From Nocardia carnea (GTDB taxonomy: Bacteria; Actinomycetota; Actinomycetes; Mycobacteriales; Mycobacteriaceae): a DNA stretch of 64,000 nt. Shown here in pieces: positions 1 to 64,000 of this stretch. Numbering within the stretch: position 1 is the stretch's first letter; each line of letters begins with the position of its first letter. The translations under genes and the position numbers were made by a program. The stretch covers positions 1 through 64,000 of the forward strand of contig NZ_JARWPM010000236.1 of assembly GCF_029869215.1 (NCBI RefSeq), in the 5' to 3' direction. The notes beneath the pieces were generated by a model. That model did no database searches. It saw nothing but the letters and a program-made list of their open reading frames with translations, and had not been told where the DNA came from.

Positions 1-84
1 CCCCGGGCGCCGCCCGGGCCGCTATGACCCCCGGCGCCCGGGGCGGGGGCGGGGCGCCCACGCCCCGCTCGCGGGCCCCCCCCT
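1..84. repeat. GC-saturated tract with three consecutive hairpins
   Basis: Almost pure G+C. Three perfect inverted repeats follow one another: CCCGGGC (2-8) with GCCCGGG (12-18), loop GCC; CCCCGG (29-34) with CCGGGG (38-43), loop CGC; GCGGGGCG (49-56) with CGCCCCGC (61-68), loop CCCA. An eight-C run (76-83) ends the tract. The composition differs sharply from the adjoining regulator gene. It could be a replicon or contig end, a real palindromic element, or an assembly artefact; sequence alone cannot decide. Confidence 0.6.
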
Positions 85-713
85 ATGCGTCCCGCTAGCG
101 CGCGAACATGCGCGGTCATCAGCTTCCCGGCCCGGGCACTGTCCTGCGCTTCCAGCGCGTCCACGATCGCACCGTGGTCCTTGTGCTGCCGGACGGCGCC
201 TTCCCGGACCTGGTTCATCTCGGGAAGCGATCCGAGCAGGAAATCACTCAGATCCCACATACGCTGACTCTGGATGGATATGAGCCGGGAGTTCGCGAGC
301 TGGTGGACGCGGGTGTGGAACTCGCGATTGGCTCGACGCAGCTGCGCCCCCTCGACCTCCCGGTCGAGAAGCGCACGGATGGCCCGGGCATCTTCCGGCC
401 TGCAATTCTGGGCGGCTGCTTCGGCGGCTGCACCTTCGTATCCCGCCAGGACGCGATAGAACATCACGAACTCCGCGCGCGAGTACTCGGCGACGATGGT
501 CCCGATCTGAGGCTGGATATCGAGCAATCCATCCGCGGCAAGGGTCCGGACTGCTTCGCGCACGGGCTGTTTGCTCGACCTGAACTCGACGGCGAGCTCG
601 TCGATCGGAATCCTGTCACCGGGTTTGTAGTGACCATCGAGGATACGCTGTTTCACCTGCGCATAGACACGACCGGACAACCGGCCGGCAGTGGAGACGA
701 ACTCCGTGGGCAT
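1..713 (-). CDS. GntR-family (FCD-type) transcriptional regulator, 3' end unresolved
   Basis: Read from ATG at 713. The first ~75 residues form a GntR winged helix (VYAQVKQRILDGHYKPGDRI, then PVREAVRTLAADGLL). An all-helical effector domain of the FCD type follows, including FYRVLAGYEGAAAEAAA and FHTRVHQLANSRLI. Around residue 209 the frame enters the GC-saturated tract and stays open to the window edge, giving a low-complexity Gly/Arg/Pro/Ala tail with no stop. FCD regulators usually end near that residue, so the tail is probably not native. The gene lies 47 bases after the CoA-transferase on the same strand, so it is likely the last gene of that operon and its local regulator. The CTAAC-type sites at 4705-4728 and 8034-8045 are candidate operators (inference). 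Confidence 0.75.
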   Translation of the reverse strand, partial: MPTEFVSTAGRLSGRVYAQVKQRILDGHYKPGDRIPIDELAVEFRSSKQPVREAVRTLAADGLLDIQPQIGTIVAEYSRAEFVMFYRVLAGYEGAAAEAAAQNCRPEDARAIRALLDREVEGAQLRRANREFHTRVHQLANSRLISIQSQRMWDLSDFLLGSLPEMNQVREGAVRQHKDHGAIVDALEAQDSARAGKLMTAHVRALAGRIGGGPRAGRGRPAPAPGAGGHSGPGGAR

Positions 714-760
714 CGACACCTACCTACCGCCGTGATCGCGTTTTGTCCGGACGAGCAATT

Positions 761-2029
761 TTACACCGCGCCGGCTTCGCGCAGCTCACGCAGCCTGCCC
801 GCATCCAGACCGAGCAGTTCGGTCAACACGGAGTCGGTGTGCTCACCAAGCGCCGGCGGCGTGCGATCCAAGCCGATTGTGGCGCCGGAGAAGGAGATCG
901 GGATGCCCGGACCGTGCAGCGCGATCTCCTGCGGATACGCCGGATGGTCGAGGCGTGTGGTGTCGCCCCGCCGGACCGCCGCTGCGTCCGCTACCGCAGT
1001 CTGGGGCTCGCGCACGTCACCGGCCGGCACACCGAAGGTGTGCAACTCGGCCACTGCTTCGGCGGTGGTGAGTCCGGACGTCCACTCTTCGATCGCGGCA
1101 TCGAGCGCCGTGGAGTTCTCGACACGGGCGTCACGAGTGGCGAAACGAGGGTCCTCGACGAGGTCGGCCTGCCCCATCGCGGCGAACAGCCCGCGAGCGA
1201 AGGCATCGAGTGGCGCGCAGATCACTACGTGTCCGTCCTTGGTCCGGTAGTTGCCGAACGGGGCCAGCCTCGGCATGCTGGCCCCGGTCCGGAGCGGGAT
1301 TCCGAGATGCTCCATTGCCGCCCACGGCTCGACCGACACCAGAGATGTCAGCGCGCCGAGCATCGACACATCCAGGTGCTGTCCGACACCTGTCCTGCGC
1401 GCTTGATGCAGAGCAGCGAGCACACCGATCACCCCGAACAGTGGCGCCGCGAGGTCGGCAATGGGAAATCCGACCCGAACCGGATCGTCCTCCGGCGTGC
1501 CCGAGGTGAGCATCGCACCGCTCATCGCCTGGATGATGGAGTCCATCGCCTTGGCACTCGAGGGCGCATCTGATCCGAAACCGCTGATCGAGCAGTAGAC
1601 CAGAGCAGGATTGACCGCGCGCACCGCGTCGTAATGCAGTCCGAGCTTCTCCATGGTGCCGGCGCTGAAGTTCTGGACGAGTATGTCCGCCTTCTCGGCG
1701 AGACCGAGCAGTAGCCCTTTGCCTTCGGCGGACTTCAGATCGATGGTCACCGATTCCTTGTTGCGCATACGGCTCATGGCTGCCAGGGACATATCGTCGG
1801 GGTGTTTCCGACTGAGCGCGACGCCGTCCCTGCCGCAGTACGGCGAGTTCTCCCGGGCGGCGTCACCGCCTCGGGGGTTCTCCACCTTGATCACCCGGGC
1901 GCCGAGGCCGGCCAGTAGCAGGGTGGCGTAGGGCCCGGACAGGGCGAGTGTCACGTCCAGGACGACAACTCCTTCCAGCGGTCTGGGCGCGGACTGAGGT
2001 CGGGCGCCCGTGTCGGTTGGATGAGCCAT
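761..2029 (-). CDS. CaiB/BaiF family III CoA-transferase
   Basis: A 422-residue protein. The N-terminal Rossmann segment (LEGVVVLDVTLALSGPYAT), the LGARVIKVENP motif and ADILVQNFSAGTMEKLG are family III hallmarks. The catalytic aspartate is present as D192 in GFPIADLAAPLFG, and the C terminus has the usual LGEHTDSVLTELLGL signature. Such enzymes move CoA between a donor acyl-CoA and a carboxylic acid in the cytosol. The gene lies between two dehydratase-like genes and a GntR gene on the same strand, 159 bases after the former. It probably makes the CoA thioester of a hydroxy acid or aromatic acid that the dehydratase-like pair then uses. The substrate cannot be read from the sequence. Confidence 0.9.
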   Translation of the reverse strand: MAHPTDTGARPQSAPRPLEGVVVLDVTLALSGPYATLLLAGLGARVIKVENPRGGDAARENSPYCGRDGVALSRKHPDDMSLAAMSRMRNKESVTIDLKSAEGKGLLLGLAEKADILVQNFSAGTMEKLGLHYDAVRAVNPALVYCSISGFGSDAPSSAKAMDSIIQAMSGAMLTSGTPEDDPVRVGFPIADLAAPLFGVIGVLAALHQARRTGVGQHLDVSMLGALTSLVSVEPWAAMEHLGIPLRTGASMPRLAPFGNYRTKDGHVVICAPLDAFARGLFAAMGQADLVEDPRFATRDARVENSTALDAAIEEWTSGLTTAEAVAELHTFGVPAGDVREPQTAVADAAAVRRGDTTRLDHPAYPQEIALHGPGIPISFSGATIGLDRTPPALGEHTDSVLTELLGLDAGRLRELREAGAV

Positions 2030-2188
2030 GCGTATTCCGTTCTCTCGGGCTGGAACGGGACGTGGGTCCCGTAAGTGAATGGGTACGAGCAGCGACCGTC
2101 GAGGCGACGGGCCGTTTCCGGGTGTCTGTGGCCGCCGAGCTCCTGCGAGGGTATGAGCTCGGCGGCCGCAGTGGGTGGTCGAACGGTG

Positions 2189-3484
2189 TCAGCGCGTCAA
2201 CAGTCTGTTTTCGATGAACTCCTCCATCGCCTGGTGCTGTGCGTCGGCGTCCCAGAGGCGTTCGTCGACCGTGTTGGCGTGAATGACATGGACAGGCACA
2301 CCCGCCCGTTCCAGAGCCAGCCTGGAGAAGTTGGCCGCCGTAGCCTGGGCGCGGTCTCCTTCCGAAATCAGAAGTACGGCACCGTCGATGCGGAAATCCT
2401 GGGCCTTCTGAACCACGTACTCGTTCATCCAACCCGGTAGGTGTAATTGTTCGTTCACGCTGAGGTGCCGGGCGGCGAGTGCACGGAACGGATCATCGTC
2501 GAAGTAGCGGCGGTAGCCGTCCGCGACGAAGTCCGTGTACATCGACCAGACGAATACTGCTCCGTACTTCTCCTCGAACGCGCGATAGAAGTCGGTATTG
2601 AACCAGAGGCCGTTGTTCAGCCACATCAGGCGCAGCTTCTCACCGGGGCAGATGGCCACGCCGTCGTCGATCCGGGCCCGCACCTCGGCCTGATAGGTGC
2701 GGGCGTGGTCGATCGACCACTGGGATCCGCGGTGCCACGTCGGGGTCATGACATTCGGGAGCTGGTCTTTCAGCGAGACCGGCAGACGCTCGGCGGTGGC
2801 GATCAGGTCGGCTGTCTCCCGGACGATTTCGCCCAGTTCATTCGTCAGGTGCATCTGGTGCCGCAGCTCGGTGTAGTCGAAGGTCTTGCCGCTCAGCGTC
2901 TCCAGCACCCGGACCAGGCTCTCCAGCTGGTCTACCTGGTGGTCGAGCCGGTCGGAGCCGAAAAACTGTTCCCAGTCGTGCTGATTCGCGTTCCACCAGT
3001 TGCCGCCGAGCTCGGCTACGGAGGTGCAGTCGATGGCGTAGTGGGGGACACCGAACGCATTTGCCCACTGCTCGAAGATGCGCTGACTGAAGTCGCCACG
3101 AAACCGGGACAGCAGGAGCAGTGGAGTGGGCAGGCCGCCGTACGGTGCAGCTGACGGATCGTCGTCGAGCGTGCTGAAGAGGGGAAGGCTGACATATCGG
3201 GCGAGGCGTTGGTGATATCCCATCCGGTTGGCCAGCTCGAAATAGCGCGGCGAGAGCTTCTTCGCCGCGATGATGCTGGAATACCAGACAGTCGACACCG
3301 CCGGTATATCCATCACGTGGGCGATCTCCAGTGGTGCGGCACCATCGGCGATGATGTATGGCTCGCCGTTCTCCATCGAGCGCCGGCGGAAGTCGGCAAA
3401 CCACGCCTTCTGTTTCTCGGCCGCAAGCAGGGAGCTGTCGAGGCGGCCGGGCACCTGGCGCGGAGACAAGGTATCGGAGGTCAT
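2189..3484 (-). CDS. 2-hydroxyacyl-CoA dehydratase D-component-like subunit (cysteine-poor)
   Basis: A 431-residue protein with the fold signature of the HgdA/HgdB/BcrB/BcrC family: SRFRGDFSQRIFEQWANAFG, GVPHYAID, GEKLRLMWLNNGLWFNT and, near the C terminus, DGAVLLISEGDRAQATAAN then RAGVPVHVIHANTVDERLW. Canonical subunits hold a [4Fe-4S] cluster with three cysteines. Here the aligned places carry no cysteine. The only two cysteines (YAIDCTSV and VAICPGEK) are elsewhere. It overlaps the upstream paralogue by four bases (ATGA), so the two are probably made as a heterodimer. No ATPase activator (HgdC/BadF type) lies in the window. Either the function has changed or this is a cluster-independent branch; radical dehydration should not be assumed. 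Confidence 0.75.
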   Translation of the reverse strand: MTSDTLSPRQVPGRLDSSLLAAEKQKAWFADFRRRSMENGEPYIIADGAAPLEIAHVMDIPAVSTVWYSSIIAAKKLSPRYFELANRMGYHQRLARYVSLPLFSTLDDDPSAAPYGGLPTPLLLLSRFRGDFSQRIFEQWANAFGVPHYAIDCTSVAELGGNWWNANQHDWEQFFGSDRLDHQVDQLESLVRVLETLSGKTFDYTELRHQMHLTNELGEIVRETADLIATAERLPVSLKDQLPNVMTPTWHRGSQWSIDHARTYQAEVRARIDDGVAICPGEKLRLMWLNNGLWFNTDFYRAFEEKYGAVFVWSMYTDFVADGYRRYFDDDPFRALAARHLSVNEQLHLPGWMNEYVVQKAQDFRIDGAVLLISEGDRAQATAANFSRLALERAGVPVHVIHANTVDERLWDADAQHQAMEEFIENRLLTR

Positions 3485-4686
3485 GCGGTCATCTCCTCGG
3501 GGTCGAACGCGGTGGTAGTCCCGGCCGTACCCGCGGCCAGGCTTTCGACGAACGGCGCGAGTGCCGTCCGCAGGCGCTGGGTATCGGGCTGGAAGTAGGG
3601 CTGATACGGGAGATAGCAGGAGGGAACGCCTGCCTCGTCGAGCAGCTTCTTCTGCGCCGGGTAGTCCCAGCCGAGGGTGTCGTCATTCTCTTCGAGGAAG
3701 AACACGACACCGTCGACTCCGGCATCGGCCACCATGCGCATGAAGATTTCGTCCTGGCGGCTCTGGGGGTAACTGCGAGCGCTCAGGCTGTCGAACTGGT
3801 AGTGATGGGTCAGGGCCTCGATCGGTCCGCCATCGCCTACCTCGATGGTGTGATCGAATGCGCGCTCGCCGGTCGGATGGTCGTCGGCGACGATGGACGC
3901 TCCCAGTTCCTCCAGGACGGTGTAGACCTCAAGCGAGTCGTGCTGGGTGCCTTTTACCATGACGCGCGGCCCGTGGGTCCGCCCATTCGCGGGGGCGGCG
4001 CCGCGTTCGCGAACGAGCGCATCGACGGCGTCCGCATGCTCGCGCGGATCCATGCCGCCGACGGCTCGCGCCGTGCGGAGCAGGTCGCTGCCGCTGACGA
4101 CGTCCGGGCGGTTGCGGCGCATGTCGTTCAGTTCGCGCAATGACCGGCGGCTGCGATTCACGGTTTCGATTCCGCTGCGGAGATCGTTCTCGCCGATCGG
4201 GCGGCCGCTGAGCTCCCCGATCCGTTGCCGGAGCGCTTCGACCTGTGCGCGTACGTAACGACCGCTGTGCCAGAACGGAGTCTGGAGAACGTCGAAGAGG
4301 TGGATGGCCGGAAACCGGCGGTCCGGTTCCCATTTCCGCGCTTCGAGTAGGTAGTAGTAGAGCTGGAGGTACGCCTCCGTGCTTCGCGGTATCACCAGCA
4401 GGTCCACGAAATCGAAGTCGCCTTCGAGGATTCTCGAGAAGATGCTTCGGACGTGACCGTCGTGGAAGTCTTCCATATAGGTATCGCCGGCTTCGGGTGA
4501 CCGATCAGGTGCACCGCGGACTTCGAATGCGAATGCGCCGGCTGCGGCGATCAGTTCGCGGGGAACGTTGTTCGATACGTAACCCACCACCATACCACCG
4601 GAGTCGTGGTGACGTCGGGCGGCGAGTTCGGGCACGGTCCACGCTGTCGCCAAGGCGTCCGTGGGGGGTTCGACCCGTTCAGTCAT
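3481..4686 (-). CDS. 2-hydroxyacyl-CoA dehydratase-like second subunit (cysteine-poor)
   Basis: A 401-residue protein, first gene of the minus-strand operon. Family features are MVVGYVSNNVPRELIAAAGA near residue 32, ILEGDFDFVDLLVIPRSTEA near 90, and DYPAQKKLLDEAGVPSCYLP near 355. The positions that carry cluster cysteines in canonical chains read YMEDFHDG, IPRSTEA and LEENDDT here, all without cysteine; the single cysteine (PSCYLP) is outside them. Its stop overlaps the start of the next subunit by four bases. The 53-base gap to the divergent thioesterase gene holds a repeated CTAAC element. Role inferred: non-canonical partner of a CoA-ester lyase or isomerase-like complex, or a substrate-binding scaffold. 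Confidence 0.7.
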   Translation of the reverse strand: MTERVEPPTDALATAWTVPELAARRHHDSGGMVVGYVSNNVPRELIAAAGAFAFEVRGAPDRSPEAGDTYMEDFHDGHVRSIFSRILEGDFDFVDLLVIPRSTEAYLQLYYYLLEARKWEPDRRFPAIHLFDVLQTPFWHSGRYVRAQVEALRQRIGELSGRPIGENDLRSGIETVNRSRRSLRELNDMRRNRPDVVSGSDLLRTARAVGGMDPREHADAVDALVRERGAAPANGRTHGPRVMVKGTQHDSLEVYTVLEELGASIVADDHPTGERAFDHTIEVGDGGPIEALTHHYQFDSLSARSYPQSRQDEIFMRMVADAGVDGVVFFLEENDDTLGWDYPAQKKLLDEAGVPSCYLPYQPYFQPDTQRLRTALAPFVESLAAGTAGTTTAFDPEEMTA

Positions 4687-4704
4687 TGGACTTTGATCCT
4701 TCCG

Positions 4705-4728
4705 CTAACATTCTAACATTACAGTTAG
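4705..4728. promoter_or_regulatory. Candidate operator, CTAACATT direct repeat plus inverted half-site
   Basis: In the divergent gap between the dehydratase-like operon and the thioesterase gene, CTAACATT occurs twice back to back (4705-4712, 4713-4720) and is followed by the inverted half-site GTTAG (4724-4728). The same CTAAC half-site forms a perfect palindrome at 8034-8045 upstream of the ABC importer. The local GntR is the most obvious ligand (inference). Confidence 0.5.
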
Positions 4729-4739
4729 GAAATGCAGGT

Positions 4740-5147
4740 ATGTCCGAACCTTCGTTCGAAGACTCGTTCCGCCGGTTACTCGGCGGTCGGCCCGATATGG
4801 CGGTCACACTCGGCCTCGCTCCGGTGCGGGGCGACGACCACGAGGTGGTGCTGAGTATGGAGTGGCGTCCCGAACTCGCTCAGCCCACAGGGGTGTTCTC
4901 TGCCGCGTCGCTGTTCGGGTTGGCTGATATCGCGGGGACTTTCCTGGCCATGCGTTACGTGCGAGAGGGGTTTCCCTTGGCGATCACCTCGTCGGTGCAT
5001 CTTCTCGGAAACACGCGCAGCGGGACAGCGCTTGCGACCGCTCGACTCATCAAGGCGGGCCGCACGGTGATCCGGACCGACACAATGGTCACAGCCGGCG
5101 ATGTCGATCTGGCGTCCGTCCAAACCACCTACCTGAACCCGTCGTAG
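4740..5147 (+). CDS. PaaI-like hotdog-fold acyl-CoA thioesterase
   Basis: A 135-residue, single-domain protein of normal length for hotdog thioesterases. The ATG at 4740 follows an AGTTAGGA stretch about ten bases away. Family features are the central GVFSAASLFGLADIAGTFLA helix (residues ~55-75), the strand AITSSVHLLGNTRSGTALAT and a final TDTMVTAGDVDLASVQTTYL. It probably hydrolyses an acyl- or aroyl-CoA, freeing CoA from dead-end products. It is transcribed away from the dehydratase-like operon and shares its promoter region, which suggests co-control. It converges on the ATPase gene ending at 5207. Confidence 0.75.
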   Translation: MSEPSFEDSFRRLLGGRPDMAVTLGLAPVRGDDHEVVLSMEWRPELAQPTGVFSAASLFGLADIAGTFLAMRYVREGFPLAITSSVHLLGNTRSGTALATARLIKAGRTVIRTDTMVTAGDVDLASVQTTYLNPS

Positions 5148-5206
5148 TCGAAGTGCCGTCCGCGGAGATGGGGTTGCGCTTCGAGGACGGCCCTCGTCCG
5201 GGTGCT

Positions 5207-6064
5207 TCACGCCGGGGCCTGCGCAGCGGGTTCCGGCCGCTCGTGCTGGTCGCTCCGGTGCCGGGCGAGGAAGGCTCGGAGGCGGTCGCTGCGTGGATTG
5301 CCGAAGAACTCGCCCGGCCGGCCGGTCTCGACAACCCGGCCGTCCGCCATGAACACACAGCGATCGGCAACCTCGCGGGCGAAACCCATCTCGTGGGTGA
5401 CTACGACCATGGTTCGGCCGCGGTCCGCGAGCCGTCTGATGACAGCGAGCACATCTCCGACCAACTCGGGATCGAGTGCACTCGTGGGTTCGTCGAACAG
5501 CAGGACGCGTGGCTGGGTGGCGATGGCTCGGGCGATGGCCACTCGCTGCTGCTGGCCGCCGGAGAGCTGCCGCGGATATGAACGTTCTTTGCCGGACAAG
5601 CCCATCTCGCGCAGGAGATGGTGGGCACGCTCTTCCGCCTCGGCCCGGGGGTGCTTGTGTACTCGTATCGCGGGCTCGGTGATGTTGCGCAGCGCGGTCC
5701 AGTTGGGCACCAGGTTGAAGTGCTGGAACACCATCCCTATGCGCGACCGCTGTTGTGCGATGGCACGCTCGCTCATCGGGCGCAGCCGCCCTCGGTGTTC
5801 CTCGTAGCCCAGGAGCTCGCCGTCCAGGGTGACGCTGCCGCCATCCAGACTCTCCAGCATGTGGATGCACTTGACCAGGGTCGACTTACCCGAACCGGAC
5901 GGACCGAGGACCGCGAGTACTTCGCCGTCGTGAAGATCGATATCGACGCCGTCGAGCACGGCAACGGCGCCGAACGACTTCCTCAGGTTGCGCACCTGCA
6001 GCACCGGGCGCGTAGTCGGGCCGTCCAACGGGGAAGCGGCGGAGCCGGTTTCGGATTCGGTCAA
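5207..6064 (-). CDS. Polar amino acid-type ABC importer, ATP-binding subunit (GlnQ/HisP-like)
   Basis: A 285-residue ABC ATPase. Walker A GPSGSGKST lies near residues 54-62, the Q-loop MVFQHFNLVPNW near 111, the signature LSGGQQQR at 167-174, Walker B VLLFDEPTSALDP at 187-199 and the H-loop VVVTHEMGFA. The Q-loop and the MGLSGKERSYPRQLSGG stretch are typical of the amino-acid importer branch. It is the last gene of a three-gene, ATGA-coupled importer operon (binding lipoprotein, permease, ATPase). It powers uptake at the inner face of the membrane. The cargo is unknown, and the family name does not prove an amino acid. Confidence 0.92.
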   Translation of the reverse strand: MTESETGSAASPLDGPTTRPVLQVRNLRKSFGAVAVLDGVDIDLHDGEVLAVLGPSGSGKSTLVKCIHMLESLDGGSVTLDGELLGYEEHRGRLRPMSERAIAQQRSRIGMVFQHFNLVPNWTALRNITEPAIRVHKHPRAEAEERAHHLLREMGLSGKERSYPRQLSGGQQQRVAIARAIATQPRVLLFDEPTSALDPELVGDVLAVIRRLADRGRTMVVVTHEMGFAREVADRCVFMADGRVVETGRPGEFFGNPRSDRLRAFLARHRSDQHERPEPAAQAPA

Positions 6065-6996
6065 CGTGCTTGTCCTTTCATCAGACGACGTACGCTGCGG
6101 GACGGGGTGTTCGCGTGTCCCTGTCCGAACCGGATCTCTATCCGCCGCTGGACCGCGGACAACAGGGTCACGACCGCGAGGTACCAGAAGACGGAGACGA
6201 CGAGCAGCGGCACCACTTCGTAGTTGCGGTTGTAGATGAGTTGAACCGAAAGCAATAGATCGGTCATGCCGATCACGCTCACCAGGGATGTTCCCTTCAG
6301 GAGTCCTATGAGCTGGCTACCGGTCGGAGGGATGATTACGCGCATGGCCTGTGGCAGAACGATCCTCCGGAACGCTCGTCCGCTCGTGAAACCCATTGCC
6401 TTGCCGGCGTCCGTCTGGCCCTGATCCACCGACAGGATGCCCGCCCGAATGATCTCGGCCATATAGGCCGCCTCGTGCAGCGACAGACCGATGATCGCGG
6501 CGACGAAAGGCGTCATGAACGTATTGGTGGCGCCGGAGAAGACGACCCCGATCCCGGGGATGCTCAGTTCTACGGAGGGCACAAGGTAGGCGAGATTGAA
6601 CCAGAAGATGAGTTGTACCAGCGGTGGCACACCCCTGAACACAGTGACGAACAGCTTCGACACTGCGCGGGCAACTGTGACCTCGCTGAGCTGGCCGGCG
6701 GCGACGAGGACACCGAGCAGGCAGCCGGCGGTCATGCAGATGGCCGTCAGCGCGAGTGTCATCCACAGCCCGCGGAGTACGGAAGGGTCGAACAAATACT
6801 CGGCCACCGTGGGCCATTCGAACTTCGGGTTCGTCGCGGCGAAACGCATCAGGAGTAGCGCGGCGACGACGACGAGGATGGAGGTGGCGATCCGCCAGGG
6901 ATGGATGCGGCGTTTGGCATCGGCGATATCCACAGGCAGGGCCGCTGCCGCGCCCGCCCCGGCGATCCGGGTGGTCACTGCGCTCGCGCTCTTCAT
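6061..6996 (-). CDS. Polar amino acid-type ABC importer, permease subunit
   Basis: A 311-residue integral membrane protein. The ATG at 6996 overlaps the stop of the binding-protein gene (ATGA), so it is preferred over longer reading. A cytosolic N-terminal stretch precedes a first membrane helix (IATSILVVVAALLLMRFA); about five further helices follow. The EAA loop is clear: EIIRAGILSVDQGQTDAGKA then GFTSGRAFRRIVLPQAMRVI. It docks the ATPase encoded next with a four-base overlap. This is the HisM/GlnP-type permease, here present as a single gene, so a homodimer is likely. Confidence 0.9.
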   Translation of the reverse strand: MKSASAVTTRIAGAGAAAALPVDIADAKRRIHPWRIATSILVVVAALLLMRFAATNPKFEWPTVAEYLFDPSVLRGLWMTLALTAICMTAGCLLGVLVAAGQLSEVTVARAVSKLFVTVFRGVPPLVQLIFWFNLAYLVPSVELSIPGIGVVFSGATNTFMTPFVAAIIGLSLHEAAYMAEIIRAGILSVDQGQTDAGKAMGFTSGRAFRRIVLPQAMRVIIPPTGSQLIGLLKGTSLVSVIGMTDLLLSVQLIYNRNYEVVPLLVVSVFWYLAVVTLLSAVQRRIEIRFGQGHANTPSRSVRRLMKGQAR

Positions 6997-7904
6997 TCCG
7001 TCTGCCCTGACATGGGATTCAGCTGCGGGGCATCGATCCGCTCGTTCTCCAGGCCCCACTTCTGGATGATCTCTTCGTAGCCGCCGTTTGCAAACAGCCG
7101 CTGCCATGCCTCGAGCAGGACTGGGGCGAGGCCGCTTCCCTTCGGACTGACGACGGCGTCCAGGAATATCTGGGCGCCTTGCTCCGGCCCTTGGGTCACA
7201 TAGTCGTACTTGTCTTCCTGGGCCCGGATCAGGTCGAGCGCGGCCGATTCCGTCATCGCCGCGATATCGATCTGACCGGAGGAGAGCGCGAGCACGGTTG
7301 TGCTGGTGTCTTTGAGAGGCATTGCCGTCGGTGCTGCGCGTCCCTGGTCGACACACCAGTCACCGAGTTTGGGCAGCATGTCCTCCACAATGTTGCCTAC
7401 ACCGTGCCCGACCCGTTTGCCGCATACGTCGGCAATCGTCGAGACTCCGGTACTGCCGCCGGTCTCGTAGAGATAGCTGATGCTCTCCTGGAGCCAGGTC
7501 ACCATGTCCAGAGCCTCTTCACGCTGTGGTGACACCGCGAGTGGGCCGTTGTATGCGTCGTAGCGGCCGGAGCCCAGCCCGCTGAGAATGGCGGGCAAAG
7601 AAGCCGCGGACTCGAACTTGACGGGGATCCCGAGTTCGCCGCTGAGCGCATCCCATACGTCCGCATCAATCCCGGTGATCTTTCCGTTCGGTTCGACGAT
7701 TCGGTACGGGGGATGGGCGTCTGCCGCCACCCGAAGCTCGCCGGCGTCCCGAATCTCCTGCGGGAGCTTGGCGAAGAGGGTGTCGCTTCCGCCGATCGGC
7801 GGCGCAGCACTGTCCTGCGCGGTGGTTGCGCAGGCGCCTAGCACCGCGACGGCTGCGGTCAGCGACAGTCCGGTGCGGACCAATCGAGACAGGGCATTTC
7901 CCAT
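6993..7904 (-). CDS. ABC importer substrate-binding lipoprotein (family 3)
   Basis: I place the start at ATG 7904, not the in-frame ATG at 8012: AGGAAG sits eight bases before it, and the protein then opens with a normal signal peptide (MGNALSRLVRTG, SLTAAVAVLGAC) with lipobox LGAC. The mature domain has family 3 traits: AGELRVAADAHPPYRI, GITGIDADVWDAL-like segment near residue 80, and LSSGQIDIAAMTESAALDL. It should capture a small polar or acidic ligand outside the membrane. The corrected start leaves an untranslated leader of over 100 bases that holds the CTAACATGTTAG palindrome. Confidence 0.88.
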   Translation of the reverse strand: MGNALSRLVRTGLSLTAAVAVLGACATTAQDSAAPPIGGSDTLFAKLPQEIRDAGELRVAADAHPPYRIVEPNGKITGIDADVWDALSGELGIPVKFESAASLPAILSGLGSGRYDAYNGPLAVSPQREEALDMVTWLQESISYLYETGGSTGVSTIADVCGKRVGHGVGNIVEDMLPKLGDWCVDQGRAAPTAMPLKDTSTTVLALSSGQIDIAAMTESAALDLIRAQEDKYDYVTQGPEQGAQIFLDAVVSPKGSGLAPVLLEAWQRLFANGGYEEIIQKWGLENERIDAPQLNPMSGQTE

Positions 7905-8033
7905 ACTGATTCTTCCTGTGCTGAGGCCCTTCGATGTGCGCGTCCGAGTCATGGCGCCCGATGGCCGGGACGCAACAGGGTGCGCAAGAACCTGATGAGT
8001 GATGGACATCATGTGTCGTGCATCACAAAGATG

Positions 8034-8045
8034 CTAACATGTTAG
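8034..8045. promoter_or_regulatory. Perfect 12-bp palindrome CTAACATGTTAG, candidate operator
   Basis: The palindrome lies about 130 bases upstream of the importer start at 7904, in the gap after the MmgE/PrpD gene. Its CTAAC half-site repeats at 4705-4728. It is therefore a candidate site for the same regulator, joining importer and dehydratase-like operon in one regulon. Confidence 0.5.
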
Positions 8046-8085
8046 TATGTTTGTGACAAGAGCCTTCCTCGGGACTCCGCTGTGG

Positions 8086-9495
8086 CTACACAGAACCTGG
8101 ACTGCCGGGGGCTGGTCTCGGCAGAGCCCCGCGCACTCGTGAAGCCGGCAGCTGCCACTTTCTGACGCCGGTAACCATGTCGTCGATGGCTGCCTTTCCC
8201 GCATACCCGGCAGCGGATCGGTACATCTTCTCCAACAGTTCGGGCCAGTCGAATGGGTTCTCGGGGGACCCCGGTGGTGATGCGGACGCCTCGACCTGCG
8301 CTCCGTTTCGCAGAGTTACCTCGACGCGGGCGGACAAGCCGTGGGCGAATGCACGGTCCTGTTCTTCTCCGACGAGAACGTTCGTGTTGGTGGCAACCCG
8401 GGTCACCTCGGGAATCTCGAACGCGGAGCGTTCCAGTAGGTCGTAGTGCGAAGGATCGTTGCCGCCAAGTGCGATGGCCATGGCGGCGGTGACGTGCAGG
8501 CTGAATTGCGCCTCTGTCAGACTTCGAACTCGAGGCCCCAGGTGCCCACAATGGGCGGCGGTGGTGCGATCGGTATAGATGCGGACGCTTTCGACTTCCT
8601 CGGTGCGCAAGCCTTGGGCCTGTAGCGTGCCCAGCGCTGCGAGGGCGGCGTGGTTGCCTGTGCAGGTGCTCCAGGCTTTGATGCCCAATCCGTCGCAGTG
8701 CCAAGTTTCGCCGAGGCCGTCGGTGAGACGGTCGAGCTCGACCCGCCGCCCGCCGAATGACCTCGCGAACCCTCGGTCACCTTCGATGGGATGATCGGGG
8801 CCGGTAGCACCATGCTGAGCGAGTTCCGCACTGCGGATACCCGCGGCAGCAGCGAAGCCGGCATGCAGTCGCTTGACCTCTCCGCCTGACCGGGTGAACT
8901 CGGTCGTTCCCCCTGCCTGCGCAACAGCGAGGCCGAGGGCATGCTGCGTCCGAGTGGGGTCCAGCTGCCACAGGCTGGCAGCTGCAGCTGCTGCGCCGAG
9001 CGGGCCGAAGCTGCTGGTGACGTGGAAGCCGCGGTCCTGGGTGATTTCAGGGGACATCGCCAGCCCCAGCCGAATGGTCACCTCGTATCCGACCGCCAAG
9101 GCGGTCAGCAGGTCCCGTCCGCGCGCGTCGATCTCCTCGGCCACCGAGATTCCGGCGGGTACGACGACACAGCCGGCGTGGACGGCGGCCGGGACGTGGT
9201 AGTCGTCGAGCTCCAGTCCATGCAGCGCGGTGGCATTGACGAAGGCTGCCGGTCCCGGGCGCAGCCGAGCGGTGTGGCCGATGATCGCGCTGTGCCCGGC
9301 CGCGCTCTCTCGCCGGGCGAGCGAGCGGGCGGCTTCGGTCCACGGCCGTGCGCTGGCCGCCATCATCGCCGCAATGCCGTCGGCGGCGTGCAGGGTCACT
9401 TTGTCGATCACCTCCGCGGGCACATCCGACCATGTTGTGCCGGCGATGAAATCGGCAAGCTCGGCCGTGACTGCGGCCGTTGACGACCAGGTCAC
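8086..9495 (-). CDS. MmgE/PrpD family protein (2-methylcitrate dehydratase/itaconate-type fold)
   Basis: A 469-residue protein starting at GTG 9495, which overlaps the stop of the CapA-like gene (GTGA). The N-terminal helical domain shows VTLHAADGIAAMMAASAR, and GLELDDYHVPAAVHAG is the conserved LDdyH/HPg-type region. The pattern KRLHAGFAAAAGIRSAELAQ (residues ~215-235) is the lysine/histidine helix of the family. Members dehydrate or isomerise small di- and tricarboxylic acids, but many are uncharacterised. It is the third gene of a PaaX, CapA-like, PrpD operon. No methylcitrate synthase or lyase is nearby, so the propionate pathway is unlikely. The substrate is unknown. Confidence 0.85.
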   Translation of the reverse strand: MTWSSTAAVTAELADFIAGTTWSDVPAEVIDKVTLHAADGIAAMMAASARPWTEAARSLARRESAAGHSAIIGHTARLRPGPAAFVNATALHGLELDDYHVPAAVHAGCVVVPAGISVAEEIDARGRDLLTALAVGYEVTIRLGLAMSPEITQDRGFHVTSSFGPLGAAAAAASLWQLDPTRTQHALGLAVAQAGGTTEFTRSGGEVKRLHAGFAAAAGIRSAELAQHGATGPDHPIEGDRGFARSFGGRRVELDRLTDGLGETWHCDGLGIKAWSTCTGNHAALAALGTLQAQGLRTEEVESVRIYTDRTTAAHCGHLGPRVRSLTEAQFSLHVTAAMAIALGGNDPSHYDLLERSAFEIPEVTRVATNTNVLVGEEQDRAFAHGLSARVEVTLRNGAQVEASASPPGSPENPFDWPELLEKMYRSAAGYAGKAAIDDMVTGVRKWQLPASRVRGALPRPAPGSPGSV

Positions 9496-10655
9496 GGCTG
9501 AGCCTCGGCGGTGACGACTTCCGGACGTACGAAATCTCCGTCCGTCCGGAACTCTGTGCTCAGTCCGGCCTGCCGGGTCACGGATGTCATGTAGTCCACG
9601 ACATCCGCGAAACGGGTATCGGACGGTGTCAGCTGTTCGGTCTGGGAGTTGTCGTTGATCCACCCCGGGAAGAACCCGTAGTCGGTGAGGCGGCCATCCG
9701 TGATGACGAATTTCGCGATGATCGTCTTGCGGGAGTCCGGGGGAAAGTTGAAGGTCGACTCGTAGTTGGGCACCCACTCGGGGTTGAGGGCCAGAATCTC
9801 CTGAAACGATTTCGACGCGACATGCTCCGGAGTGATCCTCGTGTCCATCGCGAAGTTGGCAAGGCTGTAGAAGATCGGGACACCCTTGTAGATCTCGATA
9901 CCTTTCAGGATGTGTGAGTGGTGGCCGATGACAACGTCCGCGCCGGCATCCACGGCGGCTCGAGCCACGTCCCGCTGGTAGTCCGCGATCTCGGCGGGGA
10001 TGAAATGGATGCCCCAGTGGAACGAGGCGATGACGAACCGGCCTGCGGACTTCTGCTGGGTGATATCGGCGCGCAGCGCCGCGAGATCGTCACGGTGGGC
10101 GAAGGTGTGGATGCGCGCCGGCGTACCGGGCTGATCGTGCTCGACCTGCTCGTAGAAAGTGAAAGCTCGCATCGGAGCGCAGCCGGGCCGGTTCTCGGTC
10201 GCCCAGAAACTGTGGGGAAGGATCGAACTGTACGAGAGCACTGACACCTCGCCGCCGGAGGCGGGGAGGACAGCAGGTTGTCGTGCTTCGTCGATGTTCG
10301 CCCCCACCCCGACAGGGTGCAGGTGCGCCGCACGCAGGTTCGTGATCGTCTCGAGCATTGCTCGGGCTCCGAAGTCCATGCAGTGGTTCCCGGCGAAGGA
10401 GATCACGTCGAATCCGTTGTCGGCCAGTGCTCGAGCCGCCGCTGGATCACCTTTGACCGTGTGACGCACCTGAGGCAACCGTTCGCCGCTCTCGGCCAGC
10501 ACGAACTCCAACTGGCCGAAGGTGATGTCCGCGGAGCGAAGCAGTTCTCGGGTCGGCTCGAACAGTTCTCCCGCATCGTCGCGGTCCGGGCCGATATCGC
10601 CCACCGCGAGCACGACCGCAGTGCCGTGGTGCTGTTGTTCTTCTGATCGGGTCAT
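9492..10655 (-). CDS. CapA-family metallophosphatase-like protein, apparently cytosolic
   Basis: A 387-residue protein. The ATG at 10655 follows a GAAGGA ribosome site; no signal peptide or membrane helix is present. CapA/PGA_cap features: AVGDIGPDRD near residue 16, SADITFGQLEFVLAE, GFDVISFAGNHCMDFGARAM with the GNH motif near 85, IASFHWGIHFIPAEI with HWG, and DVVIGHHSHILKGIEIYKGV. These residues build a binuclear-metal phosphoesterase-like site. Classical CapA acts in poly-gamma-glutamate export. Here the setting (PaaX regulator, PrpD, divergent importer) and the lack of a leader argue for a catabolic, perhaps peptidase- or amidase-like role. Specific activity cannot be assigned. Confidence 0.82.
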   Translation of the reverse strand: MTRSEEQQHHGTAVVLAVGDIGPDRDDAGELFEPTRELLRSADITFGQLEFVLAESGERLPQVRHTVKGDPAAARALADNGFDVISFAGNHCMDFGARAMLETITNLRAAHLHPVGVGANIDEARQPAVLPASGGEVSVLSYSSILPHSFWATENRPGCAPMRAFTFYEQVEHDQPGTPARIHTFAHRDDLAALRADITQQKSAGRFVIASFHWGIHFIPAEIADYQRDVARAAVDAGADVVIGHHSHILKGIEIYKGVPIFYSLANFAMDTRITPEHVASKSFQEILALNPEWVPNYESTFNFPPDSRKTIIAKFVITDGRLTDYGFFPGWINDNSQTEQLTPSDTRFADVVDYMTSVTRQAGLSTEFRTDGDFVRPEVVTAEAQP

Positions 10656-10678
10656 CTGATGTCCTTCGTTTCGATTGG

Positions 10679-11596
10679 TCAGGGCATGCCGGTCAGCGGG
10701 CCCATTTCCTTTGCCGGTATCGCCATGAGGCGGATTTCTGCGCTCCTGAGGGAGCGGACGTCGGTGGAAAGAGCTGGTTCGTATTCGTCGAGGAGCTGCC
10801 GGAACCGGAGGTCGGCGAGTTCGGCCAAGCCGTCGTAGATGCCCACGAAGATGTCGCGGGCCTGTCGTAGCGGCCACTGGGGTGGCTGGATCTCTGGGGG
10901 TAGGAGTGGGTCGTGATCGGGGAAGAACCGCCACTGTTGCATCACCCGTGCCCGCTGGACTAGTGCTTCTGCGGCACCGACCGTGCCGACGTCGACTCGC
11001 TCCAGCAGGGGGGCGAAGGTGGTGATGAAGCTCTTGTAGCGTTCTTCCAGGTGCTCGAACGAGTAGGCGCGGATGGGGTCACCGAGCCCGAAGTGTTCTT
11101 CGATGCGGGCGCCGGCGATCACCGTGGCCTTCTGCAGTTCCAAGGACTCCAGAGTGGCCTTCAGCGGCGTAGGCGGTGGCCCGGGCCTGACCCAGACGCC
11201 GTCGTACAGAGTCGCGAACCTCATCGCGTCGAGCCTGTGCCGGATCAGGTGGCGCTGCGAGCGATTCTTCTCCGCGACGGAGAACATCACGATCGACCAA
11301 GTGCCGTCCCAGGTTGTGGCCCGACCGCCGAAGTCGACGATTTCACTGAGTCTCTCGGCGTGGTGCTCGTGTGCGCTGTCGGAGAGCCGGTAATAGGTCG
11401 AGCGGCCGGGCTTGCTCACCTCGAGTAGTCCGCGTTTGGTCACCCGGCTCAATCCGTTGCGGGCCCCGATCTCGGTGACGTCGAACTCCTCCAGGAGGCG
11501 AACGAGAAATGCCGACGGGATCGGCTTGCGCTGCCCGAAGAAGTAGGTGCCCAGCAGAGTCACCAGGAGGTCCTGCGAGCCCGCGTGTTCTGCCAC
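10679..11596 (-). CDS. PaaX-family transcriptional regulator
   Basis: A 305-residue protein of normal PaaX length. The N-terminal winged helix reads LLVTLLGTYFFGQRKPIPSA then GARNGLSRVTKRGLLEV and RSTYYRLSDSAHEH. The PaaX core TWDGTWSIVMFSVAEKNRSQ follows near residue 94, and a long helical C-terminal domain completes it. PaaX proteins are repressors released by aryl-CoA thioesters, notably phenylacetyl-CoA. No phenylacetate genes are in the window, so the inducer here is another CoA ester or is unknown. It heads the minus-strand operon with the CapA-like and PrpD genes and is divergent from the importer at 11959. Confidence 0.88.
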   Translation of the reverse strand: MAEHAGSQDLLVTLLGTYFFGQRKPIPSAFLVRLLEEFDVTEIGARNGLSRVTKRGLLEVSKPGRSTYYRLSDSAHEHHAERLSEIVDFGGRATTWDGTWSIVMFSVAEKNRSQRHLIRHRLDAMRFATLYDGVWVRPGPPPTPLKATLESLELQKATVIAGARIEEHFGLGDPIRAYSFEHLEERYKSFITTFAPLLERVDVGTVGAAEALVQRARVMQQWRFFPDHDPLLPPEIQPPQWPLRQARDIFVGIYDGLAELADLRFRQLLDEYEPALSTDVRSLRSAEIRLMAIPAKEMGPLTGMP

Positions 11597-11958
11597 GGTC
11601 GATTCCTCTCTGATGTCACGCCGTGCCGGTCGATGCCGGCGCTTCGTTCCTGCTTGGTGGAGGTGTAGTGGACAAGATGGGACGGAGGGGTGCGGACGTA
11701 GGTGGCACGGATGGTGCGGCTGGCGGATGGGTAGGTGACGCAGCTCTCAGCACCCGGAAAAAGAATCGCACCTGAAGTGTCGAACGTCAAGCAAGGTGAT
11801 ATTTAAGGTTCATTGCGGCCGCCGCGACGTGGTGTCTTCCCTGGTGAACTGCGGTTTACACAATAATATTTGTCATGACACTTGACGACCGTTAGGGAGA
11901 CTGCGAATATATGCTCATCTCGGCGTAATCCACGTCACATCCCCATTCAGGAGTACCC
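11597..11958. promoter_or_regulatory. Divergent promoter region with palindrome and -35/-10 pair
   Basis: This 362-base gap separates the PaaX gene and the importer. TGTCATGACA (11871-11880) is a perfect palindrome. It directly abuts a promoter-like TTGACG (11882-11887), 17-base spacer, GAATAT (11905-11910) reading toward the importer. An AT-rich imperfect inverted repeat (11859-11872) overlaps the same spot. The palindrome is well placed to be the PaaX operator (inference). No coding sequence is supported elsewhere in the gap. Confidence 0.5.
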
Positions 11959-13029
11959 ATGCCGAATTCGAGAACCCGCTTCGCCATCGCCGGCGTTGCT
12001 GCTGCGGTTGCGGTAGCACTGACCGGCTGCGCGAGCACGAACGCGGGGGAGGACCCCGACGAACTGAGGGTCGGTTTGTTCTCCAGCGACGTAACCTTCG
12101 CTGCTTTCTACGCCGGGACGGGTGAGGCGGGCGCGCTGTCCGAGGTCCTCGAGCGGCGCGGGATCGAACTTTCCATCGAGACGATTCCCTCGGGTTCCAA
12201 CCTGGTGGCCGCGCTGGCGGGTGGCTCCGTCGACATCGCTATCCTGCCCGGCAGCTCGGTTCTCGGAGTGAACGCGCAGGGTGGTGCGCTGGTGCCGTTG
12301 ATGAACATGTTCGACGGCCCTTCTCAGCAGGTCATCGCCCGCAGCGCTCTCCAACGGGAGAACAACACCGACGTGGCAAAGTTCGATCGCCAGCGCTGGG
12401 CGTTCACCCGCGTCGGCTCGATCTCCGAGATCAGCGCTCGCTTGACCGCCGAGGATGCGGGTTTGGTATGGGAGGACCAACAACGCATGCCGCTGGGAAG
12501 TGGGTCGGAAACCCAGGCGATGCTTGCCTCCGATCGTGCCGATATCCTGTCCACCTCGCCGGCGAACTCCGCGGAAGCGGTCGAATCGGGCACGGCCTAC
12601 TTGGTGTCCAACCCGCAAGCAGACGATTCGCTGCCGATCGCGCACCAGCTCAACTCGGTACTCACCGCATCACCACGCTTCCTGCAGCGCCATCCGGACC
12701 TCACCCAGGAAGTCGTGACATCGATCGTCTCCGAGCTGGCCGAGATCAGTGCCTCGACGTCCGCCGACGAGGTACTGAACGATATGCCCGCAGGGTTCAA
12801 GGAGGCCGTCGGGTCGACCTGGGACCGGCAGTGGGAATATTCGCAGTCAGGCTTCACCCGGGCCACGGGGGGCTTCTCGGCGGAGGAGATCGAGCAGACG
12901 GTTACCGGCGCGAAATTGGTCGATGTCGTGCCGGACAGCTACGAGCCCGAACCGGGCACCTTCGACAACAAATACGTACTAGAGGCATACGGCCGGCTCG
13001 GCGTGCAAACGCCTGCAGGACTTGCGTAG
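11959..13029 (+). CDS. TauA/SsuA/NMT1-like ABC substrate-binding lipoprotein
   Basis: A 356-residue protein with signal peptide RFAIAGVAAAVAVALTGC; the lipobox is LTGC. Mature features: ELRVGLFSSDVTFAAFYAG, IPSGSNLVAALAGGSVDIAI and then PGSSVLGVNAQGGALVPLMN, all typical of sulfonate/nitrate/taurine-type binding proteins. It is first in a four-gene importer operon (binding protein, ATPase, two permeases). The branch also imports pyrimidine precursors, phthalate and other organic anions, so cargo is not assigned. GGAGTACCC precedes the ATG. Confidence 0.88.
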   Translation: MPNSRTRFAIAGVAAAVAVALTGCASTNAGEDPDELRVGLFSSDVTFAAFYAGTGEAGALSEVLERRGIELSIETIPSGSNLVAALAGGSVDIAILPGSSVLGVNAQGGALVPLMNMFDGPSQQVIARSALQRENNTDVAKFDRQRWAFTRVGSISEISARLTAEDAGLVWEDQQRMPLGSGSETQAMLASDRADILSTSPANSAEAVESGTAYLVSNPQADDSLPIAHQLNSVLTASPRFLQRHPDLTQEVVTSIVSELAEISASTSADEVLNDMPAGFKEAVGSTWDRQWEYSQSGFTRATGGFSAEEIEQTVTGAKLVDVVPDSYEPEPGTFDNKYVLEAYGRLGVQTPAGLA

Positions 13030-13053
13030 TTTTCGCGATACGAAAGGTAAACC

Positions 13054-13902
13054 ATGTTCTCCACCCGCGAATCGAGCGTTGCTGAGCGGAGCGAGGCGAG
13101 CAGCACTGCTGCGATCGAACTGCGCAATCTCACGCAGGCGTACGCCACAAAGAACGGAGTCCGGACCGCGGTCCAAGATGTCAACCTGTCCATCGAAGAT
13201 GGTGAGTTTGTCACCATTGTCGGTCCATCGGGATGCGGCAAGTCGACCATCCTGTACATGATCGCCGGACTGCGTCCACCGCACTCAGGTGAGGTGCAGG
13301 TGCTCGGAACCCCGGTCGACGCGCGCCAGGGCCCACATCCCGACGTCGGCTTCGTGTTCCAGCGTGATGCACTACTGCCTTGGCGGACCGCCGTGCAGAA
13401 TGTTGCGCTCGGCCTCCGTTATCGTGGCACGCCGAAGAAGGAAGCCAACGACGAAGCGCGTGGATGGCTCAGCCGAGTCGGTCTCGAAGGGTCGGAAAAC
13501 TCCTACCCGCACCAGTTGTCGGGCGGAATGCGCAAGCGTGTTGCGATTGCTGCCAGTCTCGTGCTGCGACCGCGAGTTCTCCTCATGGACGAGCCGTTCA
13601 GCGCGCTCGATGCGCAGACCCGCAACCTCATGGAGAACGACCTCTTGGCGCTTTGGGAGGAAACACGCCAGACCGTCGTTTTCGTCACGCACGATCTCGA
13701 GGAGGCAGTCGGCCTCGCCGACCGAGTCGTCACGATGACACGCGGGCCCGGCACAGTGCTGACAGATCGCACAGTGCCGATCGACCGCCCGCGCAACCTG
13801 CTCGAACTGCGGTTCGACAGCGCGTTCACCGCAATACACTCCCAGCTCTGGGATGACCTGCGAGAACAGGTCGTCCTTCCCCGTACGGGCGGTCGGTCGT
13901 GA
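13054..13902 (+). CDS. TauB/SsuB-like ABC importer ATP-binding subunit
   Basis: A 282-residue ATPase. Walker A GPSGCGKSTIL lies near residue 60, the Q-loop VFQRDALLPWRTAVQNV near 105, the signature LSGGMRKRVAIA near 154 and Walker B VLLMDEPFSALDAQTR near 175, followed by the VVFVTHDLEEAVGLADR switch. DALLPWRT and the MRKR signature fit the sulfonate/nitrate branch. It lies 24 bases after the binding lipoprotein and overlaps the first permease by four bases (GTGA). Confidence 0.93.
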   Translation: MFSTRESSVAERSEASSTAAIELRNLTQAYATKNGVRTAVQDVNLSIEDGEFVTIVGPSGCGKSTILYMIAGLRPPHSGEVQVLGTPVDARQGPHPDVGFVFQRDALLPWRTAVQNVALGLRYRGTPKKEANDEARGWLSRVGLEGSENSYPHQLSGGMRKRVAIAASLVLRPRVLLMDEPFSALDAQTRNLMENDLLALWEETRQTVVFVTHDLEEAVGLADRVVTMTRGPGTVLTDRTVPIDRPRNLLELRFDSAFTAIHSQLWDDLREQVVLPRTGGRS

Positions 13903-14708
13903 CCGTAACCACCGCCACAGTTGTTGATTCCGGGGAAGCCTTGAAGGCGACCCGGAGGTCCTTATGGATCCCGACCGCTCGGGTGCTCCTCTGGGTGGTA
14001 CTCCTCGTGGGTTGGCAGGCGGTCGTGAGCCTGTCACCTGCTGCCGAACCCCTGATCGGGTCGCCGGCCATGGTCGCGGAACAGATCTTGTCCTGGGTTG
14101 CCGACGCGCAATTCTGGAGCGATGTAGTGGTGACGCTGACGAATGCGGCGATCGGTTTCGTGGTCGGTGTTTCGGCCGCGTGCCTGTGCGTCGCGCTGTC
14201 GTGGCCGTTCGCGCTGGTGCGCCGTTTCCTTTCGCCATTTCTCGTCGTAGCCAACGCGATTCCGCGGATCGCGCTCGCGCCGCTGTTCATCCTGTGGTTC
14301 GGAATCGGGACGACGTCGGCCGCGCTGTTCGTCGCATCCCTCATCTTCCTGATCGTGTACCTCAACGTGTTCAACGGTCTGTCGACGATCGACCCTGTCT
14401 ACGCCGAGAACGCGCGGATCCTCGGTGCCGGCGGCTCCGCCTTGGCGACCTCGGTGTACATCCCGGCGGTGACCGGATGGCTGATGACCAGCCTGCGATT
14501 GGCTGCCATCTGGGCCGTCCTCGGGGCAGCGGTCGCCGAGTACCTCGCCGGGTCGGTCGGGCTCGGGTCCTATCTGTCCCGAGGCAACATTCTCGGTATG
14601 CCCGAACTGCTGGTTTCAGCTGCCGTGGTGATCGCGCTCATCTCGCTCGCAGCGGACAAGGGATTGTCCGTCCTGGAACGGAGGTACACCCAATGGCGGC
14701 TGTTCTGA
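13899..14708 (+). CDS. TauC/SsuC-like ABC permease, first copy
   Basis: A 269-residue membrane protein starting at GTG 13899 inside the ATPase stop. About six helices are visible, beginning with VLLWVVLLVGWQAVVSL. The coupling loop reads VYAENARILGAGGSALATSV then YIPAVTGWLMTSLRLA (residues ~165-205). It overlaps the second permease by 16 bases. The two permeases are clearly different from each other, so this importer probably has a heterodimeric channel. Confidence 0.9.
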   Translation: MTVTTATVVDSGEALKATRRSLWIPTARVLLWVVLLVGWQAVVSLSPAAEPLIGSPAMVAEQILSWVADAQFWSDVVVTLTNAAIGFVVGVSAACLCVALSWPFALVRRFLSPFLVVANAIPRIALAPLFILWFGIGTTSAALFVASLIFLIVYLNVFNGLSTIDPVYAENARILGAGGSALATSVYIPAVTGWLMTSLRLAAIWAVLGAAVAEYLAGSVGLGSYLSRGNILGMPELLVSAAVVIALISLAADKGLSVLERRYTQWRLF

Positions 14709-15481
14709 CCGAGAACCGCAGGGGAATTCGGACCGCGGCCCTCGTCGCTTCCCAGATCGGTTTCGTGGTTGCAGTACTGCTGGGCTGGGAGTGGTCGGTG
14801 CGAGCCGGTGTCATCGACTCGTTCGTGGTCGGGACACCATCGAAGATCCTCGACACGCTCACCGGGTGGCTCACAGACGGCACTCTTGTCAGCAATACGT
14901 TCGTGACCGTGTTCGTTACCGTCGCCGGGTACCTCGCGGCCCTGATAACGGGAATCGTCATCGGCACGATCGCAGGCACTTTCGACGCGGTGAACAAGGT
15001 CATCACGCCGTTCGTTTCCTTCTGGCAGGGCTTCCCTCGGCTGGTGTTCTACCCTTTCTTCGCGGTGGCACTGGGATACTCGGTTGGTTCCCGCATGGTC
15101 CATGTCGCCTTCGTGATCGTCTTCGTCATCATCGTCAGCACGGCCGCGGGTGTGGCCGATGTCGATATCGATGTGCGGCACCATGCCCGGATTCTCGGCG
15201 CGAATCGCTGGCAGGTCATCAGAGATACGCGGCTGCCCGCAGCGGTGATGTGGGTAGGCACATCCGCGCGTATCACCTTCGGTTTCGCAATCCAGGCTGC
15301 CATCGTTGCCGAATTCACCGGGGCGAGTTCAGGGCTCGGGTATCTCATGGTGCGCGGCCAGAACAGTTTCAACGTGAATATGGTCTGGGCGGCGACCGTG
15401 GCAGCCATTGTCGTCGCGGTGGTGGTGGACCAACTCCTGCGGCTGGTCCAGGAGCGGTTCTCGCGATGGCAGGTGACGTGA
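14693..15481 (+). CDS. TauC/SsuC-like ABC permease, second copy
   Basis: A 262-residue membrane protein. The ATG at 14693 has GGAGG eight bases upstream and overlaps the previous permease; longer in-frame readings are excluded by that overlap. About six helices (first IGFVVAVLLGWEWSVRAG) and the loop DIDVRHHARILGANRWQVIR then DTRLPAAVMWVGTSARI mark the family. It ends just before a strong terminator hairpin. Together with the first permease it forms the membrane channel of the importer. Confidence 0.9.
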   Translation: MAAVLTENRRGIRTAALVASQIGFVVAVLLGWEWSVRAGVIDSFVVGTPSKILDTLTGWLTDGTLVSNTFVTVFVTVAGYLAALITGIVIGTIAGTFDAVNKVITPFVSFWQGFPRLVFYPFFAVALGYSVGSRMVHVAFVIVFVIIVSTAAGVADVDIDVRHHARILGANRWQVIRDTRLPAAVMWVGTSARITFGFAIQAAIVAEFTGASSGLGYLMVRGQNSFNVNMVWAATVAAIVVAVVVDQLLRLVQERFSRWQVT

Positions 15482-15506
15482 CGTAGCACCGGCCGCGGCC
15501 CATGGG

Positions 15507-15547
15507 AATGCCCCGCGTAACCCGATGAGGGGGTGACGCGGGGCATT
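15507..15547. terminator. Bidirectional terminator hairpin
   Basis: AATGCCCCGCGT (15507-15518) pairs perfectly with ACGCGGGGCATT (15536-15547), with further CCC/GGG pairing in the loop. It stands between the convergent permease and MarR genes and would end both transcripts. Confidence 0.85.
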
Positions 15548-15606
15548 CTTGTGCCGGCCATGAGCTCAGCTTGCCCTGGCATTCATCCTGGTGGTGGGCT
15601 GCGGAG

Positions 15607-16071
15607 TCAACTGCCGGCGAGATTGCGGACGCAACGTCCGAGGGCCTCCCGCAGGTCGGCAACCGCCGCGGTGTCGAGCCCGTCGAGCATCTTCTTTTCG
15701 ACGGTGTCGGCTGCTTGTTCGCACTTGCGGAGGGCGTCGTGCCCTGCGTCGGTCAGGTAGTTGCACAGGATGCGCTGATTGCCCGGCTGTGGCCGGCGCT
15801 CGACGTAGCCGGACCGGACGAACCCCGCCACCATGACCTGCATCGACTGCGCAGTGACGAAGGCCCGCCGGGCGAGCTGCGCCGAGGACATGCCCGGATG
15901 CACGCCCAGAATGCTGAGTGCGGCGTATTGGGGTGTGGTGAGCCCGTGGTTGCGCAGTCCGTCGTCGAGGTCGCGACGCACGGCGGATTCGAGGCGTTTC
16001 ACCAGGTAGGTCACGCGCGGCCCCGTGGCAGGGTGAGCGCCGAGCTCCTCGTCATCCGAGTCTCCGTTCAC
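15607..16071 (-). CDS. MarR-family regulator of the hydroxycinnamate operon
   Basis: A 154-residue protein read from GTG 16071; no strong ribosome site decides the start. A winged helix occupies the centre: LTTPQYAALSILGVHPGMSS, AQLARRAFVTAQSMQVMVAG, then the wing RRPQPGNQRILCNYLTDAG. It is divergent from ech, and two TATCAGAG-type sites lie between them. Regulators in this position (CouR/FerC-type MarR proteins) repress hydroxycinnamate genes and release DNA when hydroxycinnamoyl-CoA binds. That mode is inferred from context. Confidence 0.88.
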   Translation of the reverse strand: MNGDSDDEELGAHPATGPRVTYLVKRLESAVRRDLDDGLRNHGLTTPQYAALSILGVHPGMSSAQLARRAFVTAQSMQVMVAGFVRSGYVERRPQPGNQRILCNYLTDAGHDALRKCEQAADTVEKKMLDGLDTAAVADLREALGRCVRNLAGS

Positions 16072-16082
16072 GATTGACAGGT

Positions 16083-16123
16083 TATCAGAGTCTCTGATAC
16101 CTTCGATATCAGAGATTCTTACA
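16083..16123. promoter_or_regulatory. MarR operator pair in the ech/MarR divergent promoter
   Basis: TATCAGAG (16083-16090) and CTCTGATA (16092-16099) form a perfect 17-base palindrome centred on one T. The half-site TATCAGAG returns at 16107-16114 in an imperfect second copy (to about 16123). Both lie between the MarR start and ech, a usual arrangement for a MarR dimer that controls both directions. Confidence 0.75.
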
Positions 16124-16188
16124 TGCCGGGGTGGTCCTCGTATCGAGCACCCGGCCGGCGACCGTTCCGAGTTCCCCAGGGAGATCTG

Positions 16189-17049
16189 ATGACCATCGAC
16201 ACCGACAACGAGCCGTGGGGTAACACGGTCACGGTCGAATTCGACGAACACCGCATCGCGTGGGTGAGCCTCAATCGGCCCGATAAGCGCAACGCGATGA
16301 ACCCGGCGCTGAACCGGGAAATGTTCGCCACACTGGATCGGCTCGAGGACGACGACCGGTGCGCCGTGGTGGTTCTCACCGGTGCTGGTGAAGCGTTCTC
16401 CGCGGGCATGGATCTCAAGGAGTACTTCCGGGAAACCGACGGTAAACCGCGCGCGGTACAGCACCGGGTACGTGGCGAGGGCACGAACTGGCAGTTCCGT
16501 AAGCTGTACAACTTCACCAAGCCGACCATCGCGATGGTCAACGGCTGGTGTTTCGGTGGTGCCTTTGTCCCGTTGGTGTCCTGTGATCTGGCGATCGCCG
16601 CCGAGGACGCGACCTTCGGTCTCTCGGAAGTCAATTGGGGTGTCACCCCGGGTAATCTCGTGACCCGGGCCCTCGCCGAGACCATCCCCACTCGCGACGC
16701 GATGTACCACATCATGACCGGTGAACCGTTCGACGGCCGCCGCGCCGCAGAGATGCGGCTGGTCAACGAGGCCGTGCCAGCCGAGCAGTTGCGCGAACGC
16801 ACCATCGAACTGGCACTGAAGCTGACGTCGCTGAGCCAGTGGGTGGTGCGCTGCACCAAGATCGGTTTCCGGCACTCGCGCTTGATGTCGTGGGAGGCGG
16901 CAGAAGACTTCCTGTATGCCAAGCACGACCAGGCGATCCTGTTCGATGCCGATGCCCGGGAACAGGGTATGACAGAGTTCCTCGATACCAAGACCTACCG
17001 GCCCGGCCTGGAGACCTACTCGAACTCGGATCAGGAAGCACGCCGATGA
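16189..17049 (+). CDS. ech: Hydroxycinnamoyl-CoA (feruloyl-CoA) hydratase/lyase
   Basis: A 286-residue crotonase-fold enzyme; ATG 16189 follows GGGAG. It hydrates feruloyl-, p-coumaroyl- or caffeoyl-CoA and cleaves it to the benzaldehyde and acetyl-CoA. Family signatures: LNRPDKRNAMNPALNREM, SAGMDLKEYFRETDG with the active-site Tyr of the KEYF motif (Y79), KPTIAMVNGWCFGGAF and FGLSEVNWGVTPGNLV with catalytic Glu147. The C-terminal FLYAKHDQA and GMTEFLDTK segments also match. It leads an ATGA-coupled operon with vdh and then fcs, the standard side-chain shortening set. Confidence 0.93.
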   Translation: MTIDTDNEPWGNTVTVEFDEHRIAWVSLNRPDKRNAMNPALNREMFATLDRLEDDDRCAVVVLTGAGEAFSAGMDLKEYFRETDGKPRAVQHRVRGEGTNWQFRKLYNFTKPTIAMVNGWCFGGAFVPLVSCDLAIAAEDATFGLSEVNWGVTPGNLVTRALAETIPTRDAMYHIMTGEPFDGRRAAEMRLVNEAVPAEQLRERTIELALKLTSLSQWVVRCTKIGFRHSRLMSWEAAEDFLYAKHDQAILFDADAREQGMTEFLDTKTYRPGLETYSNSDQEARR

Positions 17050-18515
17050 CCAGTCCAGCTCACGTCGCCACGGTGAATTTGCATATCGGTGGCGCCGCGA
17101 CCGCCCCGGAAAAGGGACGCTTCTTCGTCAAGTCTCAGCGCCTGACCGGGCAGGAAATCGCCCGGGTAGCAGCCGCTGCAGCTTCCGACGCCGTCCGTGC
17201 CGCAACCGCAGCCGCCGAGGCCGCACCCTCCTGGGCCGGGCTGGCCCCGGCCGCCCGCCGGACGATCCTCGAACGCGCCGCCGAACTGCTCGAGCACCGG
17301 AGCGCGGAGATCGCCGCGACGATGGGGCGGGAGATGGGCGCGGCGGCCGCGTGGTGCGGTTTCAATGTCAAGCTCGGCGCCGGCATGCTGCGCGAGGCCG
17401 CAGCTCAGGTCTATTCCACTGTCGGGCAGGTGATTCCGTCGGATGTGCCGGGGATGACCGCACTGGCCGAGCGGAAGCCGCTGGGTGTCGTGGTGGGGAT
17501 CGCGCCGTGGAATGCCCCGATCATCCTCGGAGTCCGGGCGATCGCGATGCCGCTGGCGCTGGGTAACACCGTCGTGCTGAAAGCGTCGGAGGAAACTCCG
17601 GCCACCCACGCGGCCATCGTGCAGTGCCTCGTCGACGCCGGCGCCCCGGCCGGAGTGGTCAACTTGATCACCAACGCCGCCGAGGACGCCCCCGAAGTCG
17701 TCGAAGCACTGATCGCGCACCCGGCTGTGCGGTGCGTCAACTTCACCGGCTCGACCCGCGTCGGACGCAGAATCGGTGAGCTGGCGGGCCGGCACTTGAC
17801 TCGCTCGGTGCTCGAACTCGGTGGCAAAGCACCGTTTCTGGTCTTGGCCGACGCCGACCTCGACGAGGCCGTCGCGGCCGCATCGTTCGGGGCGTTCATG
17901 AACCAGGGCCAGATCTGTATGTCCACCGAGCGGATCATCGTCGATCGCGCGGTGGCCGAACCCTTCGCCGAGAAGCTCGCCGCACGCGCCCGGGCACTGG
18001 TTGTCGGCGATCCGCAGGATCCCGGGACCCAGCTCGGTCCGCTCGTCCACGAGACCGCGGTCGCCCACGTGCATGCCTTGGTCCAGGACGCAGTCGCGCA
18101 CGGCGCGACGGTGCTCACCGGTGGTGAACCCGATGGATTGTTCTACCCGCCCACGGTGCTGAACGGAGTCGGATCCGATGCGCGGATCTACCGTGAGGAA
18201 TCCTTCGGCCCTGTGGCGCCGATCATCGTTGTCGACGGTGTAGACGAAGCGGTGCACGTGGCCAATGATTCGGAGTATGGGTTGTCCGCTGCGGTGTTCA
18301 CCGCCGATACGGACCTCGGGCTGCGGGTGGCCCGCCGGATCGAATCCGGTATCTGCCATATCAACGGAGCGACGGTGCACGACGAGGCACAGATGCCGTT
18401 CGGCGGTGTCAAGGCCAGCGGGTACGGCCGGTTCGGTTCGCAGGCCTCGCTCGAGGAGTTCACCGAACTGCATTGGGTCACCGTCTCGTCCGAGCATCGT
18501 CATTACCCGATCTGA
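17046..18515 (+). CDS. vdh: Vanillin/hydroxybenzaldehyde dehydrogenase
   Basis: A 489-residue NAD(P)-dependent aldehyde dehydrogenase. The ATG overlaps the ech stop (ATGA). Motifs: GIAPWNAPIILGVRAIAMPL (~151-170), FTGSTRVGRRI near 233, general base Glu257 in LELGGKAPF and catalytic Cys291 in NQGQICMSTERI. A final PFGGVKASGYGRFGSQASLE is the usual ALDH C terminus. Context shows it oxidises the aldehyde released by Ech, such as vanillin, 4-hydroxybenzaldehyde or protocatechualdehyde, to the acid. Which one dominates is unknown. Confidence 0.9.
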   Translation: MTSPAHVATVNLHIGGAATAPEKGRFFVKSQRLTGQEIARVAAAAASDAVRAATAAAEAAPSWAGLAPAARRTILERAAELLEHRSAEIAATMGREMGAAAAWCGFNVKLGAGMLREAAAQVYSTVGQVIPSDVPGMTALAERKPLGVVVGIAPWNAPIILGVRAIAMPLALGNTVVLKASEETPATHAAIVQCLVDAGAPAGVVNLITNAAEDAPEVVEALIAHPAVRCVNFTGSTRVGRRIGELAGRHLTRSVLELGGKAPFLVLADADLDEAVAAASFGAFMNQGQICMSTERIIVDRAVAEPFAEKLAARARALVVGDPQDPGTQLGPLVHETAVAHVHALVQDAVAHGATVLTGGEPDGLFYPPTVLNGVGSDARIYREESFGPVAPIIVVDGVDEAVHVANDSEYGLSAAVFTADTDLGLRVARRIESGICHINGATVHDEAQMPFGGVKASGYGRFGSQASLEEFTELHWVTVSSEHRHYPI

Positions 18516-18529
18516 GTGGAGACCTTGCG

Positions 18530-20080
18530 ATGACACACAGCACTGCCCCCGCGCCGGGCGACAACCCGTTCGCAGCGATGGTGCCCCGGTACGGGGAACT
18601 GGTCGAGCGTCGTGCCGAACGTCAGCCCGAGCGGGTGGCCATTGTGCACGAGGACCGGTGCTGGAGCTACGGCCATCTGCGAGATCGCATTCACGCGGCG
18701 GCGCAGTTCCTGAGCCGGCGCGGAGTCGTTCCGGGCGACCGCGTGGTGTGCTTCTCGGAGAACCGTCCCGAAATGCTGGTAGCGCTCTACGCCTGCTCCC
18801 GCATCGGAGCCGTGTTCGCCCCGGTGGGGGTCGCCTCCACCGTCGAGGAACTCACCCATATCGTCGACGACCTCGACGCGCGGGTGGTGCTGGTGTCCGC
18901 AGAGACGGCCGATCGCCTCGCCGGCGATATCGGTCCCCACATTGCGCTGTATCTGCTCGCACCCACTAGCGGCACCTCGCTGGACGTGATTCCGGCGGGT
19001 GCCGACACGGTGGTGGACGTCCATCGGTCCGATCCCGAAGATCCCGCCCTGATCGTCTACACCTCGGGTACCTCGGGCCGTCCAAAGGGGGTGATCCTCA
19101 GCCATCGGGCGCTGTGGTTCAACAGCCTCAACACGCTCCTGGGTCTCGATATCGTTTCCGACGATGTCACGCTGGTGAACACGCCCCTGTCCCACACCGC
19201 CGCACTGAACACGTTGGCAGTCAGCACGCTGTACAAGGGCGGGACGGTGGTTATCGATCGAGGTTTCGATGCGCTCCGGTGTCTCGACCAGATCTGCCGG
19301 CATCGGGTGACCACCATGTTCGCGGTGCCGTCGATGCTGGCGCTGATGGCTCGGTCGGAGGGGTTCGACCTCGCCGACCTGTCGAGCTTGCGGTGGGTCC
19401 TCGGCGGTGGGGCGCCGATGCCTCCGGCGCTGGTGGCGACGTGGTCCGGTCGAGGGGTGCCGGTACTGCCGAGCTTCGGCATGACCGAGGCAGGCCCGTC
19501 GGTCAGTTTCCGCAGGCGCGACGAGGGCTCGTCGAAGTCAGGATCCTCGGGACCAGCGGCGCTATTGACCGATCTGCGCATCGTCTCGCCGCAAGGTATC
19601 GACTGTGCTACCGGCGCGGTCGGGGATATCTGGGTTCGCGGCCCGCATCTGGCGTCCGGATACTGGCGCAACATCGAGGCCACCGCGGCTGCCTTCGTGG
19701 GGGAGTGGCTGATCACGGGGGATCGTGGATACCTCGACGAGGACGGTGACCTGTGGGTGACCGGACGGTCCAAGGACACCATCATCACCGGCGGTGAGAA
19801 CGTCGATCCCGCAGAGGTCGAGCACCTGATCGCCCAGTATCCCGGGATCCGGGAGGCGGCCGTGGTGGGAAGACCTCACCCGGTGTGGGGAGAGGTGATC
19901 ACGGCCGTGCTCGTTACAGACGTCGAGGTCACCGTCGAGGATCTGCGGCATTTTCTGCAGCCGCATTTAGCGAAGTTCAAAATCCCGCGCGCGATCGAGA
20001 CACGATCGGAGCTGCCACGCAGCGCGGTGGGCAAATTGCTGCGGCGCGCACTGGCCGAGTCGACCGAGTACACACCTTGA
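18530..20080 (+). CDS. fcs: Feruloyl-CoA (hydroxycinnamate-CoA) synthetase
   Basis: A 516-residue ANL-superfamily acyl-CoA ligase; ATG 18530 follows GTGGAGA. The adenylation loop YTSGTSGRPKGVIL lies at 177-190, the A5-type FGMTEAGPS near 330, the hinge region TGDRGYLDEDGDLWVTGRSK near 405, and the C-terminal catalytic lysine in RSAVGKLLRRAL near 502. It would activate the free hydroxycinnamate with ATP and CoA, the first step of the pathway, although it lies third in the operon. Substrate is inferred from the ech-vdh context; medium-chain or other aryl acids cannot be excluded. Confidence 0.87.
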   Translation: MTHSTAPAPGDNPFAAMVPRYGELVERRAERQPERVAIVHEDRCWSYGHLRDRIHAAAQFLSRRGVVPGDRVVCFSENRPEMLVALYACSRIGAVFAPVGVASTVEELTHIVDDLDARVVLVSAETADRLAGDIGPHIALYLLAPTSGTSLDVIPAGADTVVDVHRSDPEDPALIVYTSGTSGRPKGVILSHRALWFNSLNTLLGLDIVSDDVTLVNTPLSHTAALNTLAVSTLYKGGTVVIDRGFDALRCLDQICRHRVTTMFAVPSMLALMARSEGFDLADLSSLRWVLGGGAPMPPALVATWSGRGVPVLPSFGMTEAGPSVSFRRRDEGSSKSGSSGPAALLTDLRIVSPQGIDCATGAVGDIWVRGPHLASGYWRNIEATAAAFVGEWLITGDRGYLDEDGDLWVTGRSKDTIITGGENVDPAEVEHLIAQYPGIREAAVVGRPHPVWGEVITAVLVTDVEVTVEDLRHFLQPHLAKFKIPRAIETRSELPRSAVGKLLRRALAESTEYTP

Positions 20081-20099
20081 CCGAGAAAGCGCACACCCG

Positions 20100-21326
20100 A
20101 TGAGCATTTCCACAACGGATACAGGAACCGGCGGCGCACTACGCGTCGTCATCGTGGGCGGCGGCATCGGCGGCCTGGCGGCTGCCGCATTCTTGCACCG
20201 AGCCGGAATTGATGTCGCCGTGTACGAGCAGGCACAGCAGCTCGGTGAGGTGGGAGCCGGCTTGGTCGTTTCCCCGAACGCGGTGCGGCTGCTGCGCCGG
20301 CTGGGTCATCTCGACCGATTCCTCGACTCCGCCGTCGAACTCGAAGTCGCCTGGGAGTTCCGGCGCTGGCAGGACGGTTCGGTGCTGTCGGCCGAGCAGA
20401 TGAGTGGGCGCTGTGCCGATCTCTACGGTGAAAACGCGTATGTCAGCCATCGTGCCGACTTGCTCGAAGCCATCCGCGCTGCGGTACCGCCGGAACTGCT
20501 GCACCTGGGCAAGCGGTGCACCGGAATCGATGCGCACCCCGACAAGGTCGGGGTCCATTTCGATGACGGCACCTCCGTCGAGGCCGATGTGGTGATCGGT
20601 GCCGATGGGGTGCACTCGCAGATCCGCGGGCACATCACCACACCCGCTCCCGCGACCTACTCCGGTATGTGCGCCTTCCGAGCCCTTGTTCCGGCCGAAG
20701 CCGCCCCCGAGTTCAGCCGCCGCCCCGTGCAGACCTTGTGGATCGGGCCCGATCATCACCTGGTTCACTACCCGGTCTCGGCGGGACGCAAGATCAACAT
20801 TGTGGCGTTCGCGCCCGCCGGGGACTTCACCGACGAGTCCTGGAGCAGCCAGGGCACCGTCGAGGAATTGCTGGCCGAGTTCGACGGCTGGGACCCGCGC
20901 CTTCAGAAACTGATCGAGAACGCGGGTACTCCCGGCCGCTGGGCCCTCCTCGATCGAGCCCCTCTGTCGCGGTGGACCAGCGGTCGAGTGGCCTTGCTCG
21001 GCGACGCCGCCCACCCCATGTTTCCCTTCTTCGCCCAGGGCGCAGTGCAGGCCATCGAGGATGCCGCCGCGCTCGCTCAGTGCCTGGCCGGCGAACCGGA
21101 CAACCCTGAAAAAGCCCTCTCGATCTATGAACAGCTGAGGATTCCCCGGGCGGGCCGACTGCAACAACTCAGCCACGAACGCAAAGACATCAACCATCTG
21201 TCCGACGGTCCCGATCAGCAGCAGCGAGATGCCGAACTCGGTGCGGGAGATGCCCTCGCCCGCAGCGGATGGATCTACGGATACGACGCCGAAGCCGCAG
21301 CCCGGGAGGCACTGGCACAATGCTGA
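20100..21326 (+). CDS. FAD-dependent aromatic hydroxylase (salicylate/hydroxybenzoate type)
   Basis: A 408-residue group A flavoprotein monooxygenase. Features: FAD-binding VVIVGGGIGGLAAAAFLHRA (~17-36), the DG fingerprint VIGADGVHSQIRG near 164, and GDAAHPMFPFFAQGAVQAIE near 303. The branch includes salicylate 1-hydroxylase, 6-hydroxynicotinate 3-monooxygenase and 3-hydroxybenzoate 6-hydroxylase, several of which decarboxylate while hydroxylating. It lies 19 bases after fcs and overlaps the maleylacetate reductase gene by seven bases. With a hydroxyquinol dioxygenase downstream, an attractive role is to turn the benzoate made by Vdh (for example protocatechuate) into hydroxyquinol. That step is inference. 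Confidence 0.85.
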   Translation: MSISTTDTGTGGALRVVIVGGGIGGLAAAAFLHRAGIDVAVYEQAQQLGEVGAGLVVSPNAVRLLRRLGHLDRFLDSAVELEVAWEFRRWQDGSVLSAEQMSGRCADLYGENAYVSHRADLLEAIRAAVPPELLHLGKRCTGIDAHPDKVGVHFDDGTSVEADVVIGADGVHSQIRGHITTPAPATYSGMCAFRALVPAEAAPEFSRRPVQTLWIGPDHHLVHYPVSAGRKINIVAFAPAGDFTDESWSSQGTVEELLAEFDGWDPRLQKLIENAGTPGRWALLDRAPLSRWTSGRVALLGDAAHPMFPFFAQGAVQAIEDAAALAQCLAGEPDNPEKALSIYEQLRIPRAGRLQQLSHERKDINHLSDGPDQQQRDAELGAGDALARSGWIYGYDAEAAAREALAQC

Positions 21327-22393
21327 CGTTCACCCACCGCACCCTCGGCCAACGCGTGCTCTTCGGCGAGGGACAGCTAGCCGACCACCTCCTCGCCGAA
21401 GTGAACAGGCTCGACGCCCAGGCGATCATGCTCATCGCCGAGGCCTCCGGTCGCGCGCGGGCAACACAACTGGCTGCTCGCCTGCCACAGGCACTGATCT
21501 ACGACCGCGTCGCCCCACACGTTCCGCGGGAGACAGCCGAACACGCCCAGGGCTTCGCCGTCGAGCACGGAATCGACCTCTTGGTCAGTATCGGTGGCGG
21601 GTCGGCGACGGGACTGGCCAAGGCAGTCGCGCTGAGCACCGGTATCCCGATCGTGGCGATTCCCACCACCTACGCGGGCTCCGAAGCCACGAACGTCTGG
21701 GGCCTCACGGAGAACGCTCGCAAAACCACCGGCGTCGACGATCGAGTCCTGCCCACGACCGTGATCTACGATGTGGCGCTGACCTACACATTACCGGTGG
21801 AACTATCGGTGGCATCCGGCCTCAACGCCCTGGCCCACTGTGTCGATTCCATGTGGGCACCACGCACCGACCCGATCGATCAGGCCATGGCCATCGAAGG
21901 CATCAGGGCGCTGAGTGCCGGGCTCCCGGCAGTGAAAACGGATCCACACGATCGCGCGGGACGTGAACAGACACTGTACGGGGCGTACCTGTCGGCGGTG
22001 GCGTTCTCTTCTGCCGGCTCCGGTCTGCACCACAAGATCTGCCACGTGCTCGGCGGCGCCTACAACCTGCCACACGCGCAGACTCACGCGGTGATTCTGC
22101 CCCATGTGCTGGCATACCTGGCACCCGCGGCCCCGGCCGCGACAAAACGAATAGCCGCCGCATTCGGCAGCAGCGACGCCGTCGCCGGGTTGAACCGGTT
22201 GCGAGAAGCGCTCGATGCTCCGATCGCTCTCGCGGACTACGGGTTCGACGAAACCGTGATCGACGAGGCCGCGCAGCTGATCCTTCCCGTCGTACCCGAG
22301 AACACGCCACGTGACGTCGGCGCCGCCGATCTCGCGCAGTTGCTGCGTGCCGCCTGGGCAGGCGACACACCGACCTCGGAGGTGAAGCCATGA
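21320..22393 (+). CDS. Maleylacetate reductase
   Basis: A 357-residue member of the iron-alcohol-dehydrogenase superfamily, maleylacetate-reductase branch. Features: [10 protein letters not shown], nucleotide-binding [17 protein letters not shown] (~89-105), [16 protein letters not shown], and [20 protein letters not shown] then AVILPHV with the histidines of the metal-site region. It reduces maleylacetate to 3-oxoadipate with NAD(P)H. The start at 21320 overlaps the hydroxylase stop, and its own stop overlaps the dioxygenase start (ATGA), so hydroxylation, reduction and ring opening are translationally coupled. Confidence 0.92.
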
Positions 22394-23307
22394 CGACCGA
22401 TTCCGGCGCCGAGCAGACCCGGCGGGAACAAGAGCTCACCGACCGGGTGGTGGCGAGCTTCGACTCGTGCACCGACCCGCGTCTGCGGCTGGTCATGCAG
22501 TCGCTGGTACACCACATGCACGCCTTCATCCGCGAGGTTCGCCTCAGCGAACAGGAGTGGCAGACCGCGATCGAGTTCCTCACCGCGGCCGGGCACATCA
22601 CCGACGACAAACGCCAGGAATTCATCCTTCTGTCCGATGTCCTCGGCGCCTCGATGCAGACCGTGACAGTCAACAACGAGGCATACGGCGACGCCACCGA
22701 AGCCACCGTATTCGGGCCTTTCTTCGTCGAGAACGCGCCCGGGATACCCATCGGCGGCGATATCTCCGCCGGCGCTCCAGGAGAACCATGCTGGGCGGAG
22801 GGCACGGTGACCGACACCGAGGGTAATCCCGTCGCCGGTGCCCGCATCGAGGTATGGGAGGCCGACGAGGACGGGTTCTACGATGTCCAGTACGACGACG
22901 GCCGGGTCACCGCCCGCGCGCATCTGCACACCGACGCCGAAGGCCGGTACGCGTTCTGGGGGCTGCGGCCCACCCCGTACCCGATTCCCCACGACGGCCC
23001 CGTGGGACGGATGCTCGAAGCGACGGGGCGTTCCCCGATGCGAGCCGGCCACCTGCACTTCATGGTCAGCGCCGACGGCTACCGCACCCTCGTCACGCAC
23101 ATCTTCGACCGCACCGACGCGCTCCTCGACTCGGACACGGTCTTCGGTGTACGGGACTCACTGGTCACGGATTTCGAGTCCGTGCCCGCAGGCACCCCGA
23201 CTCCGGATGGACGCGATGTGGCCGGAGTTCCCTGGACGCGGGTGCGCTTCGATATCCGCTTGGCGCCGGACAGGGCTGCCCCCACGGCGATCGACACCCC
23301 TCGCTGA
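22390..23307 (+). CDS. Hydroxyquinol 1,2-dioxygenase (intradiol, Fe(III))
   Basis: A 305-residue intradiol dioxygenase. The N-terminal helical domain (to ~100) has [17 protein letters not shown] and SMQTVTVNN; the catalytic beta-sandwich follows. Iron ligands are visible as Tyr164 (GFYDVQY), Tyr197 (PTPYPIP), His221 and His223 (RAGHLHFMV), the same spacing as in known hydroxyquinol dioxygenases. It opens hydroxyquinol between C1 and C2 to maleylacetate, which the preceding gene product reduces. It is soluble and probably dimeric, as for the family. Confidence 0.93.
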
Positions 23308-23393
23308 CGCCGGCGGCGCCGGCCCGCTCCTCCCTGCACAAGTCTCGCAAAGCCCGAGCGCTCGTCCGGCTCGGTGGACGAAAGAGAAGGCCG

Positions 23394-25220
23394 ATGAGTC
23401 ACTACCACAGCAATATCCGGGATATGCAGTTCGTGCTGTTCGATCTGCTCGATGGCCGGTCCCGCTACGGCCACGCACCCTTCACCGACGTCGACCCTTC
23501 CGCGGCCACGGCGGTTCTCACCGAAGCGGCACGTTATGCCACCGACCGGCTCGCCCAGTCCTTCTCCGATACCGACCGGGACCCGGTCGCATTCGAACCG
23601 GCAACCCACAGCGTGCGATTGCCGTCGGCCTACCGCGCCGCGGCCGCCGAGTATCTCGACTCCGGCTGGCTCGATCTGGATTTGCCCGCGGAGATCAGCG
23701 GACAGAACGCTCCGCCTACTCTGCGGTGGTGTGTGACGGAGCTGATGCTCGGCGCTAATCCGGCAATCCCGCAGGGCCTCAACGTCATTCCTCAGGTCGT
23801 CCGGTTGCTGTGGCAGCAGGGCAACAAATCCCAGCGGCGGCTCGCCGAGCTGATCCTCGAACGGCGCTGGATGGTCACCATGATGCTCACCGAACCCGAC
23901 GCGGGCTCCGACGTCGGTGCCGGGCGCACCTGCGCCGTACCGCAGCCGGACGGGAGCTGGCATATCGAAGGCACAAAACGATTCATCACCTACGGCGATC
24001 ACGACCTGACCGACAACATCATCCACCTGGTGCTGGCGCGGCCGGTTGGCGTCGAAGGGGCTGGTGGGCCCGGCACCCGCGGACTGTCTCTGTTCGTGGT
24101 CCCGAAGTTTCATTTCGACCCGGCCACCGGAGAACTCGGTGACCGCAACGGTGCCGTGGTCACCGGGTTGGAACACAAGATGGGCCTCAACGGCAGCCCG
24201 ACGTGTGAGATCGAGTTCGGTGCCGACGCACCGGCGGCCGGGTGGTTGCTCGGTGACACGCATGCCGGGCTTCGGCAGATGTTCGAGCTGATCAAGCATC
24301 TGCGCATGCTGGTCGGCGTCAAATCGGCCGCCGCGCTGTCGACCGGCTATCTCAACGCCCGCGAATACGCCACCACCCGGGTACAAGGACGCCGCCTCGT
24401 CGGCAACACAGACGCCCCCGTGCCCATCATCGAACACCCCGATGTACGCCGGTCCCTGATCACCCAGAAGGCATACGCCGAAGGTATGCGAGCGCTGATC
24501 CTCTACACCGGCTCTCAGCAGGACCGGGTGGAGGGCGCGCGCGCGGCCGGCGAAGTGGATCGCGACGCCGACGCATGCCACCAACTCCTGCTTCCGGTGA
24601 TCAAGGGTTACTGCGCCGAGACGGCTTGGCGGGTCCTCGGGCAGGAGTGCTTGCAGGTGTTCGGTGGTTCAGGATTCCTCACGGACTATCCGCTCGAACA
24701 ATACGTTCGCGATACCAAGGTCGACTCCCTCTACGAAGGCACGACCGGAATCCAAGGCCTGGACCTGTTCTCCCGGAAGATCCTGCGCGACAACGGTGCC
24801 ACCCTGGAACGCATACTCGGGGAGATGGTCGAGACCACCAACGCAGCCGATACTCGCTTCATTCACGAACGAGCCATTCTCTTCGCCGCCATCGAATCGG
24901 TGCGCGGCATGGTCGCACTGCTCACCACCCGCTGGGGTGACGACCGCGACGACACCGAACGCGAACTCGCGGCACAGGACACCACCCGCCTTCTGCTCGC
25001 GCTGGGCGACCTGCTGTGTGGCTGGCTGCTGCTGCGCAGTGCGCAGATCGCTCACCGCAGGCTCGGCGACGTCGAAGACGACGATCGCCCGTTCTACCAA
25101 GGCAAGGTCGAAGCGGGCACCTGGTTCGCCCGGACAGTGCTCATCGGCCTGCCGACCACCTTCCAAGCGATGCAGAACACCACCGGCGGCCTTCGTGAAC
25201 TACCTGCCGGGGCATTCTGA
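23394..25220 (+). CDS. Acyl-CoA dehydrogenase, long (~600-residue) subfamily
   Basis: A 608-residue flavoprotein; ATG 23394 follows GAGAAGG. Length and motifs (MMLTEPDAGSDVGAGRT near 165, EGTKRFITYGDHDLTDNI near 190, KMGLNGSPTCEIEFG near 263, and YEGTTGIQGLDLFSRKILRD near 450) place it with the large ACAD branch that includes DmdC/FadE5-like enzymes. It oxidises an acyl-CoA at the alpha-beta bond. It ends the plus-strand operon after an 86-base gap and converges on an IclR gene. Its link to hydroxycinnamates is unclear; it might saturate or desaturate phenylpropanoid-CoA side chains. Confidence 0.87.
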   Translation: MSHYHSNIRDMQFVLFDLLDGRSRYGHAPFTDVDPSAATAVLTEAARYATDRLAQSFSDTDRDPVAFEPATHSVRLPSAYRAAAAEYLDSGWLDLDLPAEISGQNAPPTLRWCVTELMLGANPAIPQGLNVIPQVVRLLWQQGNKSQRRLAELILERRWMVTMMLTEPDAGSDVGAGRTCAVPQPDGSWHIEGTKRFITYGDHDLTDNIIHLVLARPVGVEGAGGPGTRGLSLFVVPKFHFDPATGELGDRNGAVVTGLEHKMGLNGSPTCEIEFGADAPAAGWLLGDTHAGLRQMFELIKHLRMLVGVKSAAALSTGYLNAREYATTRVQGRRLVGNTDAPVPIIEHPDVRRSLITQKAYAEGMRALILYTGSQQDRVEGARAAGEVDRDADACHQLLLPVIKGYCAETAWRVLGQECLQVFGGSGFLTDYPLEQYVRDTKVDSLYEGTTGIQGLDLFSRKILRDNGATLERILGEMVETTNAADTRFIHERAILFAAIESVRGMVALLTTRWGDDRDDTERELAAQDTTRLLLALGDLLCGWLLLRSAQIAHRRLGDVEDDDRPFYQGKVEAGTWFARTVLIGLPTTFQAMQNTTGGLRELPAGAF

Positions 25221-25255
25221 AACCTTGCCAAGCCGGGTCCTGAACGCGCAGGGAC

Positions 25256-26065
25256 TCAACTGTCGGCCCATGGCCTGGGCAGTCGCGGAGTAATCGGGTT
25301 CGCCGGTGCGGTGTTGTTCAAGGCATACGTCAGCCCCCGAGCTGCCGACTGAACCAAGAGCGTCATTTCGCGTAGATCCCGGGTGCCCGGGGTGCCCAGA
25401 ATCGATACCGCCGCCGGCCCGACCTCCGGTGGGCCCGTGACGATGGCAGCGCACGATGCCGATCCCGGAGTCAGCTCGTCGACTGAGGTCGCGCTACCGC
25501 TGCGGCGCACTCGCGCGATTTCGTACCGCAAATCGTTCGGGTCGGTGATCGTCTCGGCGGTGTAAGCCTTGAGCGGCTTGCTGAGGATCTCCCGCTCCAG
25601 GTCCGGCCCCGAATACGCGAGGAGAACCTTGCCCACCGCGCTGGCATGCAACGGCAAGCGTCCACCGGCCCGGCCTACGGGCGGAACATCTCGCGTTCCA
25701 CTGATCTTCTCGACCAGAATCGCCTGGCTACCATCGAGCACTGCGAGCAGGACGTGAGCGTGGGTCATCTCCCATAGTCCCTGAAGAAACGGCAACGCCG
25801 TTTCCCGCATTCCGTAGGTACGGGTACTGCGAGCAGCGACCTCCCACAGCCGCACACCCACGCAGTAGTTGCCCCGACCGGTCCGCTCGAGGCCGCCCCA
25901 ATCGACCAACTCCTGAGTGAGCCGGTGCACCGTACTGGTCGGGAGCCCGCTGGCGCGGGCGATCTCCGACAGCGACCATTCGGTCCGTTCGCCGGTGAAA
26001 ACCTCCAGGATGGCGAACATCTTGCTGGTCACCGACCGCCCCGGCACTGTGTTGCGGCCCGACAT
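25256..26065 (-). CDS. IclR-family transcriptional regulator
   Basis: A 269-residue protein. The N-terminal winged helix (VTSKMFAILEVFTGERTEWS, then LSEIARASGLPTSTVHRLTQ) covers residues ~12-50. The effector domain shows GKVLLAYSGPDLEREIL and the SVDELTPGSASCAAIVTG segment typical of the family. It is divergent from the alcohol dehydrogenase gene at 26199 and probably controls it; the 133-base gap has TTTC...GAAA inverted repeats but no clear-cut operator. The ligand is likely an aromatic or short acid, as is usual in the family. Confidence 0.88.
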   Translation of the reverse strand: MSGRNTVPGRSVTSKMFAILEVFTGERTEWSLSEIARASGLPTSTVHRLTQELVDWGGLERTGRGNYCVGVRLWEVAARSTRTYGMRETALPFLQGLWEMTHAHVLLAVLDGSQAILVEKISGTRDVPPVGRAGGRLPLHASAVGKVLLAYSGPDLEREILSKPLKAYTAETITDPNDLRYEIARVRRSGSATSVDELTPGSASCAAIVTGPPEVGPAAVSILGTPGTRDLREMTLLVQSAARGLTYALNNTAPANPITPRLPRPWADS

Positions 26066-26198
26066 TCTCCTCCTTCACAGCCCGTCACAACTCAGTTTCC
26101 CACTGGATTGAAAACCTGTGGTTGCGATCACATCAGAGAGACTTACATAGATCAAGTCGGCAGCGACGCCGGCTCACGTATTCCAAGGAGTAAACACC

Positions 26199-27314
26199 AT
26201 GGCAGGAACCATGCTGGCCGCGCGGATGCATCACGTCGGGGAACCGATGAGTCTCGACGAGGTGCCTGTGCCCGAGCCCGGTCCCCACGACGTACGGGTC
26301 TCGGTCCGCGCCTGCAACATCGTGCCCAACCTGGCCAACATTCTGCAGAACTGGACCACCTGGTTCCCGCAGAATCCGCTGCCCGCGCTGCCGGCGATCT
26401 TCGGACTCGACCCCGCAGGTGTCGTCGACTCGGTCGGATCGGATGTGCACGGGTTCGCCCCCGGCGACCGCGTGTACGTCAACCCCGGACGTTACTGCGG
26501 TGACTGCCTGTCGTGCCGCCGCGGCGAACACAACGACTGCACCAGCTACGCGTTCTCCGGCTACTTCGGCTTCACCGCCACTGCTCCGCGCCTGCTCGAC
26601 CGCTACCCCTACGGCGGTCTCGCCGAATACATGATTGCCCCCCAGTACTCCTTGGTGAAACTGCCCGACAGCATCTCGTTCGAACAAGCGGCCCGATTCG
26701 GTTATCTGGGAACCGGATACGCCGCACTGCGCAAAGCCCGGGTCGGCACCGACACCACCGTCCTGATCAACGGCATCAGCGGCACACTCGGACTGGGCGT
26801 TGCGCTGCTGTCCTTGGCGATGGGCGCGACCACGGTCCTGGGCACCGGCCGTGACCGAGACCTACTTGCCCGAGTCGAGGCGCTGTCGCCCGGACGCATC
26901 CGGACCTTCTCCACTCTCGACGGCGCCATCGATTCCTGGGTGCACCGAACCCTCGGCGGTGGAGTCGACGTCCACATCGACGCGCTGGGCCCCGGTGCAC
27001 CGCACGAGCCGTTCCAGCAGGGGCTGAAGTCGCTGCGCCGCGGCGGCCGCGCCGTCAACATCGGCGCCACCGCCGGCGAGGTACCGATAGACGTCCACCA
27101 CATCATGGACCAGCAACTACAACTACTGGGCTCCTGCTGGTTCTCCGCCGGCGAAGGCCAAGCCATGGCCGCGATGGCCGACGCGGGACTGCTCGATCTC
27201 TCGATCTTCGAACACATCACCTACCCCCTGACGAAGGTCAACGAAGCCATCGGCGGCGTCGCCGCTCGCAACGGCGGATTCAGCAATTTCCTCATCACCC
27301 CGGCGCAGCGGTGA
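26199..27314 (+). CDS. Zinc-type alcohol dehydrogenase (MDR) with altered GHE motif
   Basis: A 371-residue medium-chain dehydrogenase; ATG 26199 follows AAGGAG. Structural-zinc cysteines are all present (C100, C103, C106, C114 in CGDCLSCRRGEHNDC). In the catalytic site Cys39 is present (RACNIVP), but the usual GHE(x)xG becomes GLDPAG, with Asp71 in place of the His/Glu pair. The Rossmann segment LINGISGTLGLGVALLSLAM lies near 190. It ends with a GTGA overlap into the isochorismatase-fold gene. Probable NAD(P)-dependent alcohol or aldehyde oxidoreductase under the IclR regulator; the altered zinc site may change the mechanism. Confidence 0.83.
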   Translation: MAGTMLAARMHHVGEPMSLDEVPVPEPGPHDVRVSVRACNIVPNLANILQNWTTWFPQNPLPALPAIFGLDPAGVVDSVGSDVHGFAPGDRVYVNPGRYCGDCLSCRRGEHNDCTSYAFSGYFGFTATAPRLLDRYPYGGLAEYMIAPQYSLVKLPDSISFEQAARFGYLGTGYAALRKARVGTDTTVLINGISGTLGLGVALLSLAMGATTVLGTGRDRDLLARVEALSPGRIRTFSTLDGAIDSWVHRTLGGGVDVHIDALGPGAPHEPFQQGLKSLRRGGRAVNIGATAGEVPIDVHHIMDQQLQLLGSCWFSAGEGQAMAAMADAGLLDLSIFEHITYPLTKVNEAIGGVAARNGGFSNFLITPAQR

Positions 27315-27967
27315 CGACCATGACCGAATCACACCTGACCCTCGCTCCGTCCCGCACGGCCATGGTCAACGTTCACTGGCAGCACGATATCGTCACAGCC
27401 ACCGGCGCCTTCGCGCCTTTCTTCGCCGAGTCCGTGCAACGCCACGACGTCGTCGCCACCACCCGCAGGCTGCTCGACAACTTCCGCGCGGCCTCGGCGC
27501 CCGTAGTTTTCGCCCGCGCTGCCTTCGCCCCCGGTTACCCCGAACTGATCCTCAACACCGGCCTCAACCACGCCATCGTGGATCTGGGCGCCCTCGTCGA
27601 AGGCTCACCCGGCGCACAGATCATCCCAGAGCTGACCCCACTGACCGACGAACCCATCGTCAGCCATCCCGGGACCTCGGCCTTCGCCACAACGCCCTTG
27701 GACTCGATCCTCCGCCGCGCAGGGGTCGACACCCTCGTCTTCACCGGCGTCGCCACCAACGTCACCGTCGAAGGCACCGCCCGCAGCGCGACCGATCTCG
27801 GCTATCAGGTTGTGATCGCCTCCGACGCGTGTGCCGCCGCCACCGACGAGGCGCACGATGCTACGCTCGCTACCTTCGAACTACTCGGACGCGTCGCGAC
27901 CACGGGCCGGATCATCGAGGCACTCACCGACAATGGGGAATGTGTCCCTGTGGGAACGTTGCGCTGA
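27311..27967 (+). CDS. Isochorismatase-fold protein lacking the usual Asp-Lys-Cys triad
   Basis: A 218-residue protein (GTG 27311 inside the previous stop; ATG 27320 is an alternative). The fold is clear: SAFATTPLDSILRRAGV, TLVFTGVATNVTVEGTARSA, then GYQVVIASDACAAATDEAH. Cysteine hydrolases of this family use Asp (DMQNDF motif), Lys (before the SAF motif) and Cys (ATNVCVE motif). By eye the three places read His22 (VNVHWQHD), His119 (VSHPGTSAF) and Thr152 (ATNVTVE). Isochorismatases proper also lack the Cys but keep Asp and Lys. The protein may therefore use another mechanism or have a non-catalytic role. It is coupled to the alcohol dehydrogenase. Confidence 0.8.
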   Translation: MTTMTESHLTLAPSRTAMVNVHWQHDIVTATGAFAPFFAESVQRHDVVATTRRLLDNFRAASAPVVFARAAFAPGYPELILNTGLNHAIVDLGALVEGSPGAQIIPELTPLTDEPIVSHPGTSAFATTPLDSILRRAGVDTLVFTGVATNVTVEGTARSATDLGYQVVIASDACAAATDEAHDATLATFELLGRVATTGRIIEALTDNGECVPVGTLR

Positions 27968-28033
27968 ACAGTCCCGTCGTCGACTGCTCGGGCAGGCCGA
28001 CTCACCGTCTGAACCTGTTGTGTCTCCCGGGCA

Positions 28034-28180
28034 GTTGATGGTCATCGGCCATACGGTAGGTCTCTGACCGATCGGTAGCGAAAATAGCTCGGCGCGCCGG
28101 AAACCGAACTGTTTGTAGTACGCAATACTGGCTTCGAGAGCGCAGACGAGGTACGTGCGGACGCCGGGGATGGATTCAGC
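28034..28180 (-). pseudogene. GNAT acetyltransferase C-terminal remnant
   Basis: Read leftward from 28180, the frame gives IPGVRTYLVCALEASIAYYK, QFGFRRAEL and PTVWPMTIN. The YYKQFGFRR and WPM pattern is the final part of a GNAT N-acetyltransferase. No start, acetyl-CoA loop or N-terminal half is present, so this is decayed coding DNA. It lies in the 613-base stretch between the isochorismatase-fold gene and the first GH3 gene. Confidence 0.5.
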
Positions 28181-28331
28181 CGGTCGGTGATCAAGCGGGC
28201 GGGATAGCCTTGCTCGCGGGAACTCTGTTGGCCTGGCGCTGTTTCAATCGACGGCGGCGCCGCCGAAATGAGCCTGAAGGCTGCGGCGCTTGCCGCGATT
28301 CCCTGTGTGTCGCAAGTGCATATGGTGTTGG

Positions 28332-28511
28332 TCTCACGACATGGCGGAGGTAGCACTCATCGATCGATGGTCCCAGGTCAGCGAAACCCCACCGGTCATA
28401 TGCGTGAAACAGGATCAGGTCCGCCTGTATGCCCAGTTCACCGAGCTGCGCGATGCGCCGCTCCAGATTGCGGAAGTACCCGGCCTCGGATCGTTCCACG
28501 TCGAAGGTGCC
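28332..28511 (-). pseudogene. Glycoside hydrolase-like (DUF4038/DUF5605-type) remnant
   Basis: About 60 residues read leftward from 28511: TFDVERSEAGYFRNLERRIA then QLGELGIQADLILFHAYDRW and GFADLGPSIDECYLRHVV. The pattern ILFHxYDRWGFA is typical of TIM-barrel glycosidase-like proteins of this group. The frame then runs into an Arg-rich tail, and nothing upstream continues the barrel. It is a fragment of a lost gene beside the present sugar island. Confidence 0.55.
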
Positions 28512-28538
28512 GCGGCGTACGCTTGACGGATGGCGAAG

Positions 28539-28575
28539 ACGCCTTCTCGGGTTCGGGCCGAACCCGAGAAGGCGT
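28539..28575 (-). terminator. Terminator hairpin after the first GH3 gene
   Basis: A 17-base perfect stem (28539-28555 with 28559-28575; core GCCTTCTCGGGTTCG) closes on a GGC loop. It lies six bases beyond the GH3 stop and would end the xylA, xylB-remnant, GH3 transcript. Confidence 0.85.
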
Positions 28576-28580
28576 GTGCG

Positions 28581-30914
28581 CTACCCGGATGAAGTCGATT
28601 GTGCCGCGACCATTTCGACGTCGGTCAGACGCCGTTCGGTGCCGGGTACCTCCCGTGCTGGGCCGGTCACGGTCACCGATACCTCCTGGACCACTTCGGT
28701 CAGTGATCGTCGGACGCTGACCCGCAGTTCACCCGGTTCGACGATGCGCCGTCCATCCCGACCGGTGAAGGAGAACTGGCGAGGAGGCACATCGAAACCG
28801 ACTGTCGCCGTCTCGCCTGGTTCGAGCGCTACGCGCGCGTAACCCACAAGCTGGGCGAGCGGCCGGGTGACAGAGGCGACTGGATCGTGGACGTACAGCT
28901 GGACGACATCCGCCCCCGTGCGCTCGCCGCTGTTGGTCAGATCGATCGAGCACCGGATCGGCTGTGTCGTGTCAACCTCGTTGCTGGTGAATTTCAGTTG
29001 TCCGTACTGGAACTCGGTGTAGCTGAGCCCGTGTCCGAATGGCAGGGCGGGGGTAGGGTCGACAGAGCTGATCTGACTGTAGGCGGGCTTCCCTCCGAGG
29101 ATCGGGTGGAGGTAGCTATAAGGCTGGACGGTGCCCGGTCCCGGCAAGCTCATGGGCAGGTGGCCCGACGGGTTCACCGCGCCGCCGAGCACGCCGGCGA
29201 TCGCGCCCGCGCCTTCCTGCCCAGGGAAAAATGCTTGCAGAACGGCGGAGGCGTTGTCGAGAATCTGCGAGATTTGATAGCCGCGTCCGGTCATCAATAC
29301 AACGATGGTGGGGGTGCCCGCCGCTAGGACCGCACCGGCGAGTTCCTGCTGTGCACCGGGAAGGTCGAGGGTGATCGAGTCGGAACCCTCGCCCGAGGTG
29401 CCACCACCGAACATCTCCGCCCTGTCGCCGAGGACGAGTACTGTCAGGTCTGAATCCGCTGCCAATGCCGCCGCCTCGGCAATGCCGGTACGGTCGTCGT
29501 CGTTTACGCCGGTACCGTGCGCATAGTCGATCACAGCACAAGGGAATTCGCTTGTTATCGCCTCGAGGACCGTTTTGGCATCTACGCCCAGCGGAACCTC
29601 GGGATACTTCTGTAGCAGGTGATTGGCGAAGGTATACCCGCCGAAGAGGGCTGTAGTTGTATCGGCGTTCGGTCCGATGACCGCGATATGCTGCGAACTG
29701 GCGGGATCGAGGGGGAGAACTCCGTCATTGCTCAACAGAACAATGGATTCTTCAGCTATGCGCCGCGCGATTGTCTGCGTGGCGCGGTTGTCGGTTTCGA
29801 TCGGCCGGCGAGGATCTGGATCGTAATCATCGTCCAACATGCCCAATTCCGCCTTTTGCCGCAGCACGCGGCGAAGAGCACGGTCGACCAGCTTCTCGTC
29901 CAGGCCCCCGCTTTCGATCATGCGGACCACTGGATCGAGATATGCGACGCCTTGTGGCAATTCGACGTCGATACCGGCGGCAAGCGCTTGCGCCGCCGCA
30001 TCCTCCAGGCCCGCGGCGACGCCGTGGTAGGCCTGAAGGAAAACGACGCTGAAGTAGTCCGCGACCACCGTGCCTGTGAAACCCCAATCTTCGCGCAGGA
30101 TTTCGGTCAGGTAGAACGGGTCGGCCGTGACAGGGACCCCGTCGATCTCGGCGTAGGAATTCATCACCGACCTGGCACACGCGTCCTTGATCGCGACTTC
30201 GAACGGAGGTAGATGTACGTCTGCCATCTCGCGCGGCCCAGCGTGTACCGGTGCGGTGTTGCGTCCACCGCGCGAGTTCGAATAGCCGACAAAATGTTTG
30301 AGGGTAGCGATCACGCCGGCGGACTGTAAACCGCGAATATAGGCCGCACCGATGGTGGCGACAACATGGGGATCCTCGGAAATGCACTCCTCCACCCGTC
30401 CCCAGCGCTGGTCGCGGATGACGTCGAGAACGGGTGCGAGGCCCTGATGTATGCCGAGCGTGGCCATGGTGTTGCCGATGCCGCGTGACATCTCCTCGAT
30501 CAGGTCAGGGTCGAAGGACGCACCCCAAGCGGGGGGTACCGGGAACATCGTTGCCTTCCACGCGGTCAGGCCGGTGAGGCATTCCTCGTGGACGATGGCG
30601 GGGATGCCGAAGCGCGTATTCTCGCGAAGCCAACGCTGTCGGGCAATCAACACCTCACGAGCTTCATCCGGCTCGACCGGGCGGGAACCGTAAGGGCGGG
30701 TGATCTGACCCAGACCGTGCCGGGCGAAGTCTTCGAAAGCCGCCCTCTCGGTGTGCAGGAGATCCTGCCCGGGTGCGACCGGGGGGCCGACGGTCTGCCA
30801 GAAGCCGACGAGTTGACTCAGCTTCTCGCGCAACGTCATTCGATCGACGAGGTCGTTCACACGGTCGGATAGGTCATCGCTGCGGTAGTCGCCGGGCTTG
30901 TTGTGGTCAGTCAT
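28581..30914 (-). CDS. GH3 beta-glycosidase (beta-xylosidase/beta-glucosidase)
   Basis: A 777-residue, three-part GH3 enzyme without a signal peptide. Domain 1 is a barrel with RWGRVEECISEDPH (~170-183), TLKHFVGYSNSRGGRN near 204 and nucleophile Asp286 in TVVADYFSV. Domain 2 is an alpha/beta sandwich (VIGPNADTTTALFGGYT) with LGDRAEMFGGGTSGEGSD, and a C-terminal FnIII-like domain (PLAQLVGYARVALEPGETAT) follows. It removes terminal non-reducing sugars inside the cell. Its start overlaps the xylB remnant by eight bases and it shares an operon with xylA, so beta-xylosidase activity is favoured. No leader means its oligosaccharide must be imported. Confidence 0.9.
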   Translation of the reverse strand: MTDHNKPGDYRSDDLSDRVNDLVDRMTLREKLSQLVGFWQTVGPPVAPGQDLLHTERAAFEDFARHGLGQITRPYGSRPVEPDEAREVLIARQRWLRENTRFGIPAIVHEECLTGLTAWKATMFPVPPAWGASFDPDLIEEMSRGIGNTMATLGIHQGLAPVLDVIRDQRWGRVEECISEDPHVVATIGAAYIRGLQSAGVIATLKHFVGYSNSRGGRNTAPVHAGPREMADVHLPPFEVAIKDACARSVMNSYAEIDGVPVTADPFYLTEILREDWGFTGTVVADYFSVVFLQAYHGVAAGLEDAAAQALAAGIDVELPQGVAYLDPVVRMIESGGLDEKLVDRALRRVLRQKAELGMLDDDYDPDPRRPIETDNRATQTIARRIAEESIVLLSNDGVLPLDPASSQHIAVIGPNADTTTALFGGYTFANHLLQKYPEVPLGVDAKTVLEAITSEFPCAVIDYAHGTGVNDDDRTGIAEAAALAADSDLTVLVLGDRAEMFGGGTSGEGSDSITLDLPGAQQELAGAVLAAGTPTIVVLMTGRGYQISQILDNASAVLQAFFPGQEGAGAIAGVLGGAVNPSGHLPMSLPGPGTVQPYSYLHPILGGKPAYSQISSVDPTPALPFGHGLSYTEFQYGQLKFTSNEVDTTQPIRCSIDLTNSGERTGADVVQLYVHDPVASVTRPLAQLVGYARVALEPGETATVGFDVPPRQFSFTGRDGRRIVEPGELRVSVRRSLTEVVQEVSVTVTGPAREVPGTERRLTDVEMVAAQSTSSG

Positions 30915-31541
30915 CGGTCCTCAATTCCTTCACTGGATGTAACGGGGAGTCGGTACCTGTCGATTGATGTGGCTGCCGGTCTCGGCTGTATGAGGCGTAC
31001 TGCGTGGCAATGCTCCGGTAGCGGCGGAGCACTTCCGGTGCCGGCGGTGTGGTGAAAATCTGGACCTCCGACAGTGCCCAATTCGGTGGGCGGGCGCCGC
31101 CCAGCAGCGTCCACGCGGCTTGGCGGGCCGCGCCGTCGGCCACGTACTCGCCCGGCGGCGGTACATCGACGGGCACCTCGCGTACCGAGGGAGCGATCTC
31201 ACGGACCGCGGCCGATCGTGCGCCTCCTCTGATGAGGGCGACGCGGTCGACGGGCACCGATCGGCGGCGCAGGGATTCGGCCGCGTCGGCCATGTGACAG
31301 ACCAAGCCCTCGACAGCCGCGCGGGCATAATTCGTTCGTGTCATCGTGGACGTGGTCATCCCGGACAACGAACCTGTCGCATAGGTGCGCCCCACCAGTG
31401 TTCGGGGTCGATCTCGGTGCCGGGTGGATGCGGCGCGCTGCCGTGGCGCACCAGTAGGCCCGACTCTGCTTCACGCACGACGACTTTGCATGACTGGGTG
31501 GAGGAGTCGACCCCAGCGACCAGCATCGGAGTGGGGTTCAT
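30907..31541 (-). pseudogene. xylB: Xylulokinase gene with large internal, frame-shifting deletion
   Basis: The first ~52 codons from ATG 31541 are a proper FGGY-kinase start ([20 protein letters not shown], then [10 protein letters not shown]). Near 31380 the frame changes and the reading resumes with the C-terminal FGGY domain: [57 protein letters not shown] and DGAARQAAWTLLGG. About 290 residues are missing, including most of the catalytic N domain and the central ATP/sugar cleft. The product cannot be an active kinase. The flanks are intact: the start is fused to the xylA stop and the end overlaps the GH3 start, so the deletion happened inside a working operon. Confidence 0.88.
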
Positions 31542-32719
31542 CAGCCGAGCAGGTGGTCGATGGCCAATTGCTGCAACCGCACGAATCCGAAATCGCGTTC
31601 TGCGGCCTTGTTCGGGTCGAAATCTTCGTCGGTCGTGAGGAACTCGGTGATCGACTCGTCATTGCCGAGTGTCGGTTGCGCGAGTTCGAGGAGTCCGGAG
31701 TAGGTCATTGCCTCCTGCACTCGCGGGTCGTCGCGGAAGTCGCGCGCCTTCTCCGCGAGCGTCAAATACGTCGAGATGCAAGCTTTCGCTGATTCCCATA
31801 CACCGGTCATGTGTTCGGTGCGGGAGGGTTTGTAGTCGAAATGCCGTGGGCCGGTGTACCGAGGTCCGTCGGGATGTGCGGGAAAACCGTTCTCGAGCAG
31901 GTCGACGGTGAAGAACGCCGAAATCAGGTCGCCGTGGCCGAAAACCAGGTCTTGGTCGTATTTGAGGCCGCGTTGGCCGTTGAGGTCGATGTGGAACAGT
32001 TTTCCACTCCACAGCGCCTGCGCGAGTGCGTGTGTGTAGTTGAGGTTGGCCATCTGTTCGTGGCCTGTCTCGGGATTCAGGCCGACGATGTCGTCGTGCT
32101 CGAGCTCGGCGATGAACGCGAGCGTGTGCCCCACCGTGGGTAGCAAGATGTCTCCGCGTGGCTCGTTGGGCTTGGGCTCCAACGCGATTCTCAGGTCGTA
32201 GGCCTGTTCCTTGATATACGCGGCAACGGTGTCCACGCCCTCTCGATACCGCTCGAGGGCGGCGTAGAGGTCTTTCGATCCGTCGTACTCGCTGCCTTCG
32301 CGGCCACCCCACATGACGAAGGTGCTTGCTCCGGCCTGGGCAGCCAGATCCACAGCACGAAGAATTTTCCGGAGTCCGAATCGGCGAATAGCGCGATCGT
32401 TTGCGGTCAGCACGCCTTCCTTGAAGACCGGATGGCTGAACGTGTTGGTGGTGACCATCTCGATTGTCAGGCCCGCGCGATCGGTCGCCTGCCGGAGGCG
32501 TCGCACGATCCGTTCCTTCGTGGCGTCATCGGCGTCGAAGGGGAATACATCGTTGTCGTGGAACGTGATTCCCCAGGCTCCCAACTCGGCCAGCCGTTGC
32601 GCATAATCCCATGGTGCGAGCGCCGGCCGGGTCGCGGTGCCGAACGGATCGGCTCCGGTCCATCCGACAGTCCACAGGCCGAACGAGAACTTGTCCTCTG
32701 GCGTGGGTTGACGGGTCAC
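31541..32719 (-). CDS. xylA: Xylose isomerase, class I (actinobacterial)
   Basis: A 392-residue enzyme read from GTG 32719, preceded by AAGGGAA; this gives the same residue numbering as the Streptomyces enzymes: His54 and Asp57 ([10 protein letters not shown]), Glu181 and Lys183 (LEPKPNEP). [13 protein letters not shown] carries the metal-site Glu/His. It interconverts D-xylose and D-xylulose with two divalent metals. Its stop is one base into the start of xylB (TGATG), yet xylB is deleted, so xylulose must be phosphorylated by another kinase. A CTAGCACG-type operator lies 44 bases upstream. Confidence 0.95.
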
Positions 32720-32762
32720 GGGGATTCCCTTCGTAAGGTCCGGGTGCTCACGCTCCAGTGAA

Positions 32763-32776
32763 CTAGCACGAGATAG
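32763..32776. promoter_or_regulatory. LacI-type operator upstream of xylA
   Basis: CTAGCACGAGATAG at 44-57 bases before the xylA GTG. The CTAGCACG half-site recurs at 36358, 36401 (inverted), 36639 and 43204 (inverted), always in a promoter gap of this sugar island. The LacI gene at 43264 is the likely ligand. Confidence 0.7.
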
Positions 32777-33135
32777 TAGCAGATCAGGACCTGTTCCAAA
32801 CGGGCATCGGACTGGATGGGTGTGCGCCGGGCCGCTGTTGGGCTGGCCCGGTCTCGCCGCGGGACTGAGCACCCACGACGGAGAGTTGCTGTCGGCCGGA
32901 GTCGCTGCCGCGCAAGGATACACCGCCACCAAACTTTGACATCGGCTTCAGCGCTCGGCACAGGATCTTCACAACGACCGGGCAAGCCCACCGATCAGAC
33001 TGCCGGCCTCGGCACCGGACGGTCCAATCCACTTGTCAGCCCGACCAGTTCCCCGGAAACGCGACCACAGTCTGTCCGGTTTCGGGTCGTCCAATTTCGG
33101 CATAGCCCGGCGGGCGACAGCCCAGGGTGGTTCCC
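32777..33135. other. Gap between xylA promoter and MFS gene, no supported gene
   Basis: About 360 bases. A plus-strand frame ending at 32938 reads [20 protein letters not shown] then [13 protein letters not shown], which might be the end of a lost gene, but I cannot assign it. No hairpin strong enough to call a terminator and no other coding signal was seen. Confidence 0.4.
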
Positions 33136-34596
33136 CTACGCGATGGCGGCCTCGCCGACTTCGGCTTCGTCCAGACGTTTGATCCGGGGGATCAGCACTA
33201 TGGAGATCAACACCACCACCGCGAGTCCGGCTACAAAGTAAAAGGCGTTGCGGTAGCCCGCGTCGCGATAGAACTGGGTGCCCTGCAGCACCGTGCCGCC
33301 GCGAGCCATCACAAGGAAGATGACCTGTGTGACCACGGCGGTCACGATGCCCTGGACCATGCCCTGCATACCATTTGCCAGGGCCTGTTCGTGCGGGCGT
33401 ACCGCTTCGATGATCATGATCGGCGCGAGGGCCGCGGCGATACCGATACCGACCGCGACGACTGTGCCGGTTACTGCCAATTGGCTCGGCGTGTAGTGAT
33501 ACTGCGCCATCAACAGGTAGCCTGCGACGGTCGCGGACGCGGCCACTGCCAGGAGGAGTCGGGTGTCGATCCGACGTGCGAGAAACCCGGTTAGCGCGGC
33601 GGCGACGAGAATGATCACGCTGGCCGGCGCCCCGATGACGGCCATTCTCGTGGCGGTGTAGCCGAGACCGTCGGAGGCAGTGGGTATGGGCGGCATCAGG
33701 GCGAGCAGCTGTGTAATGGTTCCCGCGGTGAGTACGGTGCCCGAGAGCAGCGCAGTGACGGCGATAACCGACCATACCTCGCGCCGCCGTAATAGGGACG
33801 GCTGGAACATCGGTTCGGATACGGTCACTTCCACGATGAGGAAGGCCACCAAAGCCAGCACACCACCGAAGAGGAACGCCAGCGTCGCCGGGTCGGTCCA
33901 GCCCCAGGAGGACCCTTTTCCGACTCCATAGAGAACGGCGGTCAGCCCGCCTCCGAGCAGTAGGCCGCCCGACCAGTCGAAGGTTCGGTTCGGATTGCGC
34001 ACTGGGCTTTCCGGCACGAACAACGCGAGCATCAGCAGGCTGACGGCCGTTGCCGCGACCAGGAACCACAGCACGCCGCGGAAGCCATGGTGGTCGAGCA
34101 GCCAGCCCGACAGGAACGGACCACCGAGTGCCACGAGCCCGACCGCGCCGCCGATCATGCCGCTGGCGGGGCCGACCAGGCCACGTGGGAAGACATCGCG
34201 TGCGATGGCGAAGACCAGCGCTCCCATGCTCAGGTAGATTCCGCTCAGGGCTTTTCCGGTCAACAGGAGTGCATAGTTCGGGGCCAGCGCGGCCAGAAGA
34301 TCGCCCACCAGCCCGGTGGCCGTCACAATGATCATCACTCTGCGCTTGCCGAACAGGTCGGCCGCCTTGACGACGAACGGCATCAGGAATGTACCGACCA
34401 AGGCCGCGCTCAGGCTGAACCACGCGATTTGTGTTGTCTGGAAATGGATGGCTATCTGCGCTTGGGCGTTCCCGGCGAGTAGTCCGATGACCGAGAGCAG
34501 TTGGGCGGGCCAGATGAGAGAGATCAGCAACAGGGCATAGCGGGCGTTGCGGCCGGTGCCGCGACTTCCGTGCGGTTGCGTTGCGGTTGTGGTCAC
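33136..34596 (-). CDS. MFS transporter (DHA2-like, multi-span)
   Basis: A 486-residue membrane protein. I prefer GTG 34596 because GAAAGGCA lies eight bases before it; an upstream ATG at 34650 lacks a ribosome site. Features: motif A-like VKAADLFGKRRVMII near residue 80, GMIGGAVGLVALGGPFLSGW near 145 (motif C region) and PESPVRNPNRTFDWSGG before the central hydrophilic stretch. Roughly 12-14 helices. This group mostly exports drugs and other small molecules with protons, though sugar-cluster members occur. It is read on the same strand after the exported glycine-zipper pair but beyond a terminator. Confidence 0.83.
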   Translation of the reverse strand: MTTTATQPHGSRGTGRNARYALLLISLIWPAQLLSVIGLLAGNAQAQIAIHFQTTQIAWFSLSAALVGTFLMPFVVKAADLFGKRRVMIIVTATGLVGDLLAALAPNYALLLTGKALSGIYLSMGALVFAIARDVFPRGLVGPASGMIGGAVGLVALGGPFLSGWLLDHHGFRGVLWFLVAATAVSLLMLALFVPESPVRNPNRTFDWSGGLLLGGGLTAVLYGVGKGSSWGWTDPATLAFLFGGVLALVAFLIVEVTVSEPMFQPSLLRRREVWSVIAVTALLSGTVLTAGTITQLLALMPPIPTASDGLGYTATRMAVIGAPASVIILVAAALTGFLARRIDTRLLLAVAASATVAGYLLMAQYHYTPSQLAVTGTVVAVGIGIAAALAPIMIIEAVRPHEQALANGMQGMVQGIVTAVVTQVIFLVMARGGTVLQGTQFYRDAGYRNAFYFVAGLAVVVLISIVLIPRIKRLDEAEVGEAAIA

Positions 34597-34756
34597 CGAC
34601 TTGCCTTTCGATGGTTCGAGCGTGGCAATGACGGATGTGTCGGCCGACATTGCGACATAATCCGAGGGTGTCGGCTGCCGTGCGCGCGCAGCCAGGTCTG
34701 CCTGCGGCGACCGGTACGCGATGTGATGGCGCTGGGGGAGCCGGGATTCGAATTCC

Positions 34757-34791
34757 GGTCTCCGCCGGGCAGTTGCCACCCGGCGGAGACC
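34757..34791 (-). terminator. Terminator hairpin after the glycine-zipper pair
   Basis: GGTCTCCGCCGGG (34757-34769) pairs perfectly with CCCGGCGGAGACC (34779-34791) over a nine-base loop, seven bases beyond the stop of the gene ending at 34798. Confidence 0.8.
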
Positions 34792-34797
34792 AGCAGG

Positions 34798-35577
34798 TCA
34801 ACCGCCGGAGCCGGCGGAGGAACCACTCTTGAACCCGTCGGCCGATCCCGAGGGCAGCCGCAGGTTGGCATCGGGCACCCCGGTGCCGTTCTCGTCGAGT
34901 AGTCCGTCCTGACCGGCGTACGGACTTTGTCCTGGAGGGGCCTGAATGGTGAGCAGGTATTTCCAGCCGGCGTCGGCCAGTGCCGCCCCGCCGCCGATCA
35001 GCAGGCCCGCGACGCCACCTGCTCCGGCGAAGGCGCCGATGGTGGCAGGCGCAGTGGCCAGGCAGGCGGGCCCCACGAGCAGGCACGAACCCAACCCGAT
35101 TACTGCCCCGATTCCGGCCCCTATCACAGTGCCCGCGAACCCGCCGACGCCGAGATTGCGACCCAGGTCACCGGATAGTTGGTTGAGCGCCAGCTGATCT
35201 TCCATCGGGGAGGCCACCGGCGCTAACCCGGCTCGGTGCACCCCCGTGACATCCGGGCTCAGGGTCAGCGTGCGCTGGTCCGCGGAGATCTGCTGCCCGC
35301 TCCGGAACTGTTGGTTGTTCACGTGGAACGTCAAGGGCAGTTCCGTGAGCATCTCTCCCCGCGCGCCGAGAATCTGCACGGTGCGGCCGTCGGGGCCGGC
35401 GGCGAAGGTCGCCCCATTGAGCTGGGTAACTACCGAACTACCGGCGACTGTGGTGCGAAACTCTGGTGGCAACGGGGGCTGGGACTGTGCGGGAAGCGCC
35501 GTGACGGTGAGCGCGCCGATCGCCGTCAGAGCGGCTACCGCCGTGCGCCGGACCGGTCGGCCGCGTCCGGTGGCCAT
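34798..35577 (-). CDS. Exported glycine-zipper protein, copy 2
   Basis: A 259-residue protein with a signal peptide (VRRTAVAALTAIGALTVTA, cleavage after LPAQSQ). A beta-rich N-terminal half (VVTQLNGATFAAGPDGRTVQ) is followed by RAGLAPVASPMEDQLALNQL and a long Gly/Ala-rich hydrophobic stretch (GGFAGTVIGAGIGAVIGLGS, then GAFAGAGGVAGLLIGGGAAL) able to insert in a membrane. The tail is Gly/Ser-rich. It is paralogous to the gene just upstream, with which it overlaps by one base (TGATG). I recognise the family only as an uncharacterised exported group of Nocardia-like bacteria. A cell-envelope or pore-type role is possible. Confidence 0.75.
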   Translation of the reverse strand: MATGRGRPVRRTAVAALTAIGALTVTALPAQSQPPLPPEFRTTVAGSSVVTQLNGATFAAGPDGRTVQILGARGEMLTELPLTFHVNNQQFRSGQQISADQRTLTLSPDVTGVHRAGLAPVASPMEDQLALNQLSGDLGRNLGVGGFAGTVIGAGIGAVIGLGSCLLVGPACLATAPATIGAFAGAGGVAGLLIGGGAALADAGWKYLLTIQAPPGQSPYAGQDGLLDENGTGVPDANLRLPSGSADGFKSGSSAGSGG

Positions 35578-36299
35578 CACTGCGGTGTTCCCGGTGCCGG
35601 AGGGCCCCCTGGCTTGCCCTGTGTCTGCTCGGCATATTTGCTCGTTCCGGGCGGAGCGTTGAGCGTGGTGACGTATTCGAACGCGGCCGCGGCGGCGGTG
35701 GGGCCGCCGGCGATGATCAGCCCGGCGATTCCGCCGACCCCAGCGGTGAGGCTCATGATGGGCAGCACTGCGACGATACAACCGAGGCTAAGGGCCACAC
35801 ACGCGGCGCCGGAAAGCACTATGCCTACTCCGATTCCCGCGATCGCGCCGATCGCGGTGCCGACCAGCGTGCCGAGGGATGTGCTGATACTGACGGCATT
35901 GATGAGGTCATTCATCGCCAGCTGGTTCTCGAGCGGTGAGGCCACGGGACGCAGCGCTGCCCGGTTCAGTCCGCTGGTGTCGGGCGTAATCGTCAGCGTA
36001 CGGCCGTCGTCGGAGATCTCTTGCCGGAGCGCAAGCCGTTGTCCGTCCAGTGAGTAGGCCAGTGGGAGGGTATCCACGACCTCACCGGCGGTGTTGCGGA
36101 CCGCGACGGAGGCGTCGGCGTGCTGCAGAGAGAAGGTGCCCTGGTCGAGGGTGGTGACCACCGATTTGTCGACCAGAGCGGCCTGGTAGGCCACCGCCGC
36201 CGGCGGGGTGGGATTCGGGTCGGCGGATGCGGTGGACATGCCCACCACAACGGCCGTGGCCGCCAGTGCGGCGGTGAAAGTCGAACGGCAAATTCTCAT
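35577..36299 (-). CDS. Exported glycine-zipper protein, copy 1
   Basis: A 240-residue protein with signal peptide (FTAALAATAVVVGMSTASA). Its plan matches the next gene: VVTTLDQGTFSLQHADASVA, then LALRQEISDDGRTLTITPDT, RAALRPVASPLENQLAMNDL and a hydrophobic Gly/Ala block (LGTLVGTAIGAIAGIGVGIV). Both proteins end the block with VTTLNAPPGTSKYAEQ / LTIQAPPGQSPYAGQ. The pair is the product of a tandem duplication and is probably made together. Two CTAGCACG-type operator copies lie 59-109 bases upstream, hinting at control by the sugar-island LacI protein. Function unknown. Confidence 0.75.
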   Translation of the reverse strand: MRICRSTFTAALAATAVVVGMSTASADPNPTPPAAVAYQAALVDKSVVTTLDQGTFSLQHADASVAVRNTAGEVVDTLPLAYSLDGQRLALRQEISDDGRTLTITPDTSGLNRAALRPVASPLENQLAMNDLINAVSISTSLGTLVGTAIGAIAGIGVGIVLSGAACVALSLGCIVAVLPIMSLTAGVGGIAGLIIAGGPTAAAAAFEYVTTLNAPPGTSKYAEQTQGKPGGPPAPGTPQ

Positions 36300-36357
36300 C
36301 GAACTTCCTCATCGAAGTGGTACGCATCACTGCCTGGCAGCAGTGAGATGTGCGTCA

Positions 36358-36408
36358 CTAGCACGAGGCAGTACCGTATCGCACAATGCGGACGCTGTCA
36401 CGTGCTAG
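36358..36408. promoter_or_regulatory. Two LacI-type operator copies upstream of the glycine-zipper pair
   Basis: CTAGCACGAGGCAG (36358-36371) and, inverted, CTGTCACGTGCTAG (36395-36408). They lie in the 373-base divergent gap between the exported pair and the second GH3 gene. The rest of that gap shows no gene. Confidence 0.6.
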
Positions 36409-36636
36409 TCGCGGCCTTCGCTCGTGGGTGTACTTCCGCCGGGGCGCTGCGGCGGGACTTTCCGCCGACGCGGGCTGCGGCCTCTCGAATTCGTGGTGGG
36501 TGTTCGCCACGGTCCCCGTGGCTCGTGCGCTCGGTTCGAGCGTTACGGGCGATGTCGAATCATTCGGGGCTACTGCTGCAGGATGTTTGTGCCGTCGGGT
36601 GGAAAGCCCTGTCGGGCCGCGGGGGTTTGCTACGGT

Positions 36637-36654
36637 GACTAGCACGAGCTAGTC
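36637..36654. promoter_or_regulatory. Best LacI-type operator, upstream of the GH3-GPH-GH78 operon
   Basis: GACTAGC (36637-36643) and GCTAGTC (36648-36654) flank ACGA, an almost perfect 18-base palindrome, 18 bases before the GH3 ATG at 36673. This is the strongest of the five copies and is in the right place for repression. Confidence 0.75.
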
Positions 36655-36672
36655 GAGAGGATTCGAACCTTC

Positions 36673-39069
36673 ATGGACAAGACCGAAGAGGCGGCCACCG
36701 CGCCAGCCCTGACCCTCGCGCAGAAGATCGCGGTGGGCTCCGGAGCATCGTTTTGGCGGACCCGCTCGGTGCCGGGGGTCCGTTCGCTGATGCTCGCCGA
36801 TGGTCCCCACGGATTGCGAGCCCAGGGGGAGCAGGAGGATCATCTGGGTATCGGGCCGAGCCGGCCGGCGACATGTTTTCCGACCGCAGGTGCTCTCGGC
36901 TCCTCGTGGGATGTCGATCTGCTTGCCGCAGTGGGCGCCGCGATCGGTGCCGAGGCGGTCGACCAGAATGTCGATGTCGTGCTCGGCCCCGGTGTAAACA
37001 TGAAGCGAAACCCGTTGTGTGGCCGCAACTTCGAATACTTCAGCGAAGATCCTTTACTAGCGGGCAAGCTGGCGGCCTCGTGGATCCGCGGGGTGCAGTC
37101 GTCCGGCCCCGGCACTTCCCTCAAACATTTCGCCTTGAACAATCAGGAAACCGGCCGTATGACGACCGACGTGCGGGTGGACGACCGTGCACTGCACGAG
37201 TACTACTTGCCTGCCTTCGAGATCGCTGTGAAAGAGGCCGAGCCCACTACGGTCATGAGCGCCTACAACCGGGTGGAAGGCGTGTACTGCAGCGAAAATG
37301 AGCGGCTCATCACCGAGATCCTGCGTTGTCGGTGGGGGTTTCGCGGGGCGGTCGTCACCGATTGGGGTGCGATGAACGACCGGGTGGCCGCCTATGCAGC
37401 GGGTGTCGACCTGGAGATGCCCGGTATCGGTGGCGTTTCCGATGCCGAAGTGCATGATGCGGTTACCGCGGGACGGTTGAACGAACAGCTTATCGACGAG
37501 TCGGTGGAGCGGATGCGCCAGCTTGCGGTCCGCACCGTGGGCCGCAGCCGTTCCGCACCCGGCGACCTCTACGAACGGCACCACGCTCTGGCTCGCCGGG
37601 CAGCCACCGAGTGCGGCGTGCTGCTGAAGAACGAGAATCATCGGCTTCCACTGGCTCCGGGCATCCGGGTGGCACTGCTGGGCGAACTTGCCGAGCAACC
37701 CCGGTATCAGGGCGCCGGCTCCTCCCGAGTCACGCCGACTCGGGTAACCCGGATGCGCGAGAGTATCGCCGAACACGCCGAAGTCGTATACGCGGCAGGC
37801 TACCGGGCGTTGTCGGAGGAACACGACGCGGCGTTGCTGGCCGAGGCCGTGCAGCTGGCGGAGTCCGCGGAAGTCGTCATCGTCTGCGCCGGACTCACCG
37901 AGATCTCCGAGAGCGAGGGTTTCGATCGCGAACATATGCGTATTCCGGCCGGCCAGCGCGCCCTGCTGGACGCGTTGGCTCATCTTTCGGACCGCGTTGT
38001 CGTAGTTCTCATGGGAGGCAGTCCCGTCGAGATGCCGTGGGAAGCGAGCGCCGCGGCAATATTGCATATGCAGCTCGCGGGCCAGGCGGGCGCGGCGGGC
38101 GCGGCGGATCTGCTCTTCGGCACGGTGAATCCGTCCGGCAAGCTCGCGGAGAGCTATCCACTCCGCTACCGCGATGTCGTCAGCAGCGGATACTTCGGCG
38201 TGCGCCCTGAGCAGTCGCCGTACCTGGAGAGCATGTACTGCGGATATCGGTACTTCGACAGTGCGAAGGTACCGGTTCGGTATCCCTTCGGGTTCGGGCT
38301 GTCCTACACGGCATTCGAGTATTCCGGGCTGAGGGTGACGACCCACAGCGACCACCGCGTAGATGTCGTATTCACTGTGACCAACACCGGTGACCGAGAG
38401 GGGGCCGAAGTGGTCCAGCTCTACGTGTCGCCGCGTACCGGCGGTGTCCACCGGCCGGCACAGGAACTACGGGCATTCGCCAAGGTTGCGGTAGCGGCCG
38501 GTTCGGCCCGGGAAGTTTCCCTGCACCTGGACCGGCGCGCATTCGCGCACTTCGACCCGACCGGCCAGGACTGGGTTGTGGAGCGGGGCGAGTACGAATT
38601 GCGCGTCGCGGCCAGTTCGCGGGATATCCGGCTCACCGAGGTGGTGCAAGTATCGGGCGTGGAGCCGCGGCCGTCGACAGCGGCCGAGTGGTATCAACGT
38701 CCGGCCGGAGCACCGACACTCACGGACTTCCTCACGGTGCACGAGCCGTTTCCGCCGGTCTCCTCCCCTCGCAGAGGGGCCTTCGACCTCGGCAGCTCGC
38801 TCTTCGACCTGAAGGACGCCAGTCTTGCATGCCGCATCCTGTTCCGTGGGGTGGAGCGCACAGTCGCCCGGCGCGCCGGCCGCCGTGTCGACTACGACGA
38901 TGTGCATTTCAGAATGCAGATGCACTCCGCCGCAGGGCTGCCCCTGCGCAACATGGCACGAATGAGTCAGGGGACGATGTCACCACGCCTCGCCCAATTC
39001 TTTGTCGACAGTGCGAACGGACACACAGTGCGCGGATTGTGGTCCCTGCTGCGGGGCGGCCCGGCGTGA
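36673..39069 (+). CDS. GH3 beta-glucosidase
   Basis: A 798-residue GH3 enzyme with no signal peptide. The barrel has [12 protein letters not shown] near 40, [20 protein letters not shown] (~105-124), [14 protein letters not shown] near 149 and nucleophile Asp230 in [11 protein letters not shown]. The sandwich domain carries [18 protein letters not shown] near 410, and [15 protein letters not shown] near 537 leads into an FnIII-like domain. A ~130-residue C-terminal extension (after residue ~665) is beyond the usual GH3 end and resembles nothing I recognise. It overlaps the sugar permease gene by four bases (GTGA), so import and intracellular hydrolysis are coupled. Confidence 0.9.
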
Positions 39070-40568
39070 GTTCCCGATCGGCGGGTACGCGGCCACCCGC
39101 TCCGTCCGGTGCGATGGGCGGGTTCTTGCAGTCCCCGCTGTGGGATTCGCGGGTGCGGTCTCGGGACGTGGGGCGCTCCGAGGCGTGGATCGGCTACCTG
39201 CTGGGACCGGCCGGGGCGCTGCTTCTCAACGCTGTGCTGGCCACCTATCTCAACGTCTACTACACCGACGTGCTGGGGTTGACCTCCGTCTGGGGTGGCA
39301 CATTCCTCGTTGTCCTTCCGGTGCTCGCACGAGTGGTCGATGTGCTGACCAACCTCGCGATGGGTTATTTCATCGACCGGACTCGCACGCCGCAGGGCAA
39401 AGCGCGTCCGTACCTACTGTTGAGTGCACCGCTGCTGATGCTCACGGCGATCCTGCTTTTCACGGTCCCCCGAGCCGGAGAAACCGTGCAGGTGATCTGG
39501 ATCTTCGTCTCCTACAACCTGTTCTATGCACTGGCATACACGCTGTTCAGCATGAGCCATGGCCTAATGGTGCCATTGTCGACGAGGAACATGGAGCAAC
39601 GCGGCAAGCTCTCGGTCTTCGTCCAGATTTCCACAATCGCGGTTTCGGGCATCTTCGTGGCGCTCGTTTTCCCGGCGGTGATCTTGCCGGTGATCGGCAT
39701 CGACCAGGGCCGGTGGATCGCGGTGATGAGCGTGTTCGCGATCCTTGCACTTCCACTCACCCTGCTGCAGTACTACTTCACCAAAGAACGAATCAGTGAG
39801 GAACAGGACTCCGGCGAGGAGCCGATCGGGTACGCGCGGCAGTGGCGGGCGATCGTAGGCAGCCGCTATCTCGTTGTCCTGTTTGCGGTCGTGCTCCTGA
39901 ACACCTTCACCCTCGGCGTGCAGAACATCGCGCTGGTCTACTACAGCAACTTCGTGCTCGGCACCTACAACGACGGATCTACCCAAGCATTATTGGCCGT
40001 GATCGGCGGACTGCCCATGGGGATCGGGATCTTCGTGGTGTGGCCGTTGGCAAAACGACTGGGCAAACGCAACATCACCAGCGCCGGCGTCGTCCTCACG
40101 CTCCTGGGCAGCGCGATATGCCTGATCGATCCACACGATATGGCGACCGTGCTCGTCGGACAGTTCGTGAAGAATGTGGGTAGTCTGCCGATGGCCTATG
40201 TACTGCTAGCCCTGTTCGCGGACACTCTCGACGACCTCGAATGGCGCAACGGCTTCCGGCCCGACGGGGTGGCCATGTCGGTGTTCAGCACCATCAGTAT
40301 CGGTGTGGTCGGGCTCAGCACCGGTCTGTTCAACGGGCTGCTGGCCGGTGTCGGATACTCCGCACCTCATGTCGGCGAAACGGGGGAGCTGATCAGTCGG
40401 CAGTCTCCGGAGGTCCAAGACATGATCACCTTCGCGTTCCTCGGACTCGGCATCGTCACCGGTGTCATCATGCTCGCCCTGCTGGCTTTGCTGAACGTGG
40501 AAAAAGGACTGCCCGAGAAGCAGTCCGAGATCGCCGCCCGGCATCCGGACCGAAACGAAAGTGAGTAG
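39066..40568 (+). CDS. GPH/MelB-type glycoside-cation symporter
   Basis: A 500-residue membrane protein starting at GTG 39066 within the GH3 stop. About 12 helices. Features: [20 protein letters not shown], the MelB-like loop [20 protein letters not shown] then [17 protein letters not shown] near 100, [20 protein letters not shown] near 150 and a second-half [20 protein letters not shown] near 390. Such symporters import glycosides or oligosaccharides with Na+ or H+. Between an intracellular GH3 and a GH78, it is the obvious entry route for a rhamnose- and glucose-containing plant glycoside. Confidence 0.88.
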
Positions 40569-40593
40569 ATATGTCCAACATCGAGGTGATCAA

Positions 40594-43095
40594 ATGACGA
40601 CCGCGTCCTCAGTGGGCCGGCCGGGTGTCTTCGTGACGCCGGATTTCGATCTTGGCGAGGCAGGGCCCGCGCCGTACTTCCGCCGCGAGTTCGACGTCGC
40701 GCACCGGCCGGAGCGTGCGATCCTTCGTGTGACGGCCATCGGTCTGGTCGAACCGCATCTCAACGGCGCTCGGGTGGGCGATGAGGTGCTGGCTCCCGGA
40801 TGGACCGCCTATCGCCATCGTGTGCAGGTCTGCACCTATGACGTCACGGACCTCATCGAGCCCGGAAAGAATGTGGTCGGTGCGGTCGTCGGCGAGGGCT
40901 GGGCGGTCGGCCGGGTCGGATACGACGGACGGAACCACCACTACGCCGACCGGCCGGCCCTATTCCTCGAACTGGAACTCGACCACGGTGGGCACCGCGA
41001 GATCATCGCTACCGGTCCGGAATTCACAGCCGCCACCGGTGCGGTGACAGCCCATAGCCTCTACGACGGCGAGACCCACGATGCCCGGCTCGAACCGAGC
41101 GGTTGGAGCACACCCGGATTCGACGCCAGTGGCTGGCATCCGGTGACCGTCTTCGACTGGAGTACCGACACACTGGTCGACCCCATCGGTCCGCCGATCC
41201 GCCGGATCCAGCAGCTCGCGCCGGTATCGGTGACAGCCCGTCCAGGCGACCGCTACATCGTCGACTTCGGCCGGATCGTCACCGGTTGGACACGGCTCAC
41301 CGTAGAGGGTGCGACGGGAACAACGGTCACACTCCGGCACGCCGAGGTGCTGCGCGACGGCGAAATCGACACCGCCACATTGCGGACCGCGCGGGCCACC
41401 GACCGCTACGTTCTGCGGGGGGAGGGCATGGAGACGTGGGAACCACGCTTCACTTTTCACGGTTTCCGCTACGTCGAGGTCGACGGATGGCCCGGTGAGC
41501 TCGGGCCGGAATCGCTGGTGGCGGTCGTTGTGCACAGCGAGATGATCCGGACCGGCTGGCTGGAGACCTCCGACGAGCAAGTGAACCGCTTGTACTCCAA
41601 CGTGGTGTGGTCGATGCGGGGCAACTTCGTCGGGGTCCCCACCGACTGCCCGCAACGTGACGAACGGCTCGGCTGGACCGGTGATATCCACGCTTTCGCG
41701 CCGGTGGCCGCCTTCCTGTACGACGTGCGCGGCGTGCTCGGATCGTGGCTCGCGGATCTGGCAGCCGAGCAAGCGCATCAGGGGGAGGTCCCGTTCGTGG
41801 TTCCGGACGTGCTCGATACTCGTTCGCCGCAGACGGCACTGTGGGGTGACGCCGCAGTCGGGGTGCCCTGGGCACTGTATTGGGAGTACGGCGAGGTAGA
41901 GATCCTGCGGCGCGCGTACCCCTCGATGACGATGTACGTGCGCGACGTGGCGGGACGCTTGGATGCGAACGACCTGTGGAGTTCGGGATTCCAGTTCGGT
42001 GACTGGCTCGACCCAGACGCCCCGGAGGATCGCCCTTCCGAAGCGAAAACCGACCGGCACCTTGTCGCGCAGGCATACTTCTGCAGGGCCGCCGGGCAAA
42101 TGGCGCGCACCGCCCGGATTCTCGGCTTCGATGCCGACGCCACGGAGTTCGAGGAGCTCGCCGCCCGAGTCCGGGCCGCTTTCCGGCGCGAGTACGTCAC
42201 CACGTCCGGGAGGGTTGTCGGCGAGACAGCGACTGCCTACGCGCTGGCTGTCGCTTTCGAACTCCTCGACGCGGATCAGCTCGGCCGCGCCGGCCACCGG
42301 CTCGCCGAGATCTCCGCGCGGAACGGATACCGGATCTCCACCGGCTTCGCAGGTACACCACACGTACTACCGGCCCTGACCACGGCCGGACGGGCAGAGG
42401 ACGCGTATCGCACCTTCCTGCAGACCGAACTGCCGTCGTTCCTGTATCCGGTGACCATGGGCGCCACGACGATCTGGGAGCGGTGGGATGCCATCCGCCC
42501 TGATGGCAGCCTGAACCCCTCCGGGATGACCTCGCTCAACCACTACGCCTACGGCGCCGTCGCCGACTGGATGCACCGGACCGTGGGCGGGCTCGTAGCC
42601 GTCGCACCCGGATACCGCGCGGTGCGAATCGCACCACTGCCCGGCGGTGACCTTACGCATGCGACCCTGACCCACGACACCGCCCACGGGCGCTTCCGGG
42701 TCGCCTGGCGGATCTCCGACGGTGTGATGTCCGTAGCGGTAACCATCCCGGACGGAGTCGATGCGACAGTGGTGCTGCCACATGATCCCGAGGGCCGGGT
42801 CGTGACCGTGGACGGGGGCGAACATCGGTGGGAATACAGCCTGCCACAGGCCCCCGATGCACCCGGATACACGATGGATACCCCGCTGCGGACTCTGGCC
42901 GACGACTCGCAAGTGTGGGCCGCCCTGACAACAGTGTTCGGTAAGCACTTCCCGGGCGTGCCGATCGATGGCAAGGCTCCCGAAGCCGCGGCGATCTCCC
43001 TGAACACGTTGCTCGAGTATGTCCCGGGTGCCTCGGCGGAACTGCAGGCCGATCTCGTGGCGGCGCTCGGTCCCGGTGCCGGCGGGAGCCAGTGA
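40594..43095 (+). CDS. GH78 alpha-L-rhamnosidase
   Basis: An 833-residue protein; ATG 40594 has GAGGTGATC upstream. N-terminal beta-domains (ILRVTAIGLVEPHLNGARVG near 43, PGWTAYRHRVQVCTYDVTDL near 68) are followed by a core with VPTDCPQRDERLGWTGDIHA (349-368), the GH78 acid-motif region, FGDWLDPDAPEDRP near 477 and GATTIWERWDAIRPDGSLNP near 625. It cleaves terminal alpha-L-rhamnose from glycosides. No leader is present, so it works in the cytosol on imported substrate. The C-terminal ~80 residues after the usual end (DTPLRTLADDSQVWAALTTV) form a small extra domain that may aid oligomerisation. Confidence 0.92.
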   Translation: MTTASSVGRPGVFVTPDFDLGEAGPAPYFRREFDVAHRPERAILRVTAIGLVEPHLNGARVGDEVLAPGWTAYRHRVQVCTYDVTDLIEPGKNVVGAVVGEGWAVGRVGYDGRNHHYADRPALFLELELDHGGHREIIATGPEFTAATGAVTAHSLYDGETHDARLEPSGWSTPGFDASGWHPVTVFDWSTDTLVDPIGPPIRRIQQLAPVSVTARPGDRYIVDFGRIVTGWTRLTVEGATGTTVTLRHAEVLRDGEIDTATLRTARATDRYVLRGEGMETWEPRFTFHGFRYVEVDGWPGELGPESLVAVVVHSEMIRTGWLETSDEQVNRLYSNVVWSMRGNFVGVPTDCPQRDERLGWTGDIHAFAPVAAFLYDVRGVLGSWLADLAAEQAHQGEVPFVVPDVLDTRSPQTALWGDAAVGVPWALYWEYGEVEILRRAYPSMTMYVRDVAGRLDANDLWSSGFQFGDWLDPDAPEDRPSEAKTDRHLVAQAYFCRAAGQMARTARILGFDADATEFEELAARVRAAFRREYVTTSGRVVGETATAYALAVAFELLDADQLGRAGHRLAEISARNGYRISTGFAGTPHVLPALTTAGRAEDAYRTFLQTELPSFLYPVTMGATTIWERWDAIRPDGSLNPSGMTSLNHYAYGAVADWMHRTVGGLVAVAPGYRAVRIAPLPGGDLTHATLTHDTAHGRFRVAWRISDGVMSVAVTIPDGVDATVVLPHDPEGRVVTVDGGEHRWEYSLPQAPDAPGYTMDTPLRTLADDSQVWAALTTVFGKHFPGVPIDGKAPEAAAISLNTLLEYVPGASAELQADLVAALGPGAGGSQ

Positions 43096-43197
43096 TACCC
43101 GCAGACCGACAGCTAACTCTCGCCCGAAGAACCCGCGTTAATCGGCAGAAGCCTGATTTGCCGACGTAACAGCAGGCCACGCCGAGGGGCGATGCTA

Positions 43198-43211
43198 TCT
43201 GCACGTGCTAG
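43198..43211. promoter_or_regulatory. LacI-type operator at the lacI-family gene's own promoter
   Basis: TCTGCACGTGCTAG, that is CTAGCACG inverted plus a degenerate second half, 53-66 bases before the regulator ATG at 43264. It suggests autoregulation. Confidence 0.6.
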
Positions 43212-43263
43212 TGTCCGGAAGGCTGGATCGTGTGACCATCCGGTGCTTCGGGAGGTATTCGGA

Positions 43264-44244
43264 ATGCCGACGACCAAAAAACGTGTGACCGCCGCCGATG
43301 TGGCCCGGTCGTTGGGTCTTTCGCGTGCCACCGTCGGTTTCGTTTTGAACAACACGCCGGGACAGACCATTCCGGAGGCCACCCGCCGGCGTGTGCTCGC
43401 CGAGGCCGAACGACTCGGTTACCGGCCGAACGCGGCGGCCCAGGCGCTGCGGCGAGGCAGCACCCGGCTGGTGATGCTGCTGCAACCGGACTGGCCGGTC
43501 GAGACCAGCATGTCCGAGTTCTTCGAGGAGGTCTCCTACCACCTCGAGCGAGCCGGATATACGCTCGTGCCCTACACGCGCCGGGTGGGTGACCGGGCGC
43601 GGCCGCTGTGGGAGGCGCTGCATCCCGACGTGATAATCGGGCTCGGGGAGCTCGACGAGGCCGAAGTGCGCTCGGCATACGAGAGTGGGGTGCGTACGGT
43701 TGTCACCGCGCCGCTCGAAGCATCGGCGGCGGTGGCTGCCGCCGGAGCCGGTCACCAGGTCAGGCACCTGCACGAGCGAGGGCATCGTCGGCTGGCCTAC
43801 GCGCTTCCGGACGACCCGCGCCTGGCCGACTTGGCGGCGACCCGTCTCGCTGCCGCACGGGAAACGGCGCGTGACCTCGGCCTGCAGCTTCCGGATGCCC
43901 GGCAGGTCGGTAAAGCGGGTGAGGGTTCGGCTGCCCATGCGGTCGAACACTGGCGGGACAACGGAATCACCGGGGTGATCGCGTACAACGACTACACCGC
44001 CGCGTTGGTCGCTGGAGCCGCCTTTCGCGCGGGGATCGGCGTGCCGGCCCCACTGGCAGTGATCGGACACGACGACACCCGGTTCGGTGAGGTGTTCGTC
44101 CCCGCGCTGTCGAGCGTGCGCATGGAAATGGGTGGGCTTGCCCGCTATGTCGCCGAGCTTGCGCTGCACGGCGCCGGGTACAGGACAACGGCTCCACAGC
44201 CCGTTACGCCGGGGTTCACCGTTGTCCACCGCGAATCCACTTGA
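43264..44244 (+). CDS. LacI-family repressor of the glycoside island
   Basis: A 326-residue protein; ATG 43264 follows GGAGG, while a longer reading from 43192 would put the operator inside the gene. The helix-turn-helix VTAADVARSLGLSRATVGFV (~8-27) is followed by the hinge GYRPNAAAQALRRGSTR. The periplasmic-binding-protein-like domain ends with VIGHDDTRFGEVFVPALSSV and RMEMGGLARYVAELAL. The sensor likely binds a sugar freed by the GH3/GH78 enzymes. Recurrent CTAGCACG sites at the xylA, glycine-zipper, GH3 and its own promoters make it the probable regulator of the whole island (inference). Confidence 0.9.
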   Translation: MPTTKKRVTAADVARSLGLSRATVGFVLNNTPGQTIPEATRRRVLAEAERLGYRPNAAAQALRRGSTRLVMLLQPDWPVETSMSEFFEEVSYHLERAGYTLVPYTRRVGDRARPLWEALHPDVIIGLGELDEAEVRSAYESGVRTVVTAPLEASAAVAAAGAGHQVRHLHERGHRRLAYALPDDPRLADLAATRLAAARETARDLGLQLPDARQVGKAGEGSAAHAVEHWRDNGITGVIAYNDYTAALVAGAAFRAGIGVPAPLAVIGHDDTRFGEVFVPALSSVRMEMGGLARYVAELALHGAGYRTTAPQPVTPGFTVVHREST

Positions 44245-44720
44245 GTCGCGTTGCGGCGGGCAATCATCCTCAAAGTGCGGTCGACCCCGACTGCGATCGC
44301 GGGTGTTGGGCGTTGCTACCCGGCAGCCGGTCGGGCGGTGGCGGTGACTCGACATCGCCTCGTCCACCGATTACAGGTGATGTAAAACGCTCATAGCAGG
44401 TTGGCGCGGCGGCTTTTACTAGGAAGTGCCGACCGAAGACGCTGATATCCATACCTGGTTAGCGGCTCCTGCGGCACCGACAACGACGAAATCGTCGATA
44501 TCATGCTCTTGCGCTTCATTTGACCGGGGATCGGGAAGATGCATGCGCGTGGGTCGCCGATGGAGATCAGGGCGGCCAACCGGTGATGCCATGTACCCCG
44601 TACCTCTGCTCGCGCCGCAACCGAAGCGATACACGAGCTGGATCCATCCATCGTTCAATGTCTCCGCGAAGTCGGCCATCGTTCCGATCCTGCACGTGGA
44701 GACGATACTGCTGGCGGCGC
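44245..44720. other. Gap after the LacI gene, possible flavoprotein fragment
   Basis: About 476 bases with no intact gene. On the minus strand 44458-44502 reads DIDDFVVVGAAGAA, resembling the dinucleotide-binding start of an FAD oxidoreductase, but it is not continued and its order relative to the truncated flavoprotein next door is wrong for a single gene. Probably degraded DNA at the edge of the insertion-sequence zone. Confidence 0.35.
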
Positions 44721-45650
44721 TCAGCGGCCCCGGTTCGCTGCGTGGGCACCCGCGATCCGGCCGAACACGATCGCATCAGCGATATGGAAACCGCCGTCTT
44801 TTGCCCAGCTGTAGGTCGAGCTCACGGTGCCGGCCGCATAGAGACCGTCGATCGCTGCGCCCGACCGGGACAACACTCGCGCGTGCTGGTCGCGGCGCGG
44901 GCCGCCATTGGTCCACGCCAGGACGGGTGCACTCTGATAGGCGTAGAACGGGGGCGCGGTGACCGGGGTGAGAGTCGCCGGGGTACGGCCGAAGAGATCG
45001 TCCCGTCCTGCAGAGCAGGCGCGGTTGTACTGTTCGACCGTGGCGGTCAGGGTGGTCGGGTCCACGCCGATACGGCCGGCCAGTTCCGCGAGGGTATCGG
45101 CGCGATGAATCCACCCGGCGGCGATCTCCGCACTGTTGTCCGCACTCCACTGGTACCCGTCCATCAGCACGTGCCAGCCGACGGCCATGACCTCCGCGTT
45201 CGGGCTGATCGGGCCGGCGGCCCTCGTCCGCTCGTCGAAGACGACATGCATCGGCTGCTTGGGGTGCAACTCGTAGCGGCCGTCGATCAGGGCTTGACCG
45301 TGACCGCTGGGGACACATTCGTCGACGAACCGGCGGCCGTTCTCGTCGACCCAGATATATCCGCGGGAGTACACGAACATGGCGAAGAATCCGTGTCTCG
45401 ATCCCGGCCGGGCGATTCCGTTGACCGTCATCATATTGTCCATATGCCACAGGTCTGCGCCCACTTGCTCGGCCATGCGCAATCCGTCGCCGGTCGCGGC
45501 GGTGCTGCCCCATACTGGTACGTCGTGTAACCCGAGATGGGTGCGCACGAGTTCCGGATCCCCTTCGAAACCACCGGTCGCCAGGACGACGCCGCCACGT
45601 GCCGTGATCCGCCGGCCGGCGGCGGTGACCACGCCGGTCACCGCACCCGT
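44721..45650 (-). pseudogene. FAD-dependent dehydrogenase (fumarate reductase/KstD-like), 5'-truncated
   Basis: About 306 residues of the C-terminal part of a flavoprotein of the succinate dehydrogenase/fumarate reductase/3-ketosteroid dehydrogenase superfamily: GGVVLATGGFEGDPELVRTH, GYIWVDENGRRFVDEC, and near the end LYAAGTVSSTYSWAKDGGFH then IADAIVFGRIAGAHA (the FAD-cap). The N-terminal ~180-200 residues with the FAD-binding GxGxxG motif are missing; the frame runs directly into an IS110 fragment. Insertion and deletion by the IS element probably destroyed the gene. Confidence 0.8.
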
Positions 45651-45919
45651 GGGATGACATGTAGAGCGTAGTTGAGCTGACGGTCGCCGGCGCGGGAGAG
45701 CCGGTGGCGGCGAGCGTCTCCGGAGGACACTTCGATCGGGGCGACACCGCCATAGGAGACGAACGCGGCGGCGGATAGGAACCGGCGGATGTCGCTGGTG
45801 TGTGCGAGGATCTTCGCGGCTACCACGGTGCCGACGCCATGGATGGTGGTGAGGTGGATGCGTGATTCGGTGACGACGGCGTTGAGTGACTCGGTCGCCA
45901 GGTCGATGCGGCTATCGAG
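45651..45919 (-). mobile_element. IS110-family transposase remnant
   Basis: About 90 residues of the C-terminal part of an IS110-type (DEDD) transposase: LDSRIDLATESLNAVVTESR, THGVGTVVAAKILAHT-like helix-hairpin-helix (IHGVGTVVAAKILAHTSDIR), FVSYGGVAPIEVSSGDARRH and RLSRAGDRQLNYALHV. The N-terminal catalytic DEDD part is absent. It abuts the truncated flavoprotein gene on one side and an IS3 piece on the other. Confidence 0.85.
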
Positions 45920-45989
45920 CTAGCGAAGTTCGCCGATGTTCACGCCCAGACCGCAGGGCGGCGGGACCGCGCCGGTGGACGAACGCGCA

Positions 45990-46277
45990 GTGTTCACCCC
46001 GAAAGAGTTCCGCGACGACGTTGTCCGGGTCGCTCGCAACCGAGAACCCGGCCAACAGCTCAAGCAGATCGCCGCCGACTTCGGGATCAGCGAGTCCTGC
46101 CTGGCCAACTGGACCAAGCAGGCCGATGTCGAGGACGGCATCAAATCCGGAACCACTACGACCGAGAACGCCGAACTACGCGAAACGCGGAAACGGATCC
46201 GATTGCTCGAGCAGGAGAACGAGGTGCTTCGCCGGGCTGCGGCGTATTTGTCGCAGGCGAACCTGCCGGGAAAATGA
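45990..46277 (+). CDS. IS3-family transposase OrfA (helix-turn-helix subunit)
   Basis: A 95-residue protein from GTG 45990 (the open frame reaches back to 45936). VFTPKEFRDDVVRVARNREP and LKQIAADFGISESCLANWTK form the Transposase_8 helix-turn-helix, and RKRIRLLEQENEVLRRAAAY is the leucine-zipper end. In IS3 elements it binds the element ends and fuses with OrfB by -1 frameshift. It overlaps OrfB by four bases (ATGA). OrfB is cut short, so the element is dead. Confidence 0.88.
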   Translation: MFTPKEFRDDVVRVARNREPGQQLKQIAADFGISESCLANWTKQADVEDGIKSGTTTTENAELRETRKRIRLLEQENEVLRRAAAYLSQANLPGK

Positions 46278-46654
46278 TCTACCCGCTCGTCCGTGAGCTG
46301 GCCGCCGACGGGATCCGCGTCGCGGTGACGTGCAGGGTCCTCGAAATCGCGCGCCAACCGTACTACCGATGGCTCGTCGACCCGATCACCGACGCCGAAC
46401 TCGAGCAGGCATACCGGGCAAACGCCTTTTTCGATGCGTACCGCGACGACCCCGAATTCGGGTACCGGTTCCTCGCCGACGAGGCCGCTGACGCGAGCCA
46501 GCCGATGGCCACGCGGACCGCGTGGCGGATCTGCTCGGCCAACAAATGGTGGAGCAGTTTCGGCAAGAAGCACGACACCAAGGACCGCCGATCGGACGAC
46601 GACCTCGTCGAACGGAGGTTCATCGCAGAGGCGCCGAATCTGGCGAGTGTCTGA
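46274..46654 (+). pseudogene. IS3-family OrfB, truncated before the DDE domain
   Basis: 126 residues: IRVAVTCRVLEIARQPYYRW near residue 15, DDPEFGYRFLADEA near 54, and RTAWRICSANKWWSSF. These are the N-terminal HTH_21-type segments of IS3 OrfB. The reading ends at IAEAPNLASV, just where APNQLW and the DDE integrase core normally begin. About two-thirds of the protein is missing and no right inverted repeat is evident by 46740. Confidence 0.85.
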
Positions 46655-46786
46655 TCAGCGGCGGATCTCGATGATCAAGGGAGAGAAGCCAGCGACATGG
46701 CTGCTGACGCTTACGACGCTGGACCGCACCACAATCCTTGCGGTGCCGTAACGCACATCAACCGACCCCCTGAAGGTGCCCGCGTG

Positions 46787-47260
46787 CTATGGCGAGTGTC
46801 CCTGCTCACCGGCGCCGCTGCCCGCATTGCCTGAATTCTCGCCTGGCGTCCGGTCCAGAAGTGCGTCGAAAAGATCGTCCAGGAGCATCAGTGTCCGACG
46901 TGCCGCTTCGTCACTGCCCAGATCGTCGGCGAGAATGCCGGCCAAGGAAGGCATGCGGCGCGGAGTGGCGCTCTGCAACATCGGGGATGGGCCGATGACC
47001 GTACGCCTGCGGTCCGATTCATCGGTACTTGTCACGAGCAGACCCCGCTCGACCAGGCTCGCGATGCATTTGGACACATAGCTCTGTGCATAACCGGTGC
47101 GGGCAACAACATCGCCGACCGTGCTGTTCGGGTAAAACATCACGTCACTGATGATCAATCCCTCTGCGGGACTCGGTCGTACGTCCTCTGGTTCGAGTTG
47201 CACCTGCCGGGAAAGCTCGACCAATCGTCGCCCCAGGCGGTGCAATCGTTGCCGGTCCAC
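46787..47260 (-). CDS. MarR-family transcriptional regulator
   Basis: About 157 residues from GTG 47260 (an in-frame ATG at 47302 is possible; neither has a clear ribosome site). Winged-helix features: AEGLIISDVMFYPNSTVGDV, VARTGYAQSYVSKCIASLVE and the wing STDESDRRRTVIGPSP. It is divergent from the lipoprotein gene at 47324, only 63 bases away, with an AT-richer stretch (TAATCTATCACTAGAGATG) between them that may hold its operator. It likely controls that gene. Confidence 0.8.
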   Translation of the reverse strand: MDRQRLHRLGRRLVELSRQVQLEPEDVRPSPAEGLIISDVMFYPNSTVGDVVARTGYAQSYVSKCIASLVERGLLVTSTDESDRRRTVIGPSPMLQSATPRRMPSLAGILADDLGSDEAARRTLMLLDDLFDALLDRTPGENSGNAGSGAGEQGHSP

Positions 47261-47323
47261 GGCTGTTAATCTATCACTAGAGATGTATCTATGGGGATGC
47301 ATTTGGCTTTGGAGGACATCGGC

Positions 47324-49210
47324 ATGCGATCGACGCGTACAGCCGGCGCCGGCATCGGTGCGTTGCTGCTGACGGTAGCCCTGCTGGTCGGCTGCTCTGC
47401 CGGTACAACCGATCCCGCACCGACTGGGCAGGCGTCGGTTGGTGAACCGGTCTCGATCCGCGAATTGCCGCTGCCACCCACCGCCCCGTCGGACCGAGCC
47501 GGTTCGTGTGCGCATCCCACCGGCTGCATCGATGGCGGAGACCGCGGTATCGCGGAAGGGCCCAGCTACACCTGGGATGCCGAGCATGTCTTGCTGCCGA
47601 TTCGCTATTCCGGTGCGCCCGCCGCTCCGGACCCTCGCCACGTCTTCAGCGGGGACCAGGTCATCGTGATCAAGACTGATGGGACCACGTTCGCCAACGG
47701 CGAAGCGTGGCGATGCCTCACGTGCGGCGTCACCGATGCCGCCCGCGCCAACCGGCAGCAGCCCGGATCTTCCGGCGCCGGTGAGATCCTCGTCGACCAT
47801 CCACAGGCGTTCCGTGACGGAACGCGCATGCTCATCGGTACCAACGTCTTCGACTGCGGGACGCACCGCTTGGTGGATACGTGTACGCCGGACAAGGCCA
47901 CGATCTACCCCATCGCGCCGCACCGGCCGGGATCGATCATGCGTGAACTCCGGCTGCATCCGGACGACAGGCATCTGGGGTTCAGTGAACCGAGTCTGAT
48001 CAACGGGGTTTTCGTCGACCAGTTCGCGGTGGTGAGCGGGCTCACCTTCAACCGAGCGGCCGCACGCTACGAACTGACCGAGGTCACCTATCTCCTCCCG
48101 AACGCGTCCGAGTCCCAGGGATTGATCGAGCCGGTCCCCGGGGAACCCACCCGGCTGCGCAGGAACGAGCCCACGGCGATGATCGGAGAGTTCCGCGGCT
48201 TCACCCACGACGGGAAGTCGGCGCTGGGTATCGGAACCTATGACTCGTGGAACTTCGACCTGTTCGTCACCGACCTGAAAACCGCTGGTTCTCGACGAGT
48301 TTCCTTGGATCCCGCCTACACCGACCCGTCGAAGACCTCGCCCGACGACGACTGGATCGTGTACATGGACGGCCGTGTCAGTGATCGCCTGCACTTTGCC
48401 GGTGCACTACCGGGTGTACCGCCGATCGTCGATCTGGTGAACACCGGAGCAGTCCAGTTCTTCTACAACAACGGCCACCGCCGCTTCTTTCAGCCGTATA
48501 TCGCACGAATCGATGACCCGGGCAACACTCGACAGCTCAACGCGTGCGACGATCCGACACCGGGGAGCGGCAGCGTGTGCGACCCGCTGTGGAACGGTCG
48601 CGCTGATCCGGCCTGGTCTCCGGATGGAACGGCTATCGTCTACTGGCAGGCCATGGCAGTGCCGCCGGCATGCGGCCCGGGCCAATCCACCGCACCCAGC
48701 TGTCCGACGTCCGCCGAACCCGGCGGCCGCGCAACCCGGCTCATGATCGCCGAACTGACCGATCGACAACCACACGAACCCCCGCCGGTCGAGCCGTTCG
48801 ATATGGACCTCCCCTGGGCAACCCGGGCGGAACCCGGGCAGCCGCTACCCACCCGCCCGCACCTACCTGCGGGCACCTATACGCTCGATGGCGACGTATC
48901 CGGCAAAGCCACGGTGGTGGTCACCGAAAATGCCGAAGGCACCGCGATTTCACGAATCGTTGTCGACTACGACGACTACTCGATCGACGGAGACAACGTC
49001 GTAAACGGTACGGAGTCGGCTACCTCGGCGCCCTACACCTGGCATTCCGACGTGACGCTCAGCGGAACGCACAGCGGATCGAGGTCCACCGGGCGGGATG
49101 GTTTCGTGGTGACACCGCCGAGCAAATCCGGTGAGCGCGCCACCCTTACCGGCGAGTTGATCACGGTTATCGACGGTCGGACCTACACTTCTCCCCGCAC
49201 CGGGGAATGA
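47324..49210 (+). CDS. Secreted lipoprotein with WD40-like/TolB-type propeller
   Basis: A 628-residue protein. ATG 47324 is chosen because GGAGGA lies seven bases upstream and the signal peptide then starts correctly (AGIGALLLTVALLVGC, lipobox LVGC). Propeller-type repeats: HPDDRHLGFSEPSLINGVFV, GEFRGFTHDGKSALGIGTYD, SPDDDWIVYMDGRVSDRLHF and DPAWSPDGTAIVYWQAMAVP. Paired cysteines are frequent, fitting an exported, disulfide-bonded protein. A C-terminal beta domain with DYDDYSIDGDNVVNGTESAT follows. Anchored outside the membrane; function unknown, perhaps binding or hydrolysing a glycan or other ligand. A MarR gene is divergent. Confidence 0.8.
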   Translation: MRSTRTAGAGIGALLLTVALLVGCSAGTTDPAPTGQASVGEPVSIRELPLPPTAPSDRAGSCAHPTGCIDGGDRGIAEGPSYTWDAEHVLLPIRYSGAPAAPDPRHVFSGDQVIVIKTDGTTFANGEAWRCLTCGVTDAARANRQQPGSSGAGEILVDHPQAFRDGTRMLIGTNVFDCGTHRLVDTCTPDKATIYPIAPHRPGSIMRELRLHPDDRHLGFSEPSLINGVFVDQFAVVSGLTFNRAAARYELTEVTYLLPNASESQGLIEPVPGEPTRLRRNEPTAMIGEFRGFTHDGKSALGIGTYDSWNFDLFVTDLKTAGSRRVSLDPAYTDPSKTSPDDDWIVYMDGRVSDRLHFAGALPGVPPIVDLVNTGAVQFFYNNGHRRFFQPYIARIDDPGNTRQLNACDDPTPGSGSVCDPLWNGRADPAWSPDGTAIVYWQAMAVPPACGPGQSTAPSCPTSAEPGGRATRLMIAELTDRQPHEPPPVEPFDMDLPWATRAEPGQPLPTRPHLPAGTYTLDGDVSGKATVVVTENAEGTAISRIVVDYDDYSIDGDNVVNGTESATSAPYTWHSDVTLSGTHSGSRSTGRDGFVVTPPSKSGERATLTGELITVIDGRTYTSPRTGE

Positions 49211-49305
49211 CTCCCGTTCAACAGTCCGGACTCTGAACCAACCCCGGCGCCACGCTCGAACTCGGCGGACCGCAGACCTGCTTCACTACCCAAGCTACTG
49301 GGCCT

Positions 49306-49419
49306 GTGCGGATCCACAATCCGGCGACCGAATATCCGGAACTCTTCGGTGAACTCGCCGAGAAGTGGTGTCGGGCGGCGTGGGTAAACACTGTCTTCCC
49401 GCTCACCGATCGTTACGAC
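49306..49419 (+). pseudogene. Arylsulfatase C-terminal remnant
   Basis: Thirty-eight residues read VRIHNPATEYPELFGELAEK then WCRAAWVNTVFPLTDRYD. This matches the usual last segment of actinobacterial arylsulfatases (DLAaeyPEkLaELvelW...nVlPLddR pattern). Nothing of the sulfatase core is present upstream, where the lipoprotein gene ends. The rest of the 49211-49513 gap shows no gene. Confidence 0.5.
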
Positions 49420-49513
49420 CCCGGCATGCGTCCCGGCCGTGGCCGTCGGCAGGGGCCGCGCACACCTGCCGAAAGTATCGCTCGACGAACCTGGTAATAA
49501 CCTATCCTGAAAC

Positions 49514-49551
49514 GAGAATCCCACTCTACTATTAGCTAGAGCGGGACTCTC
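49514..49551. promoter_or_regulatory. Double TetR-type operator upstream of the MFS exporter
   Basis: Two 15-base units whose starts are 23 bases apart: GAGAAT-CCC-ACTCTA (49514-49528) and TAGAGC-GGG-ACTCTC (49537-49551). The whole is also a 13-of-15 inverted repeat. The same two-unit layout with the same 23-base phasing lies at 54978-55015 before the P450 gene. The TetR gene at 51361 is the likely ligand. Confidence 0.65.
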
Positions 49552-49648
49552 GCTATGGCGTGTGGCCCGTCCTGACCCGGTGGCTCGGCGTCGTGCAGCG
49601 ATGCGACGGATCCGCCGGGCACCCATATCGGGCTATTGGAGAGTTCCC

Positions 49649-51265
49649 ATGTCAACCATCGAATCCGACCCGGCACGCGACGACACAGGTAGACCCGACG
49701 CCGGCCGCATGGACGGCGCGTCCCGGCTACGCATCGGTGCCGTCCTGGCCGTGATCATCCTGTACACCGAGGTCGGTCCGCTGCAGTACACGATGGTGGT
49801 CGCGGCACTGCAACCGATGACCGCCACGTTCGACGACGTCGGCGGGAATATCACCTGGGCGCTGATCATCCTCGGACTGGTGGGTGTGGCCGCGAACCCG
49901 TTGCTGGGCAAGGCCAGCGATATCTGGGGCAAGAAGAAGATCATGCTGGTGTGCGGGATGATGTTCCTGCTCGGCAGTGTGATCTGTGCGCTCACCAGCA
50001 ACTGGACCGTATTCCTGATCGGGCGCGGACTGTCGGCGTTCGCGCTCGCCACCCAGGTCATTGCCTTCGGATTGGTCCGTGACCTGCTGCCGCGCAAATA
50101 TGTGCCGATCGGTCTCGCCCTGATCGGCACCGGTGTCGGTTTCACCGGTGTCGTGGGTCCGCTGGTGGGTGGAGTCTTCGTCGACAGCTTCGGCTGGCGG
50201 GCGTTGTTCTGGTTCATGGCGGTCTTCGTGCTCGTCCTGACGCCGCTGCTGCTGGTAGTGGTTCCGGAATCTCCGGTACGGGTGCCCGACCGAGTCGATC
50301 CCTACGGTGTGGTGCTGCTGGCGGCCGGCGCGGTACTCACCCTGCTCTACCTGAACAACGGTCAGCATTGGGGCTGGACCAGCCCGAGCGGTTTGGCGTG
50401 GCTGATAACGGGCCTGGCCTTGCTGATGTTGTTTTTCATCGTCGAGACACGTGTCCGGAGACCGATCATCGATATGAAACTGCTGCTCGACCCGAAGCTG
50501 GGTCTCGTCTTGTTGATGGCGGTATTCAGCATCGGCATCACGGCTGTTCAGCCGATGGCGCTCGGGTACATGACCCAGTCGCCGAATGAAGAAGGACTGC
50601 GGCAGGGCATGGTCGACGGTGTCATCGATCGTGCGCAGGCGAACGGTACGGATCTGCCGCCCACAGCGGTCGAGGTCACCTTCGATCCGGGCTACAGCTA
50701 CGGGGACGGGTTCGGCCTGCTGGAGTATGCCTTGCATATCGGCATCTGGGCCAGCCTGATCGGCATGATCGTCGGTCCGTTCGCCGGGGTGCTGACGCGG
50801 CGGGTCGGTGCCCGCATCCCGGCGATCATCGCCCTCACCCTGCTGGCGGTCTCCGGTATCGGATTTGTCGTCGCGGACTACAGTTGGGTGACATACCTCG
50901 TTCTGTATGTGATTGCGGGCGTTGCCTTCGGGTTTCTCTGGGCGGCCCTGCCCAATCTTGTCGTGGAGGCCGTCCCGCCCGAGCAGCAGGGCATCAGCTC
51001 CGGCATGCTCGGAGTGACGCTGGCCCTCGGTAGCGGGGTAGCCATGGCGATCACCACCGCGCTGCTGAACCACAATCCGGTTGTCGCACATATCGAGGTC
51101 GCGGGGGAGTCGTCGACGCAGGTGGTACCGCAGGTGTTCGCCGACAGCGGCTATACCCAGAGCTTCTGGGTTGTCCTCGGGACCACCGTGATCGCGCTGA
51201 TCATCGCGGTCCTCATGCGGCACGGTCGCAAGCCGGCCACCGGCGGTGCGCACTCCTCTGTGTAG
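49649..51265 (+). CDS. MFS exporter (EmrB/QacA, DHA2 type)
   Basis: A 538-residue membrane protein; ATG 49649 follows TTGGAGAG. Features: GKASDIWGKKKIMLVCGMMF near residue 90 (motif A), ALIGTGVGFTGVVGPLVGGV near 157 (antiporter motif C), PESPVRVPDRVDPYG near 208, and about 14 helices. A hydrophilic insert near 310-350 (EEGLRQGMVDGVIDRAQANG) is unusual and probably extracellular. It likely exports a toxic or hydrophobic compound with protons. It converges on a TetR gene and carries a putative double TetR operator in its promoter. Confidence 0.9.
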   Translation: MSTIESDPARDDTGRPDAGRMDGASRLRIGAVLAVIILYTEVGPLQYTMVVAALQPMTATFDDVGGNITWALIILGLVGVAANPLLGKASDIWGKKKIMLVCGMMFLLGSVICALTSNWTVFLIGRGLSAFALATQVIAFGLVRDLLPRKYVPIGLALIGTGVGFTGVVGPLVGGVFVDSFGWRALFWFMAVFVLVLTPLLLVVVPESPVRVPDRVDPYGVVLLAAGAVLTLLYLNNGQHWGWTSPSGLAWLITGLALLMLFFIVETRVRRPIIDMKLLLDPKLGLVLLMAVFSIGITAVQPMALGYMTQSPNEEGLRQGMVDGVIDRAQANGTDLPPTAVEVTFDPGYSYGDGFGLLEYALHIGIWASLIGMIVGPFAGVLTRRVGARIPAIIALTLLAVSGIGFVVADYSWVTYLVLYVIAGVAFGFLWAALPNLVVEAVPPEQQGISSGMLGVTLALGSGVAMAITTALLNHNPVVAHIEVAGESSTQVVPQVFADSGYTQSFWVVLGTTVIALIIAVLMRHGRKPATGGAHSSV

Positions 51266-51270
51266 GAGGG

Positions 51271-51318
51271 ACACGGTGGGTGGGGTGCTGTCCTCCGCGG
51301 CGCCTCACCCACCTGTGT
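51271..51318. terminator. Bidirectional terminator between MFS and TetR genes
   Basis: GGTGGGTGGGGTGC (51275-51288) pairs with GCGCCTCACCCACC (51300-51313), 12 of 14 positions, extended by ACAC/GTGT outside. It lies between convergent stops. Confidence 0.7.
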
Positions 51319-51360
51319 CGCCGCTCCGGAAGTCGTGAGCCGCCGGGCCGATACACCCGC

Positions 51361-52065
51361 TTACTTTTCGGGGACTGGACCGCCGAAAGCGGTCAGGCAG
51401 AATGCCCACACCTGCTCGGCGATATCGTCGATATCGGCGGGTGCGGGAGCGAACGCGTAATGGTGGAATACGGCTGTGACCAGTTGCAGCGCCAGCCAGG
51501 CATCGGTCGCCGGATCGGCGGGACGCAGCAGACCGGCTTCCGCGGCGGCCCGCAACTCCTGCTCGACAAGGTCGACAAAGGGCCGGTTGGCCTGCGCTAT
51601 TTCCATCGGAAAGAGTTGGTACAGCCGCCAGTGCTCGGCAGTGATGAATCGCGACCCGACCAGACCGCCGCCCTCGCCCCGCAGCGAACGCAGTATCTCC
51701 AAGAGGTAGAAGCGCAGCCGTGCCACCGGATCGGGTAGCTCGCGTGCGGCGGCCGCTACCTCGGTTGCCCGTTGGCCGACGACATCCTCGAACACGGCCA
51801 GCAGTAACTGGTCCTTGCCGGAGAAGTGCCGGTAGAAGGTCTGCAGGGCAATACCTGCTTCCTTGGACAACTCCTGCGTGGTGAGTGTTGCCCCTTCGGT
51901 CTGTAACAGTCGCCGTGCCGCCGCGACTATCGATCGGGCCTGCTCCCGGCTGCGGGCCCGCGACCGCTGCACCGAGCGGGAGCGTTCCGCGGCCCGATCC
52001 GCCCAGGACGCGGTGGCCGCGGCGTCGTCGGTGGACTCACCGGCAGGATGGTTCTGTGTGGGCAC
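51361..52065 (-). CDS. TetR-family transcriptional regulator
   Basis: A 234-residue protein. GTG 52065 with AGAGGA eight bases before it is preferred to the ATG at 52122. A charged N-terminal arm precedes the HTH (ARSIVAAARRLLQTEGATLT, then TQELSKEAGIALQTFYRHFS, residues ~55-95). The helical ligand domain ends HHYAFAPAPADIDDIAEQVW, AFCLTAFGGPVPEK. It probably represses the convergent MFS gene and, from operator similarity, the P450 at 54933. A copy of its C terminus survives upstream of the phosphotransferase gene. Confidence 0.88.
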   Translation of the reverse strand: MPTQNHPAGESTDDAAATASWADRAAERSRSVQRSRARSREQARSIVAAARRLLQTEGATLTTQELSKEAGIALQTFYRHFSGKDQLLLAVFEDVVGQRATEVAAAARELPDPVARLRFYLLEILRSLRGEGGGLVGSRFITAEHWRLYQLFPMEIAQANRPFVDLVEQELRAAAEAGLLRPADPATDAWLALQLVTAVFHHYAFAPAPADIDDIAEQVWAFCLTAFGGPVPEK

Positions 52066-52423
52066 GGCAGTGTCCTCTCGCGTCGGGCTGTTAGGACGAC
52101 GGTAGTACTGTGGCGGGTTCACACTCGGCCGACCCGTTTCATGCCCGTGCTGTCTCCCGTTGCCCAGCCGGCGCGCACGGCAGTCCGACGTCGGCCCTAT
52201 GCCGCGCCGTGCCGCCTGGACGTTGAATACGGCGTCGACCGCGGGCAGTGTAGTGATGGTTTCTCACTCGTGATTGCCCCATGTGGTCGAGATCAGCTAC
52301 GAACGGGGGGAGTGGACCGCGGTACCCGTTGCGACGACACTCGGATGCCGTCCACCCAGCGTGGGGAGTGCCGGTGGATCGGGGTACTACTGCCTCGTCA
52401 GCGGATGCGGCTATTCTTCGCGC
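52066..52423. other. Gap between TetR and phosphotransferase genes
   Basis: About 358 bases. I see no coding frame with recognisable protein features, no strong hairpin and no repeat matching the operators found elsewhere. It must hold the TetR promoter (reading leftward). Confidence 0.4.
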
Positions 52424-53497
52424 TCATCGAACATCTTGTGCGGCTGTGATTTCCGCGAGTTCACACGCCTGACGCAGATAGCCGAAGTGGCGAGCGCCGC
52501 CCGAGTCGGCGGGCAGTTGCATGGTGCGTCGGCTGCGCAGGCTCAGCAGGCCGGCCTTCACCCGCGCGAATACCTCGTGCCAATGCAGGTGGTCGATCGA
52601 GTGGCCGGTGTGCTCCTGCCACAGTGCGATCGTCTCCGCGCGGGTGCCGAGTCCGGCGAGCCGGGGCACACCCTGGCCGGCCGACAGTGATTCGTCGAAC
52701 AGTAGCCACCAGGCGAGGTCGGCTACGGGTCCGGCCAGCGACGCCTGCTCCCAGTCCATCACCCCGACTACGCGGAAATCGTCGTCGAACATCATATTGC
52801 CGATACGAGCGTCGCCCCAGGACACCCCTGGCGGGGACATCGGCGGCCGATGCTCGTTCAGCCAATCGAGCAGCGTTCGCACGATTTCGGGAATCTCGTT
52901 GCCGAAGGCCCAGTCGGCGTAGCGGGTCCAATACACAAGGTGCTGTGCGATACCGGGTGCGCCGTGCTCGGGCCGGTCGAAGAACGACACGGTTTCCATC
53001 GGTAATCGGTGGATTGCGGTGAGCTGGCGCATCGCGCTCTCCCACAGTGTTCTCCGCTCCGCAGGCGTTGCCTCGGCGAGCCAGCCGGAGGAATTGTACG
53101 GCGGCATGCTCACCGGTACGCGACCGTACATACGCCGCATGACGTAGAAGGGCCGGCCGAGCACGGCGGCATCGCCCTCGAACCACAATGCCTGCGGCAC
53201 TCGCACTTCCGGATGCCGGGCGAGAGCGATGAGGACGTCGTACTGCATGTGGAACTTCGGTTCGAAGAACACCTGATGTTCCGGCGCCGGTGCGATACGA
53301 ACGACGAGGTCGTCCACGCGCTGTCCGGCGCGGACCGTGACCAGGATGGTTTCATTCGAAAAGCCCGCGCCGCGAGGGTAATCGGGCGGGTCGACGTCGA
53401 CCGACGCAACGCCGAGCCGATCGGCCAGCCAGGGTCGCAGCGCGGCTACCAAAGCGTCGAGATCTCGGCCTTTGGAAAACAGGGGCGCATTCTCCAT
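52424..53497 (-). CDS. Aminoglycoside phosphotransferase/ACAD10-like kinase-fold protein
   Basis: A 357-residue protein kinase-like enzyme; ATG 53497 follows GGGACAGCA. Motifs: GAGFSNETILVTVRAG near residue 45 (Gly loop), VVRIAP near 66 (the lysine position reads Arg), RPFYVMRRMYGRVP near 115, the catalytic loop VSWGDARIGNMMFDDDF near 238 and VVGVMDWEQASLAGPVADLA near 256 (metal Asp). This sub-branch, near ACAD10/11 N domains and FadE36-type genes, often sits in lipid or steroid catabolic clusters and phosphorylates hydroxyacyl compounds rather than antibiotics. It follows the P450 on the same strand, so a hydroxylated substrate is plausible. Confidence 0.85.
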   Translation of the reverse strand: MENAPLFSKGRDLDALVAALRPWLADRLGVASVDVDPPDYPRGAGFSNETILVTVRAGQRVDDLVVRIAPAPEHQVFFEPKFHMQYDVLIALARHPEVRVPQALWFEGDAAVLGRPFYVMRRMYGRVPVSMPPYNSSGWLAEATPAERRTLWESAMRQLTAIHRLPMETVSFFDRPEHGAPGIAQHLVYWTRYADWAFGNEIPEIVRTLLDWLNEHRPPMSPPGVSWGDARIGNMMFDDDFRVVGVMDWEQASLAGPVADLAWWLLFDESLSAGQGVPRLAGLGTRAETIALWQEHTGHSIDHLHWHEVFARVKAGLLSLRSRRTMQLPADSGGARHFGYLRQACELAEITAAQDVR

Positions 53498-53512
53498 TGC
53501 TGTCCCGTTACC

Positions 53513-53608
53513 TTTCGATGAAGGGCCGCCGAATGCGGCCCGCCGGAATGACCACAGTTGTGCGGCAACATCGTCGGCATCCGCGGATGCCCACGTGAAC
53601 GCGTGGTG
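53513..53608 (-). pseudogene. TetR C-terminal remnant in frame with the phosphotransferase gene
   Basis: Read leftward from 53608: HHAFTWASADADDVAAQLWS then FRRAAFGGPSSK. This matches the end of the TetR protein encoded at 51361 (HHYAFAPAPADIDDIAEQVW, AFCLTAFGGPVPEK). The original stop is lost and the frame runs on through GNGTA into the ATG of the phosphotransferase gene. It is a leftover of a duplicated regulator gene. Confidence 0.7.
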
Positions 53609-53658
53609 CGGCAGGCCGCCGACAGTGCACCCATTCTTTCTGTCGTGGGAGCGTCTGC

Positions 53659-54933
53659 CTATGAGTTGAAGGTGATGTTGAGTTCTCGTAGTCCGCGGAG
53701 CAGGAAGGTGGGTTCGTAGGAATAGTTGCGGTCGGTCGCGGGGCCGTGGGCGGTGTCGTCGATGGCGATATCGGTGACGCGGTCGAGTAGGCGGTTCAGC
53801 GTGACCTGCCCCTCGATTCGTGCCAGGGGCGCACCTGCGCAAGTGTGGATGCCGCGGCCGAAGGCGATGTGCTCGCGGGCATTACGACGGTCGAGCCGGA
53901 ATTCGTCGGGGTCCTCGAACTTGCGCGGGTCACGGTTGGCCGCGGTGAGGCACAGCATGACCACGGTGCCTGCGGGAATGTCGACGTCGCCGAGGGTGGT
54001 GCGCCTACGCGCGAGCCGGAAGTCGACCTTGGTCGGGCTCTCGGTGCGCAGTGATTCCTCGATGAACGGGCCGATGAGGCTGCGGTCCTTGCGGAGGATC
54101 TGCTGGTACTCGGGCTTCTCGCCCAGTACCCGTACCGCCGCGCTGAGCAACTTGGTGACCGTTTCCTGTCCGGCCGCGAACAAGAACGTGGCCGGGCGCA
54201 CCAGTTCGATCACCGACGGTTCGGACCCGTCGGGGTACATCGTGGAGGCCAGAACGCCGAGAATATCGCTCCGTGGATTCGCGCGCCGATCGGTGATGTA
54301 GGCGCTGAATGTGTCGTCGAGCCACTCCAGCGGATTGGTGCCGGGTGCATCCTGGTACATCGACCCCTCGATACTGCCCGGTGTCGTCTGACCGGCCAGC
54401 CTGGCTCGGAACTCGTCGCGGTCACCATCGGGTACGCCCAGCAGGTCGGCGATGACCAGCGTGGCGAACGGCTTGGCGTACCGGCCCAAGAATTCGCAAC
54501 GGCCGTCGGCGAGGAATTCGTCGAGTTGGCGGTCGGCCTGGGCCCACATGAACTCCTCGTTCTCCTTCAGCCTCTTGGGTGTCAGCAGCCGGTTCAGTAG
54601 CCCCCGGGTGCGGGTGTGATCCGGGGGGTCCATGGTCACCATGTGCTCGGAGATCCGGAATCGATGCCGGTGAGCCTCGATCTGGGCGCCGATATCATCA
54701 CCTTCCGGCTGGAACGGCAGCGGCGGAAACGGCCCGCTGACCGAGACGGCGGCCGAGAAGTCGTCCTGGTTGCGGAAGACCTCGATGGCCTCCCGGTACC
54801 CGGTGACCGTCACGACTCCGTAGTGCGGCTCGCGGAATACCGGGTTCCGGCTGCGCAGATGTTCCAGGTACTCGTAGGGGTCCTGCGCTATGGCCGGGTC
54901 GGAGAAGTAGTCGGCGGATGCCAGGTCGCTCAT
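53659..54933 (-). CDS. Cytochrome P450, copy A
   Basis: A 424-residue soluble bacterial P450. Heme ligand Cys365 in FGRGIHTCAGAPLAR, the K-helix ExxR as E293-S-L-R296, the I-helix oxygen motif AAGQET (253-258), and the C-helix HTRTRGLL near 106 are all present. It is about three-quarters identical to the P450 at 60380 over the first 60 residues I compared, so the two arose by duplication in this locus. No ferredoxin or reductase gene is nearby; electrons must come from elsewhere. Substrate unknown; with SDR and aldehyde dehydrogenase genes around, hydroxylation of a hydrophobic terpenoid-like compound is likely. A double TetR-type operator lies upstream. Confidence 0.93.
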   Translation of the reverse strand: MSDLASADYFSDPAIAQDPYEYLEHLRSRNPVFREPHYGVVTVTGYREAIEVFRNQDDFSAAVSVSGPFPPLPFQPEGDDIGAQIEAHRHRFRISEHMVTMDPPDHTRTRGLLNRLLTPKRLKENEEFMWAQADRQLDEFLADGRCEFLGRYAKPFATLVIADLLGVPDGDRDEFRARLAGQTTPGSIEGSMYQDAPGTNPLEWLDDTFSAYITDRRANPRSDILGVLASTMYPDGSEPSVIELVRPATFLFAAGQETVTKLLSAAVRVLGEKPEYQQILRKDRSLIGPFIEESLRTESPTKVDFRLARRRTTLGDVDIPAGTVVMLCLTAANRDPRKFEDPDEFRLDRRNAREHIAFGRGIHTCAGAPLARIEGQVTLNRLLDRVTDIAIDDTAHGPATDRNYSYEPTFLLRGLRELNITFNS

Positions 54934-54977
54934 GTGCTCATCAGCCTTTCCTGGTGATGGATGGAGCCATAATTGGC

Positions 54978-55015
54978 GAGAGTCACACTCTCCCTAAGAG
55001 TAGAATGACACTCTC
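54978..55015. promoter_or_regulatory. Double TetR-type operator upstream of P450 copy A
   Basis: GAGAGT-CAC-ACTCTC (54978-54992, perfect palindrome) and TAGAAT-GAC-ACTCTC (55001-55015), starts 23 bases apart. Same arrangement as 49514-49551. It starts 45 bases before the P450 ATG. Confidence 0.65.
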
Positions 55016-55166
55016 ATCAATGGGCGAGAACCCCGAAATCGGTCCGTGACTGCCGATCGATGAAACGTCGGGCATCGACGTACTCGATCCGTGGCGAGTG
55101 ACATTCTTCGTGGGTGAGCGGACCGAGGCGAAGACGCCTTCACAACGGCCGCGGCAGAACATCGGT

Positions 55167-55274
55167 CATCGTGTTGCCGTCGGGCGGGCAGTGCTCGGTC
55201 CGATGGGGAGTTTCGCAATCGAGTTGGGACGCCACGCCCTTCGTATCGACGCCGTGCACCCGGCCGATGTCTGA
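55167..55274 (+). pseudogene. SDR remnant between the two divergent operons
   Basis: Reads VGRAVLGPMGSFAIELGRHA then LRIDAVHPADV and a stop. This is the SDR helix/strand segment after the YxxxK motif (usually GLMRsfAieLgphsIRVNaVHP), as in the intact SDRs at 56290 and 63289. No Rossmann or catalytic part is left. The other bases of the 54934-55525 gap contain the operator at 54978 but no further gene. Confidence 0.6.
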
Positions 55275-55525
55275 CTCCATCGGTGTACATCGCGAGTGTG
55301 ACCGAGGTGGTCGAGGTATCGCGAACGCGGTCGTCGCGAGCTTTCGAGTTCATCAGCCACTGCCCGGCGAGCTCGTTGTGTAGCAGCGCAATCGAAACCC
55401 GGCCTTTCTAGGACCGCGGATCGCGCTATTTCGGCCGCGCACGTTTTCGTGCGATGACCGCGACGGCCGGCTCCAGGAACCGGCCACGCGGGCCGGCGCC
55501 GAGTCTGTCCGATGCGTTCGAGCGG

Positions 55526-56131
55526 TTACTGATGCCCGCGGGCGGCCTCGTATCCGGTAGTCATCCAATACACGGCGCGGTCGACTGCGGGCACGATGGC
55601 TGTCACTTCGATCTCGCCGCCGGCGACTCGTCCCAGTAGTCCGTATACCAGGCTGGTCAGGATCGCATCCAGGTCCTGGATGAATTCCGGGTCGATATCG
55701 GCCAACGCTGTCATCGCGGCGGGAACCACGGCCTCGAGTCCGTGGTTGATCAACGTTTCGCCGCCCGCGGCCGCTCGTGCGCGGAAGTATGCGATCAGCA
55801 GGCCGGGATGGTGCTCCCAAGGTTCGAAGATCGGGCGGAGTACGCGCATCAGGGCGGTATGGAGTGGCTCGCCCGGGCGGGCTGTGTAGCTCGACAGTCC
55901 GGCGTAGCGGTTCTCCCGCATCCAGCAGTCCAGTGCGGCGAGGATCAGTTCGTCGCGGGTGCCGTGCAGTTTGTAGATCTTGGTGAGCGATACCCGGGCA
56001 CGCCGGGCCACCTCGCGCATCTGAATCGCGTCGTATCCGTCGGTCTCGAGCATAGAGACGACGGCCTCGCGGATGCGTTGCTCGCCCTGCCCGAGTGCGG
56101 AGTCCATGGTGACATCGCGCTGTTCGGTCAA
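55526..56131 (-). CDS. TetR-family regulator of the SDR/P450 operon
   Basis: A 201-residue protein (ATG 56131; ATG 56107 possible). HTH: IREAVVSMLETDGYDAIQMR then EVARRARVSLTKIYKLHGTR, residues ~20-60, and the usual helical ligand domain (YFRARAAAGGETLINHGLEA). It is divergent from the SDR gene at 56290. A perfect 21-base palindrome (56179-56199) in between is its probable operator. It most likely represses the plus-strand catabolic operon until its hydrophobic substrate or metabolite binds. Confidence 0.9.
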   Translation of the reverse strand: MTEQRDVTMDSALGQGEQRIREAVVSMLETDGYDAIQMREVARRARVSLTKIYKLHGTRDELILAALDCWMRENRYAGLSSYTARPGEPLHTALMRVLRPIFEPWEHHPGLLIAYFRARAAAGGETLINHGLEAVVPAAMTALADIDPEFIQDLDAILTSLVYGLLGRVAGGEIEVTAIVPAVDRAVYWMTTGYEAARGHQ

Positions 56132-56178
56132 TTCGTCCGATTCCTTCCCTCTCCATTGCGGAACTGCTATTCTCGCCT

Positions 56179-56199
56179 TGTGGTAATCACATTACCACA
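56179..56199. promoter_or_regulatory. Perfect 21-base TetR operator
   Basis: TGTGGTAAT (56179-56187), CAC, ATTACCACA (56191-56199). It sits in the divergent gap, 48 bases from the TetR start and 91 from the SDR start, and differs from the operators at 49514 and 54978. Confidence 0.75.
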
Positions 56200-56289
56200 G
56201 TTCAATAGTAGTTTTCGTTCATAGTTTGTCGCGCTCCTCGTGGGTCAGCCGAGGTGACGCGGATCTGCTCGGCACCGAAGCGAGGATCG

Positions 56290-57120
56290 ATGGGTTCGTT
56301 AGATGGCAAAGTCGCCTTCATCACCGGAGTGGCGCGGGGACAGGGCCGAAGTCACGCCGTCCGGCTGGCTGCGGAGGGAGCGGACATCATCGGCGTGGAT
56401 ATCTGCGCCGATATCGCTTCCAACAGTTATCCCATGGCGAGCCGGGACGAGCTCGAGGAAACGGTTGCGCTCGTCGAGGCGAAAGGTCGCCGGATGCTCG
56501 GGTCGGTGGCCGATGTGCGCGACTTTCCCCAGCTCCGCGGCGCCCTGGACGCCGGCGTTGCCGAGTTCGGCCGCCTGGACATCGTCTGCGCAAACGCGGG
56601 TATCGCACCGCTGTCGCTGGAAGAGGTTCCCATCGAGACCGAACTCGAGCAGTGGGCCGATGTAGTCGGTGTGAATCTTTCCGGCGCGTTCCACACCGCC
56701 CGTGCGGCAGTTCCGCATCTGATCTCAGGCGGCCGGGGTGGCTGCATCGTGTTCACCAGTTCCACGGCGGGCCTGGTCGGTATGGGTGGGCTCGACGGTG
56801 GTGGGCTCGGGTACGCAGCCTCCAAGCACGGCATCGTGGGGATCATGCGATGTCTGGCAAATAATCTTGCGGCACATAGTATTCGCGTCAATACAGTGCA
56901 TCCGACGGCGGTCAATACCATGATGGCGGTCAATCCGCAGATGATGGAATGGGCGGCCAACAATCCTGATGGTGGCCCGCATCTGATGAACCCGATGCCG
57001 GTGGCGATGTTGGAGCCGCAGGACATCAGCGCGGCCGTTGCATTCCTCGCCTCGGACGAGGCCAAGTACATCACCGGCGTGGCCATGCCCGTCGATGCCG
57101 GCTTCTGCAACAAGCTGTGA
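56290..57120 (+). CDS. Mycofactocin-type short-chain dehydrogenase, copy 1
   Basis: A 276-residue SDR. Nucleotide loop ITGVARGQGRSHAVRLAAEG (~11-30), then GVDICADIASNSYPMASRDE, which holds the insertion after the second beta strand typical of SDRs with a tightly bound, non-exchanging NAD used with mycofactocin (carveol dehydrogenase group). Catalytic residues: Ser157/158 (VFTSSTAG), Tyr175 and Lys179 (YAASK). It oxidises a secondary or primary alcohol. First gene of the plus-strand operon (two SDRs, CMD-like protein, aldehyde dehydrogenase, P450 and perhaps the binding lipoprotein). No mycofactocin biosynthesis genes are in the window. Confidence 0.88.
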   Translation: MGSLDGKVAFITGVARGQGRSHAVRLAAEGADIIGVDICADIASNSYPMASRDELEETVALVEAKGRRMLGSVADVRDFPQLRGALDAGVAEFGRLDIVCANAGIAPLSLEEVPIETELEQWADVVGVNLSGAFHTARAAVPHLISGGRGGCIVFTSSTAGLVGMGGLDGGGLGYAASKHGIVGIMRCLANNLAAHSIRVNTVHPTAVNTMMAVNPQMMEWAANNPDGGPHLMNPMPVAMLEPQDISAAVAFLASDEAKYITGVAMPVDAGFCNKL

Positions 57121-57128
57121 GGGATGCG

Positions 57129-57950
57129 ATGACCGAGAGCTCACAATCGCCCGGCAGGGTCGCCGGTAAGCGTGTGCTGATCACCGGTGCCGCCCGCGGG
57201 ATGGGCCGCAGCCATGCGGTGCGCCTGGCGGAGGAAGGCGCCGACCTCGTTCTGATCGATATCTGCCGGTCACTGCCCGAACTCGAGTATCCACTGTCGA
57301 CGCCGGAAGATCTCGCCGAAACCGCACAGCTGGTCGAGAAGCACGGTCGCCGCGTTATCACCGCGGTGGTCGATATACGCGACGCGGAGGTGCTGTCGGC
57401 GGCAGTGGACGATGCGGTGGCGCGACTCGGCGGGTTGGATGCGGCGGTTTCCAATGCCGGCGTCCTGACGGCCGCGACATGGGATACGACCACCGCCGAG
57501 CAGTGGCGGACAGTGGTCGATATCAATCTGATCGGCACGTGGAACACCTGCGCCGCCGCACTTCCGCACCTTGTCGATCGCGGTGGCAGCATTGTCAATA
57601 TCAGTTCCGCGGCGGGGCTGAAGGGCACGCCGTTGCACCTCCCGTACACGGCCTCCAAACACGGTGTGGTCGGACTGAGTCGCGCGCTGGCCAATGAGCT
57701 GGCCGCGCAGAACGTCAGGGTCAATACCGTGCACCCGACCGGTGTGGCGACAGGTATGTCCCCGGAGTCACTGTTCGGTCTGCTCACGGAGCAGCGTCCG
57801 GATCTGGCACCGCTGTTCGGTAACGCGCTGCCGGTGGTGATGACCGAGGCCCTCGATATCAGTAACGCCGTGCTGTACCTGATTTCCGATGAAGCCCGGC
57901 ACGTGACCGGGATGGAGTTCAAGGTCGATGCCGGTGTCACCCTCAGATGA
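57129..57950 (+). CDS. Mycofactocin-type short-chain dehydrogenase, copy 2
   Basis: A 273-residue SDR; ATG 57129 follows GAGGGATG (an in-frame GTG at 57117 overlaps the previous stop). LITGAARGMGRSHAVRLAEE near residue 19 and LIDICRSLPELEYPLSTPED show the same insertion as copy 1. Active-site residues lie in NISSAAGLKG and YTASKHG. The two copies are well diverged (different C-terminal substrate loops), suggesting different steps or stereochemistry. It overlaps the CMD-like gene by four bases. Confidence 0.88.
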   Translation: MTESSQSPGRVAGKRVLITGAARGMGRSHAVRLAEEGADLVLIDICRSLPELEYPLSTPEDLAETAQLVEKHGRRVITAVVDIRDAEVLSAAVDDAVARLGGLDAAVSNAGVLTAATWDTTTAEQWRTVVDINLIGTWNTCAAALPHLVDRGGSIVNISSAAGLKGTPLHLPYTASKHGVVGLSRALANELAAQNVRVNTVHPTGVATGMSPESLFGLLTEQRPDLAPLFGNALPVVMTEALDISNAVLYLISDEARHVTGMEFKVDAGVTLR

Positions 57951-58795
57951 AAGCGAACGATATGGGAACCATCGATAGCGCGGCAGTGAGTACTGCGCAG
58001 CGGTCGGAACGCGGCCGGCGCGAGTTCGCCGAAGTGATGACCTTCGCGCCCCCGAAGGATTCGAGCCCGACGACGGCCCACGGCCTGATCGACTTCGTCT
58101 TCGCCGAAGTATGGACTCGGCCGGTGCTGAGCCGCCGGGACCGGCGGTTCATCACGCTGGCGTGCATCGCCGATTCCGACGCCGAACAGCCGCTGATCGA
58201 GCATGTGTATGCGGCGTTGAACAGCGGTGATATCTCCATCACCGAAATGCGCGAGGCAGTGCTGCATTTCGCCGTTTACGCGGGGTGGCCGAAGGCATCA
58301 CGCTTCAATATGGTCGTCGACCAGCAGTGGGAGCGGATCCACCAGGAACGTGACCTCTCCGTTCCTGCCCCCGAACCCCTGCTGCCACTGGTGTCACCGA
58401 GCGATCCGGAGGCACGGCTGGCGCGCGGCGTGGAGTCGTTCAAAGAGGTCAACTGTATGCCCTTCGCCCCCGACCGTGACAATCCGTACCAGGGGGCCGG
58501 CATTCTCAATTTCGTCTTCGGCGAGATGTGGCTGCGCCCGGGGCTGAGTATGAAAGAGCGCCGGTTGATCACCGTGGCGTGCGTCGGATTCCAGGACGCA
58601 CCGATTCCGATCCTCTCCCATGTTTATGCCGCCTTGAAGAGCCGTGATGTGTCCTTCGAGGAAATGGATGAGCTGGCACTGCAGTTCGCTGCCTACTCCG
58701 GCCTGCCGAAGGCGACACACCTCAGTCAGGTGATCGAAGAGCAGAAGGCCCGCGTCCTGAACGAGTGGCGTGCCGAAGACGCAGCGACTTCCTAG
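57947..58795 (+). CDS. Two-domain carboxymuconolactone decarboxylase-like protein
   Basis: A 282-residue protein made of two CMD/AhpD-type domains: first TRPVLSRRDRRFITLACIAD, EHVYAALNSGDISITEMREA, VLHFAVYAGWPKASRF (~57-125); second RPGLSMKERRLITVACVGF, SHVYAALKSRDVSFEEMDEL, ALQFAAYSGLPKATHL (~198-265). Neither has the CxxC of peroxidatic AhpD; each keeps a lone Cys after the helix. Single-domain CMD proteins oligomerise, so this fusion makes a pseudo-symmetric unit. In the operon it could isomerise or decarboxylate an intermediate. ATG 57947 overlaps the SDR stop; ATG 57962 is an alternative. Confidence 0.82.
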   Translation: MKANDMGTIDSAAVSTAQRSERGRREFAEVMTFAPPKDSSPTTAHGLIDFVFAEVWTRPVLSRRDRRFITLACIADSDAEQPLIEHVYAALNSGDISITEMREAVLHFAVYAGWPKASRFNMVVDQQWERIHQERDLSVPAPEPLLPLVSPSDPEARLARGVESFKEVNCMPFAPDRDNPYQGAGILNFVFGEMWLRPGLSMKERRLITVACVGFQDAPIPILSHVYAALKSRDVSFEEMDELALQFAAYSGLPKATHLSQVIEEQKARVLNEWRAEDAATS

Positions 58796-58803
58796 GAGCA
58801 CCG

Positions 58804-60282
58804 ATGGCCCTCATTACTGACAATCTCGACCCTTCGGCTGTCGAACTGCCGGGTTCGCTGTTGATCGGCGGCGACCGGATAGATCGGAGTTCCGGCGGCA
58901 CCCACGCACACATCTACCCGGGGACCGGCCGCCCGAACGGCACCGTCCAACTCGCCGGCGCCGAGGAGATCGACCTCGCTGTCGAGTCGAGCCGGAACGC
59001 CCAGCGCGAATGGATATCGTTCACGGCGGACCGTCGGCGCGACCTGCTGATCGATCTCGCCGATGCCGTTCACGAGCATCTTGCCGAGTTCTCCCGGCTG
59101 AATGTGCAGGACTACGCCGTACCGATTTCCCTGGCGATCAACACCCTGCTGCTCGAACGCTTCCTGCGCCACTTCGCCGGGTACGTCGACAAACCCCACG
59201 GCCTCAGCACCCCGGCGGCCGGATCGTTCGACCTGAACCTGATCGAACGGGAACCCTACGGAGTCGTCGGCGTCATCGCCCCGTGGAACGGTGCGATGGT
59301 CGTGGCCGCATCGTGTGTGGCACCCGCACTGGCGGCCGGTAACGCCGTCGTCTTCAAACCCTCGCCGTCGGCGCCGTTCGCGGCATTGCGGTTCGGTGAG
59401 CTGTGCACTGAGGTGGGGCTGCCGCCGGGGCTGGTGAACGTGGTACCCGCCGGGCCCGAAGGCGGTGAGGCGCTCGTCCGGCACAGCGGAATCGGCAAAA
59501 TCCACTTCACGGGCGGCGGGAGGACCGCGCGCAAGATACTTGCGACTGCCGCGGAGAATCTCGTGCCGGTGGTGGCCGAGCTCGGTGGCAAATCCGCCAA
59601 TATCGTATTCGAGGACGCGGATCTCGATGCCGCCGTGCAGCTGTCGGCCTATCAGGGTCCCATCGTCCAATCCGGCCAGAGCTGTGCCTGCGCCAGCCGC
59701 GTACTGGTACACGAATCCGTCTACGACGCATTTCTGGAGCGGTTCGTCGCCACCGTCGAATCCGCTCGAGTCGGCGATCCCTTCGACCCCACGGTGATAT
59801 TCGGCCCGGTGGTGAGTGCGCCGGATGCCGATCGCATCCTCGGCGTGATCGACCGAGCCGTTTCCACCGGCGCAGGCGAACTACTCACCGGCGGCAAACG
59901 AATGGGCGGTGAGCTGGCCGACGGCTATTTCATCGAGCCGACAGTGTTCGCCGATGTCGACAACCGGTCGGACCTGGCGCGGGCCGAAACCTTCGGACCC
60001 GTGGTATCGGTGATGAGATTCACCGACGAGGCGGAAGCGATCCGGATCGCGAACGACAGCTCCTACGGTCTGAATGCCTTTATCCAGACCACGAATCTGG
60101 CTCGGGCGCATCGTGTCTCACGACTTCTGCAGGCCGGTTCCGTCTGGATCAACCAGGTCAGCGATATCTCACCGCAGGGCCCCTACGGCGGCTACAAACA
60201 CAGCGGTTTCGGCCGCACCGGTGGTCTCGAAGGACTCTACGAGTTTCTGCAAGTGAAGAACATTCGGATCGGGATGGGCTGA
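58804..60282 (+). CDS. Aldehyde dehydrogenase
   Basis: A 492-residue ALDH; GGAGCACCG precedes ATG 58804. Motifs: GVIAPWNGAMVVAASCVAPA (~156-175), FTGGGRTARKIL near 235, general base Glu259 in AELGGKSAN, catalytic Cys294 in QSGQSCACASRV, and a final QGPYGGYKHSGFGRTGGLEG. It would oxidise the aldehyde formed from a P450/SDR-made alcohol to the acid. It lies nine bases after the CMD-like gene and about 100 bases before the P450. Confidence 0.92.
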   Translation: MALITDNLDPSAVELPGSLLIGGDRIDRSSGGTHAHIYPGTGRPNGTVQLAGAEEIDLAVESSRNAQREWISFTADRRRDLLIDLADAVHEHLAEFSRLNVQDYAVPISLAINTLLLERFLRHFAGYVDKPHGLSTPAAGSFDLNLIEREPYGVVGVIAPWNGAMVVAASCVAPALAAGNAVVFKPSPSAPFAALRFGELCTEVGLPPGLVNVVPAGPEGGEALVRHSGIGKIHFTGGGRTARKILATAAENLVPVVAELGGKSANIVFEDADLDAAVQLSAYQGPIVQSGQSCACASRVLVHESVYDAFLERFVATVESARVGDPFDPTVIFGPVVSAPDADRILGVIDRAVSTGAGELLTGGKRMGGELADGYFIEPTVFADVDNRSDLARAETFGPVVSVMRFTDEAEAIRIANDSSYGLNAFIQTTNLARAHRVSRLLQAGSVWINQVSDISPQGPYGGYKHSGFGRTGGLEGLYEFLQVKNIRIGMG

Positions 60283-60379
60283 GCCCGGCCCGGCCGGCTC
60301 GACTGCTCGACACCACTACCCACGGCGGCGTTCCGGGCGGGCGTCCGATGCTCGCCGCCCTTGTCACGAAAGGCTGACA

Positions 60380-61660
60380 ATGACCGATCTGGCGTCTGTC
60401 GACTACTTCTCCGATGCGCTGGTCGCTCAGGACCCCTACGAATATCTGGCATACCTGCGTAGCCGGAACCCGGTGTTCCGGGAACCCCACTACGGAGTCG
60501 TTGCGGTCACCGGCTACCAGGAAGCCAACGAGGCGTTCCGCAATACCGATGCCTTCTCCGCCTGTGTCGCCATCGGCGGTCCGTTCCCGCCACTTCCGTT
60601 CGAACCCGCCGGTGACGACATCAGTGCGCAGATCGAGGAGCACCGGCACCAGTTTCCGATCTTCGAGCACATGGTCACCATGGATCCCCCGGAGCACACA
60701 CGTACTCGTACCTTGCTGAGCCGACTGCTCACACCGAAGCGGCTCAAGGAGAACGAAGAGTACATGTGGCGGTTGGCCGATCGGCAATTCGACGAGATCG
60801 TCACCAGGGACCGGTGTGAATTCCTCGACGACTACGCAAAGCCGTTCGCCACCCTGGTCATCGCCGACCTGCTGGGCGTTCCGGATGCCGATCGAGACAA
60901 GTTCCGGGCCAGGCTCGCCGGTCACAAAGACCCCGGCACCAGGGTTGGGGCGCTGGACCATGAGCCGGTCGGTACCAATCCGCTGGAGTGGCTGGAAGAA
61001 ACCTTCGGTGAGTACATCACCGATCGCCGGGCCACACCGCGCGAGGACATTCTGGGCGTACTCGCGACCACAACCTACCCCGACGGATCGGTTCCCGAGG
61101 TGATCGATATCGTGCGCCCGGCCACGTTCCTTTTCGCGGCAGGCCAGGAGACGGTCACCAAACTGCTCAGTTCGGCCGTCCGCGTGCTCGCCGAGCGACC
61201 GGAGCTCCAGCAGCTCGTGCGCGCCGACCGTAGTCTGGTCGGTCCGCTCATCGAAGAATCGCTACGCTTCGAAAGCCCGACCAAGGTCGACTTCCGGCTG
61301 GCCCGCAAGAGTACGCAACTCGGAGGCGTCGATATCCCCGCCGGCACAGTGGTGATGCTGTGTATCGGCGCGGCCAACCGGGACCCACGCAAATTCGAGA
61401 ATCCGGATGAATTCCGGGTCGATCGCCGTAACGCCCGCGAGCACATTGCCTTCGGACGTGGCATCCACACCTGCGCCGGAGCACCGCTGGCCCGCACCGA
61501 GGGCCAGGTCACCGTCAACCGGATGCTCGACCGCTTCCGTGATATTGCCATCGACGACAGCATGCACGGCGCACCGGAGCAGCGCAGCTATCGCTACGAA
61601 CCGACATTCCTCCTGCGCGGACTGCGGGAACTGCACATCACCTACACGCAGGCGAAATGA
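60380..61660 (+). CDS. Cytochrome P450, copy B
   Basis: A 426-residue P450; ATG 60380 follows GAAAGG. Heme Cys365 in FGRGIHTCAGAPLAR, ExxR at E293-S-L-R296, AAGQET at 253-258, as in copy A, with which it shares the whole N-terminal pattern (DYFSD...AQDPYEYL, LRSRNPVFREPHYGVV). The most diverged section is ~185-195 and the first 60-70 residues of the B/C region, which shape the substrate pocket. Probably acts on a related but not identical substrate, or a later step. Confidence 0.93.
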   Translation: MTDLASVDYFSDALVAQDPYEYLAYLRSRNPVFREPHYGVVAVTGYQEANEAFRNTDAFSACVAIGGPFPPLPFEPAGDDISAQIEEHRHQFPIFEHMVTMDPPEHTRTRTLLSRLLTPKRLKENEEYMWRLADRQFDEIVTRDRCEFLDDYAKPFATLVIADLLGVPDADRDKFRARLAGHKDPGTRVGALDHEPVGTNPLEWLEETFGEYITDRRATPREDILGVLATTTYPDGSVPEVIDIVRPATFLFAAGQETVTKLLSSAVRVLAERPELQQLVRADRSLVGPLIEESLRFESPTKVDFRLARKSTQLGGVDIPAGTVVMLCIGAANRDPRKFENPDEFRVDRRNAREHIAFGRGIHTCAGAPLARTEGQVTVNRMLDRFRDIAIDDSMHGAPEQRSYRYEPTFLLRGLRELHITYTQAK

Positions 61661-61727
61661 TCAGGCTCGACCGAGCCGAGGACATGGTCGGCAACTGGTC
61701 AACGAAGTCCAGTTGAGGAGGAACACC

Positions 61728-63095
61728 GTGAAACCACGACGAATTGCCGCAGCCCTCTTGGCGATGGCCTTGCTTACCGCCGGATGTAGCGGTCGCGGCG
61801 ACGCCGGCAGGGAAGCGAACCCGAATGACGTCGAAACCGGAGACTTCGGTGATCTGTCGAGTGTGTGTCACGACGGGGCGGCGACCGGCGCTCCGGCCCA
61901 AGGGGTGACGGCCGAGGAAATCAAGGTCGGTGTCTTCAGCGATGTGGGGTTCACCAAACAACCGGAATTCGTGGACGCGGCAAAGGCGTTTACGTCGTGG
62001 TGTAACGCGGCCGGTGGTATCAACGGCCGGAAACTGGTGTTCGAAGTCCGCGATACCAAACTCATGGAGGTCCGGCAACGGATGCTCGACTCCTGTCGCG
62101 AGGACTTCGCACTTGTCGGCGGCGGCGCCGCGCTGGACGGCCTCGGCGTCAAGGACCGCCTCTCGTGCTTGCTGCCGGAATTCCCCGCGCAGGTCTCGCA
62201 ATCGCAGAATCTGCAGTCGGACTTGCAGATCAGCGCCCTGGCGAGCACCTACGCACATGACGAGCCCTATTTCGGGTTCCGGAGCTGGCTGCTGAACGAG
62301 GCGTACCCGGGCTCGGCGGGCGCTGTCGGGATCATCAACGGCGACTCGCCGGTCACCAAGGTACTCGGCGACAAGGCTGTCGAGGCGATCCGGGCGGCCG
62401 GCGGGACGGTGACCTACAGCGACCTCTACCCGGCATCCGGTGTCCCGGACTGGACTCCCTATGCGCAGGCGATCAAGAGCAAAGGCGTCAAGGGCCTGGT
62501 CTTCTACGGCGACTTCCGGCAGTTGGGGAAGCTGGAGGATGTCCTGACGAGCATGAACTACAAACTCGACTGGATCGACCCGACCAACAACTCCTACAAC
62601 ACACAGTTCCTGCGGTCCGCCGCGCAGTCGGTGAGTTTCCAGAACAATATTGTCGACCTGACCGGCGCGGTGCCGGTCGAAGCGGTCGATGCCTCGCCGG
62701 CGATGAAACAGATGCACGATATGTTCGCAAAATACGCACCGGGCGCGGAACTCGCGCTGGGTTCGGTACGCGCCCTGTCGTCCTGGTTGCTGTTCGCCAA
62801 GGCCGCCACCAGCTGCGGTGACCAGCTCACCCGCAGATGTGTCTTCGAGGCGGCCGGCGCGGAGACTGCCTGGGCCGGAGGCGGATTGCATACCGCCCGC
62901 GATCTGTCGGACAAGGACGCGGCCCCGCGCTGCTTCAATGTCGTGCAGGCCACCTCGAACGGATGGCGGCAGGCCGATTTCGCGCCCGATCAAGGACTGT
63001 TCCGCTGCGATGTGGCCCCTTACCGGTACACCGGTGACTACGGTGCCGCGACCACCCTCGCTGATGTCGGAAAAACCATGGCGGATCTCGAATAG
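61728..63095 (+). CDS. LivJ-type (type 1 periplasmic-binding) substrate-binding lipoprotein, orphan
   Basis: A 455-residue protein from GTG 61728 with GAGGAGGA just upstream. Signal peptide RRIAAALLAMALLTAGC, lipobox LTAGC. The mature part has VTAEEIKVGVFSDVGFTKQP, FTSWCNAAGGINGRKLVFEV (~100-119), and GINGDSPVTKVLG-like GIINGDSPVTKVLGDKAVEA near 205, all characteristic of branched-chain-amino-acid-type binding proteins. In actinomycetes this class also captures aromatic and terpenoid or steroid-like acids. No permease or ATPase follows before the SDR at 63289; partners may lie beyond the window. Confidence 0.85.
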   Translation: MKPRRIAAALLAMALLTAGCSGRGDAGREANPNDVETGDFGDLSSVCHDGAATGAPAQGVTAEEIKVGVFSDVGFTKQPEFVDAAKAFTSWCNAAGGINGRKLVFEVRDTKLMEVRQRMLDSCREDFALVGGGAALDGLGVKDRLSCLLPEFPAQVSQSQNLQSDLQISALASTYAHDEPYFGFRSWLLNEAYPGSAGAVGIINGDSPVTKVLGDKAVEAIRAAGGTVTYSDLYPASGVPDWTPYAQAIKSKGVKGLVFYGDFRQLGKLEDVLTSMNYKLDWIDPTNNSYNTQFLRSAAQSVSFQNNIVDLTGAVPVEAVDASPAMKQMHDMFAKYAPGAELALGSVRALSSWLLFAKAATSCGDQLTRRCVFEAAGAETAWAGGGLHTARDLSDKDAAPRCFNVVQATSNGWRQADFAPDQGLFRCDVAPYRYTGDYGAATTLADVGKTMADLE

Positions 63096-63288
63096 GGCGA
63101 TCGCCGCGTCGCAGCGCGGGCCGAATGCGGCCGCAATCCACCTGGCGGCCGTCAGCGCCGCCATGAACTACCCGGCCTCGGCATACCGCATCAACGGCGC
63201 CGCTCGGCCCTCGTCTTCGGCAGATCGTTGCCCGGTCTGCCGATCCCTGTCCGAAAACTGGTTCGGCATAAGCAAAAAGGAGATAAAT

Positions 63289-64000
63289 ATGGGAAAGCTG
63301 GACGGCAAGGTCGCTTTCATCACCGGCGCCGCTCGGGGCCAGGGCCGCAGTCACGCGATCCGGCTGGCGCAGGAGGGTGCTGATGTCATAGCGCTGGATA
63401 TCTGCGCCCAACTGGGTTCGGTGCACTATTCGATGGGAACCGCCGACGAACTGGCACAGACTGTCGAGGAGGTCGAGAAGCAGGGGCGCCGGATCGTGGC
63501 CAGGCAGGCGGACGTCCGCGATGTCGCCGCGTTGCGGCAGGTCTTCGAGGAGGGTGTCGCCGAGCTCGGACCGGTCGATATCGTCCTGGCCAACGCGGGG
63601 ATCGGAGCCGGCGGTGCGGTGGTGGCGGAGGAACAGGAGTGGGAGGAGGTGGTCGCGGTGAACCTGACCGGCGTGTGGAATACCGGTCGGGTGGCGATCC
63701 CGTCGATGATTGAGCGGGGTAAGGGTGGATCGATCGTGCTCACAAGCTCCACCGGCGGCCTCATCGGTGTCGGCATTCCGACGGCGGGATTCCTCGGTTA
63801 TACCGCGGCCAAGCACGGTGTCGTCGGGCTCATGCGGTCCTGGGCGAACTACCTCGCGCCGCACAGTATCAGGGTGAACAGTGTCGCCCCGACCGCGGTC
63901 CGCACGCCCATGGCCGGTGACGGGAACCTGGAGGCGATCATGGAACGCAACCCGGCACTGGCCCATGCACTGTCCAACGCGATGCCGGTGGATCTGGTGG
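63289..64000 (+). CDS. Mycofactocin-type short-chain dehydrogenase, copy 3 (cut by window edge)
   Basis: 237 residues visible; AAGGAG lies about seven bases before ATG 63289. FITGAARGQGRSHAIRLAQE near residue 10, LDICAQLGSVHYSMGTADEL with the diagnostic insertion, and catalytic YTAAK near 175. It ends at MPVDLV, where copy 1 reads MPVAML, so ~35-40 residues lie beyond the window. It is closer to copy 1 than to copy 2. The 193-base gap before it has no gene and may hold a promoter. Confidence 0.88.
   Translation, partial: MGKLDGKVAFITGAARGQGRSHAIRLAQEGADVIALDICAQLGSVHYSMGTADELAQTVEEVEKQGRRIVARQADVRDVAALRQVFEEGVAELGPVDIVLANAGIGAGGAVVAEEQEWEEVVAVNLTGVWNTGRVAIPSMIERGKGGSIVLTSSTGGLIGVGIPTAGFLGYTAAKHGVVGLMRSWANYLAPHSIRVNSVAPTAVRTPMAGDGNLEAIMERNPALAHALSNAMPVDLV

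Follow-up and report, generated by a model that had tools for sequence, protein, structure and literature searches.

What chemistry can a pair of 2-hydroxyacyl-CoA dehydratase-like subunits perform when the cysteines that would hold their iron-sulfur clusters are missing? This question is raised by two Nocardia carnea genes, beta and alpha, which sit within a longer gene block (roughly positions 3-11596) in the 64,000-nucleotide stretch of contig NZ_JARWPM010000236.1 that we analyzed, referred to here as the window (Table 1). Both ORFs are intact and overlap by four bases at 3481-3484 (ATGA, minus strand), which suggests translational coupling. Both products match PF06050 over their full length, beta with an E-value of 3e-51 (175.4 bits) and alpha with 3.2e-33 (116.2 bits), against a Pfam cut-off of 28.4. 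The predicted beta model (pLDDT 92.4) had BzdN (8s02_B, TMt 0.91) and HadC (3o3m_B, TMt 0.89) as its top fold matches, and the predicted alpha model (pLDDT 92.5) aligned with HadB (3o3m_A) with a Z of 41.1 and an rmsd of 2.3 over 391 residues. With the HGD-D profile, the fold and the paired alpha and beta genes all present, the pair belongs to the BCR/HAD superfamily. Ranked below the HGD-D family, Foldseek returned weak matches such as UPF0261 Saro_1862 (TM 0.17). Neither chain reached the NCBIfam cut-off of a named equivalog (HadB/HadC, BzdN/BzdO, double-cubane protein): beta scored at best 98.9 bits versus 350 (NF040772) and alpha 63 bits versus 448.6 (TIGR03191). Existing annotation, where present, names such proteins "2-hydroxyacyl-CoA dehydratase family".

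Table 1. Genes of the block and residues at cluster-ligand places in the window, in order of position.
Feature	Position	Strand	Evidence or remark
GntR/FCD regulator, at contig end	3..719	-	PF00392, PF07729
Family III CoA-transferase (CaiB type)	761..2029	-	422 aa; PF02515, E 1.9e-110
Alpha subunit, HGD-D family (HadB/BzdO-like)	2189..3484	-	431 aa, without cluster cysteines
Alpha D377, place of BzdO Cys380	2354..2356	-	Alignment
Alpha G130, second canonical alpha Cys place (assigned BzdO Cys128)	3095..3097	-	Alignment
Alpha A95, first canonical alpha Cys place (assigned BzdO Cys95)	3200..3202	-	Alignment
Beta subunit, HGD-D family (HadC/BzdN-like)	3481..4686	-	401 aa, without cluster cysteines
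Beta D335, place of BzdN Cys327	3682..3684	-	Alignment; D/E in 83/83 clade rows
Beta T103, place of BzdN Cys100	4378..4380	-	Alignment
Beta D76, place of BzdN Cys73	4459..4461	-	Alignment
PaaI-like thioesterase, divergent from beta	4740..5147 (start approximate)	+	4HBT PF03061, E 1.5e-4, 22.4 bits vs 20.6
Amino-acid-type ABC transporter ATPase	5207..6064	-	PF00005; best NCBIfam models amino-acid ABC ATPases, sub-cut-off
ABC transporter permease	6061..6996 (start approximate)	-	ORF translation; family by eye
Solute-binding protein, family 3	6993..8012	-	PF00497, E 7.8e-18
MmgE/PrpD family protein	8086..9495 (start approximate)	-	PF03972, E 2.4e-62; profile match 8164-9495
CapA-like PGA_cap protein	9492..10640 (start approximate)	-	PF09587, E 1.3e-61; profile match 9519-10634
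PaaX-type regulator	10679..11596	-	PaaX, PaaX_M, PaaX_C

Ligand places and site residues were matched by sequence alignment, not by coordinate overlay. BzdN Cys73, Cys100 and Cys327 and BzdO Cys380 were placed directly by phmmer alignments; BzdO Cys95 and Cys128 were assigned via invariant columns of canonical alphas, since those alignments did not show BzdO's own sequence there. Canonical betas carry Cys at all three places in 31 of 31 rows, and canonical alphas in 26/26, 32/32 and 32/32 rows at places 1-3, with six rows gapped at place 1. The three-cysteine [4Fe-4S] ligand set of BCR/HAD radical enzymes is missing from both Nocardia carnea subunits. The pair contains three cysteines in total (beta C357, alpha C153 and C279), none at a ligand place, and C279 is common to 45 of 89 clade alphas. 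A low cysteine count by itself is unremarkable; it is the ligand columns that carry the argument, and judged by these the pair has lost its cluster ligands. The original prediction, a coupled pair with the family fold and three cysteines away from the cluster, is thus borne out by the ORFs, PF06050 and the alignment.

A scan of 84,980 species gave 330 stretches encoding relatives, so the branch probably occurs in hundreds of species. We examined the best 80 of the 330, chosen for their similarity to four aligned alphas without ligand cysteines (zero-Cys alphas), and excluded L014, which is another fragment of the L017 locus; alignments A2 and A3 hold 54 and 45 clade rows, respectively. The Nocardia carnea pair falls in a separate clade. 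None of the 83 clade betas examined has all three cysteines, as against every canonical beta. The clade alphas behave in an all-or-none manner: 40 of 89 have exactly four cysteines at five places and 49 have none, a ratio that is not a census because the stretches were picked by likeness to zero-Cys alphas. Cysteines hidden by misalignment were looked for and rejected as an explanation, as a full set of three cysteines, each on its place or no more than four residues away, is found in 0/83 betas, and a set within four residues of the places in 0/49 zero-Cys alphas. With the places taken singly, 4/83 betas have Cys at place 2, and 1, 4 and 2 betas have one within four residues of places 1, 2 and 3, respectively; among the 49 zero-Cys alphas, three have one near place 2. 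Alpha and beta were found together at 77 of 83 loci, and in four of the six loci where no beta was found alpha lies near a contig end, L066 and L072 being the others. Beta is the more variable subunit (mean column identity 35% versus 58% for alpha), and 34 columns are invariant over 54 alpha sequences from several phyla.

The conserved positions of alpha include residues expected of an enzyme acting on a thioester. PMC11971306 assigns roles to Glu65, Tyr97 and Tyr298 of BzdO. Alpha Y316 aligned directly with BzdO Tyr298, and alpha E53 and Y97 were equated with Glu65 and Tyr97 via HadB and MbdO alignments and shared motifs. Conservation among clade alphas is nearly complete for E53 (87/89), E282 (88/89) and R285 (88/89) and complete for Y97 and Y316 (89/89 each). 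By transfer from BzdO at ∼20% identity, alpha appears to retain E53, Y97 and Y316 as residues for thioester binding and acid/base catalysis.

On the alpha tree, the zero-Cys state requires at least three changes, with or without the Cys columns. A single origin was rejected by the AU test with those columns included (p 5.8e-6) and after removal of the columns and their neighbors (p 7.2e-8). These were "quick" trees with several basal forks open, and one included 12 of the 32 canonical alphas. Since canonical homologs carry Cys at the same places, we read the polarity as loss, not gain. The sequences therefore suggest at least three zero-Cys lineages, of which the Nocardia carnea lineage is one; its row sits on a long branch (0.79), which leaves the exact sister unsure.

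Canonical family members depend on an ATP-dependent activator, and the original prediction noted that the window encodes none. This holds for the whole Nocardia carnea genome, window included, where no protein exceeded the TIGR00241 cut-off (best E 0.088, 14.5 bits versus 125.4). Activators above the cut-off were found in all 10 canonical controls and in 5 of 50 clade genomes, a sample that comprises 42 of 79 scanned loci, mostly on long contigs and with the completeness of the 42 genomes not given, plus 8 genomes of Nocardia carnea's phylum. These five coincide exactly with the clade genomes in which alpha has the full set of canonical cysteines. The notion that aerobes simply cannot keep activators is contradicted by Rhizobium leguminosarum and Sphingopyxis plasmids, which retain both the cysteines of canonical pairs and the activase, and by three Nocardia genomes that carry activators and canonical pairs. 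Such hosts, then, do not force the loss.

A CaiB gene adjoins the pair, as in Had- and Fld-type operons. This co-occurrence proved general: a CaiB-type gene lies within 8 kb of alpha at 59 of 59 loci, where 22 copies in 7.76 Mb would lead one to expect ∼0.05 per locus. Two or three CaiB genes are present at some loci; at 19 a double-length CaiB gene separates beta from alpha, and at 3 others it adjoins alpha. No other constant partner was found over the 59 loci. Genes near alpha encode TRAP DctM (44 loci), MarR (33), CapA-like (27), CocE-type hydrolase (14), PrpD (6) and tannase (2) proteins; these profiles are our own clusters, named from Pfam scans of one or a few members or by eye, and the PDB comparison of the CapA-like family used the L111 member rather than the Nocardia carnea protein. 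These neighbors are a loose pointer to carboxylates and to compounds in ester linkage, perhaps aromatic ones. The permease in the window has a counterpart in the second operon (L005, 2763-3719), one genome carrying two such operons. Transporter type varies across lineages (ABC, TRAP, MFS, TonB), so the reaction may differ as well.

We propose that the pair is probably the catalytic alpha-beta heterodimer of an activator-independent BCR/HAD branch that works without a canonical [4Fe-4S] cluster and uses polar, Glu-based chemistry on a CoA ester. The ABC transporter would bring in a carboxylic acid, and the CaiB-type transferase would charge it with CoA drawn from the ester of the product, the role that HadA and FldA play for canonical dehydratases. 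In alpha, Y97 and Y316 would hold the thioester carbonyl oxygen while E53 serves as acid/base in a polar reaction through an enolate with no injected electron, most likely an elimination, isomerization or C-C cleavage. Beta would be retained as a scaffold, in place of the electron relay that it provides in canonical enzymes. We infer complex formation, a substrate and reaction of this kind, and oxygen tolerance of the pair, the last from the names of the hosts. The alignment and the tree support the original prediction of a cluster-free, activator-less branch acting on a CoA ester, as do the activator search and the linkage to CaiB; the branch further proves to be graded. Since a four-Cys site persists in 40 of the 89 clade alphas, we claim metal-free operation for the zero-Cys lineages only. 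More tentatively, and with the balance somewhat against it, the clade may record a stepwise dismantling in which the relay cluster of beta went first and the alpha cluster became a fully Cys-ligated site that at least three lineages then lost independently, the result being a metal-free, oxygen-stable enzyme with a new polar acyl-CoA (perhaps aromatic) activity outside known enzyme classes.

Other readings must be weighed against this. The vacated places on beta (D76, T103, D335) might have become a new carboxylate-held mononuclear Mg, Mn or Fe(II) site needed for catalysis or structure. Place 3 is Asp or Glu in 83/83 clade rows, place 1 is Asp in 52/83 and place 2 is Asp or Ser in 66/83, and the joint presence or absence of alpha's four cysteines points to a role for metal binding in the clade. 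However, Ala, Pro, Ser, Thr and Gln also occur at place 1 and are poor for a ligand, and beta is weakly conserved overall; we consider such a site unlikely, though worth keeping in view. The arrangement of the CaiB genes, with a double-length form lodged between beta and alpha or next to alpha and extra copies at some loci, could mean that the CaiB enzymes do the chemistry and the pair merely assists them as a CoA-ester carrier, hydrolase or allosteric partner. Alpha nevertheless keeps acid/base and thioester residues, as an enzyme would, and we think an accessory role improbable.

A shared family and fold with radical enzymes, the conserved Glu65-like residue and the resemblance of the locus to the CaiB-dehydratase pairing of had and fld operons would fit a pair that still forms ketyl radicals, with a cluster on other ligands or another kind of activator. 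Against this, the pair's few cysteines are nowhere near the sites, neither Nocardia carnea nor 45 of 50 clade genomes has a TIGR00241 protein over the cut-off, and Rhizobium leguminosarum and Sphingopyxis plasmids carry canonical pairs with both cysteines and activase intact, making continued radical chemistry very improbable. Finally, the absence of all six cluster ligands might mean that these are degenerate copies of canonical dehydratase genes that no longer function, but intact coupled ORFs, the invariant alpha columns spanning several phyla, the two such operons in one genome and CaiB retention at every locus leave this reading barely credible.

On our preferred reading of a catalytic, cluster-free heterodimer, the long-standing fold of oxygen-sensitive radical enzymes has seemingly been turned to another kind of chemistry. 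The name "2-hydroxyacyl-CoA dehydratase" implies reductive radical catalysis, of which zero-Cys members are very probably incapable. With canonical-Cys, four-Cys and zero-Cys alphas, the clade offers a natural series for cofactor loss under selection in a radical Fe-S enzyme, and it may hold a new step of carboxylate or aromatic catabolism. Among the open-licence papers listed for this family, no title or opening of an abstract described cluster-free members.

Among known systems, HadBC with HadA and HadI (3o3m) resembles the Nocardia carnea pair in the predicted fold of both chains, the alpha-beta gene pair and the active-site Glu/Tyr motifs, and HadA is a CaiB-type CoA-transferase encoded beside HadBC, as at this locus; the pair differs in having neither cluster cysteines nor a genomic activator over the cut-off, at ∼20% identity. 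The class I benzoyl-CoA reductase BzdNO (8s02) is the top PDB sequence match for both chains, with alpha E53, Y97 and Y316 corresponding to BzdO Glu65, Tyr97 and Tyr298, whereas BzdO Cys95/128/380, BzdN Cys73/100/327 and the ATP-dependent activator lack counterparts. DCCP (6eno, 7yyl) has the fold in common and a partial sequence match with beta, but it carries a double-cubane cluster whose cysteine sites are unmatched there. The four-Cys alphas of the clade itself (L126, L064, L088), of which we found no description in the open-licence literature, keep four cysteines that possibly form one metal or Fe-S site, yet they share with the Nocardia carnea pair a beta without the Cys triad, a CaiB gene and an invariant Trp-rich alpha core.

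The two ORFs of the pair under study, which overlap by four bases on the minus strand, together encode three cysteines, C357 in beta and C153 and C279 in alpha, and by alignment none of the three stands at a ligand place of the canonical HGD-D pairs (HadBC and BzdNO types). Alpha C279 is common to 45 of the 89 aligned alphas of the clade formed by the relatives of the window pair. At the family-wide conserved places, the same alignments put A95, G130 and D377 in alpha and D76, T103 and D335 in beta. The places of BzdN Cys73, Cys100 and Cys327 and of BzdO Cys380 come from direct alignments, and those of BzdO Cys95 and Cys128 were assigned via columns that are Cys in canonical alphas.

For alpha, 89 clade sequences were aligned with 32 from outside the clade, and for beta, 83 with 31. 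Canonical betas carry Cys at all three places (31/31), and clade betas do so at the first, second and third place in 0, 4 and 0 of 83 rows, with Asp or Glu at the third place in all 83. Canonical alphas have Cys at every ungapped ligand place. Across five alignment places, the clade alphas are all-or-none: exactly four Cys are found in 40 of 89 (four-Cys) and none in 49 of 89 (zero-Cys). Most four-Cys alphas (35/40) have Cys at two canonical and two new places (CxxC and CxC), without the third canonical Cys; in the other five, Cys stands at every canonical place and at one new place. A constant four Cys, with one site swapped for another, is the pattern that a four-ligand metal site would give, and zinc or a cluster with all its positions ligated would presumably leave no room for substrate to bind. 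On the tree, the zero-Cys rows imply at least three changes; a single origin of this state was rejected, also after the cysteine columns were removed. From the alignments, we read these changes as losses because canonical homologues carry Cys at the same places.

Since the window begins at contig base 1, which ends the view beyond the GntR gene, we searched for the ATP-dependent activator throughout the genome, an assembly of 460 contigs (completeness 100, contamination 2.5), and found no match over the cut-off. Using the activator profile TIGR00241, we then compared 60 genomes, namely 10 canonical-pair controls and 50 clade genomes (42 of 79 scanned loci plus eight genomes of the window's phylum). 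Matches over the cut-off were found in 10 of 10 controls and, among the 50 clade genomes, in five; a sixth (G521) gave a weak partial match below the cut-off (E 1.1e-4). The 45 clade genomes with no match over the cut-off are 33 zero-Cys and 12 four-Cys. The five positive genomes (those of loci L064, L066, L072, L088 and L098) are exactly those whose clade alphas keep all three canonical cysteines. Because each of these genomes has 6 to 10 matches, their activators may well serve other dehydratases. We hold it very likely that the window pair binds no canonical cluster and needs no activator.

Within the window's own genus, three genomes have canonical pairs with all six cysteines and an activator within about 2.5 kb; here the radical system is found in actinomycetes that are expected to be aerobic. 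Canonical pairs that retain their cysteines, with an activase nearby, are also plasmid-borne in Rhizobium leguminosarum and Sphingopyxis macrogoltabida.

Coordinates of the features compared
Feature	Location	Strand	Remark
beta	3481-4686	minus	401 aa, full-length PF06050
alpha	2189-3484	minus	431 aa, full-length PF06050
PaaI-like thioesterase	between ATPase and beta	opposite to block	
CapA-like protein	window 9492-10640; L005 4652-5806; L111 1190-2284		
Canonical pair, L010	G046:C1:3071023-3074305		
Canonical pair, L011	G048:C6:65128-68400		
Canonical pair, L012	G039:C59:30600-33822		
Beta-alpha fusion	L049:8652-10952; L050:1-2466		also in L088, L098
Double-length CaiB	L116:7833-9965; L126:7917-9998		examples from 22 loci

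The clade is widespread but patchy. With the window alpha as query, matches were found in 37 of 396 genomes of the window's phylum (presumably Actinomycetota), at 36-41% identity for the genome's own second copy, G172 and G353 and 22-29% for most others. The beta query matched 9 of 99 genus and order relatives: five with clade members, three with canonical pairs and the window's own genome. Profile scores split cleanly, with clade alphas at 340 bits or more (the lowest being a fragment) and others at 108 or less. When 84,980 species were scanned with four alphas, 330 stretches proved to encode a relative; the best 80 were kept (79 distinct loci). By record labels, these best 80 of 330 include Massilia, Devosia, rhodobacters, sphingomonads, caulobacters and Acidobacteria, among others, as well as one Chloroflexi, two Bacillota and two deltaproteobacteria/Myxococcota. 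Judged from genus names, the hosts are probably aerobic. In an even draw from another phylum, the clade occurred in 2 of 299 genomes, one being the draw's own centre. One clade locus comes from a metagenome bin labelled Klebsiella pneumoniae, probably in error, and clusters with sequences of uncultured gammaproteobacteria. Beta and alpha are fused in one open frame in four genomes, two from the window's phylum and two with a Bacillota label. The fusion has 766 aa in L049, and from stop to stop the frames of L050 (clipped at the contig end), L088 and L098 span 821 to 897 codons.

The window pair lies in a one-strand block (about 11596 to 3) ordered PaaX-type regulator, CapA-like, MmgE/PrpD, solute-binding protein, permease, ATPase, beta, alpha, CaiB (family III CoA-transferase) and GntR. 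A second operon on another contig of this genome (L005) runs PaaX type, solute-binding protein, permease, ATPase, CapA-like, CaiB, beta, alpha, transporter-like ORF and CocE-type hydrolase. The two alphas fall in different zero-Cys groups of the tree, the window copy clustering with proteobacterial sequences, and cysteines thus seem to have been lost separately in the two copies of one genome. By eye, translations from window 16123-25220 resemble a gene set for the catabolism of aromatics (enoyl-CoA hydratase/lyase, aldehyde dehydrogenase, acyl-CoA ligase, FAD monooxygenase, maleylacetate reductase, intradiol dioxygenase and acyl-CoA dehydrogenase).

A CaiB-type gene lies within 8 kb of alpha in 59 of 59 loci (58 in which alpha has at least 5 kb on either side, and the window, which was included manually). 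Chance would give about 0.05 per locus from the 22 copies in the window genome, and about 0.1 in the densest of 15 counted genomes (25 copies in 4.4 Mb). In 22 loci there is a gene for a CaiB protein of double length (646-805 aa as called): in 19 it separates beta from alpha, in L059 it directly follows alpha, and in L096 and L117, where no beta was found, it directly precedes alpha; the L116 protein, the sole one profiled, has two CoA_transf_3 stretches. CapA-like proteins are near the pair in 27 of 59 loci. The sole solved relatives of the one member compared, that of L111, are 8gq9 and its variants, described as MslH, a metal-dependent lasso-peptide epimerase (PMC10406935). By analogy with MslH, the clade-linked CapA-like proteins may epimerise or hydrolyse the pathway's substrate. 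The annotated order in Novosphingobium ES2-1 is GntR, CocE hydrolase, TonB receptor, CapA, two TRAP genes, a hypothetical protein at the beta position, CoA transferase, alpha, DctP, hypothetical protein, second CoA transferase and hydrolase; further along come another CapA, a tannase/feruloyl esterase and a member of the MmgE/PrpD family.

Several alpha residues are retained across both groups. E53 (87/89), Y97 (89/89), Y316 (89/89), E282 (88/89) and R285 (88/89) are conserved in the clade, and canonical alphas have E in 22 of 26 ungapped rows of the E53 column, Y in 26 of 26 of the Y97 column, and Y, E and R in 32 of 32 of the Y316, E282 and R285 columns. In BzdO, Glu65 serves as an acid/base group, and the oxygen of the thioester is bound by Tyr97 and Tyr298 (PMC11971306). 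Y316 equates with Tyr298 by direct alignment, and E53 and Y97 with Glu65 and Tyr97 via HadB and MbdO plus shared motifs. Many of the invariant alpha residues specific to the clade (W67, K75, W140, W250, W313 and R339), which canonical alphas lack, are Trp. Mean column identity is 35% for beta versus 58% for alpha, a looser beta as expected if the electron relay was lost. Most likely, the pair is a CoA-ester enzyme that has kept the radical family's thioester site and acid/base residue and lost its electron input. CaiB would load the acid with CoA, alpha would perform a polar reaction via an enolate, and beta would be the scaffold. We put forward polar acid/base catalysis of this kind only tentatively, at somewhat under even odds, and have little confidence in any named substrate.

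No NCBIfam equivalog matched alpha or beta at its cut-off. The pair has the frame of a 2-hydroxyacyl-CoA dehydratase, but it should not be classed as one, since both defining features of the radical mechanism, the cluster ligands and the activator, were looked for and not found. AlphaFold predicted the two chains with high confidence (pLDDT 92.5 for alpha and 92.4 for beta). The alpha model resembles alpha-type chains, with HadB at Z 41.1 (rmsd 2.3 across 391 residues) and BzdO at Z 39.6, and the beta model resembles beta-type chains, with BzdN at TMt 0.91 and HadC at TMt 0.89.
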